Origin: Psychrobacter sp. NG25
GTDB taxonomy: Bacteria; Pseudomonadota; Gammaproteobacteria; Pseudomonadales; Moraxellaceae
NCBI RefSeq assembly: GCF_015234355.1
Contig: NZ_JADGMV010000002.1
Span: 248,001-312,000, forward strand
Direction: 5' to 3'
DNA length: 64,000 nucleotides
Shown here: piece by piece, positions 1-64,000 of the stretch
How the letters are laid out: each line of letters begins with the position of its first letter
Position numbering within the stretch: the stretch's first letter is position 1
Translations under genes and position numbers: made by a program
The notes under the pieces: model-generated
Database searches by the model: none
What the model was told of the DNA's origin: nothing
What the model saw: only the letters and a program-made list of their open reading frames with translations

Positions 1-1
1 G

Positions 2-565
2 CCACAAGTCACTGCCAAGCAAGATCTGCTTTATAAAGGCATGGGCTTTGAGACCATAAAGGGTATTTATCATCGTCTCTATGAGCGCAGTATCACTAAT
101 CAAGATCTGCATTCGACGTTGCTGTCCAATTGTGAAGTTGTTGAGGCAACTCTGACAACAATGCTAGAAGTGCCAGAGCCGACAGACACTATAAAACTGG
201 TAGGTAGACAGCGTGAACAGAATCAACCGTTTACTGCTGAGTATGACTGTGTGATTGCTGGTACAGGCTATCGTTACGGTCTGCCTGAGTGTTTAAACAC
301 GATACTGCCTAGCATCGCACATGATGAGTTTGAGCAGCCAATCATTGATCGAGACTATGTGCTGAAATATGTGCTGACACATCAAAAAGATATCGCGACT
401 GATGGCAAGATTTTCGTACAAAACCAGGAGGTGCATACCCATGGTGTTGGCGCACCAGACTTGGGGCTAGGCGCTTATAGAGCAGGATGCATCATCAATC
501 AGCTAACAGGTGAGCAGACTTACGATACCGAGGCCTTAAAAGTGTTTCAAAAATTTGGCGCGTAG
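2..565 (+). CDS. Lysine/ornithine/diamine N-monooxygenase, C-terminal part (5' end outside window)
   Basis: This frame is open from base 2, so the gene begins before the window; 187 C-terminal residues are visible. The family hydroxylates the terminal amine of lysine, ornithine or a diamine using FAD and NADPH, the first step towards hydroxamate siderophores. Visible features are the ATGY-like segment AGTGYRYGLPECL, typical of the C-terminal half of IucD/PvdA/AlcA enzymes, and the late segment with GLGAYRAG. The Met at base 41 is internal and not a real start. It is followed 70 bp later by an acetyltransferase gene with a strong ribosome binding site, which fits hydroxylation then acylation of the same amine. 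The substrate cannot be decided from this fragment. Confidence 0.85.
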   Translation, partial: PQVTAKQDLLYKGMGFETIKGIYHRLYERSITNQDLHSTLLSNCEVVEATLTTMLEVPEPTDTIKLVGRQREQNQPFTAEYDCVIAGTGYRYGLPECLNTILPSIAHDEFEQPIIDRDYVLKYVLTHQKDIATDGKIFVQNQEVHTHGVGAPDLGLGAYRAGCIINQLTGEQTYDTEALKVFQKFGA

Positions 566-622
566 TGTTTTATAAAACTTATATTTAACAGAAACGATAT
601 TAATCATCTAACAAAATAATAA

Positions 623-630
623 TTAGGAGG
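623..630 (+). promoter_or_regulatory. Strong ribosome binding site of the acetyltransferase
   Basis: TTAGGAGG is a full Shine-Dalgarno match, 5 bp before the ATG at 636. It fixes the start of the acetyltransferase. Confidence 0.8.
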
Positions 631-635
631 AAGTC

Positions 636-1238
636 ATGCCAACCATCACCCAGAACCTACCTGACACTTTTAGTATTGAAGCTTATCAAAAGACGTTTGC
701 ATTGAGACCTGTCAACTATCCAGAAGATATGCCATTGCTGTATAAGTGGATGCATGCTGAGCATGTGGTTGATCAGTGGCAACTACATCTCCCAATGCCG
801 CAGCTAAAAACACACTTTGAAAAAATGCTGGCTGATGATCATCAGCGTCTCTACCTTATAATTTGTGACGATAAGCCGATTGGCTATACAGAGATTTATG
901 AAACAGCTCGTGATCGGTTGTCTCATTATTACAAAGCCAAGGAGACGGACATGGGCTGGCATATTTTGCTTGGCGATCCAGCGGTGGTTGGTAAGGGCTA
1001 TCTAAAGCCAACAGGTATGATGATTACCAAGTTTATATTTGAGCATACTGAGGCCAAAAAAATCGTGGGTGAGCCTGATAGCAAGGTTGAGGTATATCAG
1101 TGGGTGGCCGATAGCTTTGCCTATAGAGTGCAACGTCTGATTGAGATGCCAGAAAAGACCGCCGCCTTGTATTTTTGCAATCGCGATGAGTTTTTAGAAT
1201 CTAGAGGTTATCTCAGTTTTTATGGTGCCACTGCTTAA
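636..1238 (+). CDS. Siderophore hydroxylamine acetyltransferase (GNAT, AlcB/IucB type)
   Basis: A 200-residue GNAT-fold protein of the AlcB/IucB/RhbD type, which transfers an acyl group to an N-hydroxylated amine to form the hydroxamate. Supporting features are the N-terminal ALRPVNYPEDMPLLYKWM segment, the DQW motif near residue 46, the MGWHILLGDP segment and GKGYLKPTGMMI in the acyl-CoA binding region, and GEPDSKV near the end; all are usual in this subfamily. Length is normal for the single-domain RhbD form. It lies between the monooxygenase and the exporter, and its stop codon overlaps the next start (TAATG), so the two are translationally coupled. Acetyl-CoA is the expected donor, but the acyl chain is not shown by sequence. 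Confidence 0.85.
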   Translation: MPTITQNLPDTFSIEAYQKTFALRPVNYPEDMPLLYKWMHAEHVVDQWQLHLPMPQLKTHFEKMLADDHQRLYLIICDDKPIGYTEIYETARDRLSHYYKAKETDMGWHILLGDPAVVGKGYLKPTGMMITKFIFEHTEAKKIVGEPDSKVEVYQWVADSFAYRVQRLIEMPEKTAALYFCNRDEFLESRGYLSFYGATA

Positions 1239-2722
1239 TGAGCAACACATCTATAAATAAGGCATCTACTAATGAATCGCCTACAAACGAAGCCTCGAAT
1301 AGTAGTGGTAATAGCTTTACCGGCAAACAGGTACAGCAGGTATTACTGACATTACTACTCGGCGGTACGGTCGTCAGCTTTAGCAATAGCGCGCTTAATC
1401 CGGCTATTCCTGTCTTTATGTCGGTGTTTGATGTCGACATTGTGATGGGCGGCTGGGTGCTAAATGCGTATGTATTGGCCATGAGTGTGGGGCTGATGCT
1501 AAGCGGCTACTTAAACAAAAAGTTCCCTTTTAAACATGTTTATTTGGCGGCAATTTTTGGGTTTATGTTGGGCTCAGCCATTGGCATGCTGGCATCTAGT
1601 ATGAGCTTTGTTATCATTGCCAGAGCCATACAAGGGCTGAGTGGTGGTCTGATTATTCCACTATCTATTGGTATGCTGTATCAGATTTATCCGCAGCAGC
1701 AGCATGGCAGAGTAATGGCGCTATGGGGCATTGTTATTATGATGTCGTTGGCGTTTGGCCCTTTGGTAGGGGCTTATTTGGTTGAGCAGTTTGCGTGGTG
1801 GACACTGTTTGCCATTACCTTGCCACTCAGTGCGGCAGTCATGGCGATGGTATGGCGGCTAATACCCGATATACGCTCACATGATAAAAGAAGCCCTTTC
1901 GATACCATCGGGTTTGTCAGTTTACTCATTTGGCTGCTGGCTATGATGGTTTGGCTGAGCACGCTGAAAATAGATTTTACTGGTGGGTTACTCAGCAGTG
2001 ACGGCTTATTACAGATAGCCACATTGGGTTTATTGTCTGTCGGATTTTTACTGTCTGCGATGGTTTGGTGGGCATATGAGCGTCGTCAGCGTCACCCGTT
2101 ATTGAACGTGCGCTTGTTTAACAATAAAACCTATTTGCACAGTAATATCATTAGCATTAGCCAAACAGTCGGTTTGATGCTGTGTCTCTTGTTATTACCC
2201 GTGTTGATACAAGATGTGATGGGTGAGAGTGCGTTATGGACAGGCATTGTCCTGATGGTCGCGACGCTCGTGGCCAGTATCACCACGCATTACGCTGGCA
2301 AGAAGGTAGATAAGCAAGGTGCCAGAGGGATTGGCATCGTGGGCATTGGGATTAGCGCTCTATCTACCTTGATGCTGGCATGGTGCTTGTATCAGCCCAC
2401 GCTTTGGCTATTAATGCTAATTATGAGTGTGCGAGGTATTGGGGTAGGTTTGGCGTATCTGCCGACCACGACGGTTGGTTTTAGTAGTTTACCCAAAGAA
2501 TCAGTCACTGAAGGTGCCGCACTTAATAATATCAGTCGCCGCATCATCTCTACCATATTTATCACGCTGTCCACCATTTATATAGACAGTCGAGGTGCGC
2601 AGTTATTAGCAGCAGGCAGTAGCCAAGGTATGGCGAGCGCGATCCAAGAAATATTGGTAGTAATCGCGGTGCTTTTATTGCTCACGATTCCTTCAGCGTG
2701 CAAATTACCACGATCCCCATAA
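1238..2722 (+). CDS. MFS transporter, probable siderophore exporter
   Basis: A 494-residue polytopic membrane protein of the drug:H+ antiporter type, with about 14 hydrophobic segments by eye. It has the GGWVLNAYVLAMSVGLMLSGYL region of helices 1-2, the RAIQGLSGGLIIPLSIGML helix 4 segment and an antiporter motif-C-like stretch (FGPLVGAYL). The start overlaps the stop of the acetyltransferase. The first 30 residues are Ser/Asn/Thr-rich and poorly conserved in type. In a hydroxamate-citrate siderophore operon such a gene normally exports the finished siderophore. Role inferred from context; class is clear. Confidence 0.85.
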   Translation: MSNTSINKASTNESPTNEASNSSGNSFTGKQVQQVLLTLLLGGTVVSFSNSALNPAIPVFMSVFDVDIVMGGWVLNAYVLAMSVGLMLSGYLNKKFPFKHVYLAAIFGFMLGSAIGMLASSMSFVIIARAIQGLSGGLIIPLSIGMLYQIYPQQQHGRVMALWGIVIMMSLAFGPLVGAYLVEQFAWWTLFAITLPLSAAVMAMVWRLIPDIRSHDKRSPFDTIGFVSLLIWLLAMMVWLSTLKIDFTGGLLSSDGLLQIATLGLLSVGFLLSAMVWWAYERRQRHPLLNVRLFNNKTYLHSNIISISQTVGLMLCLLLLPVLIQDVMGESALWTGIVLMVATLVASITTHYAGKKVDKQGARGIGIVGIGISALSTLMLAWCLYQPTLWLLMLIMSVRGIGVGLAYLPTTTVGFSSLPKESVTEGAALNNISRRIISTIFITLSTIYIDSRGAQLLAAGSSQGMASAIQEILVVIAVLLLLTIPSACKLPRSP

Positions 2723-2728
2723 ATAAAT

Positions 2729-2743
2729 ACCCCGTATAGGGGT
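2729..2743 (+). terminator. Short GC hairpin after the MFS gene
   Basis: ACCCC-GTATA-GGGGT followed by TTACTTT. It may attenuate transcription between the exporter and the NIS synthetase genes; the stem is only 5 bp. Confidence 0.35.
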
Positions 2744-2761
2744 TTACTTTAACTTATTAAC

Positions 2762-2780
2762 GTAAATAATTATCATTCGC
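2762..2780 (+). promoter_or_regulatory. Candidate Fur box before the NIS synthetase genes
   Basis: GTAAATAATTATCATTCGC matches 13 of 19 positions of the Fur consensus GATAATGATAATCATTATC. It lies 57 bp before the first synthetase gene and suggests a second iron-repressed promoter inside the locus. Confidence 0.45.
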
Positions 2781-2837
2781 TTTGAATTTATACTTTTATT
2801 TGATTCGATTCGATTTTTAGACAGGAAGCTTATATCT

Positions 2838-4754
2838 ATGACCAATAATCTAGCAAACTCTACCAAAAACAATAATAGCCATCATAGTGCTGACGTCACT
2901 TGTGCGACTAAACCGTGGCAAGTGCCTGTAGATTCTAAAATCATGGCACGCGCTGAGCAACGAGTGATTAAGCAATTGCTACAGGCATTGTTATATGAAA
3001 ATATCATTGATTTTAAATTTGAGAGTGCTAGCAACACTCATGAAAGTACTGGTAACGAGACGCTGCTGAATTTTGTCATACAAGCAAGTGATGATGTCCG
3101 TTATACCGCGCAAGGTTATATTCATTACAGTTTTGACATCATCCGTTTAAATGACTTGAATGTGCAGCGAGTGGTTAATGGTGTTGCCCAAGACGCCATT
3201 CTTGAGCATGTAATCAGTGATATCTTGCTCAATATTGAAGGTGCAGAGCTCAAAGACAGCTTTATCAAAGAGCTGCGCCATACCTTAGTGAACGAAATAC
3301 AAGCTCAGATACTGGCTTCTAATATACCTGTGCCTATTGATACGCTCACTTATGAGCAACTCGAAGGCTATTTGACGGCAGGGCATCCTTATCATCCGTG
3401 TTTTAAGTCTCGTATTGGTTTTGATTTGCAAGATAACTATGACTATGGCCCAGAGTTTGAGCAAAATATCGGCGTGGTGTGGTTGGCGGTCAAAAAAGAG
3501 CTACTGGCGAGCAATACCACTACCGGCATCGATATAAATGAATGGGTAAAAGGCTATGTAGGTGCTGATGAATTTGATGCACTCAATGCCAAACTCATAG
3601 AAGTACTTGCAATCGAAAATAAGCAAGACGAAGGTACGGCTAATAATTATTGTCTGATACCTGCGCATCCTTGGCAATGGCAAAATACCTTAATTCAAGC
3701 ATTACAACCATTGATTGCCACGCAAGAAGTTATCTACTTAGGTAGTGCAGGTCATCAATATCGTGCTCAGCAGTCCATTCGCTCACTGACGATGCTTGGT
3801 AATGCTGACGCCAGTAATAATAAAGCCTACTTAAAGCTGAGTATGCACCTGATTAATACCTCAAGCACGCGAATACTAGCAAAGCATACCGTGATGAATG
3901 CGGCTGTTGTCACTACTTGGTTAAATAAACTTATTGCAGATGACAAGACCGCTCAAGCACTACCCATTGCATTTTTAGGTGAGACCGTTGGCGTTAGTTT
4001 AGACCATGAGGTGCTACGCACACGTGGCTACCAGCATCCAAATATGTATGGCGGGCTAGCTGCGATTTGGCGAGAAAACGTCAGTCAGTATCTATCAGAA
4101 GGGCAAACCGCATTTCCGCTCAATGGTGTCAGCTATGTCAATGCTGATGGCTCGCATCTGATAGCACCTTGGCTTGATAAATATGGCGTAGAGACATGGA
4201 TTGCGCAGTTAATTAAGGTCACTGTCACTCCTTTATTACATGTCTTATTTGGTTATGGTGTGGCATTAGAGTGCCATGCGCAAAACATCGTCTTGGTACA
4301 TGAAAATGGCTATCCCATAAAAATATTATTAAAAGATTTGCATGACGGGGTTCGCTATTCACCCACGCACTTAACCCAACAACACTTGCGTCCGGATTTT
4401 TATAGCTTGCCGCCTGCACATGCAGCCTTAAATAGAGGCTCATTCATCGAGACCGAAGATACCGATGGCATTCGGGATATGACGGTTGCTTGCTTGTTTT
4501 TTGTGGCGTTGTCAGATATTGCGATTTTTATGCAGACGCATCATAACTATACTGAAGTGGCGTTTTGGCAACAGGTTGCTGACTGCGTGACTGACTATCA
4601 AACCTCTCATCCAGAGCATCAAGTACGGTTCGACTTGTTTGATGTATTCGCTGAACAAACGCGCATTGAGTCATTGGCTAAGCGCCGATTATTCGGAGAC
4701 AAAGCATTCCCGATTAAATACATCAATAACCCATTGTTTAAAAGTCAGGGGTAA
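2838..4754 (+). CDS. NIS siderophore synthetase (IucA/IucC family) 1
   Basis: A 638-residue NRPS-independent siderophore synthetase, which uses ATP to adenylate a carboxylate (usually citrate) and couples it to an amine or hydroxylamine. Family features are the PAHPWQWQ motif near residue 278, the IRSLTML...KLSMHLINTSSTRIL nucleotide-binding segment around 315-350, the ALECHAQN motif near 475 (the catalytic-core HxQN) and KILLKDLHDGVR just after it, then the FhuF-like C-terminal region. Length is normal. It lies 4 bp before the second synthetase. Two NIS enzymes with a monooxygenase and acetyltransferase fit the logic of schizokinen-, rhizobactin- or aerobactin-like molecules; the product is not determinable here. 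Confidence 0.9.
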   Translation: MTNNLANSTKNNNSHHSADVTCATKPWQVPVDSKIMARAEQRVIKQLLQALLYENIIDFKFESASNTHESTGNETLLNFVIQASDDVRYTAQGYIHYSFDIIRLNDLNVQRVVNGVAQDAILEHVISDILLNIEGAELKDSFIKELRHTLVNEIQAQILASNIPVPIDTLTYEQLEGYLTAGHPYHPCFKSRIGFDLQDNYDYGPEFEQNIGVVWLAVKKELLASNTTTGIDINEWVKGYVGADEFDALNAKLIEVLAIENKQDEGTANNYCLIPAHPWQWQNTLIQALQPLIATQEVIYLGSAGHQYRAQQSIRSLTMLGNADASNNKAYLKLSMHLINTSSTRILAKHTVMNAAVVTTWLNKLIADDKTAQALPIAFLGETVGVSLDHEVLRTRGYQHPNMYGGLAAIWRENVSQYLSEGQTAFPLNGVSYVNADGSHLIAPWLDKYGVETWIAQLIKVTVTPLLHVLFGYGVALECHAQNIVLVHENGYPIKILLKDLHDGVRYSPTHLTQQHLRPDFYSLPPAHAALNRGSFIETEDTDGIRDMTVACLFFVALSDIAIFMQTHHNYTEVAFWQQVADCVTDYQTSHPEHQVRFDLFDVFAEQTRIESLAKRRLFGDKAFPIKYINNPLFKSQG

Positions 4755-4758
4755 GACG

Positions 4759-6864
4759 ATGCATACATTATTCCCTGTGCAAGCTTCTGCGAAAAACAGC
4801 CACCTTGATGCAAACCCTGAGCCAGATATAGAGGCCATTCAATGGTCGCTGATTAGTCATTTGGTAGAGTGCTTTCTATTAGAGCAGTGGGTGGATGAGC
4901 ATTTTATTCAAGTGACAACTACCACTGAGTACTTGGCAAATCATCAGACGACTCAAGCTCAAAATGTACGTCAATCTTTAAAAATGCTATCAGAGCAATA
5001 TCGAGATTTCTTTGACCAAAATAACCCGTTAATGGTGATGCAAGTTGACCAAGATAGACAGTTATTACTACTGGTCGAGCCTGCTTATTCTTCACCATGG
5101 CGACTATCTAAATCCTGTTTGCCTGTCATACACAGTGTCAATGACAGTCGTAATAACAACTTTAATAACGATCTTAATAGCATCCTCAATAACAAGCATC
5201 ACAAAGATAGCGCTTTGCTCAAGCCAGTAAGCTCAGCACAGCACTTGTTAGACATCTTTTTATTAATGATGGATAGTGCCACGTTGTCTGATGTCGGTGT
5301 CTTAAAGCTAAAAGAGAGCTTAGAGGCTTCTTTTATAGCTCAGAAACAATCAGCAACTGCAAATATCGCGACTACAGTATGTCAGCATACGCATTGGCAT
5401 CAAACCTTGATTGCAGCGGAGCAGTGGGCCTCGCTCATGGATCGTCCTTTTCATCCATTGGCAAAAGGTAAATTGGGCTTTACTGCACAAGAATATAAAC
5501 GCTATATGGCAGAGTTTAACCAGCCCATTACGCTGGTATGGGTCGCCATTGCCAAAAGCCATGTCATGGTGGCAGAGCATATTCAAGACACAACAACGCA
5601 AAATCCAGCGAAATATCTTTTGGATACTACGCAGCAGCAGAAATTGATGCGAGAGCTAGACGATAAAGGTATTACGCAGACGCACATTGCGATGCCCGTA
5701 CACCCTTGGCAAATGACTCATGTGGTTGATGACATATATGCCGACGATCTTGCCAATGGCACAGTTGTCGCCCTGACTTTTGATGCACTCATCACTTATG
5801 CCAGCTCATCCATGCGCAGTATGTTAATTGATGCTGATACGCCAAATAGCATTAAGCTGCCTATAGGTGTGTACGCACTAAACTCAAAACGCTACTTGCC
5901 AGCCCTCAAGCTGATCAATGGTGAAAAAAACCAAGCCATATTGATGCAGGCAAGAACGTTAGACCCTGTACTATCAGCACAGTTACGGTTATGGGATGAG
6001 CGCCTATGGTGGGGCTATATGTCTCCGTCTCATTTGCATGATAAAAGCGCTATCAATCCGCAATTTTATCAAGAAAAACCCACGCATTTAGGCGCGATGC
6101 TACGTCAACCGCCAGCAGATCTTTGTGACGATACGATTCGACTGTTACCAATGGCAAGCTTGGGTATGTTGGTATATCAGCAAGGTGTCAGTCATCATGT
6201 TTTTGATGGGATTGTTCAGGAGGGTATTCATAGTACTAGCCAAAACAGTGCTCAAGAAAGCGCGCCACAGAACAAAAAACTCGCTGTCATAGCGTGTTTT
6301 AAAAATCTTTGTGACGTATTTTTGGGGACGATGCTGCGCTGCTTACGCCTAGGGTTTGCGCCTGAGATGCATGGACAGAATATAGTCATCGTATTAAGGG
6401 ATAATCGTTTTACCAGTCTGTTACTACGTGACCATGATTCCGTACGCATCCATCTACCATGGCTGGCACGTTATCAAATAGCAGATCCTGAGTATTTAAG
6501 CCCGCCAGATTTTAAAAACCGTCTATATCGAGAGACGCCGCAAGCGCTGATATTTTATCTACAGTCGCTAGGGTTGTTAGTTAATCTTCGGGCGATTATT
6601 GAGTCATTGGTTGAGCACTATCATATCAATGAAGAGACTCTGTGGCACGAGGCAATGGCCAGCATCGAGGAGTCCTTAGTGACTATCGATTTTGATGATG
6701 ATCAGCGTCAGATACTTCGTGATGAGCTATTAAGCAATTCACATTATCCGCATAAAACATTGCTATTGCCTGTGATTGGGCGTGGTTCTGATCCTCATGG
6801 CAGCATGCCAGCTGGTGAAAGCAAAACAATAAATCCGTTTATGCGTGTTAAGAAAAGCCGCTAG
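4759..6864 (+). CDS. NIS siderophore synthetase (IucA/IucC family) 2
   Basis: A 701-residue paralogue of the previous gene. I choose the ATG at 4759, preceded by AGGGGTAAG, rather than the in-frame Met 40 codons upstream inside the previous gene. Motifs: MPVHPWQM (about residue 312), the TYASSSMRSMLI...IKLPIGV nucleotide-binding region, MHGQNIVIVL (HxQN) and LLLRDHDSVR, followed by the FhuF-like C-terminal domain. Before the first HPW motif there is an Asn-rich, low-complexity stretch (about residues 130-155) that looks like an inserted loop. It probably carries out the second amide condensation of the pathway. Confidence 0.88.
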   Translation: MHTLFPVQASAKNSHLDANPEPDIEAIQWSLISHLVECFLLEQWVDEHFIQVTTTTEYLANHQTTQAQNVRQSLKMLSEQYRDFFDQNNPLMVMQVDQDRQLLLLVEPAYSSPWRLSKSCLPVIHSVNDSRNNNFNNDLNSILNNKHHKDSALLKPVSSAQHLLDIFLLMMDSATLSDVGVLKLKESLEASFIAQKQSATANIATTVCQHTHWHQTLIAAEQWASLMDRPFHPLAKGKLGFTAQEYKRYMAEFNQPITLVWVAIAKSHVMVAEHIQDTTTQNPAKYLLDTTQQQKLMRELDDKGITQTHIAMPVHPWQMTHVVDDIYADDLANGTVVALTFDALITYASSSMRSMLIDADTPNSIKLPIGVYALNSKRYLPALKLINGEKNQAILMQARTLDPVLSAQLRLWDERLWWGYMSPSHLHDKSAINPQFYQEKPTHLGAMLRQPPADLCDDTIRLLPMASLGMLVYQQGVSHHVFDGIVQEGIHSTSQNSAQESAPQNKKLAVIACFKNLCDVFLGTMLRCLRLGFAPEMHGQNIVIVLRDNRFTSLLLRDHDSVRIHLPWLARYQIADPEYLSPPDFKNRLYRETPQALIFYLQSLGLLVNLRAIIESLVEHYHINEETLWHEAMASIEESLVTIDFDDDQRQILRDELLSNSHYPHKTLLLPVIGRGSDPHGSMPAGESKTINPFMRVKKSR

Positions 6865-6957
6865 CCCATTAATCCATTTAACTAATAGCTACTTAGCAAT
6901 ACGACAAAGGTGATCGAAAAAGTAGTCACGAGCTAAAAGTATGATAGTGAGAACATA

Positions 6958-7602
6958 ATGAATGACATCGATATTCACGACCTTATAGATAGCTATAAAG
7001 AGATAGGTACTTCAACTATTGGTCATCTGACTGAGGAAGGGTATTTACCAGATATAAAACCACTTAATCCTTGCGCAAATACCATAGTCGGCCGAGTGTT
7101 AACAGTGCAACTAACCTCGGACAACACGGATGTGATCAATCAGGCATTGATTCAAGCAGCGCCTAATGATGTGTTATGTATTGATGCTCAAGTATTAGGC
7201 ATCAAAGCATGTTGGGGAGCACTGCGAACTTGCGCGGCTATCTATGAGAAGATATCGGCCGTCATTGTCATTGGACAGGCAACGGACTCAGTACAGATTC
7301 AACAATTGGGATTTCCTGTATTTGCACAAGGTATCAGTGCTGTGACCACATTTAAAAGCGATCACATACAAGGCACGCTAGCATCCGATATTGTCTATCG
7401 CTTTGGTGAGCAGACAACGATTATCCGTTCAGGCGATATCGCTATGATGGATAACGATGGTGTGTTTATATTGCCTATTGATGTAGCGCAGAAGTTATTA
7501 CCAGATTGTCAAAAAAAGCACAAAGAAGATGAGGTGAAGTTTCAGATATTTTTTGAGTCTTACCGTAATAATCAGTTGGATAAGTTGTTTGAAAGCCAGT
7601 GA
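6958..7602 (+). CDS. RraA-family protein (HMG aldolase/RraA fold)
   Basis: A 214-residue protein of the RraA / 4-hydroxy-4-methyl-2-oxoglutarate aldolase family, recognisable from the DLIDSYKEIGTSTIGHL N-terminus, VGRVLTVQL, and ISAVIVIGQATDSVQIQQLGFPVFAQG. In aldolase members the last segment carries an Arg-Asp pair that binds metal and substrate; here the Arg is replaced by Thr (ATDS), so normal lyase chemistry is doubtful. The placement between the siderophore synthetases and the receptor suggests a role in the same pathway, perhaps precursor handling. That role is only a guess from context. Confidence 0.7.
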   Translation: MNDIDIHDLIDSYKEIGTSTIGHLTEEGYLPDIKPLNPCANTIVGRVLTVQLTSDNTDVINQALIQAAPNDVLCIDAQVLGIKACWGALRTCAAIYEKISAVIVIGQATDSVQIQQLGFPVFAQGISAVTTFKSDHIQGTLASDIVYRFGEQTTIIRSGDIAMMDNDGVFILPIDVAQKLLPDCQKKHKEDEVKFQIFFESYRNNQLDKLFESQ

Positions 7603-7686
7603 AGTTATTAATAATAGAACGACTCAAGCGCACCTAAAATTGGCATATATTACTACTTACAACAAGGTAAAAATTCATCTGGAAAT

Positions 7687-7705
7687 AAAAACAATTATCA
7701 TTTAC
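7687..7705 (+). promoter_or_regulatory. Candidate Fur box before the TonB-dependent receptor
   Basis: AAAAACAATTATCATTTAC matches 12 of 19 positions of the Fur consensus, about 90 bp before the receptor start. It supports iron control of the receptor. Confidence 0.45.
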
Positions 7706-7793
7706 AATGCTATTCACAAAGTTAGTACACACAGTATTATTAGCTAAATATAACTGATACCACTATTTGACGACCCAACTAAGTGAAGTAAAT

Positions 7794-10115
7794 ATGAAAA
7801 GCCATCATCAAGTTGCTCTATCCGTTCTTACCCTCTGTATTAGCCAGCAGTTATATGCACAAACCAATGATAATACGGCATCTGTGGCCGAAGATACTTC
7901 AGCAGAGCTGGCGTCGAGTGCAGCATCAACTGAGACGCCTAATGTGACTTTAGATACCATTAAAGTCACTGCTAGTGCCAGAACAGGTACTGCACTGGCT
8001 CAGAAGATTAGTGAGATGCCAGCCGTCACGCAAGTGATTACTGAAAGCGAAATTCAGATGCAGGCGACGGGCAACCGTACCACTGGTGACGTATTGGCAC
8101 AGCTGATTCCGAGCTTGGGTACTAGTAGTGGTTCGACCAGTAACTATGGCACCACCATGCATGGCCGCCCAGTACAGTTTTTGCTAAATGGTGTACCGTT
8201 AAGCGGTTCACGCAGTCTTTCACGTGAGCTCAACAGTATTGATACGTCACAGCTTGAGCGGGTAGAGGTGCTTTCGGGTGCCACCAGTATCTATGGTGCT
8301 GGCGCGTCAGGCGGTCTGATTAACCTTGTGACTAAATCTCTGGTGGGTTATGGCCCTATTAGACAAACCAGAGTGGGCGTTAGTAGCAGTCGTGACTTTG
8401 ATTCAGATTCATTTGGCTATAATGTAGGGCAATCTTTAGGATATGGCGGCGAGCGGGTTTATGGGCGCCTAGATGTTGATTATGAGACCAAAGGTGGTAA
8501 GTTTGATAGCAAAGGCGACCGAGTTAGCCCTGATGTCAACCAAACGGATCAACAAGATACCGAATCACTAAGTGTGAACGGCAGCTTAGGTGTAGAGCTA
8601 ACGGACACCCAACGTCTTGATCTCGCAGTGACTTATTATAAAGATAAGCAAGATACTGACTACGGCCCAGACTACAGTGATGGTTTAGCAGTGTTATATG
8701 GTGCCAGCCCATCTTTAGTAGCCATTGATGGCGCCAACGTAGAAAACCAGCCTTATACCGAAAAAAGCTCGGTAAATTTAAATTATAGTGATGATGATTT
8801 TGTAGGCTCAGGTTCTAGCTTAAGCTTGACTGGTTACTACAGAAACGAAAAAGGTCGTTTTTACCCTTCCGTTAAAGCTGTAACAGAGCAAGATGATTAT
8901 GTTTATTATGCAAATGGTAATCCATATTTTATCACTCAGTCAGAAGCAGAAATTGATGTCATGGGTCTGCGTGCCGCTATGCAAACAGAAACTGAACTTG
9001 CTGGTAAAAAGACATTATTTAGCTACGGCGCTGATTTTGAACGTGAAAACAGCGAGCAAACCTACGATGGACAAGACTTTACGGCATTTTATGTTAGCAA
9101 TGGCTTAACGGCTAAAACAAACGGTCTCACCTATAATGCTGGACCAGATACCACCATTGATAAACTGGGTGCCTTTGTCAATGCAGATGTGGATTTGACT
9201 GATAAGTGGCATACCAGTGCTGGCGTGCGTTATCAAAAGCTGTCATCAGATACTGATGCCTTTGTACCGGTCTACGAACAAATGATGGAAGAGTATTACG
9301 CTAACGATCCTACAAATAATTATGAAGCAGGAACGGTAGAAGCAGGCAGTACCGACCATGACAAAGTACTCTTTAATCTTGGTACCAGCTATCAGATAAC
9401 ACCGAAAGATCAATTGTTTGCCAATTTTTCACAAGGTCTTGACACCGCAGATATACAGCGAGCGCTGCGAGATGTGCGTGCCGGCTTCGTGGTTAATTCA
9501 GACAATGTTCAACCGATTGCAACCAATAACTACGAGTTTGGTTGGCAGGGAAAACACGGTGATACAGCAGCACGCTTGAGCGGTTTTTATAACGAATCAG
9601 ATAAAGTAGTACGCTTTACAGACAGCTATACTGTCGAGGTTGTGGATACTGATGAGCGTGTTTATGGCGTAGAAGGTTCACTTACTCATGACCTTAGCGA
9701 TCAGTGGCAAGTAGGTGGTAGTGTGGCATATACCCGTGGTCAATATGACTATAATGGCGACTGGTTGGAGCTAGATGCTGTGCGCCTAACACCACTAAAA
9801 GGCACTGCATTTGCTCAGTATAACTTTGATGAAGGCAGCAATATACGTCTGCAAGCATTGGCCGTTGGCGGTGATGACAGAGCTTCTAAAGATCAACAAA
9901 AAGACCCTGATTCTAGTGCATTGCCAGTTACGGGTTACATGACACTGGATGTGTTGGGACAAGTAGAAATGCCAGTAGGCCGAGTGGGTTATGGTATTTA
10001 TAACCTACTTAATAAAGACTATTTAACGGTTTATCATCAAACCACTTACGGAGACCTGAACCGCTTACCAGCAGCAGGCACCACTTATGGTTTAAGCTAT
10101 ACCGTCGATTACTAA
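7794..10115 (+). CDS. TonB-dependent outer-membrane siderophore receptor
   Basis: A 773-residue outer-membrane receptor that takes up a ferric siderophore using TonB energy. I start at the ATG at 7794, which gives a signal peptide (MKSHHQVALSVLTLCISQQLYA); the frame is open 9 codons upstream from a TTG, less likely. A TonB-box-like segment (DTIKVTA) and plug follow, with QVITESEIQ, TTGDVLAQLIPSLG and GGLINLVTKS. The barrel has many alternating strands and ends in an aromatic residue (TVDY). Being last in the siderophore locus, it is the likely receptor for the product. The ligand is unknown. Confidence 0.92.
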   Translation: MKSHHQVALSVLTLCISQQLYAQTNDNTASVAEDTSAELASSAASTETPNVTLDTIKVTASARTGTALAQKISEMPAVTQVITESEIQMQATGNRTTGDVLAQLIPSLGTSSGSTSNYGTTMHGRPVQFLLNGVPLSGSRSLSRELNSIDTSQLERVEVLSGATSIYGAGASGGLINLVTKSLVGYGPIRQTRVGVSSSRDFDSDSFGYNVGQSLGYGGERVYGRLDVDYETKGGKFDSKGDRVSPDVNQTDQQDTESLSVNGSLGVELTDTQRLDLAVTYYKDKQDTDYGPDYSDGLAVLYGASPSLVAIDGANVENQPYTEKSSVNLNYSDDDFVGSGSSLSLTGYYRNEKGRFYPSVKAVTEQDDYVYYANGNPYFITQSEAEIDVMGLRAAMQTETELAGKKTLFSYGADFERENSEQTYDGQDFTAFYVSNGLTAKTNGLTYNAGPDTTIDKLGAFVNADVDLTDKWHTSAGVRYQKLSSDTDAFVPVYEQMMEEYYANDPTNNYEAGTVEAGSTDHDKVLFNLGTSYQITPKDQLFANFSQGLDTADIQRALRDVRAGFVVNSDNVQPIATNNYEFGWQGKHGDTAARLSGFYNESDKVVRFTDSYTVEVVDTDERVYGVEGSLTHDLSDQWQVGGSVAYTRGQYDYNGDWLELDAVRLTPLKGTAFAQYNFDEGSNIRLQALAVGGDDRASKDQQKDPDSSALPVTGYMTLDVLGQVEMPVGRVGYGIYNLLNKDYLTVYHQTTYGDLNRLPAAGTTYGLSYTVDY

Positions 10116-10129
10116 AAATAGAACGTATA

Positions 10130-10170
10130 AAAACCCTTCACGCTATGAAAATTTAGCGTGAAGGGTTTTT
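10130..10170 (+). terminator. Rho-independent terminator of the siderophore locus
   Basis: AAAACCCTTCACGCT pairs with AGCGTGAAGGGTTTT around a 10-nt loop, ending in a T run. A strong hairpin that separates the locus from the convergent integrase gene. Confidence 0.9.
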
Positions 10171-10223
10171 TATGTTTTGATTGTCAGTAATACGGCTACC
10201 TACACGTCGTAAAAATGACATCA

Positions 10224-11498
10224 TTACTTTTTAGAGCTATTTCGGAGCTCATCTATATAATTTGCCCAATCCTGCATCATATCTACTCTGATATCTATCT
10301 CATCGAGTCTATTGTAAGCACCACCATGCGTGTCTTTGATTCTATGACCCAGCTGCAATTCTGTGACGATATCCGAATAACGTAACTCTGGCTGTTCCAT
10401 CAGCAATGTTTTAGCCGATGCCCGAAATCCATGAGCACATTGCACATCTTTGTATCCCAACCGATGAAATATCTGCACTAGCGTCGCTTTACTAATATAA
10501 GCATTGCTTGAACCGCGCATCGAAGCAAATACATATTCCTTATGGCCTGTGATGGACTGCATATTTCTTAGACGTGCAATCACTTGTGTCGCCAATGGTA
10601 CGACCAAATGCGAGACCATATCATCACGACCTTCACCTTTAATGGGGGAGAATGACCACAAATTATTGTCCCAATCTATATCATCCCAACGCATAGACCG
10701 TAAATCGATACTACGTACAAACACATAAGGTAATAAGTTCATCGCCTCTAATGTAATCTTACTTGCACCTCTAAAATCAGACATATCCTTTAAGAGAGTC
10801 GCAAATTGATCTGGCTTGGTAATGGCTGGCAAATGACTGCCTGAGTTGGCAGGTGCAAGCTCACCACGTGTATCAATCGCCACATTTCTATCACACAGTC
10901 CTCGTGCGACAGCGAATGAAAATACTTTTTCAGTGTATAGCCGAGTGCTTGCACCAACGAAAGTCGCTTGGTTTTCATTGTTTTGAATCGACTCACACAC
11001 GCTTAGTATCATCTCACTGGTGATATCGTTCATTCTCAAGTCGCCAATTTCACGACACATATATCCGAGACATAAATCCCAAAACTTAAGAGTCGACTCA
11101 CTAAATGATGGTTTTTTAGATTTACCTTGATTGCGACCTGATGTTTTGTGATCTCGCCACGCTTTTGCAATCTCAGCAAACGGTGCGTTTTTTAGATGAG
11201 CATATTTATTGGTTTGCTCTTTTTGATGGATGGCTTTAGGGTCAGAGCCTTTTGCTACCGTATTAAGTATGGTCTCTGCTTTATATTTAACTTCATACAG
11301 ACTGATATCTTCAACTTTACCCAACATCATCCTAGGTCGCTTACCATCGATGTGCGGATGAGAATATCGCAGGTAGTATTCCTTTTTACCATTTGGATAA
11401 ATACGAAGACTTAGACCTGCCACACCTGAGATGCTGACCGAATAGTCTTTATCTCGGCATTCAAGTTTGTTGATGTCATTTGCATTGTCGACAGCCAT
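10224..11498 (-). CDS. P4-type tyrosine site-specific integrase
   Basis: A 424-residue integrase with an N-terminal arm-binding domain (LSLRIYPNGKKEYYLRY), a SAM-like core-binding domain (about 105-205) and a complete catalytic domain. Catalytic residues are Arg262 (VRSIDLRSMRW), His356 and Arg359 (HGFR), His385 (LGHR) and Tyr395 (AYNR). Length is normal, so the enzyme should be active. Such genes usually mark one end of a genomic island inserted at a tRNA or similar gene. No tRNA is seen next to it, and no other phage or plasmid genes lie beside it; what follows upstream is 1.3 kb of AT-rich non-coding DNA. Confidence 0.93.
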   Translation of the reverse strand: MAVDNANDINKLECRDKDYSVSISGVAGLSLRIYPNGKKEYYLRYSHPHIDGKRPRMMLGKVEDISLYEVKYKAETILNTVAKGSDPKAIHQKEQTNKYAHLKNAPFAEIAKAWRDHKTSGRNQGKSKKPSFSESTLKFWDLCLGYMCREIGDLRMNDITSEMILSVCESIQNNENQATFVGASTRLYTEKVFSFAVARGLCDRNVAIDTRGELAPANSGSHLPAITKPDQFATLLKDMSDFRGASKITLEAMNLLPYVFVRSIDLRSMRWDDIDWDNNLWSFSPIKGEGRDDMVSHLVVPLATQVIARLRNMQSITGHKEYVFASMRGSSNAYISKATLVQIFHRLGYKDVQCAHGFRASAKTLLMEQPELRYSDIVTELQLGHRIKDTHGGAYNRLDEIDIRVDMMQDWANYIDELRNSSKK

Positions 11499-11665
11499 GA
11501 TGTGTATCCATAAATATAATAAGTAAGGCGAATGATAGGTTTAAGGTTTATAACTTATGAGAAGTCTCTTATCTACAAATATAGAGAACTATTGGACACT
11601 GGTATGGACACTAGTATTTAGAATAATAATTAAAAAACCCTTTATTCATAAAACTTCTGACACTA

Positions 11666-11696
11666 AATTATCCCCAAGGTTCACTTGGGGATGATT
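11666..11696. repeat. Perfect hairpin in the integrase upstream region
   Basis: AATTATCCCCAAG pairs with CTTGGGGATGATT around GTTCA: 13 bp with one G-U/T-G wobble. No T run follows on either strand, so it is not an obvious terminator; it could be a recombination site or operator. Confidence 0.5.
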
Positions 11697-11739
11697 ATAG
11701 CATAATGGCTAAAATAAGGAGTAGGCCATGTCACTGTTG

Positions 11740-11800
11740 GTCTACACACCATTTTTGCTAGTTATTTTGATAGATAATTAAACGCCATTTTGGTGTAGAC
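11740..11800. repeat. Inverted repeat GTCTACAC(AC)C / GGTGTAGAC
   Basis: GTCTACACACC at 11740-11750 and GGTGTAGAC at 11792-11800 are inverted copies 41 bp apart. The function is unknown; possible integrase/excisionase or attachment sequence. Confidence 0.4.
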
Positions 11801-12824
11801 AGTCGATTTGGTAAGCAGTTGAGAGGATTTTCTACAAAACGCATGCTCCTGTACTCGCATAGAATATATAAAACAGGGTCATAGTCCTGTTCTGTGCAAA
11901 TTTGAAAGATGTAAATTTAGCGGGTAGTATATAAAATACATAACAAAAAGAGATATACGTTAAAAATTATCAATGAATCATTTATTGGTCTTAAAATTTG
12001 CTTAACGACAGGAAGTAAAGAGCAATTATTATCGTGATAGATAAAATATATAAAAGCATAAAAAACATTCAAGTCAGTGCTAACCAATACTCCAATCCGG
12101 TTTTTAATTGAAATATGAAAAAGGATGGGTACGATGGCTTGGATGGATAATACTCAAGAGCGATATAAAACTAAGAGCATTCGAGGGAGTTATGCCGTTT
12201 AGTGCAATTTTTGCAATTAAACTTAGATTGGTGATATCAGCACATATCCAGATTAATAAATGATAGATACCGTTAATAGGTTATTAAGGTGTCTATACTA
12301 GGAATTTAGTCAGCGAATACATCTAATCAATAAATGAGTTAGCAGTCATGATCATGAAGAATAAAAAGCTAACTGTATGTTCAGATATAAATAGATAATC
12401 GATACTGTAGAGAGATTTAAAATCTCTATGAGTGGTTGTATAAAACTTTTGAATTTAAATATTTGATAAAAGATAAAAGTGGCCGTTCCAACAATGCATC
12501 TATAAAAGACTTTTGGAAATAATCCTCAATACGCGAGATAGTCAAAGATATTTCTGAATAATCAAACAGGATGACGTTGGTCGGTGAGAGCTGGGAAACT
12601 GGATAAGAATTCGATGGTTAAAAATATGATGAGAAGTACAAGATTGCTGTAATTCTATAGTTGATACGCCATAAACCTAATGCTCAATAGATTATATTTA
12701 ACATAATATACATTATGCGAAAACAAACCAATGGTTTGAGTAGTTAGGTAAATAATAATTCATATCGTTTTTCATCTAAAATTTATCTTATCTCAGATAT
12801 TTTTATATCATGTTTGATTGTTTG

Positions 12825-13325
12825 TTAACGACAATTTTCAAGCAAATGCTTACGCAAAGTTTTACCGTCTTGATCTAAGATTACATCCGCGACTTGGCAA
12901 TCAGTACTATTTTTATTATTGCCATCACATGACAACTCATAATAAATATCACTCCCTTGGGCTAAGCTGACTAGAACAAATCCTTGTTCAGTTATTGAAA
13001 ACTTTTTGTCCTGCGTATAATCAGGATCTTGAGAATTCCAAAGTACATCGTAATCTATATTGCAGGACATTTGATTCTTATCAAAATACGCTTGCTCAAG
13101 CTGCATGGCTACTTGTAAGTCAGCATTTGCATACTGCTGTAGTACCACAGGATTGCTCATCCCTTGATCATCAATATCTTGTTGATACATCTTTTTGATG
13201 GTCGTAAGCTTTATATCAGCCATCGTAGCTTGTTTCTGATCTGATTTTTCCACATCCGCTGTAGCAGCACCGACAGTCGTCAGTCCTATGGTTAATAACA
13301 ATGTCAGCGATTTATATGTTGGCAT
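12825..13325 (-). CDS. Small exported protein of unknown function
   Basis: A 166-residue protein with a clear signal peptide (MPTYKSLTLLLTIGLTTVGAATA) and a mature part rich in Asp, Gln and Lys. It has four Cys in the mature part (MSCNID, LSCDG, STDCQ and the C-terminal ENCR), which may form two disulfides in the periplasm. I do not recognise a family. It is a single gene with its own upstream region, divergent from the lipoprotein gene at 13580. Confidence 0.65.
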   Translation of the reverse strand: MPTYKSLTLLLTIGLTTVGAATADVEKSDQKQATMADIKLTTIKKMYQQDIDDQGMSNPVVLQQYANADLQVAMQLEQAYFDKNQMSCNIDYDVLWNSQDPDYTQDKKFSITEQGFVLVSLAQGSDIYYELSCDGNNKNSTDCQVADVILDQDGKTLRKHLLENCR

Positions 13326-13579
13326 GCTTTTCTCTGCGAGCTTTTATCCTATAAGTGTTACGCTCTATTACATCATACCTATATTCGGACTCTGCTGTAT
13401 TATCGTATCATTCAGGTTTACTTGCCAAAATATCAATGATATAGCGCTTTTATGATATTTTCTTATTAGTTCTCATGACAATTTATAGGGTTTTATCAAT
13501 GACTTATTAGTTAGTGATTTAGTTAGTGATGTTTCTTTTGCTAATAACTTTCGATAATAACTGTTGCAAGGATGCTTTT

Positions 13580-14248
13580 ATGACTATATTACCTAGTTTT
13601 TTTAAGGAAAAATCTGCCAAATTGACCTATAGTAGCCTATTATTGCTTACTCTGAGTGCAACTGGTTGCCAGTCTGCTTCTGAGTCCAGTGAGGTTATCG
13701 TCTCTCAACCCACCAACAGCTCATCAACACCTATTAGTGCTGATATCAGTCAACAAACCCTTAGACAGCAAGCCCTACGCATACAACGTGCACTGGCTAA
13801 TAAGGACTTTGCTAGAATAGCCAACGATATTCATCCCACACGTGGTGTTCGTTTTTCAATGTATGCTTATGTGCGTCCTGAGTCTGATAAGATTTTTAGT
13901 CGCGAGCAATATGAAAAGTACCTACAACAGTCCAGCATTCAATTTACTTGGGGTGAAAAAGACGGCACTGGTGATTTATTAATCACGCCGCTGCCGACAT
14001 ACTTGGATACTTGGGTAGATAGCAAGAAATTCAATAGCGAAAACATCAGGGTCAACGAGTTAACCAATAACAGCAATTCGATCAATAATCTAAAAGAAAT
14101 ATCTCAAAGGTCAGACGTTGTAGAGTTTTACTATAAAGGCACTGAAGAGTATGCTGGTATGGACTGGCGCGTACTACGTTTGGTGTTTGATGAGTACCAA
14201 GGTAAGCGTTATCTAGTGGCCATTATTAATGACCAATGGACGGTTTAG
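13580..14248 (+). CDS. Probable lipoprotein of unknown function
   Basis: A 222-residue exported protein. I start at the ATG at 13580, preceded by CAAGGA, rather than 18 codons upstream. The N-terminus has a hydrophobic segment ending in LSATGCQSAS, close to a lipobox, so Cys at about residue 30 is probably lipidated. The mature part has no motif I can name; it contains RQQALRIQRALANKDFARIANDIHPTRG-like sequence seen in several uncharacterised Moraxellaceae lipoproteins, which is an impression and not a search result. A terminator follows. Confidence 0.65.
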   Translation: MTILPSFFKEKSAKLTYSSLLLLTLSATGCQSASESSEVIVSQPTNSSSTPISADISQQTLRQQALRIQRALANKDFARIANDIHPTRGVRFSMYAYVRPESDKIFSREQYEKYLQQSSIQFTWGEKDGTGDLLITPLPTYLDTWVDSKKFNSENIRVNELTNNSNSINNLKEISQRSDVVEFYYKGTEEYAGMDWRVLRLVFDEYQGKRYLVAIINDQWTV

Positions 14249-14290
14249 ATGAGAGAATAAGTATTTGATTTATTAAATAAATTGTATTAA

Positions 14291-14326
14291 AAAGGGCAAT
14301 GTGTCATATATGATGCACTGCCCTTT
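14291..14326. terminator. Bidirectional terminator-like hairpin
   Basis: AAAGGGCAATGTGTCAT pairs with ATGATGCACTGCCCTTT with few mismatches, between two convergent genes. The minus strand ends in a T run, so it should stop the YHYH gene as well as the lipoprotein gene. Confidence 0.7.
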
Positions 14327-14384
14327 CTGCTTAGCTACTCATCTTATTTTCAGGTAAAAATAAGATGTATCAAAAAGCGATTTT

Positions 14385-15437
14385 TTACTCATGAACATGC
14401 CCGTGCTCAAGATCATGACTATGTTCAGGCGCGCCCTCAGTCTCGCCTTCAAGACTGTTTTCATTTTCTTCCTCTTCTATATAACCCTTTTCACCCATAA
14501 AGCAGCCAAAGATTTTATTTTCACCTGGCGCTGATGCATGGTAATGGTATCCGCGAATAGCATCTGTTTCACCGCCACACTGATCAACACCTTCTGATGT
14601 GATAGTCGTTTTGTCTGATTTTGCGTAAATAGCATAACCATCTAACGCATATCCTATCATGGCAGGATGTCCATCCTTTTGAATACCAAGCTCAGTACAA
14701 CCAGTTGCTGCATGATAATGATAGCCTTCGTGAGGATTGGCATGTGCGCCGCAGTCATCAAGGACTCCTAGCGTATGAGAGCTGATGATTAAGTCTAACG
14801 GTGCTGGCGGACCAAATAACACACCATTTAACGCAACACCTGTATTGTCACGACCTTCAATAGCGATAGGCTCGGCAACGGGAACTGGTGTTTTAGGTAT
14901 CAATACGGTTTTTTTGACCCCACCATCAAGTTCTTTGATCGAACAAGAGAGACAAAAATTATTAAACCCTGGAATTGGACGAGGATCCCCTGCTACTTCA
15001 CAACCTCTCGCACCATCTATAACTGTTACTTTTCCCGTTTTCACATTATACATTTGCCATTCTTTATCTTTATACAATGTTGATAAATTCTGAATAAACG
15101 CCCCATCAACTTGATATAAAGTGCCTTTTCCATCAATCCACGTACCACCCTCTTTTGCACTCGACTCAATGGTAGGTGGGCAATAAGGCCCTTCTGGCGA
15201 CGTGTCTGGATCGGCAGGTGCACCAGCAATTGTTATACGATAACAACTGGTTTTAGTGCCACCGCTCAGCGTGCAATCAACTGTTTCGATGTCACCGATA
15301 ACAGCACCGTCAATAAATAATGCAGGATCAACTGGCATGCTAACAACTTTGCTAACAGGTTCGACGTGCGTAGAAGCACAGCCATATAATAAAACCGAAA
15401 ACAATAAAGCAGGAACGAACGTTAAGCTTCTATTCAT
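14385..15437 (-). CDS. YHYH-domain lipoprotein
   Basis: A 350-residue protein named for its repeated YHYH motif: GYHYHAATGC and, about 65 residues later, GYHYHAS. The N-terminus is a lipoprotein signal (MNRSLTFVPALLFSVLLYGC), so it is anchored in a membrane, probably the outer membrane. The C-terminal 30 residues are Glu/His-rich and end in HSHDLEHGHVHE, a possible metal-binding tail. I use the ATG at 15437; an in-frame TTG lies four codons upstream. The function of YHYH proteins is not established; copper or other metal handling is a possible guess from the histidines. Confidence 0.8.
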   Translation of the reverse strand: MNRSLTFVPALLFSVLLYGCASTHVEPVSKVVSMPVDPALFIDGAVIGDIETVDCTLSGGTKTSCYRITIAGAPADPDTSPEGPYCPPTIESSAKEGGTWIDGKGTLYQVDGAFIQNLSTLYKDKEWQMYNVKTGKVTVIDGARGCEVAGDPRPIPGFNNFCLSCSIKELDGGVKKTVLIPKTPVPVAEPIAIEGRDNTGVALNGVLFGPPAPLDLIISSHTLGVLDDCGAHANPHEGYHYHAATGCTELGIQKDGHPAMIGYALDGYAIYAKSDKTTITSEGVDQCGGETDAIRGYHYHASAPGENKIFGCFMGEKGYIEEEENENSLEGETEGAPEHSHDLEHGHVHE

Positions 15438-15709
15438 TATGATTACCAAAATTTATGAAAATAAAACGCATGCCTTAACAGGGTCAATTATTATCTATTA
15501 CAACACTGTATATTGCATCATAATACGATAAAGTTTGGTTTTTCTAAAGTATTTATTTCATATATCTACATAGTAAGATTCTATCTGTTTTTCTAGTTAT
15601 GATGAACCTGGTCTTTTGAATCTACCAACATGCAGCAGGACAAGCCATCTATAATTACCTATCAAGAAAGGCTTACTGACCACTTTTATTTTGATAATAA
15701 AACTGTTTA

Positions 15710-16702
15710 TCAGCCTTCTAACGACAACATATTCATAATCAATTTAATCAAAGTCTCTTTTTGATTTGGGTCAGATTCAGCGACCAATAAGGTTAATGCC
15801 GCAAGCCCGGTATTATTGATGACCATGTCGCCTTTATCATTCAGCAGTCGGTGGTTACGGCGTAAAAAATCCACGAATAGAAACGCACCGCTACGTTTAT
15901 TACCATCAGTAAAAGGATGGTTTTTTACCATAAAGTACAATAGATGTGCCGCTTTACTTTCGATAGTTGGGTACGCAGGCTCACCAAAGACCGTTTGTTG
16001 TAAGTTACCCAATACACTATCCAAACCATCACCACGAGGTTTAGCAAATAATTCAGTCGCCTCGCCCCTATCCATTAGCTGCGATTTCAAGTTCGTCAGC
16101 GCTGCCATCGCCTCAGCCGTACTAGGCAAGACACCACCATCTTGTCCTGCAGGATTATCCAGTAGACCTTCGTCATAGCGCTGTAACCATAAAAACGTCT
16201 GCGTATAACGGCTGATAATCTCAACCAGTCCGCGTCCTTCGTCGGTGTTAAGCTTGGGACTTTGTGCGGTTTTTTTGATTAGTTTTAATGCTTGTTGCAA
16301 TTCAGTAGAGTTTTTATCGAAGCGCTGTTGATTGAGCGTATAGCCTTGTACCAAGTATTCACGTAAGCGCTGCGTTGCCCAACGTCTAAACTGTATACCT
16401 TTTTTGGAGTTAACTCGATAACTTACCGAAATAATCATATCTAAATCATAAAACGTCACCAGGCGATCAGAATTTTCAATACGCATCTTTTTCGTATTAT
16501 TTGTTTTAGAAACTTCTTCATCTTTTATGGCATTGGCGATATGACGAGAAACCACTGATTGGTCACGACCAAATAACTCGGTCATTTGTGCTTGCGACAA
16601 CCAGACTGTCTCTTGCTCAAAACGTACATCTACTTGCGCCTTTCCATCGGCACTTTCATAGATTTCTACTGTTGCCATATCATCATTTATAGCGTTAATC
16701 AT
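15710..16702 (-). CDS. RhuM-Fic/DOC fusion protein
   Basis: A 330-residue two-domain protein. Residues 10-125 are RhuM-like with WLSQAQMTELFGRDQSVVSRHI, a helix-turn-helix-like part. Residues 155-325 form a Fic domain with the full motif HPFTDGNKRSG at 262-272 (His262 catalytic). Fic proteins usually transfer AMP or another phosphoryl group to protein targets and often act as toxins or effectors. The start has a good GGGGAAG site 8 bp upstream. No separate antitoxin gene is next to it, and I see no (S/T)xxxE(G/N) inhibitory helix, though I have not modelled it. Targets are unknown. Confidence 0.88.
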   Translation of the reverse strand: MINAINDDMATVEIYESADGKAQVDVRFEQETVWLSQAQMTELFGRDQSVVSRHIANAIKDEEVSKTNNTKKMRIENSDRLVTFYDLDMIISVSYRVNSKKGIQFRRWATQRLREYLVQGYTLNQQRFDKNSTELQQALKLIKKTAQSPKLNTDEGRGLVEIISRYTQTFLWLQRYDEGLLDNPAGQDGGVLPSTAEAMAALTNLKSQLMDRGEATELFAKPRGDGLDSVLGNLQQTVFGEPAYPTIESKAAHLLYFMVKNHPFTDGNKRSGAFLFVDFLRRNHRLLNDKGDMVINNTGLAALTLLVAESDPNQKETLIKLIMNMLSLEG

Positions 16703-16776
16703 CTCAGCTTCCCCAATTCCAATATGCTTATGCTGTCTTAAATACAGCTTACTATCACCATCTATATAAATATCAT

Positions 16777-17520
16777 TTATAACGGCGTCTGACGAAAGAA
16801 TTTCACCATAATCTCATAAATATCCGGATAAGCATCGATGAGCTTTTGCGGCGTTTCAAAAAACACTTCACTCAGAACCGCAAAAAACTCCGCAGGATTG
16901 GTCGAACCATAACGATCAAGTCCTGACTTGCGATGGGTTTGAAAATCTTCAAAATCGCGACTCATGACCTGTGTCCACCGAGCAGGATCCATATCAGGTT
17001 GCAGTGGTGGAAAGCCATTGGCACGGCCATTCATCATATCTAGCTTATGCACAAACTCATGAATGACAACGTTATGCCCGTCACGCTCACCTGAATGTTT
17101 GGCGTCCTTCCACGATAGAATAACAGGTCCTCGCAGCCACGCTTCCCCGCTACGGTGCTGAGTGCCTTCGTGGACGATACCAAACTCATCTACCGTAGTG
17201 CTGTCACTTTTGTACGAGCCAGAATAGATAATAATCGATGACCAGCCAGCATACCAATCGAGACTTAGGTTTAATATTGGCAGACAAGCTTGCAAGGCAA
17301 TAGATTGTTTGACTGCATCGGTAATCTCAAACCCTTGCGCACCTGTGATGGATTTGTCAGCCAAAAATAACGTTGCTAGCTCAAATAAATGCTTCATTTC
17401 GTCAACACTCAATCTGTCGAGTATCACGATACGCTCAGCCGCCTGCTCCCAATCGGCATGGGTAAACTCGCTATTATCTAGTATGCGCTGCTCACGCCAG
17501 TCTTTTATGATGCCAAACAT
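16777..17520 (-). CDS. mtfA: MtfA-type zinc-dependent peptidase
   Basis: A 247-residue protein of the MtfA (DUF980) family, related in fold to anthrax lethal factor metallopeptidase. The zinc motif HEFVH is at 154-158, followed by KLDMMNG; a downstream Glu in NPAEFFAVLSEVFFE supplies the third metal ligand. Start at 17520 is preferred because GGGGTGG lies 5 bp upstream; the frame stays open 11 codons further. E. coli MtfA binds the Mlc repressor and controls glucose uptake. Whether that partner exists here is not shown. Confidence 0.88.
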   Translation of the reverse strand: MFGIIKDWREQRILDNSEFTHADWEQAAERIVILDRLSVDEMKHLFELATLFLADKSITGAQGFEITDAVKQSIALQACLPILNLSLDWYAGWSSIIIYSGSYKSDSTTVDEFGIVHEGTQHRSGEAWLRGPVILSWKDAKHSGERDGHNVVIHEFVHKLDMMNGRANGFPPLQPDMDPARWTQVMSRDFEDFQTHRKSGLDRYGSTNPAEFFAVLSEVFFETPQKLIDAYPDIYEIMVKFFRQTPL

Positions 17521-17633
17521 ACACGCCACCCCTATTCTTTTAATATTTCGCACACATTGGTATTACTGAATTTGAGTACTGTAACGGTAATCAATAATAC
17601 GCACTTATAATTAATATATTGACATGCATAAGC

Positions 17634-17669
17634 AAAAAACGCTGCTCATAAATGAATTATTGAGCAGCG
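17634..17669 (-). terminator. Rho-independent terminator of the M28 autotransporter gene
   Basis: CGCTGCTCA pairs with TGAGCAGCG, with a six-base T run on the minus strand just after the stem. Confidence 0.85.
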
Positions 17670-17694
17670 CAGTCTGACATTCACACATTGAGAT

Positions 17695-19749
17695 TTAAAA
17701 TTGATATTGCAAGCCTAGTTGTACTGAGCTGTCTTTATCATCACGTGCAAAGGTGGTATCGCCATTCAGATACGCATAAACGTTTTTATGAACCTTATTA
17801 CTCACACTCAGCTCAAAACGTCCATAGTCGTCATCTTTATCTGCTTGAGTGATGCTAACCTCTCTTGTTTGACCATCAGCTAAAGACGTTGTCGATAAAT
17901 TATCTGTTAAACCATCGTCGATAACATGCACGTAAGCGATTTTACTTTGAAGTTTGGCAGGTGTGCCCATCAAATCAAAGCCATATTGTAACTGGTAACC
18001 AAGCTCTGAATTCCATGCCTCGCTAGAGGTGCTATCAACCTTTAATGCAGTGCGAGAATCAGCATTGCCACTGGTATAACCATCTATATCTGTATCACTG
18101 TAATTCAGACCCAAAAAGGCGCCATGCGCGACGTATTTCTTGATAAGAAAGTTATATCCAAGCTCATTGTATGCGCTAAACACATCGGCATCCGTATCAC
18201 CGCGTTCGCTATTGTTGATAATGTTTATGCCGTCATTACCATCCAGTTTTACCGTTCTATTAACGTCCAAGTCATGTTTAGATAAGCTCAGAGATGTGGT
18301 ATTCCACCAAGCCGTGTCTTTTCCGCCCAGTAACGAGTAGGCTTGTATACCATAGCTCCTATCTTTTTCAATGCCGTTTTCTACGCTTTTATTGTTTTGA
18401 TTGCCGGCTTGCACACCTGCACCAACACGCCAGCTAGGCTGCACAATATACTCACCATATAGACCAATATTGGCGCGAGTGCCCTCTTGCACCTCATCAG
18501 CATCCACGTAGCTTTGGGAGCCATCTACCCAAACCTGAGTACGCGACTCGGAATCAAAAGGCTCCGCATCATCAAGAGTATGTAATGCCAAAGCATTGGC
18601 GCGCTCAAGCACCGCTGAGTGCGAGTCGGTAGCATTGTCCTGTAAAGCTAAGCCCATCGTATTTTGAAGATTGAGCGCACTTTTGGTTGATGCGATGATA
18701 TCAGCATTGGTTTGCTCCACAATCAATCTACTGATGATACGAGAATAGTCACGCATTCTTTGCGCTATACGTTCTTCACCAAAGGCGGCAGTAAGCACTT
18801 CCTCATTGTCTAATGCAGGGTTATGCCACGTATAGCCACCTGGAATATCCGGGTTTTCAGTTTGCGTGTAACCATCATAATCAGGCCCAAGGCCCCAGTT
18901 GGTTGCCTCAAATCCGGCGACCTGCATGACACTATCAAAAGATTCCTGATCGCTGCAGCACCCAACACCATAAGGCTCGTAGGGTTCGGTCTCACCTGGT
19001 GCAATAATGGCTGTATTGACCTCTAGTGTAATACCAAGCTCTTTAGCAATGCGCAGCGCATTTTCACGCAAACTTACATTGGCAGCTACTTCGTTGCCAT
19101 CATCGTCGTAAGCATTTCGCCCTGCATTGGCATACATTTTGTCGCCTGTAATCAGACTGTCTAGGTTAATCATACCCAACGCTGTTGATTTTTCCGTGTC
19201 CGTGAGCTGATCAACAAACGCCTTTGAACCATTGAGACCACCCTCCTCTGCACCAAATGCCACAAACTGAATGTCGTGCTCTGTCTCAATGCCCGTCAGG
19301 TTTTTTGTCAACTCAGTTAAGACGCCAGACCCAGAAGCGTTATCGTCTAATGCTTCTAGATTTGCATAGTTTGGATAGGCGACGGCAGAATCATAATGTG
19401 CCCCGACAAATAGCGTTCTGTTGGTATCAGCACTGCCCTTCTGAGTCACGACAACGTTATTACTCGTTAACGTCTGACCTCTGAATAAACCACGAGGTGC
19501 TACGAAATCAAAAGTTTGACGATTGATCTGGTTGTTACTGCCATCGATGTTCATGCGCTGCTGCATATAATCAGCAGCTTGGATTTCTTTATCAGAACCT
19601 GTATAACGACCAGCATAGTCGCGGGCAAGCGTCAGCGCCGTTTCTGTCCCATAATCACCATACTTGGCCTCTGCAAATACTTGCGAGCCTGTAAGCAGTG
19701 TCAGAGCGGCAACCACTGAAATCTTAAGCGTTGATAATTTAGTATCCAA
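17695..19749 (-). CDS. M28-family aminopeptidase fused to an autotransporter barrel
   Basis: A 684-residue secreted enzyme. After a signal peptide (about 1-26, ending VFAEA) comes an M28 zinc peptidase domain with HYDSA, LDDNASGSG (bridging Asp), FGAEEGGLNGS (catalytic Glu) and MINLDSL, then GCCSDQESF for the disulfide and last His/Asp region. From about residue 400 the sequence becomes a repeat-strand beta barrel ending in LGLQYQF, with the terminal Phe of autotransporters. The peptidase is therefore probably displayed on or released from the cell surface, where it would trim peptides. There is only a short linker, unlike long beta-helix autotransporters. Confidence 0.9.
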   Translation of the reverse strand: MDTKLSTLKISVVAALTLLTGSQVFAEAKYGDYGTETALTLARDYAGRYTGSDKEIQAADYMQQRMNIDGSNNQINRQTFDFVAPRGLFRGQTLTSNNVVVTQKGSADTNRTLFVGAHYDSAVAYPNYANLEALDDNASGSGVLTELTKNLTGIETEHDIQFVAFGAEEGGLNGSKAFVDQLTDTEKSTALGMINLDSLITGDKMYANAGRNAYDDDGNEVAANVSLRENALRIAKELGITLEVNTAIIAPGETEPYEPYGVGCCSDQESFDSVMQVAGFEATNWGLGPDYDGYTQTENPDIPGGYTWHNPALDNEEVLTAAFGEERIAQRMRDYSRIISRLIVEQTNADIIASTKSALNLQNTMGLALQDNATDSHSAVLERANALALHTLDDAEPFDSESRTQVWVDGSQSYVDADEVQEGTRANIGLYGEYIVQPSWRVGAGVQAGNQNNKSVENGIEKDRSYGIQAYSLLGGKDTAWWNTTSLSLSKHDLDVNRTVKLDGNDGINIINNSERGDTDADVFSAYNELGYNFLIKKYVAHGAFLGLNYSDTDIDGYTSGNADSRTALKVDSTSSEAWNSELGYQLQYGFDLMGTPAKLQSKIAYVHVIDDGLTDNLSTTSLADGQTREVSITQADKDDDYGRFELSVSNKVHKNVYAYLNGDTTFARDDKDSSVQLGLQYQF

Positions 19750-19973
19750 ACTGCTTCTCCTTGGTTAAAGAAATGTAATCGATGTTAAAAAGTAACCTAA
19801 AGTAATGCAGTTTACAAGATAAAAGACATATGTTTGCTTACTTGATTTTTAAGTAAAGCAATGGATTATTTAAACGCTATGTACCTACCTGCGAGCAATA
19901 TTTACGAATCGCTGTTTAATATTTATTGTCACCTTCATACTGCTGATTTACCGGGTTGTTCAGAAAGGCTTTA

Positions 19974-20558
19974 TTAATGCTTAGCGTTGGTTAGGTCAAT
20001 GGCATCCAACTGTACTCCAACCACACGAAGTGCCATCGTCTTCCAGTCTAGCTCCAGTCCATCGGCGAACACCACATGGTGACTGATACTGACGTACCCA
20101 TGTACGATTGCCCAGATATCTAACGCTATTTGTCGACGTTCCGTTGCGCTAGCATCCTCTGACAAATAAGAACCCGCCACTCGTACCAATTTTGCAAAGG
20201 CGCTATCTCTGGCAGCAATGGCCTCGATTGAGGGCTGATATCCTGCATCAGACTCCCCAAAGATCAGCCGATAATGCGCCTCATATTTTTCTCCGACGTT
20301 GAGATACCCTAGGCACGCCTCTAGTACTTGTTCTTTATTTGCCTTACCATCCGGAATGATATTCATGGCTTCACGAACGAGATTGAATCCCTCTATGTAC
20401 AGTGCATCTAGTATGCCTTGCTTACCTTGGAAGTGACTGTATATACCAATAGTGGACAATCCTGCACGTTTGGAGATGGCTCGCACGCTTAAGGCATCCC
20501 CGCCACCTTCTAGAAAAAGCTCAGATGCGGCATTTAGTATTTTGGTTCTGGCATCCAT
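19974..20558 (-). CDS. TetR-family repressor
   Basis: A 194-residue regulator with an N-terminal helix-turn-helix (AISKRAGLSTIGIYSHFQGKQGILDAL) and a TetR_C ligand domain (WG-type, IWAIVHGYVSISHH). I use the ATG at 20558 with GTGAGAA upstream; a TTG start would lie 8 codons earlier and run up to the operator. It is divergent from the FAD protein and DUF2855 genes, and the intergenic region has a perfect 13-bp inverted repeat, so it very likely represses that pair and itself. The ligand is unknown. Confidence 0.88.
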   Translation of the reverse strand: MDARTKILNAASELFLEGGGDALSVRAISKRAGLSTIGIYSHFQGKQGILDALYIEGFNLVREAMNIIPDGKANKEQVLEACLGYLNVGEKYEAHYRLIFGESDAGYQPSIEAIAARDSAFAKLVRVAGSYLSEDASATERRQIALDIWAIVHGYVSISHHVVFADGLELDWKTMALRVVGVQLDAIDLTNAKH

Positions 20559-20575
20559 TAGGTTCTCACTATGTC

Positions 20576-20605
20576 TTGACAATTATAACAGTGTTATTTT
20601 AGTAT
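20576..20605 (+). promoter_or_regulatory. Candidate promoter for the FAD/DUF2855 operon
   Basis: TTGACA (-35) at 20576-20581 and TAGTAT (-10, 4 of 6) at 20600-20605 with 18 bp spacing. The first operator half-site lies inside the spacer, a layout suited to repression. Confidence 0.5.
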
Positions 20606-20618
20606 ATAACACTGTTAT
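20585..20618. promoter_or_regulatory. TetR-type operator (13-bp perfect inverted repeat)
   Basis: ATAACAGTGTTAT at 20585-20597 and its exact reverse complement ATAACACTGTTAT at 20606-20618, separated by 8 bp, in the divergent TetR/FAD-protein promoter region. Each arm is itself nearly palindromic. Confidence 0.85.
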
Positions 20619-20676
20619 GTACAAACAATTATGGATTGATTGTATTGGTAAAATTTAACTTGAGAGTAAGGACGCT

Positions 20677-22116
20677 ATGAGTATTCAACAGCTAGAAACA
20701 GATTATCTAATCATTGGTAGTGGCGCGGTGGGCATGGCTTTTGCCGACGTACTACTTACAGAGACAGATGCTAATATTATTATCGTCGATAAACATCATA
20801 AGCCAGGTGGTCATTGGAATGACGCTTATTCATTTGTCACCTTACATCAGCCATCATCGTTTTACGGTGTTAGCTCACGTGAGCTTTGCGGCGGTATGAT
20901 TGATAAGATTGGTTTAAACAAAGGCTTGTCCGAGCTGGCATCAGGCGCAGAAGTCATGTCGTACTTTGATAAAGTCATGAAGCATACGTTTTTACCGAGT
21001 GGCCGTGTGACATACTTCCCGATGTGTGAGTATCAAGGCGATGGTAAATTTTCATCGTTACTGTCTGATGCTAGCTATGAGGTTAAGGTCAATAAGAAGA
21101 TCATTGATGGCACTTATTTTAAAACCTCAGTACCAGCGACCCATACCCCAAACTTTGAGATTACTGAAGGCGTGAAGTTTGAGCCATTGAACAACCTACC
21201 AAATTTAAATAAGCCACGTGATGGTTACGTTATCATTGGTGGCGGCAAAACCAGTATTGACGCAGTATTATGGCTTCTAGAGAACCATGTTGATCCAGAC
21301 GATATAACATGGATTATGCCTAGAGACGCTTGGCTGATCGATCGTCAGAACACCCAGCCTTCTCGTGATTTTTTTGTGAACACTATAGGTGCGCAGGCTA
21401 CTCAGGCAGAAGCGATTGCTGAGGCAGAAAGCATCGAAGACCTTTTTGATCGTTTAGAAAAAGGCGGCGTATTAATGCGTATTGATCCAAATGTACGCCC
21501 GCAGATGTTTCATGGCGCTACCATTAGTAGTGAAGAGCTTACGCAGTTACGTAGGGTTAAAAACATTGTGCGCAAAGGGCGCGTGACCCGTTTAGATACT
21601 GACAAGATTTATTTTGGTGATGACAGTATTGCTACCACGCCCAACACGATGCATATTGATTGCTCTGCACGCGCAGTACCAGTGACCGAGACGCACGATG
21701 TGTTCAAAGGCAATACGGTGGTCATTCAAACCGTACGTACCTACCAGCCCATATTTAGTGCTGCGTTTACCGCTCATGTCGAGGCTAACTATGATGACGA
21801 AACGATAAAAAACGAGTTATGCCGGGTGGTACCAATACCAAACCATGATACAGATTGGTTGGTTGGTGCTGTGGCACAAATGCAAAACCAGATGCGCTGG
21901 TCAAAAGAGCCTGAGCTACGTGAATGGATGATTGGCAATCGCTTAGATGGTTTCACCAAATTGGTACAAGCCAGCGAAAACACAACACCTGAAGAGCTGG
22001 CCATCCTTAAGCGTCTAAAAGCAGCAGGACCAAAAGCAGCTGCCAATATGCCTAAACTAATGGGTGAAGTTATGCAAATAACGGCAGCACGCAAAGCCAA
22101 CACCGCTAATACCTAA
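20677..22116 (+). CDS. FAD/NAD(P)-binding oxidoreductase
   Basis: A 479-residue flavoprotein with a Rossmann FAD motif near the start (LIIGSGAVGMAFADVLL) and a second dinucleotide-binding motif (YVIIGGGKTSIDAVLWL, about 185-200). Such pairs suggest a flavin monooxygenase-like or reductase function, but no substrate motif is recognised. TAAGGA 4 bp upstream fixes the start. It is followed 50 bp later by DUF2855 and lies under the TetR operator, so the two probably form an inducible oxidation pathway for a small, perhaps xenobiotic, compound. The reaction is not known. Confidence 0.8.
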   Translation: MSIQQLETDYLIIGSGAVGMAFADVLLTETDANIIIVDKHHKPGGHWNDAYSFVTLHQPSSFYGVSSRELCGGMIDKIGLNKGLSELASGAEVMSYFDKVMKHTFLPSGRVTYFPMCEYQGDGKFSSLLSDASYEVKVNKKIIDGTYFKTSVPATHTPNFEITEGVKFEPLNNLPNLNKPRDGYVIIGGGKTSIDAVLWLLENHVDPDDITWIMPRDAWLIDRQNTQPSRDFFVNTIGAQATQAEAIAEAESIEDLFDRLEKGGVLMRIDPNVRPQMFHGATISSEELTQLRRVKNIVRKGRVTRLDTDKIYFGDDSIATTPNTMHIDCSARAVPVTETHDVFKGNTVVIQTVRTYQPIFSAAFTAHVEANYDDETIKNELCRVVPIPNHDTDWLVGAVAQMQNQMRWSKEPELREWMIGNRLDGFTKLVQASENTTPEELAILKRLKAAGPKAAANMPKLMGEVMQITAARKANTANT

Positions 22117-22166
22117 AAAGTGACTAGTAATAATAACTATCAAGAACAACAGCCAAGGAAGCTACT

Positions 22167-23261
22167 ATGCAAGAATTTCAAACCAACAAAGCAAACCTAA
22201 CCCAAGCTCGCCTGCAAGAGACGCCTGTACATACCCTAGATGATGGCGAAGTACGTGTAAAAGTTGATCGCTTTGCCTTTACCGCCAACAACATTACTTA
22301 TGCAGTTATGGGTGACCAATTACGCTATTGGCAGTTTTTTCCGCCAAATGGGGATGATCCTAAGAAATGGGGCATTATTCCAGTCTGGGGCTTTGGCGAT
22401 GTGATCGAATCAAATAGTGAGGCGCTGCCGGCCGGTGAACGACTATTTGGTTACTTCCCGCCTGCCAATGAGTTAATCATAACACCCAAGCGAGTCACGC
22501 AAACCAGCCTGCTCGATGGTAGTGCCCATCGTGCCGAGCTGCCATCAGGCTATAACCTATATCAGCGTGTCAATCATGAACCTGGTTATGACCGTGCCAA
22601 TGACAATCAGCGCATGCTGTTGTTCGTATTGCACTTAACCTCGTTCTGCTTGCATGATTTATTAAAGCGCAATGATTGGTTTGGTGCAGAGCAAGTGGTG
22701 ATTATCAGCGCCTCTAGTAAGACCAGTATTGGCCTAGCTTATGGCCTCACTGATGATAAAGACGCACCGCACGTTATCGGTCTCACATCAAACCGTCATA
22801 TAGATTTCGTCAATTCAATCAACGCCTATGACAGCGTATTGAGCTACGACACGCTTGAGCAGATTGACGCCAGCAAACCAACAGTCATTGTCGATATGTC
22901 GGCCAATACCGATGTACTCAGCAGGCTGCATAGACACTTAGGTGATAACATGCGCTATACCAGTAATGTCGGTCTCACGCATTGGGACGAACCGCGCCAT
23001 GTAGACGGTATTATTCAAGAACGTAGTCAGCAGTTTTTTGCACCCAGCCATATACAGCAATGCATGAAAGAATGGGGCCCTGAAGAGTTTAATAAACGCT
23101 CTATGCGCTATATCATGAGTAGCACTGCAAAAACCAATGCATGGCTAAAAATTAAAGAGCTTGACGGGGTCAATGGTTTATTAGAGGTTTATAAAGACAT
23201 TTGCGCAGGCAAAGTAGCTGCTGATGAAGGTTTGGTAGTAGTCATGGGTGACAATGAATAA
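22167..23261 (+). CDS. DUF2855 family protein
   Basis: A 364-residue protein of the DUF2855 family, distantly like quinone-reductase/MDR folds; the central segment VVIISASSKTSIGLAYGL resembles a nucleotide-binding loop. Start with AAGGAAG 7 bp upstream. It is the second gene of the TetR-controlled pair. It probably works with the preceding flavoprotein; the reaction is unknown. Confidence 0.8.
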   Translation: MQEFQTNKANLTQARLQETPVHTLDDGEVRVKVDRFAFTANNITYAVMGDQLRYWQFFPPNGDDPKKWGIIPVWGFGDVIESNSEALPAGERLFGYFPPANELIITPKRVTQTSLLDGSAHRAELPSGYNLYQRVNHEPGYDRANDNQRMLLFVLHLTSFCLHDLLKRNDWFGAEQVVIISASSKTSIGLAYGLTDDKDAPHVIGLTSNRHIDFVNSINAYDSVLSYDTLEQIDASKPTVIVDMSANTDVLSRLHRHLGDNMRYTSNVGLTHWDEPRHVDGIIQERSQQFFAPSHIQQCMKEWGPEEFNKRSMRYIMSSTAKTNAWLKIKELDGVNGLLEVYKDICAGKVAADEGLVVVMGDNE

Positions 23262-23293
23262 AATCGTTTATTCGTCATTAGCAAAATGAAAAA

Positions 23294-23327
23294 GCAGAGA
23301 GCCCAGTTAATAAGCTCTCTGCTTTTT
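23294..23327. terminator. Bidirectional terminator between DUF2855 and esterase genes
   Basis: GCAGAGAGC pairs with GCTCTCTGC around an 11-nt loop, with a T run on the plus strand and A run on the left flank, so it can stop both converging genes. Confidence 0.85.
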
Positions 23328-23388
23328 CTTATTCTTTATCCTGAAGATATGCGCCTTACTTACGATTTCTAAGGTTAATATTCACGGC

Positions 23389-24027
23389 TTAATATACCCA
23401 ACCTTCCTCTTTTAAATAACCATGTAGTCCTTCGGCGAACTGTCTGTAACCTGCCGCATTGGCATGAATTCTATCCGATTTTAATGCGTCATCTGACAGA
23501 ATAGTCGACCAGCCATCAGAGTATAGCGGTATGTTTTCAGCTTCCGCAATATCTTTATACACTGGATTATCACTGGCTTTGCCAAACAAGGCACTAGTAC
23601 TCAGATGCGGCTCAGCGATTAGAACAACGTCGATATTTTTGGACTGCAAGGTATCGATAGTCGCGATGATATTAGCTCGCGTGGTATCAGGTGCAATGCG
23701 CTGCAATACATCATTACCACCCACACCTAGTAATACTAAATCAGGATTTTGCTCAGTGATCTCATGCACGCGAGTAAGCACATCTGCAGAAGTGTCACCA
23801 TTGACACCCGAATTGATAACTTTCCATTTGCTTAGCTCTGCCAGTACCGTAGGATACGCTGTTTCAGTACTTGCTCCATAGCCATACGTAAGCGAATCCC
23901 CCAAAGCTATCACCGTACTGCCCGCCAGCAAAGCGGTTTGCGTTGGCTCATTACCGCAGCCTGTCATACTAATGGCAGCAGCAAACCCTATACTTGCTAG
24001 CCCTAAAATCTGCTTACGAAACTTCAT
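23389..24027 (-). CDS. GDSL esterase / TesA-like lysophospholipase, lipoprotein
   Basis: A 212-residue SGNH hydrolase: block I ALGDSLTYG (Ser nucleophile), block II Gly in NGDTSADV, block III GGND (Asn), block V DRIHANAAGY (Asp and His). The N-terminus (FAAAISMTGC) is a lipoprotein signal, so it is exported and membrane-anchored, unlike the soluble periplasmic TesA of E. coli. I start at the ATG at 24027, with AGAAGG 5 bp upstream; a GTG lies two codons earlier. Arylesterase, thioesterase and lysophospholipase activities are all typical of the family. Confidence 0.9.
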   Translation of the reverse strand: MKFRKQILGLASIGFAAAISMTGCGNEPTQTALLAGSTVIALGDSLTYGYGASTETAYPTVLAELSKWKVINSGVNGDTSADVLTRVHEITEQNPDLVLLGVGGNDVLQRIAPDTTRANIIATIDTLQSKNIDVVLIAEPHLSTSALFGKASDNPVYKDIAEAENIPLYSDGWSTILSDDALKSDRIHANAAGYRQFAEGLHGYLKEEGWVY

Positions 24028-24303
24028 GCACACCTTCTCACTTTATTTTTACATCAGTGTTGTTTATCTCAATGGTTTTATATCAATTGGCTATTGGCTA
24101 ATCGTTGAATTAAATTTATTACAATTGATTTAAGTTTATTTAAAATCTACTGCCTAACGCTTGTTGTATATCAATCAGTATACGTTGTATAGTTAATACC
24201 GGAGATAGATTACCTGTTGGGCGCAATACCATTGCTACGCGGCTTAGCATAGACAGTGTATTCATCATAAAGTATAACTTTACCAAGGATACGTGAGGTA
24301 TTT

Positions 24304-26655
24304 ATGAATAAAACAGCATCTCAAAGTCAGTCTACCAATAAAACCCAGAATAAAGAAGACTCTGAAAATCAAACCCAGAGTCAATCCATAAAATCACCAA
24401 ATACCAAAAATCCTGCCCCAACAACGGTAAAAGACACTTTAGAAAAACCCGAGAAAAGCACACAAAGTTTCGACGAGCTGCAGATAAGTAAGGGCAAGTA
24501 TCGCCCAGTAGCACAATCCGTTGGCAACTGGCTTGATAATATCAACATGGATGCCCTCAATTATTTAAACGAACAAGCCGAAAATATCTTTTATCGTAAA
24601 GGCGTCACCTTTACCGTCTACAGCGATGCCAAAAACATCGAGCGAATGATACCGTTTGACATTATCCCCCGAATTATCGCTGCCAGTGAGTGGCGACAGA
24701 TAGAAGCTGGTTGTAAGCAGCGCATCACCGCCCTCAATGCATTCTTGCATGACATCTATCACAACCAAGCCATTATGAAAGCCGACATCGTGCCTGCCAG
24801 CTATGTCTATGCCAGTGGTTGCTACGAGCCTTGGATGATGGGTATTAATCTGGACAAACCAATCTACTCACATATCAGCGGTATCGACCTGATCCGTGAT
24901 GAGTCTGGTAAGTTCTGTGTATTAGAGGATAATCTACGTACTCCGTCTGGCGTCTCGTACATGCTTGAGAGCCGTAACATATCAGAGACACTCTTGTCTG
25001 ATATGTTTTCTGACACGCCCATCATGGGCATCAGTGATTACCCCAATCGCCTCAAAGCCTGTCTTGCCAGCTCAACGTCCAAATATGATCCACAAATCGT
25101 TATCTTGACGCCTGGCCGCTTCAATAGCGCCTACTATGAACATGCATTTTTAGCACACGAGATGAGCGTGCCACTCGTACATGGTTATGATTTGGTGGTT
25201 GAGGACAGTAAAGTCTATATGCAGGGTATCCGTGGCAAGGTGCAAGTCGATGTTATCTACCGACGCATTGATGACCCATATATCGACCCTTTAGCCTTTC
25301 AGTCTGACTCGATATTGGGCGTCTCAGGACTGATGAGTGCTTACCGTGCTGGTAATGTCGTGATTGTGAATGCGCCAGGTACAGGTGTGGCTGATGATAA
25401 GAGCCTATATCCTTTTGTACCAGATATGATTAAATTCTATCTAAATGAAGAGCCTATTCTACCCAATATAGAAACCTATCAATGCCGTAAGCCTGATGAG
25501 CTCAAATACGTGCTTGATAATTTAGATAAGCTGGTCGTAAAAGAAACCCAAGGCTCAGGTGGCTACGGCATGCTCATCGGTCCAACCTCCACTAAACAAG
25601 AGATTGAAGACTACCGTCTGCGCCTACTTGAAAATCCAGCCGGCTTTATTGCCCAGCCGACTATCTCGCTATCTACCAACCCTACTGCTGTCAGCGAGGG
25701 CATCGCACCGCGCCACATTGATTTGCGTCCCTTTATCTTAAGCCATGGAGATGGTTCGGTAGATATTGTGCCAGGGGGTTTGACTCGTGTGGCCATGGTG
25801 GAGGGCTCCTTAGTCGTCAACTCATCTCAAGGTGGCGGTATCAAGGACACTTGGGTCGTCGATGACAGTCACCTGCAGTCTACGACCAAAAAACCAAACG
25901 GCAATGGTGAATCGGGTAAATGCTCGCCTTTATCATCAGAGACCAATACCTCAGATCACACCAACTATTATGATCGTGTACAGCCTAAAGAAGCCGGTTA
26001 TGAGATGCTAGATGATGCACCGATGATCCTGCTACTTTCCACCGCCAGCCACCTCATATGGCTAGGCCGATACAGCGAGCGCCTGTATTACTATGATGAT
26101 GTCATGAAAAAATTGGTCAAAGACGATCTTAAAAAATCACAGCTTAAGCATTTGATTAGCCACTTAGGTTTTGACGTGGATGCAGATGAATCGTTTAAGA
26201 CCATAAAAGCGCAGATGATGTCTGATTTGGAACAAAACATCATACCAAACATCGTTCAATCGATAGAAGACAATGTGCAAGAGGCAAAAGGCGTCATTGG
26301 TAAAGACACCGCTGAGTTATATAACTTGATTAAGCGGCTCTCAAGTGCTGGTACTTATCGTGCTGCGACCTTGCAGCTACACGCATGTAATGCCGCTATG
26401 AAACAAGAACACCCAACTGTGACTTGTTTCTGGCAACTAGGGCGTCATTTTGAACAGCTTGAACGGGCTGTACTGCTGGAAGAGGACTCAATAGAAGTCA
26501 GTCTTGAATTCAAATACTGGATCAATGAATTACCAGAGAACACGCGCTGGCGTGAGCTGACACGTCTGGCCAATCAGATGATCCGATCGAAGAAATTTAG
26601 TGATTTTGAGCTGATTAGCAAAGAGTTTAATATCATTTTGCGTCAAGGTGTCTAG
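24304..26655 (+). CDS. Circularly permuted ATP-grasp protein fused to an alpha-E domain
   Basis: A 783-residue protein joining two domains that are separate genes in many bacteria. After a Ser/Gln/Lys-rich start of about 70 residues, residues 75-555 match the type 2 circularly permuted ATP-grasp (SGCYEPWMMGINL, FCVLEDNLRTPSGVSYMLE, VVKETQGSGGYGMLIGP, HIDLRPFIL). Residues from about 575 are alpha-E (STASHLIWLGRYSERLYYYDDVM). It precedes a transglutaminase-like and an Anbu gene, the usual neighbours; together they are thought to form a peptide ligation and processing system. Substrate unknown. Confidence 0.88.
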   Translation: MNKTASQSQSTNKTQNKEDSENQTQSQSIKSPNTKNPAPTTVKDTLEKPEKSTQSFDELQISKGKYRPVAQSVGNWLDNINMDALNYLNEQAENIFYRKGVTFTVYSDAKNIERMIPFDIIPRIIAASEWRQIEAGCKQRITALNAFLHDIYHNQAIMKADIVPASYVYASGCYEPWMMGINLDKPIYSHISGIDLIRDESGKFCVLEDNLRTPSGVSYMLESRNISETLLSDMFSDTPIMGISDYPNRLKACLASSTSKYDPQIVILTPGRFNSAYYEHAFLAHEMSVPLVHGYDLVVEDSKVYMQGIRGKVQVDVIYRRIDDPYIDPLAFQSDSILGVSGLMSAYRAGNVVIVNAPGTGVADDKSLYPFVPDMIKFYLNEEPILPNIETYQCRKPDELKYVLDNLDKLVVKETQGSGGYGMLIGPTSTKQEIEDYRLRLLENPAGFIAQPTISLSTNPTAVSEGIAPRHIDLRPFILSHGDGSVDIVPGGLTRVAMVEGSLVVNSSQGGGIKDTWVVDDSHLQSTTKKPNGNGESGKCSPLSSETNTSDHTNYYDRVQPKEAGYEMLDDAPMILLLSTASHLIWLGRYSERLYYYDDVMKKLVKDDLKKSQLKHLISHLGFDVDADESFKTIKAQMMSDLEQNIIPNIVQSIEDNVQEAKGVIGKDTAELYNLIKRLSSAGTYRAATLQLHACNAAMKQEHPTVTCFWQLGRHFEQLERAVLLEEDSIEVSLEFKYWINELPENTRWRELTRLANQMIRSKKFSDFELISKEFNIILRQGV

Positions 26656-26719
26656 CCGCAAGATGATGATATATGCTAAGGCGTGACCTCTCTCCAAAAC
26701 AGAAAAATAGGAAGCTATT

Positions 26720-27505
26720 ATGAAACTTCAAATCAGCCATCAAACCAATTATTATTACGGCGAGCTTGCACAGCGCAGTGTCCAGTATATACGTATGACC
26801 CCAATGCAAATGCCGCACCAAATCATTCATAAATGGGAGGTAATGCTCCCTAAAGTGGCGACCAATCAAAAGGACGGCTTTGGTAATGATTGGCTTACTC
26901 TAAGCCGTAATGAGGCGCATAATAATTTGCAAATGCAAGCATCAGGTATCGTGGAGATTGATACAGAGACCAAACGTTTAGAGGATATGGCACATGTCCC
27001 GTACCTGCTGTTTACTGTACAAACGCCATTGACCAAATGTTCACAAGAGATGCGTGAATTTGCAGCGCCCTATCTAAAAAAACCTACCCATGACAGCCTA
27101 AAATCGATGGCCAACGCCCTCATCATGAAGATGCCGTTTGTGAAAGATGTGACCCATGTAGGTACGACGGCGACTGAGTCTTTTGCGACAAGCGCTGGCG
27201 TGTGCCAAGATCACACCCATGTATTTTTGGGCTGCTTACGTGATCAACAGATTCCAGCCCGCTATGTGTCAGGCTATCTGTATGACGATACCGAAAACCA
27301 TATGGCCAGTCACGCATGGGCAGAGGTGTGGCTGGACGGTTACTGGTATACCTTTGATATCTCAAATCAGCTGTTCCAACCAAGCTCTCATGTCTACGTT
27401 GCCATTGGTCGAGACTATTTAGACACAGCTCCTGTCCGCGGTGTTAGAATGGGCGGCGGTTACGAAAATCTTTACAGTCAAGTACTGGTTTCGAGATTAT
27501 CATAG
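26720..27505 (+). CDS. Transglutaminase-like cysteine protease of the Anbu cluster
   Basis: A 261-residue protein of the bacterial transglutaminase-like family with an N-terminal beta-rich domain (LQISHQTNYYYGELAQRSVQYIRMTP). The catalytic triad is visible: Cys162 in SAGVCQDHTH, His198 in ASHAWAEVWL, Asp213 in TFDISN. AGGAAG fixes the start. It lies 64 bp after the ATP-grasp/alpha-E gene and 34 bp before Anbu, so it is surely in the same operon. It may cleave or form amide bonds in the peptide product of the system. Confidence 0.9.
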   Translation: MKLQISHQTNYYYGELAQRSVQYIRMTPMQMPHQIIHKWEVMLPKVATNQKDGFGNDWLTLSRNEAHNNLQMQASGIVEIDTETKRLEDMAHVPYLLFTVQTPLTKCSQEMREFAAPYLKKPTHDSLKSMANALIMKMPFVKDVTHVGTTATESFATSAGVCQDHTHVFLGCLRDQQIPARYVSGYLYDDTENHMASHAWAEVWLDGYWYTFDISNQLFQPSSHVYVAIGRDYLDTAPVRGVRMGGGYENLYSQVLVSRLS

Positions 27506-27539
27506 GCTATTTTTAAGCCTATTCCACTAAGGATAAGTT

Positions 27540-28280
27540 ATGACTTACTGTGCCGCTATACGCCTGAAAGAAGGGATGGTTTTTGCTAGCGACACGCGTA
27601 CCAATGCTGGGGTTGATCACATCTCAACCTTCAGAAAGCTCTATCAGTATGGCATTGAAGGCGAGCGTTTTATAGTATTGCAAACAGCTGGCAGCTTAGC
27701 GACATCGCAGGCGGTCTTTAACAAACTGCAAAACGATATTGATCAGCGCCTTGAGAGTAATCTTAATACAGTAGCCACTTTATTTGATGCCGCCCAAATG
27801 GTTGGTGAATGTATGCGTGACATTATGAATCATGCAAAAGCAGTCGCTAATGCTAATGTCGATGGCGCGTTTACCAGCTCTTTTATGCTCGGTGGTCAAA
27901 TCAAAGGGCAGCCGCCTGAGCTTTACATGATTTATCCTGCAGGTAATTGTATTAAAGCCACTGAAGACACACCGTTTTTCCAATTGGGTGAAAGTAAGTA
28001 CGGCAAACCAATTCTAGATCGTTCTGTCAGCTACAATACGGATGTGAGGCATGCAGCACGTGCGTTGATGCTGTCATTTGATTCAACCATTCAATCCAAC
28101 TTGTCAGTAGGCATGCCCATAGATTTTGTACTTTATGACAATGACAGCCTAACCCTGCCTAATGGCCGACGTATTGATGAGAATGATGAATATTTCAATA
28201 GCATTCGTCGTCAATGGTCAGAGGAGCTCCGCCGTATTTTGGTTGAATTGCCTAAATGTCCTGATGGTTATTGGGGATAA
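27540..28280 (+). CDS. Anbu, proteasome-like peptidase
   Basis: A 246-residue protein of the Ntn-hydrolase fold, ancestral beta subunit (Anbu). The start MTYCAAIRLKEGMVFASDTRTNAGVDHIS is characteristic and leaves Thr2 as nucleophile after Met removal. Family members assemble as open helical or ring particles. It is last in the operon with alpha-E/ATP-grasp and transglutaminase-like partners, the standard Anbu neighbourhood. The AAGGATAAGTT upstream supports the start. Two hairpins follow before the next module. Confidence 0.93.
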   Translation: MTYCAAIRLKEGMVFASDTRTNAGVDHISTFRKLYQYGIEGERFIVLQTAGSLATSQAVFNKLQNDIDQRLESNLNTVATLFDAAQMVGECMRDIMNHAKAVANANVDGAFTSSFMLGGQIKGQPPELYMIYPAGNCIKATEDTPFFQLGESKYGKPILDRSVSYNTDVRHAARALMLSFDSTIQSNLSVGMPIDFVLYDNDSLTLPNGRRIDENDEYFNSIRRQWSEELRRILVELPKCPDGYWG

Positions 28281-28311
28281 AAGTTCCGTATAAAATCATA
28301 TTCTCTGCACT

Positions 28312-28345
28312 AAAAAGCCCTTTGTCTAATGCAAAGGGCTTTTTT
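28312..28345 (+). terminator. Terminator of the Anbu operon
   Basis: AAAAAGCCCTTTG pairs with CAAAGGGCTTTTT around a 7-nt loop, then T-rich. It ends the Anbu operon and marks the left border of the retron-like module. Confidence 0.92.
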
Positions 28346-28371
28346 ATTATCAACTAATAATTAGGCAATAA

Positions 28372-28413
28372 AAAACCGGAGTATGACTGAATAAACAGCA
28401 CTACTCCGGTTTT
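28372..28413. terminator. Second hairpin, symmetric A/T-flanked stem
   Basis: AAAACCGGAGTA pairs with TACTCCGGTTTT around an 18-nt loop, 27 bp after the previous terminator. It is symmetric and could work on both strands as a backup insulator, or form part of the ncRNA leader. Confidence 0.55.
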
Positions 28414-28419
28414 GCTTTA

Positions 28420-28790
28420 AAGACCTTGAATGCCATCATAGTGATGTCAAACTCAATTGTTGTGTAATCTACCTCATGACCTGGTACATGGAAGACTCAC
28501 TGGACTGCACCTAGATAAAGGCCCTAGTGCATTAGCTCAATCACGATTGCGTGATTGCGCCAGCGAGCTAATGACACTAGGGCCTTTATCTAGGTATTAG
28601 CAGGACTGAAACAGCCTTCCTTGGGTAAAATGTAATGGCTTGACTCGTGGACGACGCAACGTCGCCCATCACCGTAAACGGTGAAACGCTAAATCTCACA
28701 ACCCGTTAAGTGTGCCTCATAACAGTTAGTACTGTCAATACATAATTGCCCACTTTCTTTGCTTGCGACATCTGTTGTCGCCAGCTATTT
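28420..28790 (+). ncRNA. Candidate retron ncRNA (msr-msd) region; ends approximate
   Basis: A 540-bp space without ORFs before a four-gene operon ending in a retron-type RT holds a dense set of hairpins: CATCA/TGATG at 28434-28446, the long msd-like stem at 28510-28594, CGACG/CGTCG at 28652-28664, TCACCGT/ACGGTGA at 28669-28684, ACAGT/ACTGT at 28722-28735 and GCGACA/TGTCGC at 28765-28781. A long hairpin flanked by smaller ones is the shape of a retron msr-msd. I could not assign a1/a2 complementary ends or the branching G with certainty; a weak option pairs GTTGTG (28458) with CACAAC (28697). Transcript ends are not known. Confidence 0.6.
28510..28594 (+). repeat. Long msd-like hairpin
   Basis: The 29-nt arm at 28510-28538 (from CCTAGATAAAGGCCC to TTAGCTC) is the reverse complement of 28565-28594 except for one bulged base. 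The 26-nt apex contains a second hairpin, AATCAC-GATTGC-GTGATT (28539-28556). A stem this long and perfect in non-coding DNA upstream of an RT operon is what a retron msd template looks like. Confidence 0.8.
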
Positions 28791-28890
28791 ATTTTGTGAC
28801 AAAAGTCCTTGATGTTTTTTGTAAAACGCGGTTACATAGGGCATACAAATACATCGTAAGCTGACAAAATAAAAATTAAGGCAAATTTCT

Positions 28891-31800
28891 ATGAGTCTGT
28901 CCTTCGCACAAATTCAGCAAGCTTGGCAAGCCCAAGACCCTAGCTTGGTTGATAAGTTATGTTTATTAGCAACACAAGTTGATGATATTCCTGAGTCGCC
29001 CATCCCCGAGCACGAACTGACATTTGAGCGATTTTTGGACAAAATTCTAAGTCATCAGTTCCGAGAGCAAAACCCCGAAGTACAGTTTGCAGAGCGTGTG
29101 GCAATGATTGCCAAGCTTGAGGCAGACGAAGGCGTCTACCCTCTCCCTGATCGCTACAAAATCCATTTAATATTAACCGCACTGTGGGAAGATGGCAGCG
29201 CCTATTCTAGAACTATTCTAAAACAAGCCATTACGGCTTTGCCAGTCAGCTATGGTGTGTGGAAAGGTTTGAAGCGTATTTACAAGCAAGCGGAATTTTC
29301 TCAAGATTATGAGATATTTGGACAAATTTCCGCCAAGATTGATTTACAACGCTTCAATCAAACCGCTAATTCTACTGTCAGCCTAGCCACCAAAACCTAT
29401 ATGAGCCTCAGAGCATGGCGTTATCTGCGGCAATTGGGTCAGCAGATGCCAATTGGCTATATTGATGCTGCCCTCTCTGTACTCGCCAGCTATGACGAAA
29501 CCATGACAGCTGGCAGCCCTGAACAAACGAGCAGCTGGGTACTCAATCACATCTGCTTCCATAACAGCCTTGATTATGGCGTCAATCGATTCAGCAGCCG
29601 CTCACCTCGCAAGCTCTTTGATGCAAAAGGTCGCGCTTTCGCTGAGGCGTGGCAACGAGACCCTGAACCACTTATCCAGCTATTGGCTATCGCCAAAAAT
29701 GAGGCTGTCAGACAGTTCGCAACCGATAGCCTAAAACACGATTTTAAGACCCAATTACGTGATGTGAGTGGTGAGACGCTACAATATTTATCTGCCGGAC
29801 AAGCGCATAGCAAAGCGCGTGATGAGATGATTGTTTGGCTATTAGAGAACGCACCACATTTTGAAAAGTCTAAATTTCAAACATTGGGCTTGCATCAAGT
29901 CGTACTGCAACTACTCCATTCACACTATCCTGCCGCCTATCAATATGCGATTGGCTATGCCAAAAGCTACGCTCAGGACTTATCGCTCACTGAGCTGATG
30001 CTACTAGCCATGTCAGATTATGAGCCTGTTAGAGTATTTGCCATCAACAGTATCTTGAGTCGTGACCCTGTTTCTGATATCGGTGTCAACGGTTGGGGTC
30101 AGTTATTAGACACAGAGCATCACTATCAAACCGCGAGCAAACAACTTAGCAAACATTTTACGAGGCGCGATTTAACCCCTGAGTGGTTTTTTGAACGACT
30201 GACTAGTGGCAGAACACACAGCGTAAAATTTGCCATAAAAAAACTGCCTGAGCTTTATAGTGCCAAAGAGCTAGGGACTGAATATTTTATACGCGTTGCC
30301 CAGCAATTAGATATACCAGAGCAACAGGACTTCTCTGCTCATAATTGCAGTTACTGTAATGATAGCGACTGCATGGACTTTGCGTTGGATCAGCTCAGAC
30401 GTTTGGATTTGAGCCAAGTAAACGCTGCCGTGTGGCAAATGCTGTTATTACATCCACTATCGCAATCCACTATTACCGATTGGTTTGATGAAGATGTACT
30501 GTCAGCAGCAACGCTTGATATGAGCTATTGGCATGCACTTGCCTATGAGCCTGATTGGCAAGTGAGCGAATATGTTGAACAATTAAAATCTGCTGACACT
30601 CCTATTAAAAACTGGCAAAAGCACTTGGCCTTTGATGAGTACTTAGCAGAAAACGTGCGGGACTGGCTATCTGATGTGCGTCGTTTTGCACCAATAGATT
30701 TAGGTTTCGACTGGCTTATGAACCTTGCGCATAGCGAACAAGTACTCTATCGTGAATTTGCTATTGAGCGCATTAACAAAGGGTTCTTGCCTGCCGACTT
30801 TATCGCATATCTTGACAGTAATGAAGGCGCCTCTACTGACAACGCTTTCAGTAACGCTTCCATTAATGGCACTGACAATAAAGACTCGAATAGCGATGCT
30901 GCTACTGAAGTAGATTTAACCGGCCAACGCTATTTATTCACAGGCAAAATGCAAAGTATGACTCGTGGCGAGGCCGAAAAAGTTGTGAAAGCGGCTAATG
31001 GTGCCATCAGTGGCGCTGTCAACGGCAAGTTAGATTACTTGGTCATCGGTGATGATGGTTCACCGTTATACGGTAATGGCCGTAAAGGTAGCAAGCAAGT
31101 TAAAGCCGAAAGCTTAATCGCCGATGGTGCGCCGCTAAAGATTATTTCCGAAACCGCCTTTTTACAGATGCTGAGTGGTCAATCGAGAGAGGTGTCTGAA
31201 GACGATACTTTTGCAGGTGCCAACGCACTGTGGCATATGGCAACAGATGACGCTACTGCACCTATCAGTGAGCTTGCGATTAGCTACCTCAGTCATCATC
31301 ATGAACAGATCTGCATGGCACTGACAGACAGACCAGTCGATCCCGATGCGATTATCCCTTCTTCGTTCTTTGATGCAGAGCGTGTCATTCCTTTACTGCA
31401 ACACCGTAACAGCCAGCTACGAGAATTTGGCTTATTACTGAGTGAGTATGAGATGGCGACGTGGCAACCAACGCCAGCCCTATGGCTGATGATGGCAGAA
31501 TCTCCCTATACGGATATCACGCAACTACTGAAGCGTGCGCTATTGGACAAGCCATCCGTTGCCAATCGACGTTACCATGTTCAGTCAGCACAATTGAATA
31601 CTGACATGTTGAATGCGTTGATTGAAAGCAAAGCGCGAGTCGCTCGCCAAATCGGCATCACCTTGCTGCAGCGTCATGCCAATTTCCAAGATGTGCAGTC
31701 TTTATATCGATTGACCCAAAGCACAGACCGCGAAGTACGCTATGCCGCCGTGACCATGCTATGGAAACACTATAAGGCGCGTCACGTGTCGCCAAACTGG

Positions 31801-32304
31801 CAACCAACCAGTAGCGATAGTAAAGATAAAGATGCTGCGCAAGATAAAGATAGCAGCGCTCAACCAGTCATAACAGAGCAGACAGATAAACGTTTGGCAA
31901 GCTTGCCTGCAGAAGTTGATCAGCTACTAATGCTGCTACGCCGTGGCCTCTTTGAGCTACCACCTGGCCGTCTAGGCGGTTCGCAAGAGCCAAGTACTAG
32001 TGACAGCAGTAAGCATAAGCAACAACGTTACTCAGATAAAAACTCATCAGAGCAAACTGAGTCAGATAGCAACATCACGCTAAAACCCATATCTGCGAGT
32101 CGTGCCAAATTGGCTTTGATTGAGACTTTTCGTGATGTGGCATTAGCTGACAGCACCTTTGCAGCGCTCATTATGCCCACACTGTTCACCTTTACGCACT
32201 CTGCAGGCAAGATGGAGCGTCATGCGTGTTTGGTTGCCGTCACACGGTTATTGCATCGCTATCCTGAGCTATCTAAAAATCTGCAGCCAGTGGCATCGGC
32301 TTAA
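28891..32304 (+). CDS. HEAT-like repeat protein with internal BRCT domain
   Basis: A 1137-residue protein, the first gene of the RT operon. Most of it is alpha-helical repeat-like (for example MLLAMSDYEPVRVFAINSIL and STDREVRYAAVTMLW). At about 674-762 sits a BRCT domain of the DNA-ligase/RFC type (GQRYLFTGKMQSMTRGEAEK, LDYLVIGDDGSPLYGNGRKGSKQ). BRCT domains bind DNA ends or phosphoproteins. A small Cys/His group (H484, C486, C489, C494) could bind zinc. Ser/Asp/Lys-rich linkers flank the BRCT and a late segment (about 970-990 and 1030-1060). I recognise no catalytic motif. In the retron context it may recognise a DNA state or the RT-msDNA complex. The start has only AAGG 11 bp upstream. Confidence 0.75.
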   Translation: MSLSFAQIQQAWQAQDPSLVDKLCLLATQVDDIPESPIPEHELTFERFLDKILSHQFREQNPEVQFAERVAMIAKLEADEGVYPLPDRYKIHLILTALWEDGSAYSRTILKQAITALPVSYGVWKGLKRIYKQAEFSQDYEIFGQISAKIDLQRFNQTANSTVSLATKTYMSLRAWRYLRQLGQQMPIGYIDAALSVLASYDETMTAGSPEQTSSWVLNHICFHNSLDYGVNRFSSRSPRKLFDAKGRAFAEAWQRDPEPLIQLLAIAKNEAVRQFATDSLKHDFKTQLRDVSGETLQYLSAGQAHSKARDEMIVWLLENAPHFEKSKFQTLGLHQVVLQLLHSHYPAAYQYAIGYAKSYAQDLSLTELMLLAMSDYEPVRVFAINSILSRDPVSDIGVNGWGQLLDTEHHYQTASKQLSKHFTRRDLTPEWFFERLTSGRTHSVKFAIKKLPELYSAKELGTEYFIRVAQQLDIPEQQDFSAHNCSYCNDSDCMDFALDQLRRLDLSQVNAAVWQMLLLHPLSQSTITDWFDEDVLSAATLDMSYWHALAYEPDWQVSEYVEQLKSADTPIKNWQKHLAFDEYLAENVRDWLSDVRRFAPIDLGFDWLMNLAHSEQVLYREFAIERINKGFLPADFIAYLDSNEGASTDNAFSNASINGTDNKDSNSDAATEVDLTGQRYLFTGKMQSMTRGEAEKVVKAANGAISGAVNGKLDYLVIGDDGSPLYGNGRKGSKQVKAESLIADGAPLKIISETAFLQMLSGQSREVSEDDTFAGANALWHMATDDATAPISELAISYLSHHHEQICMALTDRPVDPDAIIPSSFFDAERVIPLLQHRNSQLREFGLLLSEYEMATWQPTPALWLMMAESPYTDITQLLKRALLDKPSVANRRYHVQSAQLNTDMLNALIESKARVARQIGITLLQRHANFQDVQSLYRLTQSTDREVRYAAVTMLWKHYKARHVSPNWQPTSSDSKDKDAAQDKDSSAQPVITEQTDKRLASLPAEVDQLLMLLRRGLFELPPGRLGGSQEPSTSDSSKHKQQRYSDKNSSEQTESDSNITLKPISASRAKLALIETFRDVALADSTFAALIMPTLFTFTHSAGKMERHACLVAVTRLLHRYPELSKNLQPVASA

Positions 32305-32374
32305 CGGCTTTGGCAAACAGATATAGATAAAAGATACTTAAAAAATATGACGTCACCTCAACTGAGATAACAAC

Positions 32375-35300
32375 ATGAAAACAATAACACTCCCCTATTG
32401 GGGTCAAATTATTGGCTTAGTCAGTAAGGCCAACAGCACCCAAGCGGCAACTCAAAAGACAACCAAGCAAGATGGGCGCAGTATTTTTATTACTCGCCAG
32501 CAGCAAGCATCTACTACGGTCTTATACGTCCTTGATCAACAAGGTGAGCAATTTAGCTTATCGACAACTGCGCTGCCTTGTGCGATGCAAGCCATCACCG
32601 AAATAGATGACAGCACTATTGTGATGATTGGTGATGATGGTCATCTTTACCAAACGGATTGGCAAGCCAAGAAAGTTAAGAAGACCAGTGCCAAATCCTT
32701 ACTCGATGCACCTGAAAATAATAACAGTACTATAGGCCGTGCCGTAGCAATGGCACCACTACAAGATGCACTGGCTATTTTATATCCGAAACACATCGTG
32801 GTATGGCCTTATCAGGACAGCCAAGCCAGCAGTACTGTCATCATTGAGCCTTATTCGTCTTCTATAGCAACATCAAGTAAGGAGTCTGCATTAACAGCGC
32901 TAGCAACCTCAAGTGATGGCTCGTGGCTCGTGGTGGCAGATAAAATAGGAGATGTTAGTAGCTATCAATGGACTTCAGGTGAAACAAAGCTCAATCTAAG
33001 TAGCCGCAAACAGCTCCACCAAGGTAAGGTAAACGCGCTTTGTTTTGAGCCGGTCGGTCAGTACTTTTTCTCAGCAGGCGCAGATAAGTGCTTATACCGT
33101 ACTCATGTCCAAGGCGATCTGCATCCTGTTGATAGAGCCAAGTCTAGCCAACACAGTGAAATGATCACGGCGCTTTGTGTCTCAGACACACGGTTATTTA
33201 CCGCTGCCGATGACAAGAGTGTTAAGTCATGGGCATTTGATAAAGGTCAGCCAAACAGCTGTAAAGAGGATCTGACCAAGGCTCGACAGATCGTCTTATC
33301 TTCTTATGCTGAACAACCAACGCTCATCGTCGTCAGTGCCGATCAGAGCTTACGTTTCATACCTATTGACCATACTCAAAGTACGTCACAGAATAGCACC
33401 TCACAAAATAGTACGGCAAAAAATAGCAAGCTGCTGCCAGTTACTTATATCATCAAAGACGGCTATCAGAGAATCAGCCAGTTACTGACAGATGCCTCAA
33501 ACAATAACGATGTGTCTTTTAAAGAAGGCTTGGCGCTGCTACAGGCGCAAGCAGATAACCAAACATTAGAGCTGGTTAAAAAATTACTTGCTGATAGCGA
33601 CACACTCACGGCCAATCAAGCATTGCAACTGGTACAGTGGATTGCGACAACAAAACTGGATAAAACTGCACAGGTTTTAGAGCAGCAACTAAGCTCGGCT
33701 CACAGTGCAAAAGTACGCCTTGCTGCTTTTCATGCCTTGGCCGACCGCGCAAGTACGGCGAAGCGCCCGCTGCATTATCTAGAAGAAGCCTTTAAAAACC
33801 GTTACTACGAAGAAGTGGTGGCTTCTGCGTTACAAGGTTACCTAAAGGTCGCGATGACCGATGCTACGAGCCAGCGCCGCATCTTACCTATTTTAAGAGA
33901 AGCGTTGTCACACAGTTTTGCGAATATTCGTAAGCAAGCATTGGCCTCGCTTGAGACACTATTGCCTGACAACAGCCCGCAAGCAGACTTAATGGCATTA
34001 GACTGCAATCAGTCAGACATTGTCCAATCAGGGTTAATTCGTCTGTATCAGCGCGGTATGCTAAACCATCTTGAAGTCTCGCGTCAGTTGATGCTGCTAC
34101 AGAATCATCGTAATATAGAGATTAGGCAAACGGCGTTTTACGTCTCATTACTGTCTCAACCCAAGTTGATAGAGGCGTTAAAACAGCAAGGCGACACGCA
34201 AACATTACGTACCTTAACTGATTTTGATGACTTTCGCTTACTACGTGGCACGCTACTAGATAACGCTAGTAGCACAGCGGCGAATGATAATAATGTTAAA
34301 CAATCCGATGAGGCGATCCGTTTAACCTTATCCACGCAAGACTTTATCTCGCAAGCAGATAATACCCAAGCATCTGAGAGTAAGGCTAAAACGGTAAAAT
34401 CCAAGAAGCCTGATACTGAATCTATAAAGCTAAGCAATGACACGTTAGAGCCCTTATTACAAAGCTTAAGCAATAGTCACGAAGATATCAGTTTCCGAGC
34501 GGCTTATGCGCTGGCTTGTCTACAAGACAAACGGGCGTTTGGCACTTTGATTAGTCTGATGAGCCATGAAGACAGTGCCATCATCCGTGCTGGTGTCGCC
34601 ACCGCGCTTGGTCATTTAAATATAGAAGATGCCAAAGCAGTCCTACCGACATTACTAGACGATAAGGACGCTGGCGTGCGCCAAGTCGCCATGCAAGCCT
34701 ATGGTAAGTTGTCAGACAATGTCTTGTCTTGGGCAGCGACAGGTTTTGCTTCTAAACATCAAGACATTCATGAGCAGTCTTTAGCACTGTTTTTAAAGCA
34801 TGTAACGCCAGATGGCTTAAATAGTGGTGATAGCAGTGATAAAAGCGCACAGATGTCGTCAGAGATGACAGACTTACTGCTACAAGCGTTAAACAACCCT
34901 TTTACCAGTATTCGGTTAGAAGTGGTTAAAGTTCTATTAAACCGCCAATTTAAGCAGTCATCTGACAATATTTCTAAAAACGTTTCTGACAGTGCTATCG
35001 TTGACATTATCAAGCTATTGCAGCAAAGCCTCTTTGAAGATGTGCATCAAGTGGCGATAGAAGAATGGCAACGACTGTTGCTATCGATGACATCGAAGCA
35101 TAAAACAAATAAAGTTGAAGAAACTGATAGTCAAAAGACCAATCAAGCTGTTCTGCCCCTATTCTTTGCAGATACGTTTGCCGCTATCCGTAAGCAAGCC
35201 TTTGATATTGCACTCAAGCAAAGCAAGCATTTAGGGTTTGCTGACGTCATGTTAAGCGCGCTTGCCAGCCCTTATGCTGATACCAAGCAACTGGCCCTTA

Positions 35301-38300
35301 CGACAGTGCAAGCCAGAGCGAATACGACTCAGCTGATACAGTTGATGCCAGCTCTCGTGGCCATGTTCGCTGATGACAGTATTGAGCTGCGTAAGCAAGC
35401 CTTGACGGTTGCTTTGGCACTAACAGACTTGCAGCCCACTATTTTAGCGAATAAAAACAGCACTGATGATCAACCGAATCAACACGAAGCATTAATTACC
35501 GCAGCCCTCAACAGCCCTTATCCTGACATCCAGCTAACAGTCGCTCAACTACTGGCCAGCCAATCACGCCTATATGCTGACGAAAAACAGGCACAGCGGA
35601 GTGATGAACAAGCGTATCAAGTCTTTAAACACTATCTAGAACTGCCTATGCCCTCTCAAGGCAAGAAAAGTGACAGCTATACCCAGTGGCACAGTCATGT
35701 AAGCCAAGCACTGTCTGGCTTGTCTAAACTGGCATATCCATCAAAGCATGATGCACTAGGTTGGTATGCTAAATATCTACACCACCCTGATGCTGATTTT
35801 AAACCCCTTGCACCAAAGATTACGCAGATAGTTTCTTTTGAAGACGTTGATCTACTGGTGAAATGGCAAAAAGATGAGCGCGACATTATCAGTCAATCAG
35901 CCAGTTTGTGTTTGGCTATTTTGGGTGATGCTCGCGGGCAGTACTTCCTTACTCATGACATAAGAGACGAAACAGACAATCTGAGTACGCTTGTCGCACC
36001 GATGACACCTACGCATTGGCTTCAAGCACAGCACGGTTTAGGTGTTACACATGCACGGCAATTACAGCCTTTATTTGAGTCAGAGCCCTATGCAGTAGCA
36101 GCTAGACTGTTATTGATATTTAATGACTTACAGAATGGCTTGCAAGATAGCCTGCAAGCTCCTGAAAAGACCGCTACTAGCACTGGTCGACCCAACCGAC
36201 TGATAGAAGCCCTAAGCTTTGCCGATAATGACACGGCAGTAGTCTATGCCAACATACTCGCTCGTTATCCTATTGACGTACAACACCCTAATAACCAAAA
36301 AGCCCTATCGTTAACGTGGCAGTACCTAAGTGATTACTTGTCACGTCAATTAGGCAGTATTTTATCTTCTCACTCTGAAGTCATCACAATGATGATGGAT
36401 GCCATGCCAAACACGGCAGATAAAGGTGGTGTTAAAGGACAGTCGAATAATACGGCCTCTATCCGAGTAAGTATCCTGACAACCGTCAGTACCGAAAAAT
36501 TACTACAGCTCGCCAACCTCAGTCGCCATCAGCAGCCATTGGTACGCGCACAAACCATTAGTGTCATTTGCCACTTATCTGAATTACTCGCCCATGACTA
36601 TTATGACGATGAGGACGATGTTTTTGAGACACTACAAAAATGGCAACGCAGTTTGCAGGCATTGCTAAGTGCTCACCCTGTATCAGCCTCTATTCAGGAT
36701 GTTGCAAACGACAATATGCAAGCATCATGTGACTCTTCTACTGACAAACAAGACAGTCAGGAAGTACATTATCCTTACCAGTCTCTTGCCTTTGGCGCTT
36801 GGATTGGCGTCATACGCGTAAGCGATGATTATTATGCGAATAGCAGCACCACAGACCAAGCCATTCGAGGGCTAATGTGGCTTGCTACTCAATCATCGCA
36901 GCTTAACACCAATAACAACACTAATAACGATGAGGACTGGCGAGACAGTACCAGTCGCGTGCTACTGCCACTACTCAACCACAGTAGTTTTGACACTCGT
37001 GAGTTGGCTTGGGCATGCTTGTATAAGCTGGACATGCCTGCCAACAAGCTGGCTGACTATGCCATGAGCACGCCCTACCGTGATATGGTCAAACGCGGCT
37101 TGGATCTATTGCTAGATACCGTAAATAACAATGCCGTACAGCAGCAAAGCAAACCATCGGATACAGCTACTGTCAGTAGCGCTGATCAACAACTCATTGA
37201 TTTGTTAAAAACCAATAATCACACCTTAGCAGAAGAGACCTATCAGCTGCTAAAAGGCCGACTGGGCCATCTGCCAGCCAGCTTGCTTGGGCTACAGACC
37301 TATTGTCAGTCGCTGCTGCCTCAAATCGTTGCTGAGTGGAAACAAGTCATCGTCACACCCTTTGCAAACAGTCAAACGCCATCAGTGCAACGTCAAGATA
37401 AACTGACGTTTTTGCTGCAGGCCGTCAAGAGTGATGACTGGAGTGCTAAGTATCAAGCACTGGAGCAACTGGTCGAGTTTTATGACGTACTGTTTGCAGA
37501 CAGTACGCTATTTGATAACTTATTTGATTTTGCTGAAGATGCTCGGACCAGTGGAGAAAAATATCGTAGCTCGAAGCTACTGTCTGATGCACTCATATCG
37601 TACCAATACCTCAATAAGAATACTTTAGAAGGGCGTTTAGAGAGCAGCTTTGATATCACCACTGCTGAACAGGTTGCCAATGCGGCGCACTTTCGATTAT
37701 TAGCCTTACTTGATGACCCTCACAACAAAAAACCTAAACAGATTATTTATTGGGATATTGCTGACCTACGTAACAAAAAATTGGTTGAACCCTTACTGCA
37801 GCGTTTAGAAAATCTGTTTGAGCACACGCCAGAAAAAAATAAAGAAGAGCGTAAATACTTATTTACTACTCTCTTAAAAATCAGCGGTTACGATCAAAAA
37901 ATTGAGGATTATTTGGAGGAGCGTGAAGACACGCGTTGGTTGCAACGTCAGCATCCAAGAGACCCGCAAGTGCTACTGTCGCTGTTTATCACGCTTATGA
38001 ATCATAATGATTATGAGCTTGCCACGCAGCTATTGCCATCACTTGCATGGGTACAATCGGACGACAGCGACCTATCCTCACGCATTGATACCGCTTTAGC
38101 ACTCGCCTATGAGCAAATACCAGCCAACCATACCTTTAAGTTGGTTGAAGCACTGGCATATCGAGCCAAAAGACGTCACGGAAGCATTGCTTCATTACAA
38201 AACGCCCTACGCAATAAAGACGCCGATGTGCAGTTTGCCGCGGCTGAAGGACTCGCTAAATGCGGTCATGCTGATGGGGTCAATATCTTGATGGCCACGA

Positions 38301-40102
38301 TCGATTATAACCCTGATGCTGAGTTCCGCAGCTGCAGTGTGTTAGCCATTGGCGAGCTACTAGGCAGCAATAATAATCAAAATGCTAACTCGCCTACGGA
38401 CAATGCTGATAAAAACTTACAGGTTCATACTCTGTACAAAGCCTATGATAAGTTAATCAAACTGGCCGAAGACGATGAGCACTACTTACAAGACGTGGCC
38501 AGTGAAGCCTTGGGTCGCCTTGCACAAGGTGGTGACTTTGAGCATAGTCCGCATATTTTTGAGCTATTAAAATCGCACTTGTCAGACCCCGTAGTCCATT
38601 TCACCAATCCCGCCATTGTCCATTGGTTAAATGGACTGCGCTGGCTCAACACAACGCCTGCTTGGGAGCAAATACGCAGCTATATACGCACTCATATCGA
38701 TAAAGCCATATTCTTCCGTCCACAAAGACATGCGGTATGGCTACTGCAGATGAATAATAGCGATGCCAATAAAGCATTAATTTTAGATATCTTAAAGCAA
38801 AACAATCTAGATCGTGATGTGCTCATGGTGGCTTATACTGCGGCACAGAAAACGTGGGGCAGTCTGGCGTCGCAGATTTATCCTTATGATTGGGCAGCCA
38901 TCCAAAGCCATAATGATGACTTTGCAGAAGAGACGGAGCGTTTGAGCCTAAAGCGTATTATTGATAATAGTAGCATCGATGAGCTGGCAGTGTTCATCAC
39001 GCAGCATGGTGCGCACTTGCCAGCCGATACCCTGATGGCACTGCAAAATGCCATTATGGCCAAGCAAGATATGCCAACATCACAGCTTACCGCGTTAATT
39101 ACCAGTAACAACACACTGACACAGCATATTGGACTGTGCTATCTGACTCAGTATCCAACCAGCTATCTAGACAAAGAACTGGTTGCGACATTGCAGCAAC
39201 GTTTTGAAACCGCCAGTGAGAAATGGCATACACTGATCGATACCATCAACCGCAGTCCGACTACTATCAGTAACAACCAGTGGATCGAGATGGTTGAACA
39301 AGTGGGTAACACTATCAAACAACTGGTTTGGCTAATCATGCGTCATGTGGCCATCAAAACTGCCAAAGGGGCTGTCGATAAAGTGGCGGTTAAGCAGATA
39401 TCAGCAATGTTTGATTGGCTCAACGATGCGCGTCAACCATTGACTACCACCTCTATTCCATTACTGTCTACTACCGTCAGCGATTGGTGGCAGCAAGCAC
39501 TGCTTGCGTTACTGGCCAGACCTGTCGCCGAAGATAAGATGCTGTCAGGTATCGTGGCGACGTTGAGCGCTGTATCGACAGCAACTCAATCGCAGCTCAC
39601 TTATGACAATCAAACCTTGCTAGAAACGTTGCTTGCTCGTATTGAACAAAGCGGTACATCTACCCAAAAATCCATAATAACTGTGGTAAAGAATGCGCTG
39701 AAAAATAAGAGCTCGTTTACCGAGATGCCAATCAATCAGCAGCTACTACAGTGGGTCAGAGCAAAAGATGCCGATGCACTTTATCATTGTGCGAGTAATG
39801 ACAACATGGAGATGACCGTTCGTATCCGTGCCATCGAGGCGCTTGGACAACTACATGATCCAAATATCGAGCAGTGGCTGACGACACTCATGACGCATGA
39901 AAATGCAGATATTCAAAAGCTTGCTTATAAAGTAATGCGTCGCTGGCAGCGTGCCATGGTACGAGCGCAGCAAAAGCGTCCATTATCACCTGGCAACTTG
40001 TCATCTGGCAATACAGAGTCACAACCTAGCTCGACCCAAGCAACACAAAATAGTCAGGACAGCAGTCAAAAAAGCAATCAGGGTGAAGGAGACAGTCAAT
40101 GA
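32375..40102 (+). CDS. Giant WD40/beta-propeller and HEAT-repeat protein
   Basis: A 2575-residue protein. Residues 1-330 look like a beta propeller with WD40-type blades (ALATSSDGSWLVVADKIGDVSSYQW, VNALCFEPVGQYFFSAGADKCLYRT, ITALCVSDTRLFTAADDKSVKSWAF). From about 370 to near the end run many HEAT-type helical pairs (for example DEAIRLTL, SFRAAYALACLQDKRAFGTLISLM, VRQVAMQAYGKLSD, VQFAAAEGLAKCGHADGVNILM). The C-terminus is Ser/Gln-rich. No enzyme motif was found. Such architectures act as large scaffolds. Its stop overlaps the next start by 4 bp (ATGA). It matches the ARM/HEAT partner I recall for type XIII retrons. Confidence 0.85.
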   Translation: MKTITLPYWGQIIGLVSKANSTQAATQKTTKQDGRSIFITRQQQASTTVLYVLDQQGEQFSLSTTALPCAMQAITEIDDSTIVMIGDDGHLYQTDWQAKKVKKTSAKSLLDAPENNNSTIGRAVAMAPLQDALAILYPKHIVVWPYQDSQASSTVIIEPYSSSIATSSKESALTALATSSDGSWLVVADKIGDVSSYQWTSGETKLNLSSRKQLHQGKVNALCFEPVGQYFFSAGADKCLYRTHVQGDLHPVDRAKSSQHSEMITALCVSDTRLFTAADDKSVKSWAFDKGQPNSCKEDLTKARQIVLSSYAEQPTLIVVSADQSLRFIPIDHTQSTSQNSTSQNSTAKNSKLLPVTYIIKDGYQRISQLLTDASNNNDVSFKEGLALLQAQADNQTLELVKKLLADSDTLTANQALQLVQWIATTKLDKTAQVLEQQLSSAHSAKVRLAAFHALADRASTAKRPLHYLEEAFKNRYYEEVVASALQGYLKVAMTDATSQRRILPILREALSHSFANIRKQALASLETLLPDNSPQADLMALDCNQSDIVQSGLIRLYQRGMLNHLEVSRQLMLLQNHRNIEIRQTAFYVSLLSQPKLIEALKQQGDTQTLRTLTDFDDFRLLRGTLLDNASSTAANDNNVKQSDEAIRLTLSTQDFISQADNTQASESKAKTVKSKKPDTESIKLSNDTLEPLLQSLSNSHEDISFRAAYALACLQDKRAFGTLISLMSHEDSAIIRAGVATALGHLNIEDAKAVLPTLLDDKDAGVRQVAMQAYGKLSDNVLSWAATGFASKHQDIHEQSLALFLKHVTPDGLNSGDSSDKSAQMSSEMTDLLLQALNNPFTSIRLEVVKVLLNRQFKQSSDNISKNVSDSAIVDIIKLLQQSLFEDVHQVAIEEWQRLLLSMTSKHKTNKVEETDSQKTNQAVLPLFFADTFAAIRKQAFDIALKQSKHLGFADVMLSALASPYADTKQLALTTVQARANTTQLIQLMPALVAMFADDSIELRKQALTVALALTDLQPTILANKNSTDDQPNQHEALITAALNSPYPDIQLTVAQLLASQSRLYADEKQAQRSDEQAYQVFKHYLELPMPSQGKKSDSYTQWHSHVSQALSGLSKLAYPSKHDALGWYAKYLHHPDADFKPLAPKITQIVSFEDVDLLVKWQKDERDIISQSASLCLAILGDARGQYFLTHDIRDETDNLSTLVAPMTPTHWLQAQHGLGVTHARQLQPLFESEPYAVAARLLLIFNDLQNGLQDSLQAPEKTATSTGRPNRLIEALSFADNDTAVVYANILARYPIDVQHPNNQKALSLTWQYLSDYLSRQLGSILSSHSEVITMMMDAMPNTADKGGVKGQSNNTASIRVSILTTVSTEKLLQLANLSRHQQPLVRAQTISVICHLSELLAHDYYDDEDDVFETLQKWQRSLQALLSAHPVSASIQDVANDNMQASCDSSTDKQDSQEVHYPYQSLAFGAWIGVIRVSDDYYANSSTTDQAIRGLMWLATQSSQLNTNNNTNNDEDWRDSTSRVLLPLLNHSSFDTRELAWACLYKLDMPANKLADYAMSTPYRDMVKRGLDLLLDTVNNNAVQQQSKPSDTATVSSADQQLIDLLKTNNHTLAEETYQLLKGRLGHLPASLLGLQTYCQSLLPQIVAEWKQVIVTPFANSQTPSVQRQDKLTFLLQAVKSDDWSAKYQALEQLVEFYDVLFADSTLFDNLFDFAEDARTSGEKYRSSKLLSDALISYQYLNKNTLEGRLESSFDITTAEQVANAAHFRLLALLDDPHNKKPKQIIYWDIADLRNKKLVEPLLQRLENLFEHTPEKNKEERKYLFTTLLKISGYDQKIEDYLEEREDTRWLQRQHPRDPQVLLSLFITLMNHNDYELATQLLPSLAWVQSDDSDLSSRIDTALALAYEQIPANHTFKLVEALAYRAKRRHGSIASLQNALRNKDADVQFAAAEGLAKCGHADGVNILMATIDYNPDAEFRSCSVLAIGELLGSNNNQNANSPTDNADKNLQVHTLYKAYDKLIKLAEDDEHYLQDVASEALGRLAQGGDFEHSPHIFELLKSHLSDPVVHFTNPAIVHWLNGLRWLNTTPAWEQIRSYIRTHIDKAIFFRPQRHAVWLLQMNNSDANKALILDILKQNNLDRDVLMVAYTAAQKTWGSLASQIYPYDWAAIQSHNDDFAEETERLSLKRIIDNSSIDELAVFITQHGAHLPADTLMALQNAIMAKQDMPTSQLTALITSNNTLTQHIGLCYLTQYPTSYLDKELVATLQQRFETASEKWHTLIDTINRSPTTISNNQWIEMVEQVGNTIKQLVWLIMRHVAIKTAKGAVDKVAVKQISAMFDWLNDARQPLTTTSIPLLSTTVSDWWQQALLALLARPVAEDKMLSGIVATLSAVSTATQSQLTYDNQTLLETLLARIEQSGTSTQKSIITVVKNALKNKSSFTEMPINQQLLQWVRAKDADALYHCASNDNMEMTVRIRAIEALGQLHDPNIEQWLTTLMTHENADIQKLAYKVMRRWQRAMVRAQQKRPLSPGNLSSGNTESQPSSTQATQNSQDSSQKSNQGEGDSQ

Positions 40103-42354
40103 CTATAGATAACCAATTGGACCAAGCGTCAGAAACAAAGTCAGAAGTAGTAGTAAACACTGATGGCTTGATGATGCAATTAGACTACGCTGCACCTAGT
40201 CAAATCAGTCAAGTTAACGAATCGTCAGACTCATTGTCGGAGGCGCAAACAAGCGAACACACTCAGCATGTAGCACTATTTGCTCAGCTGAATCGATCTG
40301 ACGTTAACTTCCACGGTAAGGTCAAGTCTCCTCTTGTTTTTCGTGACAGTTTGCTAGCATTGTTTGATGTGGTGAGTAGTGACTACCGTTATGTGCCAAA
40401 AGACCGCTCAGCATATACGGTATTTATGCAGATGCGCCGTGCTAGCAGCAATAAAAACCTATTTACCGCACAACGTGATTATTTCACGTGGCTATTCGAT
40501 AACGACCCACTCGCCTTTTGTATTTTAGATCCGATTATTCAGGTGCACGAGCAAGGCGTTAGCTTTGAGGTATTTAGCCGTGATGAAGGCTGCTATGCTC
40601 AATTGACATTGACCAATGAGATTTTTGAGCAAAGTACCAAACCTACCATTGGTACCACAAACATTGATTACAGCGCGGCTCTATTTAACGGTATTGAAAA
40701 AATTCGCGACCATCAACAAACGATATTAGACATTGGTCATGAAGCGGTCGGCTTACAGCTACTCGAAACCATACCAGAAACAGATGTAGCAGATACTGAT
40801 AGCGATGTAGCCAACCCTAGCGTAAAAGAGCAGATCATAGAAAAACGTATCAATGTACCAAAAAGTTGGATCAGAGCGCTGTTACAAGTACAGTCTGCAG
40901 GCCAATTACCACAAGATACTATTCATCTTGATCCAATCGCATTGTATAACGTATTGTTTGAGCTACGTATGCATGCTGATATCAAAGGTAAGCGCCGTGG
41001 TCTACTCATCGAGCTCAGGCCTCAGCAGCTGCCAGTGATTATACTAGAGCCTTTTGACATCACCGTTACCAGCCAAGTGAGTCAACAGCAAAAACCCTAT
41101 CAAGGGCAACAAGCAAAACTAATTCGCTTGTGGGGTCGCAGGCGTCTGAGTCTACTAAAACGTCTGTTACCACATACTGATAGCGTGTCCGTATCACTAC
41201 TGGGTCAAGGTATGCCAAGCTACTGGACGCTAAAAGGCAAAGGCTTCCACTTCACCTTTGCTATGACCGGCTTTAGCCAAGCCAATTGGTCACAGTCATT
41301 AAACTTTGATTTGTTGCTACCCAAGCGCCCATTGCACAATACATTAGCTGCTAGTGAAGAAAACCTTTCAGACAGCCATAACGATAGTAACGATAGTAAC
41401 GATGACAATAATGGCTTGTCTGTATTAATTAAAACACTGGCGAGCACCCCTAGTACTTTAGACGATTTGGTAAAGTCGCTGTCAGCAGATGCTTTATTGA
41501 AATCTGTGCCTGTTTCCCACTCACAAGTGCAGCAATGGTTACTATCAGGTACGCAGCAAGGGTTGATTCGCTTTGAGATGGCGACACAGCTGTATCATTA
41601 CCGACCTTTGACTCAAGTGCCGCTTGAAATGGCGCAGTTCGCTTATCACAACGAAGCAGAAAAGCAGGCTTTTGATTTGATTGGCCGTACAGATGCTGTG
41701 CAGAAATTCACAGTCGAGACTGTCGCTGTCAAAGGTATCACTATCCGTGCAGATATTCATGTCGAGGAAGACAGGCGCACTTATCACAGCCAGCTGCAAT
41801 TAGGCGACGAAGGACTGGTGACCAAAGCAGAGTGTAGCTGCCCGCAATACTTGCAACATCGTCTTACTCATGGTGTGTGTGCGCATCTTATCGCGCTGCG
41901 CCTTAGATACAACCAGTACGACCCTAATAACACGAGCAATGATAGCTGGCATGATACTCGAGTCTTGAGTAAACGCGTGCCAAGCAAGCGTCTTAATAAC
42001 CCTAAGAACACTCAAGCAAACGTACAAGAAAGTGCAAAAATAAAATCAGCTAATAGCTCGCTTATGGCATTACCTTCTGCAGCGACGCTTGATTTGACTG
42101 CCCTAGCTCAACCAGCTGCTCATCCACATACGAATGAAAACGGTAAGGCGCAGGATTTAGCAGCGCAAGAGAGTTCTATTGCTTATGTTTACATCACTAT
42201 TGCTCATAAGAAAATCACCATCGAACAAACAATAAGTGGCAAAGATACGCGCCAACAACTGGCGTTTAATCAACCTGCTCAAGCCAAATCCGCTTTTTTA
42301 CAACATATTGCCAGATTTGAAGCCAAAGGCTTTATCGAAAACCAAGGGATGTAA
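40099..42354 (+). CDS. SWIM zinc-finger protein (WHSWIM-like)
   Basis: A 751-residue protein with a SWIM zinc finger at C579, C581, C594 and H596 (CxCx12CxH: AECSCPQYL...GVCAHLIALRL). SWIM domains bind DNA or proteins. Upstream there are helical regions and a winged-helix-like part (LDDLVKSLSADALLKSVPVSHSQVQQWLLSGTQQGLIRFEM, about 450-490), so the WHSWIM label fits. The Asp/Ser/Asn-rich stretch near 415-435 is low complexity. The gene overlaps the giant HEAT gene by 4 bp and precedes the RT gene by 3 bp, so all three are translated as a unit. I see no nuclease motif. Confidence 0.83.
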   Translation: MTIDNQLDQASETKSEVVVNTDGLMMQLDYAAPSQISQVNESSDSLSEAQTSEHTQHVALFAQLNRSDVNFHGKVKSPLVFRDSLLALFDVVSSDYRYVPKDRSAYTVFMQMRRASSNKNLFTAQRDYFTWLFDNDPLAFCILDPIIQVHEQGVSFEVFSRDEGCYAQLTLTNEIFEQSTKPTIGTTNIDYSAALFNGIEKIRDHQQTILDIGHEAVGLQLLETIPETDVADTDSDVANPSVKEQIIEKRINVPKSWIRALLQVQSAGQLPQDTIHLDPIALYNVLFELRMHADIKGKRRGLLIELRPQQLPVIILEPFDITVTSQVSQQQKPYQGQQAKLIRLWGRRRLSLLKRLLPHTDSVSVSLLGQGMPSYWTLKGKGFHFTFAMTGFSQANWSQSLNFDLLLPKRPLHNTLAASEENLSDSHNDSNDSNDDNNGLSVLIKTLASTPSTLDDLVKSLSADALLKSVPVSHSQVQQWLLSGTQQGLIRFEMATQLYHYRPLTQVPLEMAQFAYHNEAEKQAFDLIGRTDAVQKFTVETVAVKGITIRADIHVEEDRRTYHSQLQLGDEGLVTKAECSCPQYLQHRLTHGVCAHLIALRLRYNQYDPNNTSNDSWHDTRVLSKRVPSKRLNNPKNTQANVQESAKIKSANSSLMALPSAATLDLTALAQPAAHPHTNENGKAQDLAAQESSIAYVYITIAHKKITIEQTISGKDTRQQLAFNQPAQAKSAFLQHIARFEAKGFIENQGM

Positions 42355-42357
42355 TGT

Positions 42358-43779
42358 ATGACCACTCAAATAGCAAACAATAATGATTACATCAGTCCTG
42401 AGCCAACACCCACTCCTTTTGAGCGTCAGTGGCAACAGCTATGGCAAGACATTGAGCAGGCAGGTGGACGTTACCAATATGTGCAACAGCAACTGGTCAG
42501 TCAAGGATTTATGGTTGATCGCAAACCTGTCGATAACATGAGTCCAAAAGAACGTGAGCGCTATAAAAAAGCCTTAAAAAAGGAAGCCGCTGAAGAAAAA
42601 AGTCTCAAAAAGGCTGCTTGGCAAGCATATAAAGCGCATCACATGGTTTATCTTGGTCGTCATGTATATTGGTCAGATGATACCAGTACTGATAAGTGGG
42701 ATGTCAAAGACGCCGCCAATCGTCTTATCGAAAACAAATTACCACTGTTAAATAAACACAACGAACTCGCAGAGGCTGTGAACCTTACTATCCCGCAATT
42801 AAAGGGACTTTGCTATCAAAGAGAGGTCGCCACCAATCTGTCTTATTCGCATTTTACGATTGCCAAACGCAATGGGACAGCGCGTCAAATATGGTCGCCG
42901 ATACCGCGTTTAAAGTTTGTACAACGCTGGATTTTGCACAATATTTTGAATAACTTAACAACGCATGGTGCCGCTCATGGCTTCGTACGTGGCAAATCTA
43001 TCGTGACCAACGCAGCGGTACATAGCAACAGCGAGTTACTTATCAAGTTGGATGTTAAAGACTTCTTTCCTAGTGTCAGCTGGCGCCGTGTCAAAGGTGT
43101 GTTCCGTCATGCCGGCTATCCAGAGCAGATTTCTACCTTATTGTCATTACTCTGTACCGAATCGCCTCGTCAAGTGGTGCAGCAAGATGGCAAAACTTAT
43201 TACGTGGCGCTAGGAGACAGAGCATTGCCACAAGGTGCCCCTACTAGCCCTGCGTTAACGAACATCGTCTGCTTAAATTTGGATCGTCGTTTAACAGGAC
43301 TGGCTGACAAAATCGGCCTGCGTTATAGTCGCTATGCAGATGATTTGACCTTTAGTATGCCCGCTGTTGCAGACACCAAAACTAAATCAAAAGTTAAAAC
43401 TAGCACCACAAAAAAACAAACCGATACGCAGCACAATAAACTGATTGGGCAACTATTAGGATCAGTTCATAAGATATTACGCGAAGAAGGTTTTGTATTA
43501 AACGATGATAAAACGCGTGTGATTCGTAAAGGCAATCAGCACAACGTTACTGGCATGGTGGTGAATGGCGACGGTGTCCCAAGGGTCTCCCGCCAAATCA
43601 AACGCATGTTACGTGCAGCGCTTCATAATTTAGAGGCAGGCGGCAAATTACGTGCTGATGAGACTTTAAATACGCTGTCAGGATATGCCGCTTGGATAGC
43701 CTCGGCAGAGCCAGATTTGGGACATAGTTATCTAGATAGAATTGAGCGTTTACAAGTGAAGCAAGAAACATCTGCATAA
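42358..43779 (+). CDS. Retron-type reverse transcriptase
   Basis: A 473-residue reverse transcriptase. Catalytic core: LDVKDFFPS (231-239, Asp235 region), QGAPTSP (292-298), YADD (326-329), and the RT4/5 downstream block. Retron-specific signatures are both present: NAAVH (N218-H222, the NAxxH motif) and VTG (397-399). The N-terminal 150 residues are a helical, charged extension not found in short retron RTs. A Lys/Thr/Gln-rich insert of about 25 residues lies just after YADD (338-360). The RT normally copies the msd of its own ncRNA to msDNA; the candidate RNA here lies about 13.8 kb upstream, at the head of the operon. Next 3' is a terminator. Confidence 0.93.
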   Translation: MTTQIANNNDYISPEPTPTPFERQWQQLWQDIEQAGGRYQYVQQQLVSQGFMVDRKPVDNMSPKERERYKKALKKEAAEEKSLKKAAWQAYKAHHMVYLGRHVYWSDDTSTDKWDVKDAANRLIENKLPLLNKHNELAEAVNLTIPQLKGLCYQREVATNLSYSHFTIAKRNGTARQIWSPIPRLKFVQRWILHNILNNLTTHGAAHGFVRGKSIVTNAAVHSNSELLIKLDVKDFFPSVSWRRVKGVFRHAGYPEQISTLLSLLCTESPRQVVQQDGKTYYVALGDRALPQGAPTSPALTNIVCLNLDRRLTGLADKIGLRYSRYADDLTFSMPAVADTKTKSKVKTSTTKKQTDTQHNKLIGQLLGSVHKILREEGFVLNDDKTRVIRKGNQHNVTGMVVNGDGVPRVSRQIKRMLRAALHNLEAGGKLRADETLNTLSGYAAWIASAEPDLGHSYLDRIERLQVKQETSA

Positions 43780-43801
43780 ATATTTATTTATATTTATAAA
43801 A

Positions 43802-43837
43802 AATGAGTATTAGAGAATTCCATTTCTAATACTCATT
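43802..43837. terminator. Terminator between RT gene and UvrA-like gene
   Basis: AATGAGTATTAGA pairs with TCTAATACTCATT around a 10-nt loop. The minus strand ends in TTTTT, so it clearly stops the UvrA-like gene; for the RT gene it is a weak stop as no T run follows. Confidence 0.75.
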
Positions 43838-43872
43838 CAAGTGAAGCATGTTAGCGCAGAATTATATTTTAA

Positions 43873-46440
43873 TTAGACTAATAAGAACGGTGCAGTACGG
43901 CTTTCTTTTGATTGGGCAACGTCATATGGCGTACCTTGAGCGACGATTAGCCCGCCAGCATCCCCTGCCCCTGGTCCGATATCAATGATCCAGTCACTAT
44001 TGCTCGCCACTTGCATGTCATGTTCAACCATGATGACAGTATTGCCCGCATCGACAAGACCGTTTAACTGGGCCATGAGCATGGTCACATCAGCAGGATG
44101 TAGACCTGTAGTTGGCTCATCCAATATGTATAGCGTGTTGCCTCGTTGCACACGCTGCAGCTCAGTGGCAAGCTTAATCCGTTGCGCTTCACCGCCTGAT
44201 AGTTCGGTGGCAGACTGACCCAAACGTAAGTAACCAAGTCCAACTTGTAGTAACGCCTCTAATGCACGCAAAATAGGCGCTTCATCGACGAAAAATTTGT
44301 ATGCTGCTTCCACTGTTAAGTTCAAGACTTCAGCGATGTTTTTATCTCGATAAGTGATTGCTAGTGTATCATCGTCATAGCGTTGCCCATGACATACCTG
44401 ACAAGGCGCATAGACGCTTGGCAAAAACAACAGCTCAACACTGACAAACCCTAAACCTTCGCAATTTGGGCAGCGGCCTTTGGTAGTATTAAACGAAAAC
44501 CTGCCAGCATCATAGCCTTGCGCTTTTGCTTGCTTGATCGCTGCAAACAGCTTACGTACATCGTCAAACAAACCAGTATAGGTTGCCAAATTAGAGCGCG
44601 GTGTACGACCAATTGCTTTTTGATTGATATTAATGAGACGACGGACGTGCTCCATGCCAGCGACAATTTCACCGCCAGTTACTGACTCGAGCTCCTGCTC
44701 AAGTAAGTCCGCCTCACCGACAGGCGCTTCTGTGACTGTCTTTTGACCCAATGCTTCACTGATAAGCTCTACCAACGCTTGGCTGACGAGGCTTGATTTT
44801 CCTGAGCCTGATACCCCTGTGACGCTGGTCATCACCCCAAGCGGAAACTCAACGTCTAATCCTGTGATATTGTTTCGCTCAATGTTGGCAAGCTTGAGCC
44901 ACTCTGTCGGCTGTCTTGTACTATATTTTGACTGTGCGTTAGACGTAGCATTGGCAAAGAGATATTGGCCAGTATGCGACTGTTTAACCTCACGAAGGCC
45001 CTCTATAGGACCACTATAGACAATCTCGCCGCCATGCGTGCCTGCCTTTGGCCCAACATCGACTATCCAGTCAGCATGTCTAATGACACTCACGTCATGC
45101 TCAACGACAAACACCGAGTTACCAGCCGCGATTAGCTCATCCAACGCCCCTAGCAATGCTTGAGTATCAGCAGGATGCAGACCTGCCGATGGCTCATCAA
45201 GGACATATACCACGCCAAACAGCTGCGAGCGAATTTGAGTGGCTAATCGCAGTCGCTGTAGCTCACCAGGAGAGAGTGTTGGTGTGGTACGCTCAAGCGA
45301 GAGATAGCCTAGCCCTAACCTTGTCAGCGCTTCAACACGTGACAAAATATCACTGGCAATACGTTGGGCAACGATGGCTTTTTCGCGGTTTGGTGTCTCA
45401 TTAGCTACCTTGGTACGTGCGGGTTTTTCCAGTTTTTGTGCCATTTCAGTCAGTGTTAGCTGTGATAACTCACCGATATCAAGTCCTGCAAACTTAACCG
45501 ATAGCGATTCTTTCTTTAGTTTTTTACCATGACATTCTGGGCACTCAGATATCTGCATAAATTGCGAGACGCGCTTTTTGGTACGTGGGCTTTGGGTCGT
45601 GGCAAAAGAGTGCAAAATGAAGTTTTTGGCACTGGTAAAAGTACCCATGTAGTTTGGCTTTTCGCCTTTAGCGATCGCATCGCGCGTTTGCTCAATGTTG
45701 TATTCAGGATAGACAGGCACCGTCGGCGTATCATCCGTAAACAAAATCCAGTCGCGTGTTTTTTTCGGTAATGTACGCCATGGTTTATCAATATCATAGC
45801 CCAATGTAGTCAATATACGGCTAAGGTTTTGACCTTGCCACGCTGGTGGCCATGCTGCAATCGCACGCTCACGGATGGTTTTGGTGTTATCTGGCACCAG
45901 CAGCTCTTCAGTGACCTCAAATACGCGGCCAATACCTGAACAAGTCGGGCAAGCACCATCTGGCGTATTGGGAGAGAACGCATCTGCGTATAGAATCTCT
46001 TGATCTGCCGGATACTCTCCTGCTCGTGAGTACAGCATACGCAAACCATTAGATATCGTCGTCACGCTACCCACGGACGAGCGCACTGAAGGCGTACCCC
46101 GCTTTTGCTGCAAAGCAACTGCTGGTGGCAACCCTTCTATACTATCGACATCTGGCTCATCAACCTGATCGATCAAGCGTCTAGCATAAGGCGATACAGA
46201 ATCAAGATAACGGCGTTGTGACTCAGCAAACAATGTACCAAATGCCAGTGACGACTTTCCTGAGCCTGATATACCAGTAAAGACCACTAAGGCATTGCGA
46301 GGTAAATCAACATCAACGTTCTTTAGGTTGTGAACGCGTGCACCTCTTACTTGAATGTTTTCTTGGTCAGGGTTATAAAGAGTGTTTCTCACTGCGCTTG
46401 TTTTACTTGTTTTTTCTTCTAATTTTTTTGGGTTCGCCAT
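43873..46440 (-). CDS. Short UvrA-type ABC ATPase (UvrA paralogue)
   Basis: An 855-residue tandem ABC protein of the UvrA family. Walker A motifs are [15 protein letters not shown] near residue 57 and [15 protein letters not shown] near 545; zinc knuckles include [17 protein letters not shown] and CPNCEGLG...CQVCHGQRY; signature motifs [12 protein letters not shown] and [12 protein letters not shown] are intact. It is about 85 residues shorter than housekeeping UvrA (about 940) and the region before the first signature is reduced, as in drug-resistance UvrA2/DrrC-type proteins. It is therefore probably not the main repair UvrA. Role in repair or drug tolerance is uncertain. Confidence 0.87.
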
Positions 46441-46622
46441 AACGTTATTGTTCCTATCAAATCGTTGTTTATTCCTAACGTGCCTAGTTTTATTTAATTA
46501 GTTGTCTTTATTCAATTAGCAGAAAGGTTAACATGTACTAATGCAAGGCTATGGCTAGGCTTACGTATCAATAGCATAGATAGACAAAACGATAACTCAA
46601 GTCACCCAATCATTAATAATAA

Positions 46623-46646
46623 AAAACCCGCATCAACGCGGGTTTT
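46623..46646. terminator. Terminator of the DUF819 gene
   Basis: AAAACCCGC pairs with GCGGGTTTT around ATCAAC, with a T run on the minus strand. Confidence 0.85.
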
Positions 46647-46687
46647 GTTTAGCAAAAAATACTATCAGGATAATAATGACTTGGAGA

Positions 46688-47932
46688 TTAAGACACCACC
46701 AAGCGCATCAATTGGGTACTGATATAGCCACCAAATGTCCCTACTGCATAACCTAAAATACCTAAGAATACCCCGACAGGAGCCAGTGACGGATGAAACG
46801 CCGTTGCCACAATTGGCGCAGAGGATGCACCGCCAGTATTAGCATTGGAGCCAACCGCCAAAAAGAAAAACGGTGCTCGAATGAGTCGAGCGACAGCAAA
46901 GATAATCACGACGTGAATACTCATCCATAACAGACCGATTAGTAATAGTCGCCATTGCGAGACGATACCGGCCAGATTAATTTGCATACCAATAGCAGCA
47001 ATCAATATAAAGATAAATACGGTGCCGATTTTTGATGCACCCACATGGTCAAGCCGACGAATCTTAGTAAACGAAAAGATAACACCTATTAAAGTGATAA
47101 TTACCACCATCCAAAAAAATGAGCTGGCAAAGCTATACTGAACTGCCCATTTGTATGGGGCAAAAAATCCTGCAATTTGACCACCGATAAAGTGCGCCAC
47201 CCCTACCATAGCAAAGCATAAACCAAACATCACCATCAAGTCATTTAAAGTTGCTGGTCGCTCATTATCACGCTCATAATTTTCAACAGCTTTAACCACT
47301 TTATCAATACTGCTGGTATCCGCCCGCAAAAATCGATCTATTTTCTCGCTGTGTTTAGCCATGACTAAGATAGCCAATAACCATAATGAAGCATTGGTGG
47401 TATCGACCAAAATCATCATGCCAAATAAATCATCACTAACCCCAAACAGCTCTTTCATCGCGGCTTGATTGGCCGCCCCGCCGATCCAACTACCCGCCAC
47501 CGCTGAAAATCCGCGCCATAGCGTGTCATCTGTGAACATGCCAGGCGATATCCATTTAGCGACGCCCAGACTAATAGGACCACTGATGATAATGGCGATA
47601 CTGGCCGCGAAAAACATCGCAATCGCTTTCCAACCCAGGCCCAATATTTTGGGCACATCCATCGACAAGGTCATCAGTAGTAAACTTGCTGGTAGCAGAT
47701 AAGTGGCAGTAAATCCGTAAATCTGTGAGCCAATACCATCAGCGAAGACGCCTAAGCTATTCAGCGTCGCAGGTATAAAGCAGCACAGTACAATACCTGG
47801 CAGTACAGCATAAAACCGTTGCCAAAACCTACCGGGTAGACTTTGTGTATAAAACACCAAGCCGATAATGGCCATAATGATGCCAAAGGCCAATGGCAGA
47901 CTATCAATGGCTAAATGAGAAATGTCGGGCAT
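46688..47932 (-). CDS. DUF819 family integral membrane protein
   Basis: A 414-residue inner-membrane protein with about 12 hydrophobic segments, recognisable from SAVAGSWIGGAANQAAMKE and VGSNANTGGASSAPIVATAF, which are conserved in DUF819 (YjcL-like). I start at the ATG at 47932 with GGAGT 9 bp upstream; an in-frame TTG lies 21 codons earlier and would add a hydrophobic extension. The substrate of this family is not known; the topology resembles carboxylate or amino-acid transporters. Confidence 0.85.
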   Translation of the reverse strand: MPDISHLAIDSLPLAFGIIMAIIGLVFYTQSLPGRFWQRFYAVLPGIVLCCFIPATLNSLGVFADGIGSQIYGFTATYLLPASLLLMTLSMDVPKILGLGWKAIAMFFAASIAIIISGPISLGVAKWISPGMFTDDTLWRGFSAVAGSWIGGAANQAAMKELFGVSDDLFGMMILVDTTNASLWLLAILVMAKHSEKIDRFLRADTSSIDKVVKAVENYERDNERPATLNDLMVMFGLCFAMVGVAHFIGGQIAGFFAPYKWAVQYSFASSFFWMVVIITLIGVIFSFTKIRRLDHVGASKIGTVFIFILIAAIGMQINLAGIVSQWRLLLIGLLWMSIHVVIIFAVARLIRAPFFFLAVGSNANTGGASSAPIVATAFHPSLAPVGVFLGILGYAVGTFGGYISTQLMRLVVS

Positions 47933-48101
47933 CCAATGACTCCAGTGCGCACGATAAAAACTTGTCAGTATAGAGAAGGCAAAAAAAACGTGCAAGCCAC
48001 TATCGAATACAAAGCTAACTTTTACTCTGTTAGCTAAGTTAATCCTATTAATTATGCTCGAAGAGTATTAAGGCGGACAAAAACAAAGTTAGCAGACACA
48101 A

Positions 48102-48130
48102 AAAAGCCAGATAACAAGTATCTGGCTTTT
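48102..48130 (-). terminator. Terminator of the DEAD-box helicase gene
   Basis: AAAAGCCAGATA pairs with TATCTGGCTTTT around ACAAG, with a T run on the minus strand. Confidence 0.85.
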
Positions 48131-48200
48131 CAATGCTAGGTTATACGATTAAATTAAGTGATTTTATTAAAATCATTATTAGCCGTTAACGATAGCGTTA

Positions 48201-49859
48201 TTACGAGTTGTTACCACGGTTGCCGCCGTTTGGACGACCTTGGCCACGGCTGTCAGAACGACCAGCTGGACGACCTTGGCTGCCGCTTGGACGACCGCGA
48301 CCAGTTGCAGCGCGCTCACCACGTGGAACGCCAGTGCTATCACCACGGCTAGGGCCACCAGTACGCTTGCCTTGATAAGGCTTGCCACCTGAACGCTCAT
48401 TTGGCTTACCAGACGTGTCACGTGGCTTACCTTGATAACCGCTGTCATTGCTAGCGCGTTGACCAGTTGATGAGCTGTCGCTTGAACGACCACGAGCATT
48501 AGCAGGATTACCTTGATAACCACCGCTTGAACGACCACGGCCTTGACCATTACCACCGCCGTTAGAGCGACCACGACCACGGCCACGACCATTACCTTTG
48601 TTTTCGCTAGGTACGTATGTTTTCTTAGGTTCCATACCTTCGATGATGCATACTTCCATTTTGCGATCTAAATAACGGTTGATAGCGTTTAGCTGTGGAC
48701 GGTCATCCATGCTACATAAGCTGATAGCAATACCAGTACGACCAGCACGACCACAACGACCGATACGATGGACGTAATCTTCAGTTTGGCGTGGAAGATC
48801 ATAGTTGATAACGTGCGAGATTGCTGGGATGTCTAGACCACGAGCAGCAACGTCAGTCGCTACTAGGATTTTAACTTTACCATTACGCAAATCTTGAACG
48901 ATACGGTTACGCTTGCTTTGTGGCAAGTCACCATGTAGGAAGCTTGCTTTATGACCAGCTTCTTGTAACTGTTTTGCTAGTTTTTCAGTGCTACGTTTGG
49001 TAGCAGCAAAGATAATGATCTGTTCCATATCTTGCTGGCAAACGATTTTGTCAAGTAAACGGTTTTTGTGATCAAAATCATCACAGTAGTACACTTTTTC
49101 TTCGATGTGTGCAGATTCTACTTTGATTGATACACGCTCAGGGTTCTTAGTGAAACTGGCAGCGATTTTACCTACTGGGCCATCCCAAGTTGCAGAACAC
49201 ATGATGGTTTGACGATCAGTAGGAGCAGCGCGCAAGATGTCACTGATGTCATCAGCAAAACCCATGTCTAGCATGCGGTCAGCTTCATCAAGTACCAATA
49301 CTTCTAGGCTTGATAGATCAACACGACCAGCATTGATATGGTCAAGTAAACGACCAGGAGTTGCAACGATAACTTGAACGCCTTTTTTCAAAGCAGTGAT
49401 CTGACCATTGTACGGTGCGCCGCCAACTAGTGGTACACAGAACAGACCGCGCATATCTTTAGAGTATGTACGAACGCTGTCATGTACTTGCTGAGCAAGT
49501 TCACGCGTTGGCGTTAGGATAAGTGCTTTGGTTAATTTGTCAAAGCTAGTAGCGCGGCTTAAACGATCAAGTACTGGGATAACGAAAGCGGCAGTTTTAC
49601 CACTACCCGTTTGCGCTGACAATAGAAGGTCACGACCTGCTAGAGCAAAAGGAATAGCTTGTGCTTGGATAGGCGTTGGGTTGGTGTAACCACTGCGATC
49701 AAGTGCAGTTAGAATAGGCTTAGCGATGCCAAGATCAGTAAAAGTAACTTGATTTTCGTCAACAGCGTCAGTAGTAGCCGCTTGAGTGTCAGTGTTTGGG
49801 GTGTCAGTGCTTTCGATGATACCGTTTTCAGCGGCGATTGCAGATAAGATGTCAGTCAT
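48201..49859 (-). CDS. DEAD-box ATP-dependent RNA helicase with RG-rich tail
   Basis: A 552-residue helicase. Q motif (LTALDRSGYTNPTPIQ), Walker A AQTGSGKTAAF, PTRELAQQ, DEAD (VLDEADRML), SAT, and the C-terminal lobe motifs LHGDLPQSKR, VATDVAARGLDIP and HRIGRCGRAGRTG are all present. After about residue 415 the protein becomes an RG/RS/Gly/Asn-rich, disordered tail of about 135 residues, which may bind RNA or promote condensation. AAGGATTACT precedes the ATG. A long leader precedes it, as in cold-shock-regulated helicases such as CsdA, so cold control is plausible in a psychrotolerant host. Confidence 0.93.
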   Translation of the reverse strand: MTDILSAIAAENGIIESTDTPNTDTQAATTDAVDENQVTFTDLGIAKPILTALDRSGYTNPTPIQAQAIPFALAGRDLLLSAQTGSGKTAAFVIPVLDRLSRATSFDKLTKALILTPTRELAQQVHDSVRTYSKDMRGLFCVPLVGGAPYNGQITALKKGVQVIVATPGRLLDHINAGRVDLSSLEVLVLDEADRMLDMGFADDISDILRAAPTDRQTIMCSATWDGPVGKIAASFTKNPERVSIKVESAHIEEKVYYCDDFDHKNRLLDKIVCQQDMEQIIIFAATKRSTEKLAKQLQEAGHKASFLHGDLPQSKRNRIVQDLRNGKVKILVATDVAARGLDIPAISHVINYDLPRQTEDYVHRIGRCGRAGRTGIAISLCSMDDRPQLNAINRYLDRKMEVCIIEGMEPKKTYVPSENKGNGRGRGRGRSNGGGNGQGRGRSSGGYQGNPANARGRSSDSSSTGQRASNDSGYQGKPRDTSGKPNERSGGKPYQGKRTGGPSRGDSTGVPRGERAATGRGRPSGSQGRPAGRSDSRGQGRPNGGNRGNNS

Positions 49860-50442
49860 AGTAATCCTTGGTAAGTATAAGTTGCTGTAAATTCAGCAAA
49901 CTTGATGCATACCACTGATAACCGTTCATCACGCTGCCTTTATTAAAGAATCACCGGACCACTGTAAGAGTGTCGATGATCAGAAACCCAGCCAATAGAG
50001 CTGTTGTTTCTACAATAAATGCGTTCGTGCTGTCTGACGTATTTTGGTGGTAGTGCCGAGTGTCTTATCCTTGCTTGATATACGCGCATTATCGATGCTT
50101 TGTCTAAAGCAGATAAAGGCAAACAGCAACCAATCTAATCCATACTCATGGAACAGTAGATAAGATATGAGTCAAAAATAACGGATATTTTAAAAGGTTA
50201 TTTAAGTACACAAAATCATCGGCAACAATTACTTATGGTCATCCTAGACCCAAAATCGCAGGCGATGTTATCAATCTCATAATTCACGAAAGCTATAAGC
50301 TAACGTGGCGACGTAGTATATCATAATAAAAGTACAGTTGTACCTTTTATTTGATAATGATAGAAATAATCTTGGCTTAGTCTGCAAGGTTAACTTTTAA
50401 CCATGTATGTTAGCCATGTTTAATATACGCTAAATGTATGAC
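49860..50442 (-). promoter_or_regulatory. Long leader upstream of the helicase gene
   Basis: 583 bp without a gene lie between the DUF1176 stop and the helicase start. The region has no clear ORF. A long 5' untranslated leader is typical of cold-shock mRNAs, but I could not assign promoter boxes or a cold box with confidence, so length is the main support. Confidence 0.35.
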
Positions 50443-51525
50443 TTATTGTGCTGTTTTAACGTCAGTGACATAGGTCGGTAGTTGCCATGCCCCACCAACT
50501 TCAATCATGCGGCACAGCCCAGTACTGCTCTGATTGCTTTTTTCAAACGATTTTCCTGTCCATATCCAATCAGTCTTAGTTAAGCAGTCACCGATACCAC
50601 GACCTTTTTGTACTGAAGTGACTATACCTTTATCGTAGTCAGTAGCGTTGGTCGTTACCAGTGTTGGATTGTAAGGTTTGGTGTCATTGATGACCCAGGC
50701 ACCCGCCCCTGTATTATAAGCACTCGTCCAGCAGTCATGCTGTGCTATCAATTTCGAGCTGTTCAGGCGACTAACTCGCCATGGTGATTTATCTGACAAA
50801 TTTGGGCAGTCACCATCGACATCTTTGATAGTGCCTTTCATCAGTGCGGCCAATTGCGACGACTTCATGACAAACTTTTTCTTATCATTCACGGCGGCAT
50901 TTGGTTTAGGCGCGACAAAACGTAGGATAGGCGCCGCTTTAGGTGCTAATACTCCGCTATTAGGTTTAACTGCACTGGCATGATCAATAAAAGCGCTCGA
51001 TGTCCCTACTCGCCCCTGTGCTTCGTCCGCTTTGAGCATAACGGCACTAGCGCCTTTATCAGATAGCTGCCAACGTGAGTTGCGCAGTACCAGTTCGATA
51101 TTGCTTGATTTGGTCAGCGCCTCTAACAGCGCGGTTACTTGCGCTTTAGTCAGTTCGGCACTACCAGCTGTGGCCGAAAACGGCTGAGTTTCACCATAGT
51201 CTTTATCATTAATAAACAATGATATACGGTGACGGTTACCCAATTTCATCAAGGCTTTAGAAGAGCTCTCTTTGGCCCCGCCAATTTTTACTTTGCCATC
51301 CACGCTTGCATTCGCACCTGCACGGCGTGTGAGTAATACAGATATAGGGAATTCGCTATTGTTTTCTGCTTGATAGCCTGCCAGTCGGCACGTACGGGTA
51401 TTGTCACAAGCAACCTGCCAATCTTGGCTGGTCAGCTCAACGCCTGAATGTGCCATACTTGCTGTACTAAATAAAGTGGTGCTGATAGCAGCAAGTAAAG
51501 ATAATCGTATTTTATTTTTTATCAT
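50443..51525 (-). CDS. DUF1176 family exported protein
   Basis: A 360-residue protein with a signal peptide (MIKNKIRLSLLAAISTTLFSTASMA) and the DUF1176 pattern (SQDWQVACDNTRTCRLAGYQ, LLTRRAGANASVDGKVKI, HDCWTSAYNTGAGAWVINDTKPYNP). The start is doubtful: the frame is open for 65 further codons to 51720, but starting there would bury the signal peptide, so I choose the ATG at 51523-51525. No strong ribosome site is visible there. It has several Cys in the mature part and is probably periplasmic. Function unknown. Confidence 0.72.
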   Translation of the reverse strand: MIKNKIRLSLLAAISTTLFSTASMAHSGVELTSQDWQVACDNTRTCRLAGYQAENNSEFPISVLLTRRAGANASVDGKVKIGGAKESSSKALMKLGNRHRISLFINDKDYGETQPFSATAGSAELTKAQVTALLEALTKSSNIELVLRNSRWQLSDKGASAVMLKADEAQGRVGTSSAFIDHASAVKPNSGVLAPKAAPILRFVAPKPNAAVNDKKKFVMKSSQLAALMKGTIKDVDGDCPNLSDKSPWRVSRLNSSKLIAQHDCWTSAYNTGAGAWVINDTKPYNPTLVTTNATDYDKGIVTSVQKGRGIGDCLTKTDWIWTGKSFEKSNQSSTGLCRMIEVGGAWQLPTYVTDVKTAQ

Positions 51526-51908
51526 TAATAAGGGTGTCTTTTTTGTTTTTTTAGAATTAAGTCTTAGACGAGTGGTATCGTTCGGGCGTGAGTATGGAGA
51601 GACGTCTATATGTCGATGGTCCTGCGCGGCCTTGATCTGAGAATAGCAAACAGCAAAGCGATCAGGGCTTGTCTGTAGTGATATATCTATCAGCTTACGG
51701 TTATCGTCATTCATAGTCATTACTCATCAATAGAAGCAGTACAAATATCTACCCACTAGGGCAGTGTCTGCTATCTTAACGTATCAATGTTTCTATCTGT
51801 TATACTAATGTACTATTATGTAAACGGGCAAGTATATGATTATTTTAATATAACCATATATAAATACAGAATAACTGCGAGTTGAATGGTTATAAATGTC
51901 TATAAAAT

Positions 51909-51941
51909 AAGGCTGATAAGCAATCTGCTTATCAGCCTTTT
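51909..51941. terminator. Terminator hairpin downstream of GST gene
   Basis: AAGGCTGATAAGCA pairs with TGCTTATCAGCCTT around a 3-nt loop, with A/T-rich flanks on both sides. Confidence 0.75.
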
Positions 51942-51966
51942 GGTTATTAATATATGTATTGTTCAG

Positions 51967-52064
51967 CTATAGTCAAACTCTAAAAAAGGTACAAGGTAGC
52001 CGACTTTAGATTGTACATATAGGAAGGCTAACGCCGTAGCAGTTTAGTCGCTCTCTGATTATAG
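51967..52064. mobile_element. Diverged MITE-like element abutting the GST gene
   Basis: The left end CTATAGTCAAACTCTAAAAAAGG resembles the right end of the element at 62612-62718 (read inverted), and the right end (TGATTATAG) is an imperfect inverted copy of its own left end. It stops exactly at the stop codon of the GST gene. Weakly conserved; may be an old copy. Confidence 0.35.
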
Positions 52065-52886
52065 TTAGCCCATTGATTGCAGTGGCAACTCTACAGCACG
52101 CTTAATCGCTGGTCGCTCAGCAATAGCTTCTGCCCAACGTTTTACGTGAGTATAATCATCTACTTGTAAAAACTCTGCTGCGTCATAAAGCTTACCAAGC
52201 ACTAGCTGACCATACCATGACCAAATGAGCATATCCGCGATATTGTAATCCGCATCATCGTTACCACACATGTACTTATTGTCTTTTAAGTGGATATTAA
52301 GTACATCAAGCTGACGTTTGGCTTCCATCGTATAGCGGTTGATTGGGTACTCTAATGGTTCGGGCGCATAAGCATAGAAATGTCCAAAGCCGCCGCCGAG
52401 AAACGGCGCACTACCCATCTGCCACATCACCCAAGATAGGCAGTCGGCGCGCGCTTTGCCAGCCGATAAAGGGATAAATTTGCCAAACTTTTCTGCTAAA
52501 TACATTAAGATGGCACCAGACTCAAAGATCGCAATAGGCTCACCGTCGTTTCTGTTAGAATGATCGACCAAAGCTGGGATTTTTGAGTTGGGGTTTATGG
52601 TCACAAAGCCAGAGCCAAATTGCTCGCCCTCAGAAATGTCAACTTTATACGCATCGTACTCAGCGCCTTTGACACCAATTTCGGCCAGCTCTTCTAGTAG
52701 CATGTTTACCTTGACGCCATTTGGTGTATTCAATGAATACAACTGTAGTGGCGCATTGCCTACTGGTAGCTCTTTATTAAAACGTGCGCCAGCTGTCGGG
52801 CTATTGATATTAGCGAACTTACCACCGCTTTCTTTATCTTGCGTCCAAATTTTTGGTGGTACATATTTATTATTATCCTGACTCAT
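52065..52886 (-). CDS. yghU: Glutathione S-transferase family, YghU-like
   Basis: A 273-residue protein of the nu-class/YghU group of GSTs (disulfide-bond reductase type). The N-terminal thioredoxin fold contains LYSLNTPNGVKVNMLLEEL, with the TPNG motif typical of this group, and FGSGFVTINPNSKIPALVD plus the cis-Pro; the C-terminal helical domain follows with WVMWQMGSAPFLGGGFGHF. Two ATGs are adjacent; I use the second because GAGG lies 7 bp before it. It may reduce organic peroxides or disulfides with glutathione. Confidence 0.9.
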   Translation of the reverse strand: MSQDNNKYVPPKIWTQDKESGGKFANINSPTAGARFNKELPVGNAPLQLYSLNTPNGVKVNMLLEELAEIGVKGAEYDAYKVDISEGEQFGSGFVTINPNSKIPALVDHSNRNDGEPIAIFESGAILMYLAEKFGKFIPLSAGKARADCLSWVMWQMGSAPFLGGGFGHFYAYAPEPLEYPINRYTMEAKRQLDVLNIHLKDNKYMCGNDDADYNIADMLIWSWYGQLVLGKLYDAAEFLQVDDYTHVKRWAEAIAERPAIKRAVELPLQSMG

Positions 52887-53108
52887 CATTTATCCTCAGT
52901 TTATTTTTATGGATATAGCGAGTGTTTACTATAACGAGAACCACTCCCTACATTAAAGTCCTCTCTTGTAATCAATGTAATTGCGGTTAGGTTTTTTATT
53001 TTTCCACTTTGACAGCGCACCGTTACCTTGAGTCACTTTTATTATAGTGCTCTAGTCGTTAATATACTTTTTTGCTTGTTTTATAATCAGATATCCAATG
53101 AGATTTAC

Positions 53109-54485
53109 ATGGTAACGCTAACTCCAACGCAAGATAAATACTTACCTTATGTGCTAGCGGTAGCGCTGTTCATGCAGATTTTGGACGCTACTATTTTAAA
53201 CACGTCCTTACCGCAAATGGCACAGGCGTTGGGTGAATCGCCACTGAAGATGCAATGGGCAGTGATCAGTTATGCCTTGACCTTGGCTATATTCATTCCC
53301 ATCAGTGGTTTTTTGGCGGACAAATATGGCACACGTCGGGTATTTCTATCGGCCATTATCATTTTTTGTATTGGCTCGTTGCTGTGTGCCGCCTCACCTA
53401 CGCTAGATTTTTTGATTGGCTCACGCATCGTTCAGGGTATTGGCGGCGCGATGATGACGCCTGTGGCTCGTTTGATACTGGTTAAGTCTTATCCTCGCAA
53501 CAAGCTCTTGACTGTGATGAACTTTGCGGTGATACCGGCATTGGTCGCGCCGTTAGTTGGCCCAGTATTGGGTGGTTATATCGTACAATATGCCAGCTGG
53601 CATTGGATATTTTTGATTAATATTCCGATGGGTATCGTCGGTTTTATCATGGGCAAAAAGCTAGTGCCTGCATTATTTGAAGATACCAAGCGTCTTGATT
53701 GGACAGGGTTTTTATTGTTTGCGGCAGCCGCTTGTGGATTTACGCTAGCGGTAGAGTTCGGCTCACAGGCAGGACGAGAGCTTTATGGATTGTTCTGTGG
53801 TCTGGGTGCGGGCCTGCTGATAGGGGCTTATATCTGGCATGCCAAAAAGCGTGATGCACCGCTGTTTCCTTTGAGCCTATTTGATATCCGTACCTTCCGC
53901 ATTGGTATTACGGGTAACTTATTCACGCGACTCGGTATCAGTGCGGTTCCGTTCCTGCTACCGCTACTATTACAGGTGGTGTTTGAGTACTCACCTTCAC
54001 AGGCAGGCTGGTTGCTTGCACCTATCGCTGTAGGTGCCATCGGCATCAAACCATGGGTGAGTAAAATCATTCAGCGTTACAGCTATCGCACCGTATTGGT
54101 TTATAACACCTTTTTTATGGGTTCTCTTATCATTGTGTTGGCACAGTTCAATGACGCATCACAATGGCTGTGGTTCATACCCATCTTGACTGTCATGGGG
54201 GCTTGTAATTCTATGCAGTTCAGCGCGATGAATACCATTACTATTGGCGATTTGCATGGTACACAGACCAGTAGTGGCAACAGCCTCATGGCGGTTAATC
54301 AGCAATTGGCAATTAGCTTCGGTATTGCTTTTGGTGCAGCAGTACTTAACTTGCTGCGGGAGAGGTTTGAGCTAGATACCTTAGCCGCATTCCAGACCAC
54401 CTATTGGATACTTGGTATTCTAACCATACTCTCAGGATTGTACTTTTTACGTCTAAAGCCTGAAGATGGTCGCGGTCTATATTAG
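53109..54485 (+). CDS. MFS transporter (DHA2/multidrug type)
   Basis: A 458-residue polytopic protein. Motifs: DATILNTSLPQMA in helix 1, GFLADKYGTRRVFL (motif A), RIVQGIGGAMMTPVARL (helix 4), and VAPLVGPVLGGYIV (antiporter motif C). I count about 13-14 membrane segments. The chosen start (ATG at 53109) removes a 27-codon TTG-initiated extension. It resembles MdtD/EmrB-type exporters, so drug or metabolite export is probable; the substrate is unknown. It stands alone, divergent from the GST gene. Confidence 0.85.
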   Translation: MVTLTPTQDKYLPYVLAVALFMQILDATILNTSLPQMAQALGESPLKMQWAVISYALTLAIFIPISGFLADKYGTRRVFLSAIIIFCIGSLLCAASPTLDFLIGSRIVQGIGGAMMTPVARLILVKSYPRNKLLTVMNFAVIPALVAPLVGPVLGGYIVQYASWHWIFLINIPMGIVGFIMGKKLVPALFEDTKRLDWTGFLLFAAAACGFTLAVEFGSQAGRELYGLFCGLGAGLLIGAYIWHAKKRDAPLFPLSLFDIRTFRIGITGNLFTRLGISAVPFLLPLLLQVVFEYSPSQAGWLLAPIAVGAIGIKPWVSKIIQRYSYRTVLVYNTFFMGSLIIVLAQFNDASQWLWFIPILTVMGACNSMQFSAMNTITIGDLHGTQTSSGNSLMAVNQQLAISFGIAFGAAVLNLLRERFELDTLAAFQTTYWILGILTILSGLYFLRLKPEDGRGLY

Positions 54486-54525
54486 AGTATGCCGAATAGA
54501 GTCTGTCGAATTTTAGACATAAAAA

Positions 54526-54567
54526 TGCCAGCGTATGTTTTGGTTTGTGACCAATCATAGGCTGGCA
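54526..54567. terminator. Hairpin between converging MFS and bacterioferritin genes
   Basis: TGCCAGC pairs with GCTGGCA across a 28-nt loop containing a further GGT/ACC pairing, in the short space between converging genes. No long T run. Confidence 0.45.
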
Positions 54568-54605
54568 AGTTTAGAAAATATGATCTATTTATCTATCACA
54601 TCATC

Positions 54606-55088
54606 TTATGGCGCGTCATCATCACTCATTTGTGATTGGATGTATCGTTCTATCCCAACAGTCTTAATCAAATCTTCTTGTGTGTCTAACCAGTCTTCAT
54701 ACTCTTCATTGCCATCTTTTAAGATGACCAATAACTGGCGAGATACGTAGTCAGATTTTGTCTCACATAACGTGATAGCGTCTGTGATAATTGCAAATTT
54801 TTGCTTTTCTAAACGCAAATTGCAGTCAATCATTTCAGGCACATCTTCAGCGATGAACATCTTGCCATAATCTTGCAAATTCGGTAAACCGCCTAGCAAT
54901 AAAATCCGTGCAATCAAATCATCAGACCATTTCATCTCGGCGATAGACTGCTTATAAAAGCTTTCATTAAGGGCTTCTAATCCCCAATGACGTGCAATGC
55001 GAGCATGTAAAAAGTACTGATTAATAGCAATCAGCGACTGTCCAAGTACTTTATTTAAAGCACGAATGACCTCTTTATCCCCTTTCAT
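54606..55088 (-). CDS. bfr: Bacterioferritin subunit, haem-binding type without ferroxidase ligands
   Basis: A 160-residue Bfr. Using E. coli Bfr numbering, the haem ligand Met52 is kept (AEMKWSDD), but ferroxidase ligands are lost: Glu18 is Ser, His54 is Trp, and the Glu127-x2-His130 region reads GNEEYE with no His. This is the beta type, expected to bind haem between subunits but not oxidise iron. It pairs with the next gene, which shows the opposite pattern. The two probably form a mixed 24-mer that stores iron. AGAGAGATA precedes the ATG. Confidence 0.92.
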   Translation of the reverse strand: MKGDKEVIRALNKVLGQSLIAINQYFLHARIARHWGLEALNESFYKQSIAEMKWSDDLIARILLLGGLPNLQDYGKMFIAEDVPEMIDCNLRLEKQKFAIITDAITLCETKSDYVSRQLLVILKDGNEEYEDWLDTQEDLIKTVGIERYIQSQMSDDDAP

Positions 55089-55165
55089 TATCTCTCTCCT
55101 TATTCATTTATTATTTAAGCTAAATATTATTCATCTAATTATCTAGGACACACCCTAGCATAATG

Positions 55166-55654
55166 TTAGATGAGATTAGGAGTGACTTCAGCCATTTGGC
55201 TTTGTAGATAATTTGGCAGACCAATCATATCAATTAGGCGCAGTTGTTGCTCAAGCCAATGAGCATGGTCTTCTTCAGTGTCTTTTAGTTGCTCAACCAG
55301 CATCTCACGTGTGACATAGTCATGCTCTGCTTCACAGATAGCAATGCCATCCTTTAAGTGCTGCTGTACTTGATACTCTAGGTTAAGGTCAAGTTGAAGC
55401 ATTTCGGGAACAGTAGCGCCGATATTTATTGCATCAACCGTCATTTTAGGCGTGCCACCTAACATTAGGATACGGCGAATAATGGCTTGGGCATGCAATG
55501 TTTCATCAGCCATCTCATGATGGATACGGTCATACAACTTGCCATAATGCCACTCAGCATACATTTCTGAATGAATAAAATACTGATCACGAGCGGCAAG
55601 CTCACCACCTAACAAAAAATTCAAATAATCAATGACTTTTGGGCTACCTATCAT
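55166..55654 (-). CDS. bfr: Bacterioferritin subunit, ferroxidase type without haem Met
   Basis: A 162-residue Bfr. Ferroxidase ligands are complete: Glu18 ([11 protein letters not shown]), Glu51 and His54 (DETLHAQ), Glu94 (LNLEYQ), Glu127 and His130 (TEEDHAHW). The haem Met52 position is Thr, so this alpha-type subunit should oxidise Fe(II) but cannot ligate haem in the usual way. It lies 77 bp upstream of the haem-type gene in the same direction, so both are likely cotranscribed. Start has GGGAG upstream. Confidence 0.93.
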
Positions 55655-56036
55655 AACTTATACTCCCCTATTTATACTTTACTGCTCACAGTGCATTCAT
55701 AATTACCCATATAAGGATAGTGTTATTAGCAAACTGAGTAGTAGATATCAAAACCAACAAAATGCCTTACAGCGTCAGACATATATAGTAGCATACCGGC
55801 TCTGATATCGCTTGTAACGTTAGGAACTAAGAATAAGATGCTAATTGAGAATAATAATTAGCTAGCGTCAATCCTGACTATTAAAGGCGACTGAGGTCAA
55901 TAAAATAGGTGTATTGGCGAAGTTATAAGGACGCTTGCAACTTACTCTTTATATATAATGGTTAAAGAGTAAGTGAAGTATGTTGGATATTTTGTGTGAG
56001 GCTAAAGCTCATTGTTGTTTTAAAGATTGATGGTGC
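55655..56036. other. Gene-free region upstream of the bacterioferritin genes
   Basis: About 380 bp without a gene. It contains a palindromic A/T-rich site CTAATT...AATTAG at 55841-55861 whose centre (GAGAATAATAATT) is Fur-box-like. It probably holds the bfr promoter; I see no other feature. Confidence 0.4.
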
Positions 56037-56228
56037 TTAAACGGCGTAAGCTAAGACATCAAGTTTAGCATGGTGCTCTTCTAGGTAATCATTGACCATA
56101 GGTTCGCAGCAACCACAGCAAGTCGCTACATCAAGCGTGTCTTTCAAACCATCAAGCGTATCAATGCCTGAAGCAATAGCTGCTTTAATTTGCTTTTCTT
56201 TTACGTCATTGCAGATGCATACGTACAT
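56037..56228 (-). CDS. bfd: Bacterioferritin-associated ferredoxin
   Basis: A 63-residue [2Fe-2S] protein. The four cluster cysteines are visible: Cys4 and Cys6 (YVCICNDV) and the CCGCC group around 37-41. Bfd docks on bacterioferritin and feeds electrons to the haem so that stored Fe(III) is reduced and released. AGGAG lies upstream of the start. It sits near the bfr pair, and the Fur-like site upstream is the best in the window, as expected for a protein needed when iron is scarce. Confidence 0.95.
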   Translation of the reverse strand: MYVCICNDVKEKQIKAAIASGIDTLDGLKDTLDVATCCGCCEPMVNDYLEEHHAKLDVLAYAV

Positions 56229-56300
56229 GAACTAACTCCTACGAATATCGCTATTCAATAACTACTGGCTAATCATTTTTACTGCTTGACCTATAATAAC

Positions 56301-56319
56301 GATAACTATTATCATTTTC
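56301..56319 (-). promoter_or_regulatory. Fur box upstream of bfd
   Basis: GATAACTATTATCATTTTC matches the Fur consensus at 15 of 19 positions, 73 bp before the bfd start. It predicts induction of bfd under iron limitation. Confidence 0.75.
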
Positions 56320-56553
56320 AATAGTATTTGACATATTTTAATCACAAAGATGTTTTTTTAAGGGTCGGCTTGACTTGGCAAGAATATTGCATATATTAAT
56401 CTATGTAAGCGAATATAAATATTTATGTTATGATATAGATGAATGGTAGTAAATTTACGATAAACTGTAATTTAGTTTACTTTTTAATCGATTTTTTAGA
56501 TAACTACTGCTATATTGACCATCTATCAACAATAACCCCATAGGGATTATTTT

Positions 56554-56877
56554 ATGTCTGATAATAATTTTACGATAAGACCGATTGAATTGTTTAAAGT
56601 TCTATCTGATCCAACGCGTTTAAAAATATTTCAAATTTTATTTAACAAAGAATCACGTTGTGTCGGAGAGCTAGTAGAAATATTAGATCAACCTCAACCA
56701 ACAATATCGCGTCATTTAAATCATTTGAAAAAATTAGGTATTTTAAACTGTGTACGCGATGGTACCTGGATGTGGTATGAAGTTGCCGATGATTTGCCAG
56801 AATGGTGCCAAGAGGTTCTAGAGATTACTTATAAGCAAATATCTACCAATGATATTGCTCTGCCAAAAGCAGGCTAG
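56554..56877 (+). CDS. ArsR/SmtB-family transcriptional regulator
   Basis: A 107-residue winged-helix regulator: LFKVLSDPTRLKIFQIL, CVGELVEILDQPQPTISRHLNHLKKLGIL (recognition helix) and the wing VRDGTWMWYEV. The Cys in RCVGEL matches the position of the metal-binding ELCVC motif of ArsR, but the second Cys is absent, so arsenic sensing is doubtful; iron-sulfur, redox or other metals are possible. It follows a divergent region of 325 bp shared with bfd, and a terminator is next. The nearest sulfate genes are on the other strand. Confidence 0.88.
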   Translation: MSDNNFTIRPIELFKVLSDPTRLKIFQILFNKESRCVGELVEILDQPQPTISRHLNHLKKLGILNCVRDGTWMWYEVADDLPEWCQEVLEITYKQISTNDIALPKAG

Positions 56878-56919
56878 ACATAAGTGATATCGATAAAACA
56901 TAAGGCATCGACTAACGCA

Positions 56920-56950
56920 AAAAAGACCTATTTATCATAGGTCTTTTTTA
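56920..56950. terminator. Bidirectional terminator between the ArsR gene and cysA
   Basis: AAAAAGACCTA pairs with TAGGTCTTTTT, with A and T runs on both sides. Confidence 0.9.
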
Positions 56951-57039
56951 TGTCTGCTAACAATGTGACTATGAGAATGTGGCGGTAATAATATAACTCT
57001 AGCAATGTGACTTTAGTAACGTGGCTATGCCATATTCAA

Positions 57040-57762
57040 TTATGTCAGATCTAAAAATTCACTAATAAAGGCACTGGCTGGCTGGTGTATCAGCTCTTCT
57101 GATGTCCCTACCTGCTCTACTCGACCCTGATTCATGACTACAATCTCATCAGATACTGCGCGTGCTTCTTCTTGATCATGTGTGACCATGATACTAGTGA
57201 TACCCAGCTCATGATGGATATTTTTCAACCAAGTGCGTAGCTCTTTTCTCACCTTGGCATCTAGTGCACCGAACGGCTCATCAAGTAATAATAATTTTGG
57301 CTTGACCGCGAGCGCTCGTGCTAGCGCAATGCGCTGACGCTGGCCGCCTGATAGCTGATGTGGATATGCATTGGCAATCTGGGGCAACTGTACGAGCTCT
57401 AACAGCTCGGCCACACGTTTATTGATGTCAGCTTTACTTGGTCGCTCATGCTTTGGCAGCAACGTTAGACCAAAAGCGACATTATCAGCGATGTTTTTGT
57501 GACGAAATAAGGCATAGTGCTGAAACATGAAGCCAATATGACGTTTTTGCACAGGCGTATTGGTCACATCCAGTTCATCAAACAATATTTGCCCTGAGTC
57601 AGCATATTCAAGACCAGCGATGATACGCAATAGCGTCGTTTTACCACAGCCTGAAGGCCCTAGTAAGGTGGTCAGTTTGCCGGTAGGTACTGTGATATTG
57701 ATATTGTCTAAGGCGGTAAAATTACCGAATTTTTTATTAACGCTGCGAATCTCGATGCTCAT
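57040..57762 (-). CDS. cysA: Sulfate/thiosulfate ABC importer ATPase, short form
   Basis: A 240-residue ABC ATPase that energises sulfate uptake: Walker [11 protein letters not shown]-loop FQHYALF, signature LSGGQRQR, Walker [15 protein letters not shown] and switch His in VTHDQEEA. It ends just after the helical core ([11 protein letters not shown]) and so lacks the TOBE regulatory domain of longer CysA proteins (about 350 residues). The reading frame ends normally, so this seems a native short form rather than a frameshift. It is last in the cysT-cysW-cysA order and 38 bp after cysW. Confidence 0.92.
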
Positions 57763-57800
57763 AATAGTATCTCTTATTATATCTTTTGTCGTATCGTGAC

Positions 57801-58739
57801 TTATTTATCACTGCTATTTTTAGTCGTAGCAACCGTAGTATTGGCACTCACTGATAGCTCAGGTATATTGGCCAGTCGCTCAGATTTAGCAAATTTACGC
57901 TCTTGTAGCTTCGTCATGACTTGCTGAATGAGTAGCGTCACGAGAGCCAATGCAGCAAGTAAGCTAGATAAGGCAAAAGCGGCGGTAAAGTTATAATCGT
58001 TATAAGCAATCTCGACTAATAGCGGCATGGTATTGGTCTCACCGCGAATGTGACCTGATACCACACTGACAGCACCAAACTCACCCATCGCCCGCGCATT
58101 GGTCAAAATCAAGCCATATAACAGTGCCCACTTGATATTTGGCAAGGTCACATGCCAAAAAGTCTGCCAACCAGTCGCGCCCAACGTTAAGGCTGCTTGC
58201 TCCTCACTGTCGCCTTGGGTCTGCATAAGCGGTATCAGCTCACGTGCCACAAACGGAAAGGTGACAAATAATGTTGCCAAGACAATACCAGGAACGGCGT
58301 AAATCACTTGGAAACCCATGCTCTCAAGCCAGCCACCAATGGTAGAGTTAAGCCCGAACAGCAATATGAACATCAGGCCTGCGACCACTGGTGATACCGA
58401 AAATGGCAAATCAAGTAACGTAGTGACCAACTGCTTACCTTTAAACTGATAGCGGGTGACCAACCATGCAATCGCGATGCCCATCACCATATTAATCGGC
58501 AAGACGATGGCAGCGGTAATTAGTGTCAGTTTGATGGCTTGTAGCGCTTCTGGATCGACCAGTGAAGCAACATACAACTGCCAGCCACCTTTAAAGGCTT
58601 CATAGAACACTGCTAGCAAAGGTATTACTAGCATTATCATCATGAACAGTACAGCGATACCGATAAAGGTGCGGCGTATCCATGGCGTATCTTTGGTTGC
58701 CGCATTACTTTGGTAGTCGTAGCTATTGGATATTTGCAT
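57801..58739 (-). CDS. cysW: Sulfate ABC importer permease CysW
   Basis: A 312-residue inner-membrane permease. The coupling (EAA) loop is visible as [46 protein letters not shown] is the well known CysW/CysT segment. Its start lies 1 bp after the cysT stop, so translation is coupled. With cysT it forms the channel for sulfate. An Asn/Thr-rich C-terminal tail of about 20 residues is unlike the core. Confidence 0.95.
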
Positions 58740-58740
58740 G

Positions 58741-59625
58741 TTAGCGAGCTCCTACACGGCGCGACAGCTTCCACTGCACAATATTAATGGTTAATAAAAT
58801 TACAAACGAGATGAGCAGCATAAATAGCGCGACCGCAGAGGCGCCTTGAATGTCAAACTGCTCAAGCTTACTGATAATAATCAGCGGTAAAATCTCAGAC
58901 TGCATCGGGATATTGCCCGCGATAAAAATAACTGAGCCATACTCACCCGTCGCACGGGCGAACATCATACCCGCACCCATTAATAGTGCTGGTAGCAGCT
59001 CTGGTAATATTACTTTACGGAAGGTGGTGAAACGATTGGCACCCAATACGGCTGCCGCCTCTTCAAACTCAACTGATAGCTCAGCGAGTACTGGCTGCAC
59101 GGCACGGACGATAAAGGGGAAGCTGACCACGACCAGCGCCAACCAAATACCTATCGGTGTAAAGGCCACTTGAATATCAAATTTGGCAAACCACTGCCCT
59201 ATTAGACCGTTAGGCGCATACAGAGTGGCAAGCGAGATGCCAGTGACAGCCGTTGGTAAGGCAAATGGTAAATCAACCAAGGCATTGATCAAGGACTTGC
59301 CCCAAAACTCATAACGTACCAATACCCAAGCGACCAATGTACCAAACACCATATTGGTGAGCATCGCTAAAAATGACATCCATAAGCTCAGCTTGATAGC
59401 AGCAGTCACTTGCGGCTGGCTAATGGTTTCCCAAAATCCCGTCCAGCCCATCTGCGTTGTCGTATATGCCATCATGGCAAACGGCAGCACCACCAATAGC
59501 GATAAGCTAAAAACAGTAATGCCCATGCTTAAACCAAACCCTGGCAGCACATTGCGTTGACGCAAACGTGTCAGCCAACCTTTCTTAGGAATGGGTTTGC
59601 TGGTAGAAGATGTGGGTGCACTCAT
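58741..59625 (-). CDS. cysT: Sulfate ABC importer permease CysT
   Basis: A 294-residue permease with six hydrophobic segments. The EAA loop is EEAAAVLGANRFTTFRKVILPELLPAL; ARATGEYGSVIFIAGNIP is the conserved partner to the CysW segment. ACAGGATAT lies upstream of the ATG. It is the first of the three-gene cysTWA block, 210 bp after the first sulfate-binding protein gene. Confidence 0.95.
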   Translation of the reverse strand: MSAPTSSTSKPIPKKGWLTRLRQRNVLPGFGLSMGITVFSLSLLVVLPFAMMAYTTTQMGWTGFWETISQPQVTAAIKLSLWMSFLAMLTNMVFGTLVAWVLVRYEFWGKSLINALVDLPFALPTAVTGISLATLYAPNGLIGQWFAKFDIQVAFTPIGIWLALVVVSFPFIVRAVQPVLAELSVEFEEAAAVLGANRFTTFRKVILPELLPALLMGAGMMFARATGEYGSVIFIAGNIPMQSEILPLIIISKLEQFDIQGASAVALFMLLISFVILLTINIVQWKLSRRVGAR

Positions 59626-59704
59626 AGTGATATCCTGTTGCCCAACTGATGGTACTTATCGTAAGACCATGTTATATCGAACTTATTATTAGTATGCTTA
59701 CGGT

Positions 59705-59739
59705 ATAAAGGACATAGTGCGTACGACCATGTCCTTTAT
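59705..59739. repeat. Stem-loop between sbp and cysT
   Basis: ATAAAGGACAT at 59705-59715 pairs with ATGTCCTTTAT at 59729-59739 around a 13-nt loop. No T run follows on either strand. In the transcript it could stabilise the upstream sbp message or slow read-through into cysT. Confidence 0.55.
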
Positions 59740-59835
59740 GGAGTTTCTTATGAATGACTACATCACCTGATTCATAGCAAAGTAATCACCTTTACTAAAT
59801 GGCTACTCAGTGATCATTCTTGTCTTAATAATTTG

Positions 59836-60921
59836 CTACTGTGGTGCATTGATGGCCAGTTGGTCAAATACGCCACCATCGCTGAAGTATGTACCCATGA
59901 TGTCATCCCATGAACCAAAGGCATCATTCGGACGGAACGTTTCAACTGGTGGTAATTTATCACCATTTTTATCAAGCACGCTTTGCACGCTAGGACGTAG
60001 ATAAAGATCGGCGGCTAACTGTTGAGCAGGCTCGCTCCATAAGTAGTCCAAATAAGCTTTTGCTGCGTCCGTTGTACCTTTTTTATCCGTTACTGATTTG
60101 ACAATCGCCACTGGGCTTTCTGATTTAATCGAGTATTTTGGATAAACGATATCGACTTGACCAGCGCCGAAATCAGTTGCTGCAAGGTTTGCTTCGTTTT
60201 CAAAAGTAACCAAAACGTCACCTATGCCACGCTGAACGAACGTAGTCGTTGCAGCACGTCCACCATTCTCATAAACCTTGACATTTTTGAGCATGTCTTT
60301 GACGTAGCCTTTAGCCTTGGTTTCATCTTGATTAAAAGCATGCAGACCATAACCATAAGCACCTAAGAATGCATAACGACCATTCCCCGTCACTTTTGGA
60401 TTTGCCATCACAATCTCAAGACCGTCTTTGGTCAAATCTTCCCAATCATTAATGCCTTTTGGGTTGCCTTTACGTACCAAAAACACGATGGTGCTGGTAA
60501 AAGGTACAGCGTTGTCAGGGAACTTGCTTTCCCAATCTGATTCAACCAAGCCTTTTTTCTCTAATAGCTCAATATCAGACCCTTGGTTCATAGTGGCAAC
60601 GTCTGCTTGTAGACCGTTAGCGACAGACAGTGCCTGTTTGCTTGAGCCACCATGTGACTGTTTGATTAGGATATTACTGTTTGGGTTTTCAGCTTTGTAA
60701 TGCTCAACGAATAATGGGTTGTAGTCTTTATAAAAATCACGTGCCACATCATAAGAGACATTTAGCAACTCGATATCTTGAGTGTCTGTTGCTGCGCTAC
60801 CACTTGCATCTGTCTGCTCGCTGTTGCTACAGCCGACCAGACCCAAAGTTAATGCCACACCGGCAATACTTAGGACGTTCAGTGTTTTACTTTTTTGTTG
60901 ATAGCGCACAGCGTATGTCAT
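59836..60921 (-). CDS. sbp: Sulfate-binding lipoprotein 1
   Basis: A 361-residue periplasmic binding protein for sulfate. After a lipoprotein signal (TLGLVGC) the family pattern LLNVSYDVARDFYKDYNPLF, KQSHGGSSKQALSVANGLQADV and GAYGYGL...VYENGGRAATTTF is clear. The start at 60921 has GAGGG upstream; a longer frame runs 35 codons further. It delivers sulfate to the CysTWA channel. It shows strong similarity to the next gene, its paralogue. Confidence 0.93.
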   Translation of the reverse strand: MTYAVRYQQKSKTLNVLSIAGVALTLGLVGCSNSEQTDASGSAATDTQDIELLNVSYDVARDFYKDYNPLFVEHYKAENPNSNILIKQSHGGSSKQALSVANGLQADVATMNQGSDIELLEKKGLVESDWESKFPDNAVPFTSTIVFLVRKGNPKGINDWEDLTKDGLEIVMANPKVTGNGRYAFLGAYGYGLHAFNQDETKAKGYVKDMLKNVKVYENGGRAATTTFVQRGIGDVLVTFENEANLAATDFGAGQVDIVYPKYSIKSESPVAIVKSVTDKKGTTDAAKAYLDYLWSEPAQQLAADLYLRPSVQSVLDKNGDKLPPVETFRPNDAFGSWDDIMGTYFSDGGVFDQLAINAPQ

Positions 60922-61171
60922 AAATCCCTCAAAGATATCTGTTAAGTAATGCAAGTATGCTAACAGCGCCATCTTATTATGTTTAATGATGAATATGCGT
61001 ATGTTATTGCCAAAACGGAATAACAAGAACGTAACGTTAAACTTATCAATCAGTTGGCAGAATCCTACTAGAAGAGCCTCGTTTATAGAGACTCAAAAGC
61101 GGATACGATTGACGGTATTTTTTATCTGACAGCTGGTAAATTAAGTATGACTTTGTAGATTGCTTTATAGA

Positions 61172-62257
61172 TTATTTTTTTACACTTGCCAGCTGATCGA
61201 ATCGTCCGCCATCGACAAAGAACGTATCCATAATCTGCGTCCAATCACCAAAGACAGCCACTGGCTCGAAAGTTGCAATTTCAGGCAATGTGTCTTTATG
61301 AGCAGCCAGTACTTCTGCATTACTAGGACGCATGTACATCTCTGCCATGAGCTGCTGAGCAGGCACATCCCACAGACCTTGTAAGTAAGCACTTGCGGCA
61401 TCTGTCTTACCGCTCTTATCCGTAACGCCGGTCACGACCGCCACTGGATTGGCAATTACAATAGAGTAGCTTGGATAAACGATATCGACTTGTCCTTTAG
61501 CAAATTCCTTGGCAGCCAAATGTGCTTCATTTTCAGTTGTAATGAGCACATCACCTAGCCCGCGCTGGGTAAAGCTAGTCGTCGCCGCACGCGCACCATT
61601 GTCATAAGTGACCACGTTTGCCAATAATTTCTTGATAAAGTCATCGGTTTTGGTAGGCGTTTCCACGCTTTCTTTGAATTGATGCAGACCGTAGCCATAA
61701 GCACCTAAAAAGGCATAGCGCGCTGTGCCACTGGTTTTTGGGTTCGGTATGACCACATCGATATCATTGCGTGCCAAGTCTGACCAGTCTTTGATGTTTT
61801 TTGGGTTACCGCTACGTACCAATAGCACCATCGTACTGGTATAAGGCACCGCATTATTCGGGAATGCCTGCTTCCAATCAGTGGCTACTAGCCCTTTTTC
61901 TACCAGCAGATTCATATCGCTTTCTTGGTTTAAGGTTGCCACATCTGCTTGCAAACCATTGGCAATAGACAGTGCTTGCTTACTTGATCCGCCATGTGAC
62001 TGATTGACCTTGATCTTGCTACCTGGATGCTCTTTTTGATAACTTGCACTGAATAGAGTGTTGTAGTCTTTATAAAAATCGCGTGATACATCATAGGAGA
62101 CATTCAATAAGCTAATATCTTGCGAGTCTCCCGCTGTCGATGTGTCTTGCGATGTAGATTCATTAGAGTTACAACCTGCTATGAGCACCGTAACGGCCAG
62201 TACGCTACCCACTTTTGAAGTGATATTAGACAATTTTGATTGTATGGCTGATTGCAT
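61172..62257 (-). CDS. sbp: Sulfate-binding lipoprotein 2
   Basis: A 361-residue paralogue of the previous gene: lipobox LIAGC, LLNVSYDVSRDFYKDYNTLF, NQSHGGSSKQALSIANGLQADV, DNGARAATTSFTQRGLGDVL. AAGAAGAAAA precedes the start. Tandem duplicates of a solute-binding gene before one permease set suggest two affinities or ligands (for example sulfate and thiosulfate) served by one channel. Which is which is not shown by the sequence. Confidence 0.93.
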   Translation of the reverse strand: MQSAIQSKLSNITSKVGSVLAVTVLIAGCNSNESTSQDTSTAGDSQDISLLNVSYDVSRDFYKDYNTLFSASYQKEHPGSKIKVNQSHGGSSKQALSIANGLQADVATLNQESDMNLLVEKGLVATDWKQAFPNNAVPYTSTMVLLVRSGNPKNIKDWSDLARNDIDVVIPNPKTSGTARYAFLGAYGYGLHQFKESVETPTKTDDFIKKLLANVVTYDNGARAATTSFTQRGLGDVLITTENEAHLAAKEFAKGQVDIVYPSYSIVIANPVAVVTGVTDKSGKTDAASAYLQGLWDVPAQQLMAEMYMRPSNAEVLAAHKDTLPEIATFEPVAVFGDWTQIMDTFFVDGGRFDQLASVKK

Positions 62258-62711
62258 GATTTTCTTCTTAATAGATGGTTGGGCATTGGCAAAATAGTGG
62301 GCACTTTATTATTAATATTGCAGCCCAACGTATTTCGAAAATCACCCGATGGATAATAAAAGATATGCTAGCAGTTTGTGTACCGGACTCTTAGTGACGA
62401 ATTCGCTTATCGAGTGGTTAACTTGGCATAAGCAATTTTTTCGACTATCTTTAACTAACTGTTTTTACTTGTATTTATGAATTATTGTAATGGTGTGAGT
62501 TTCTGGATAAGCCTTCATAGAAAAAGGGACCAAACGATAATCGTCTGATCCCTTTCTTTAAATACCGTCTTTTAGATATCGTTAAATATCGTAGTCAGTC
62601 AGATGCTGTTATATAGTCGGTTCAATATAATTTGGATACAAGGAAGGCGAGTGAAAGTACTACAAGTAGTAGACTAGCCAGCCTGACACCGTATCCAATT
62701 TATAGAGGATT
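62258..62711. other. Gene-free region between sat and the sulfate-binding genes
   Basis: About 450 bp without a gene. It contains the terminator at 62522-62556 and a MITE-like element at 62612-62718, and presumably the promoter of sbp2 near 62258-62400. Confidence 0.5.
62522..62556 (-). terminator. Terminator of the sat gene
   Basis: AAAGGGACCAAACGA pairs with TCGTCTGATCCCTTT with two mismatches, followed by TTTTTC on the minus strand. Confidence 0.75.
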
Positions 62712-62718
62712 GACTATA
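62612..62718. mobile_element. MITE-like element overlapping the 3' end of sat
   Basis: A 107-bp segment with imperfect terminal inverted repeats: the left 28 bases (from TATAGTC to TTGGATAC) match the reverse complement of the right end at 22 of 28 positions. The inside can fold further (AGTACTACAAGTAGTAGACT). It carries no ORF. The flanks allow a TA target duplication, as for mariner/IS630-related MITEs. Its right end TATAGTC-type repeat overlaps the last bases of sat. Confidence 0.6.
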
Positions 62719-63967
62719 CCGCAGAAGCACCGGTCAATTTAACTTCAGCACGCTCTTCTTTTGCGATACCTGCATAGTAATCACGCAATATTTGTAGCAC
62801 TTCTGGGCGACTAAAGTTCTCTGGTACCACTTCGTCTTCTGATAGTGCTTTACGTAGCTTTGTTCCAGATACTTTGACATGCTCAGAGGCATCATGCGGG
62901 CAAGTTTTGTCTGAAGCCATTGCATTACAAGCATTACACCAGAACGTCCAGCCAATTTTCAATGGTTGAGTAATGAGGTCATCTTTACCTACGTGGTCAA
63001 AGATGGTCTGCGCATCAAAAGCACCATAATAATCACCAACACCTGCATGATCACGGCCCACAATCAGATGGCTACAGCCATAGTTTTGACGGAATAGCGC
63101 ATGTAACAACGCTTCGCGTGGGCCTGCGTAGCGCATATCTAGCGGATAACCAGCTTGGATCACAGTATCTTGTCTAAAGTAATTATCAATCAAAGTTTTG
63201 ATCGCTTCTTGACGGACGTCTGCTGGGATATCACCGGGCTTCAATGCGCCTAATAATGAGTGAATCAATACGCCATCACAAATCTCGATAGCAATCTTGG
63301 CAAGATATTCATGTGAGCGGTGCATTGGGTTACGTGTTTGGAATGCCGCAACTGTTTTCCAGCCTTTGGCATCCAATATTTCGCGTGTTTCAGCAGGAGT
63401 TTTATAAATCTCTGGATATAGCGTTGGGAACTCACCTTCGCTCAATACTTCTACGCTACCGGCGATATTGACGTCATCTTGACTCAATACTTGCTGTACG
63501 CCTGGATGCTCGCTATCAGTCGTCGTAAAGACTTGCTGGCACTCATGGTTTTTATCGATGGTATAGGTTTCTTCTACTGTCAAGATACCCATGACTTCAC
63601 CATCTTGGGCGACCAATGCAACTTTGTCACCTTGGCTTAAGCTATCTGCAGTGGCTTTAGGTGCTGACAAGGTAATAGGAATCGGCCAAAACAAGCCTGC
63701 GTTGTCACCGCTTTGCAAGCGCATGTTGTCAACGACACCTTGCCAATCCGCTTGATTCATAAAGCCGTTAAGTGGCGTAAAGCCACCAATACCAAACATA
63801 ATCAAATCACCGCGCTCACGAGAGCTCAAGGTAATGGTCGGTAATGTGCTGGCAAGTTGCAATGCTTGATCGCGTGCTTCACCGTTTAACAATAGTGGTT
63901 TAAGTACATCGCTGCCATGTGGAGGAACGAGTTGTGATGGCTTTTGATTAGAGATAGTAGATGTCAT
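62714..63967 (-). CDS. sat: ATP sulfurylase (sulfate adenylyltransferase)
   Basis: A 417-residue single-chain Sat, making APS from sulfate and ATP. Motifs: [13 protein letters not shown] (QxRNxxHxxH), the substrate loop [12 protein letters not shown], and the Cys/His zinc site [17 protein letters not shown] near 350. This is the Sat type rather than the CysD/CysN pair. It is transcribed in the same direction as the sulfate importer. Its TAG stop (62714-62716) lies inside the terminal repeat of the MITE-like element. Confidence 0.95.
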
Positions 63968-64000
63968 AGTAATTTTAAAACCTCAATGTATAGAAAAAAG

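What the first reader, a model, noticed from the sequence alone, without database searches (positions are those of the whole stretch)
28350..43840. Four-gene retron-like system with giant scaffold proteins
A terminator-bounded block carries a structured non-coding leader, a HEAT-like/BRCT protein, a 2575-aa WD40-HEAT protein, a SWIM zinc-finger protein and an RT with both retron signatures (NAAVH, VTG). The last three genes overlap or nearly touch, so they act together. From memory, type XIII retrons pair an RT with ARM/HEAT and SWIM proteins; this locus looks like an extended form. A scaffold plus DNA-end reader plus msDNA suggests an abortive antiphage sensor, but no effector enzyme is visible in any of the proteins, so the killing step is unknown.
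Basis: partly seen in the sequence, partly recalled or inferred. Interest (0 to 1): 0.93.

Follow-up and report, generated by a model that had tools for sequence, protein, structure and literature searches.

The report
Retron with swappable DNA baits
This four-gene type XIII retron of a Psychrobacter-like bacterium has a predicted template RNA with a constant frame around a hairpin stem whose sequence changes, both arms together, even between close relatives, so it likely makes exchangeable DNA baits that would report phage attack.

The parts
28459..28703 (-). retron ncRNA (msr-msd), divergent from the operon
   Evidence: CM R1 hit 189.7 bits, E 3e-44, the only match at E <= 0.1 in the genome (the window is one of the model's 21 sequences); fold z -9.3; covariation
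28690..28702 (-). a1 repeat GTTGTGAGATTTA
   Evidence: pairs with a2 (inverted repeat I9; fold)
28459..28471 (-). a2 repeat TAGATTACACAAC
   Evidence: as a1
28688..28691 (-). TAGC with the candidate branch guanosine (28689)
   Evidence: sequence; TAGC as commonest priming context from PMC6868368 (passage)
28669..28684 (-). msr hairpin 1 (TCACCG-TTTA-CGGTGA)
28649..28667 (-). msr hairpin 2 (GGGCGACGTTGCGTCGTCC)
28509..28595 (-). msd hairpin; arms 28575-28595 and 28509-28529 perfectly complementary
   Evidence: I1
28581..28590 (-). hypervariable stem core, 5' arm
28514..28523 (-). hypervariable stem core, 3' arm
28709..28738 (-). promoter-like TTGACA-18-CACACT just before a1 (-10 weak; not called by the scan); TTGACA kept in 14 of the 16 loci listed
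28365..28413 (-). inverted repeat followed on the minus strand by a T run; possible ncRNA terminator
   Evidence: I3; not called (long loop)
28891..32304 (+). HEAT-solenoid protein with inserted BRCT domain (about 677-760)
   Evidence: PADLOC HEAT-ARM_XIII PDLC02921 1105 bits; model pLDDT 82.7; RFC1 BRCT E 2e-6
32375..40102 (+). giant WD40-HEAT scaffold
   Evidence: PADLOC PDLC02919 1814 bits; Pfam HEAT_2 E 7e-31
40099..42354 (+). SWIM_XIII protein: predicted PCNA-like fold 70-399, winged-helix-like region, SWIM zinc finger 565-600
42358..43779 (+). retron RT (RT_XIII)
   Evidence: 523 bits against 288 for the next family; motifs

Best explanation
This is a type XIII retron whose predicted template RNA, encoded divergently from four operon genes, holds a hypervariable hairpin stem in a constant scaffold, and the msDNA that would be made from it likely serves as a double-stranded DNA bait for phage proteins. 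Shown by sequence: the four genes and their type; the ncRNA element, its orientation relative to its relatives, its conserved pairing and its co-occurrence with the RT; the exchange of stems at constant scaffold, in the window's genus and at larger scale in Gemmataceae and Myxococcota. Predicted: the SWIM protein carries a PCNA-like sliding-clamp fold and the HEAT protein a DNA-end-type BRCT domain. Inferred: the RT copies the stem into DNA; RT, HEAT-BRCT, WD40-HEAT and clamp-like SWIM protein hold it as one complex; a phage protein that binds, cuts or modifies the bait disturbs the complex; the clamp-like SWIM protein is then freed onto DNA and halts replication. In genomes with many ncRNA genes one protein set would display many baits.
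For: Type. ncRNA: 40 of 53 pairs compensated, covariation 0.599 against 0.096-0.151 for slid controls. In 14 of 14 Planctomycete four-gene loci with a full match it lies upstream of the first gene on the operon's strand. Co-occurrence with RT: Gemmataceae 31 of 31 ncRNA genomes have RT_XIII, 0 of 52 RT-negative genomes have the ncRNA; Moraxellaceae 27 of 27 strong-RT genomes have it; Myxococcota 17 of 18 against 2 of 20 ncRNA-negative genomes tested. Stem exchange: L071/L075 8 of 20 core against 0 of 225 other columns, L076/L077 6 of 20 against 1 of 223, core changes paired in both; L071 and L079 share the core but differ at 17 of 225 other columns. Gemmataceae: majority fraction 0.46 in the left and 0.41 in the right arm, 0.81-0.89 in scaffold and loop, 6 arm mismatches in 1416. 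Palindromes of 10 bp or more in 16 of 57 arms against 4.0 +/- 1.8, maximum 10 in 500 dinucleotide shuffles. Clamp fold.
Against: No msDNA, phage or toxicity data exist here. No catalytic effector was found. Five stem sequences had no exact match in viral contigs, and one Gemmataceae stem occurs in its genome only in its own ncRNA, so no bait target is known. The window's genome shows a single ncRNA. The clamp match is of fold only, from a model of mean pLDDT 71; no sequence profile supports it. The minus-strand promoter has a weak -10 and was not called by the scan. In three of nine G318/G320 locus pairs the stem was kept. In one search one of five measures (further pair types, 95) is reached by 84 of 500 shuffles, and the structure was derived from the same alignment. 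12 Gemmataceae RT genomes have no ncRNA match.
Confidence: 0.45

Rival explanations
1. Stems vary only because nothing but pairing is required of them; the retron guards a toxic protein complex through msr and RT, and the stem is a neutral spacer copied or gene-converted between arms.
For: Perfect hairpins can be rewritten by template switching between arms, and pairing is nearly perfect (6 mismatches in 1416). An inverted apical segment in L067 shows that the hairpin is prone to such events.
Against: Whole 24-bp cassettes differ at 87-92% flank identity in 6 of 9 G318/G320 locus pairs, the same cassette sits at loci without shared flanks (L234/L223, 24 of 24), and stems are enriched in palindromes. 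The variable length is 29 nt in 65 of 71 parsed copies.
Confidence: 0.3
2. The dispersed Gemmataceae and Myxococcota copies are retrotransposed or duplicated repeats with no function, as proposed for Nannocystis msDNA-like repeats.
For: Retron-Nex1 had duplicated msr-msd repeats without an RT nearby (PMC6868368, section 9 read). Copies in G318/G320 share flanking repeats, one lies beside a terminase-like fragment (L252), and some pattern matches are degenerate (such as L267 and L269).
Against: 48 of 62 copies with both regions found have an a1/a2 helix of 9 bp or more against 22% in mismatched copies; stems stay paired; some copies are kept with the same stem between species.
Confidence: 0.25
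3. The giant WD40-HEAT protein or a host enzyme is the effector, and the clamp-like SWIM protein only packages msDNA.
For: The WD40-HEAT protein is the large extra part of the four-gene form; no enzyme is visible in any of the four proteins.
Against: The compact form lacks it but keeps HEAT, SWIM and RT (L146, L148-L150), so it is not the minimal effector.
Confidence: 0.3
4. The structured region is a sense-strand leader of the operon.
For: It folds on the + strand too.
Against: In relatives the element lies on the operon's strand in the orientation that is minus here; the CM scores 240 bits on that strand and 48 on the other in L126.
Confidence: 0.04

Closest known systems
Retron type XIII (PADLOC models RT_XIII, SWIM_XIII, HEAT-ARM_XIII, WGR_XIII)
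   Same: All four proteins match the models nearly end to end.
   Different: Nothing in the protein set. The ncRNA family, its divergent placement, its hypervariable stem and the clamp fold are not in those protein models; whether the original type XIII description (Mestre 2020, not held) covers the ncRNA could not be checked.
Myxococcal retrons Mx162/Sa163 (Retron-Mxa1, -Sau1)
   Same: Transcript of 241 nt and RT with extended N-terminus (PMC6868368, passages), close to the 245 nt and the ~120-aa extension here; homologous ncRNAs exist in the phylum of G301, two with CAGC (L308, L309), and a Stigmatella and a Myxococcus protein match HEAT-ARM_XIII.
   Different: Identity with Mx162 itself was not tested; no Mx162 sequence was at hand.
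Retron-Nex1 repeats of Nannocystis exedens
   Same: Several msr-msd copies without RT nearby (PMC6868368 section 9).
   Different: There read as possibly retrotransposed duplicates; here mostly complete units, 11-30 per genome in three genomes, with exchanged stems.
PCNA / 9-1-1 sliding clamps and RFC1 BRCT
   Different: No sequence-level clamp match; extra winged-helix and SWIM parts; no clamp-loader ATPase among the four proteins.
Diversity-generating retroelements
   Same: Reverse transcriptase plus hypervariable segment in a constant frame.
   Different: Variation sits in the ncRNA stem, not in a protein gene; changes are not limited to adenines (stems); mechanism of exchange unknown.

Membership tests
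Retron (general) | RT with NAXXH and VTG motifs | tested here: met
   NAAVH 218-222, YADD 326-329, VTG 397-399; motif definitions from PMC6868368 (passages)
Retron (general) | msr-msd ncRNA with a1/a2, TAGC guanosine and msd hairpin beside the genes | tested here: met
   it lies on the strand opposite to the operon
Retron (general) | msDNA produced | not testable with these tools
   needs nucleic acid from cells
Retron type XIII | RT_XIII best match | tested here: met
   523 bits, next 288
Retron type XIII | SWIM_XIII and HEAT-ARM_XIII neighbours | tested here: met
   507, 1105 and 1814 bits
Retron type XIII | anti-phage activity | not testable with these tools
   no experiment; one paper only lists a PADLOC call of type XIII in Variovorax (PMC11953036, passage)
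Sliding clamp (PCNA) family | clamp fold | tested here: met
Sliding clamp (PCNA) family | sequence similarity to clamps | tested here: inconclusive
   no clamp among profile matches to PDB or the 25 of 45 Pfam families shown
Sliding clamp (PCNA) family | ring around DNA | not testable with these tools
   needs structure or loading assay
Rfam ncRNA families | match to a curated family | tested here: not met
   0 matches at gathering score in the window

The most novel reading that the evidence does not exclude
Type XIII retrons are a repertoire immune system: one constant RT, clamp-like and scaffold complex is loaded with msDNAs from one to dozens of ncRNA genes, each showing a different double-stranded DNA bait of about 24 bp that is exchanged as a cassette within and between genomes, so that the bacterium diversifies what it can sense without changing its proteins; the PCNA-like SWIM protein is the hidden effector that seizes DNA when a bait is touched.
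Probability: 0.35. Interest if true: 0.97.

Novelty: new variant of a known kind. Interest (0 to 1): 0.88.

Why it matters
What retron msDNA stems are for, and how type XIII retrons work with no visible effector, are open questions. The natural stem variants found here (identical scaffold, different stem, same genus as the window) make the bait idea testable with almost isogenic constructs. If dispersed ncRNA genes feed one RT, this would be the first DNA-bait repertoire that I know of (from recall; the searches made were made, in one open-licence library). A sliding-clamp fold in a retron partner points to a concrete effector hypothesis; a search for retron with PCNA and sliding clamp listed two papers, both on other subjects by title and abstract. 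An exchangeable 24-bp segment in a constant msDNA scaffold is also of use for retron engineering.

Tried and rejected
Rejected: sense-strand leader (strand scores). Rejected: 'extended, unusual' four-gene layout (conserved across phyla). Stems as copies of viral DNA: 0 exact matches in viral contigs for five stems and one scaffold stretch; not excluded, since relevant phages may not be held and only exact matches were sought. Stem copied from its own genome: one stem tested, only its two arms match. PDB sequence relatives of the SWIM protein: four chance-level rows, no clamp. HEAT protein by Foldseek: HEAT/karyopherin-type solenoids in the 50 rows shown, no enzyme assigned. Flanking-gene analysis of dispersed copies by open frames was confounded by a multi-copy 146-aa frame in G318/G320, so it was redone on DNA colinear with the ncRNA. 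One search's model was built with one misaligned row (L081:16028-16277), which produced two false hits in L081; these were dropped, and model R1 was built without them; alignment A1 still holds two false L081 rows, and these and L083 were left out. The promoter/terminator scan did not call the minus-strand sites. The pattern was mistyped and found nothing; that was narrow and missed L071, L072 and L074-L077 among others. One search's column counts used a wrong length filter (3 rows) and are replaced (59 of 64 rows, loop of 30 nt).

Dropped before counts: one search parsed 75 places; 4 had no recognisable loop and 71 were kept, 70 distinct, 65 with a 29-nt variable segment (64 distinct). In one search, of 26 cross-genome rows, the nine G318/G320 pairs with at least 500 nt of colinear flank are the count used; four G318/G320 rows with 175-251 nt (stems 5, 8, 9 and 4 of 24) are not in it, nor are 13 rows with G302 or G332 (flanks 67-90% identical, stems 5-10 of 24).

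Papers: a search for type XIII by name gave one paper, a PADLOC listing; one search gave none, searches used other terms. PMC6868368: section 9 and passages; PMC8867640 and PMC11953036: passages; PMC12548924 and PMC8934634: term look-ups with no occurrence; the rest listings only; Mestre 2020 and the retron census are not held.

Full report
WHAT IS THERE. Four + strand genes fill 28891-43779. PADLOC assigns them to type XIII retrons over nearly the whole models: HEAT-ARM_XIII 1105 bits, HEAT-ARM_XIII (long model) 1814 bits, SWIM_XIII 507 bits (residues 45-605 of 751), RT_XIII 523 bits with the next RT family at 288. The RT carries NAAVH, YADD and VTG. The genome sits with Psychrobacter: named Psychrobacter records encode the RT at 79-92% identity.

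CONSERVATION OF THE LAYOUT. An RT search in 299 genomes of the window's family (Moraxellaceae, from the relatives' names) gave 35 with matches at E 1e-20, of which 27 are strong (E below 1e-140, the window's own included). I fetched 25 of the 26 other strong loci; G260 was left out because its RT lies at a contig end. All 25 show the four proteins in the same order, though the RT of G274, G272 and G016 is interrupted. Four-gene loci also occur in Thiotrichaceae, Gemmataceae and Polyangia. Of 20 more loci fetched, 16 have the first protein by tblastn; L138 is the compact form, L140 and L145 are cut by contig ends, L144 has no match. A compact form with a ~590-aa HEAT protein, SWIM protein and RT but no WD40-HEAT protein is seen in Gemmataceae (L146 by PADLOC; L148-L150 by BLAST; the other four compact-type loci are less clear). 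So four genes are normal for the type, and the giant protein is the optional part.

THE ncRNA. Upstream of gene 1 lies a 245-nt element conserved in Moraxellaceae. Read on the minus strand it has the retron order: a1, TTTAGC, short hairpins, long perfect hairpin, a2. TAGC is the commonest priming context in known retrons (PMC6868368, passage). Homologues lie upstream of gene 1 in Planctomycetes, there on the operon's own strand in 14 of 14 full matches; of the other two loci with gene 1, L143 is cut by its contig end and L142 has no match. In compact loci weaker matches (50-58 bits) lie at the HEAT-SWIM junction on the operon's strand in 4 of 8 loci (L146, L148-L150; in L146 and L149 they overlap the mechanical start of the SWIM frame). 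In two loci of the phylum of G301 the ncRNA lies between SWIM and RT, in one upstream of gene 1. The element has thus probably been inverted in Psychrobacter, where a TTGACA box stands a fixed distance before a1 in 14 of 16 loci. Model R1 (21 sequences) has 53 pairs, 40 with changes on both sides; covariation 0.599 against 0.096-0.151 for slid versions; one of five measures, further pair types, is no better than shuffles (84 of 500 reach it). Rfam has no match. A class-wide draw of 369 genomes gave 3 with a match, one of them the window's own.

CO-OCCURRENCE. Gemmataceae (family of G305): 95 genomes, 43 with RT_XIII at E 1e-80, 31 with ncRNA at E 0.01, all 31 within the 43; 12 RT genomes lack a match. 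Moraxellaceae: 31 of 299 have the ncRNA, 27 of them the strong RT (in G260 a partial match on another contig, in G188 partly masked); G118, G166 and G212 hold a truncated ncRNA and a fragment of gene 1 between the same flanking genes, a decayed locus; G198 has a full ncRNA in a 420-contig assembly and no RT match. Phylum of G301: 18 of 282 have the ncRNA, 17 of these RT_XIII at E 1e-60, against 2 of 20 ncRNA-negative genomes tested (20 of 264 negatives were tested); the exception, G444, has genes 1 and 2 beside its ncRNA. In 17 loci fetched there from 15 of the 18 genomes, 14 have no operon gene within the fetched 10-19.5 kb; of the three genomes not fetched, G642 has an RT and G585 a piece of gene 1 beside the ncRNA. 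Where the genes lie elsewhere, the ncRNA can only act in trans.

THE STEM. In the window's genus the scaffold is nearly frozen while the core of the msd stem changes with full compensation: L071/L075 8 of 20 core columns and 0 of 225 others; L076/L077 6 of 20 and 1 of 223; conversely L071/L079 0 of 20 and 17 of 225, and the closest relatives of the window keep its core. In Gemmataceae a pattern scan finds 30, 19 and 11 copies in G318, G320 and G332, none for the reversed pattern, against 4, 4 and 3 RT_XIII matches. In the 59 copies aligned (of 64 distinct with a 29-nt variable segment) the majority base fraction is 0.81 (5' scaffold), 0.85 (loop), 0.89 (3' scaffold) and 0.46/0.41 (arms; random columns 0.37), with 6 mismatches in 1416 arm pairs; 57 arms are unique. 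Two tandem copies in L126 share scaffold and loop but not a 23-bp stem. In nine G318/G320 locus pairs with at least 500 nt of colinear flank (87-92% identity) the stem is kept in three (24, 23, 24 of 24) and replaced in six (5, 10, 7, 6, 4, 1 of 24); only three of the nine have both flanks aligned (stems 5, 6, 23), so some one-sided pairs may be rearranged. One stem is identical between L234 and L223, which share no flank. A recent duplicate pair in G318 (L249/L265, 95% left flank) already has unrelated stems (8 of 24). Arms are rich in palindromes: 10 bp or longer in 16 of 57 against 4.0 +/- 1.8 (maximum 10 of 500 dinucleotide shuffles). Copies tend to have their own a1/a2: 48 of 62 with a helix of 9 or more against 22% for mismatched copies.

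HOW IT MAY WORK. Shown: genes, ncRNA family, co-occurrence, stem exchange. Predicted: clamp and BRCT folds. Inferred: msDNA is made; the stem is a bait, because it is what changes while the rest is constant, because its pairing is kept, and because it is rich in two-fold symmetric sites such as dimeric DNA-binding or DNA-cutting proteins use; disturbance frees the clamp-like protein, which blocks DNA replication. The last step is the least supported.

VERDICT. The finding is a genuine member of a known retron type with an ncRNA biology that is new to me; the bold reading is a DNA-bait repertoire. The window's own genome shows one ncRNA only; the repertoire claim rests on relatives.

Noticed in passing
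window 24304-28280 and 43873-46440: The retron sits between an ATP-grasp/transglutaminase/proteasome-like operon and a UvrA-like gene; in more distant Psychrobacter (L014, L020, L071-L075) it lies on the other side of the same ATP-grasp gene.
   Followed up: partly
L219, L220, L221 (G118, G212, G166): Decayed locus: truncated ncRNA without the long msd hairpin plus gene 1 residues 1-78 between the same flanking genes.
   Followed up: partly
L067 17459-17703: The apical part of the msd hairpin is inverted relative to its close relatives.
   Followed up: no
L131 2049-2202: A Gemmataceae copy whose long stem and loop are reduced to a hairpin of about 8 bp.
   Followed up: no
L154 336-1313 -: A third class of RT_XIII-like RT in Gemmataceae (L154-L161) showed no SWIM match nearby; in four loci (L154, L156, L158, L161) a 325-326-aa frame follows it, an FGE-sulfatase domain in the one tested, L154.
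   Followed up: partly
L252 2-439 and 1762-2307: Many dispersed ncRNA copies in G318/G320 lie near a multi-copy 146-aa frame without Pfam or PHROG match; the copy in L252 also lies beside a terminase-like fragment (phrog_38, E 3e-7), and L249 and L265 share that upstream DNA.
   Followed up: partly
L318 (G474 C234) about 9309-10166; L329 and L330 (G518): Copies in the phylum of G301 with nearly the same scaffold and different stems, in tandem in G474, as in Gemmataceae.
   Followed up: partly
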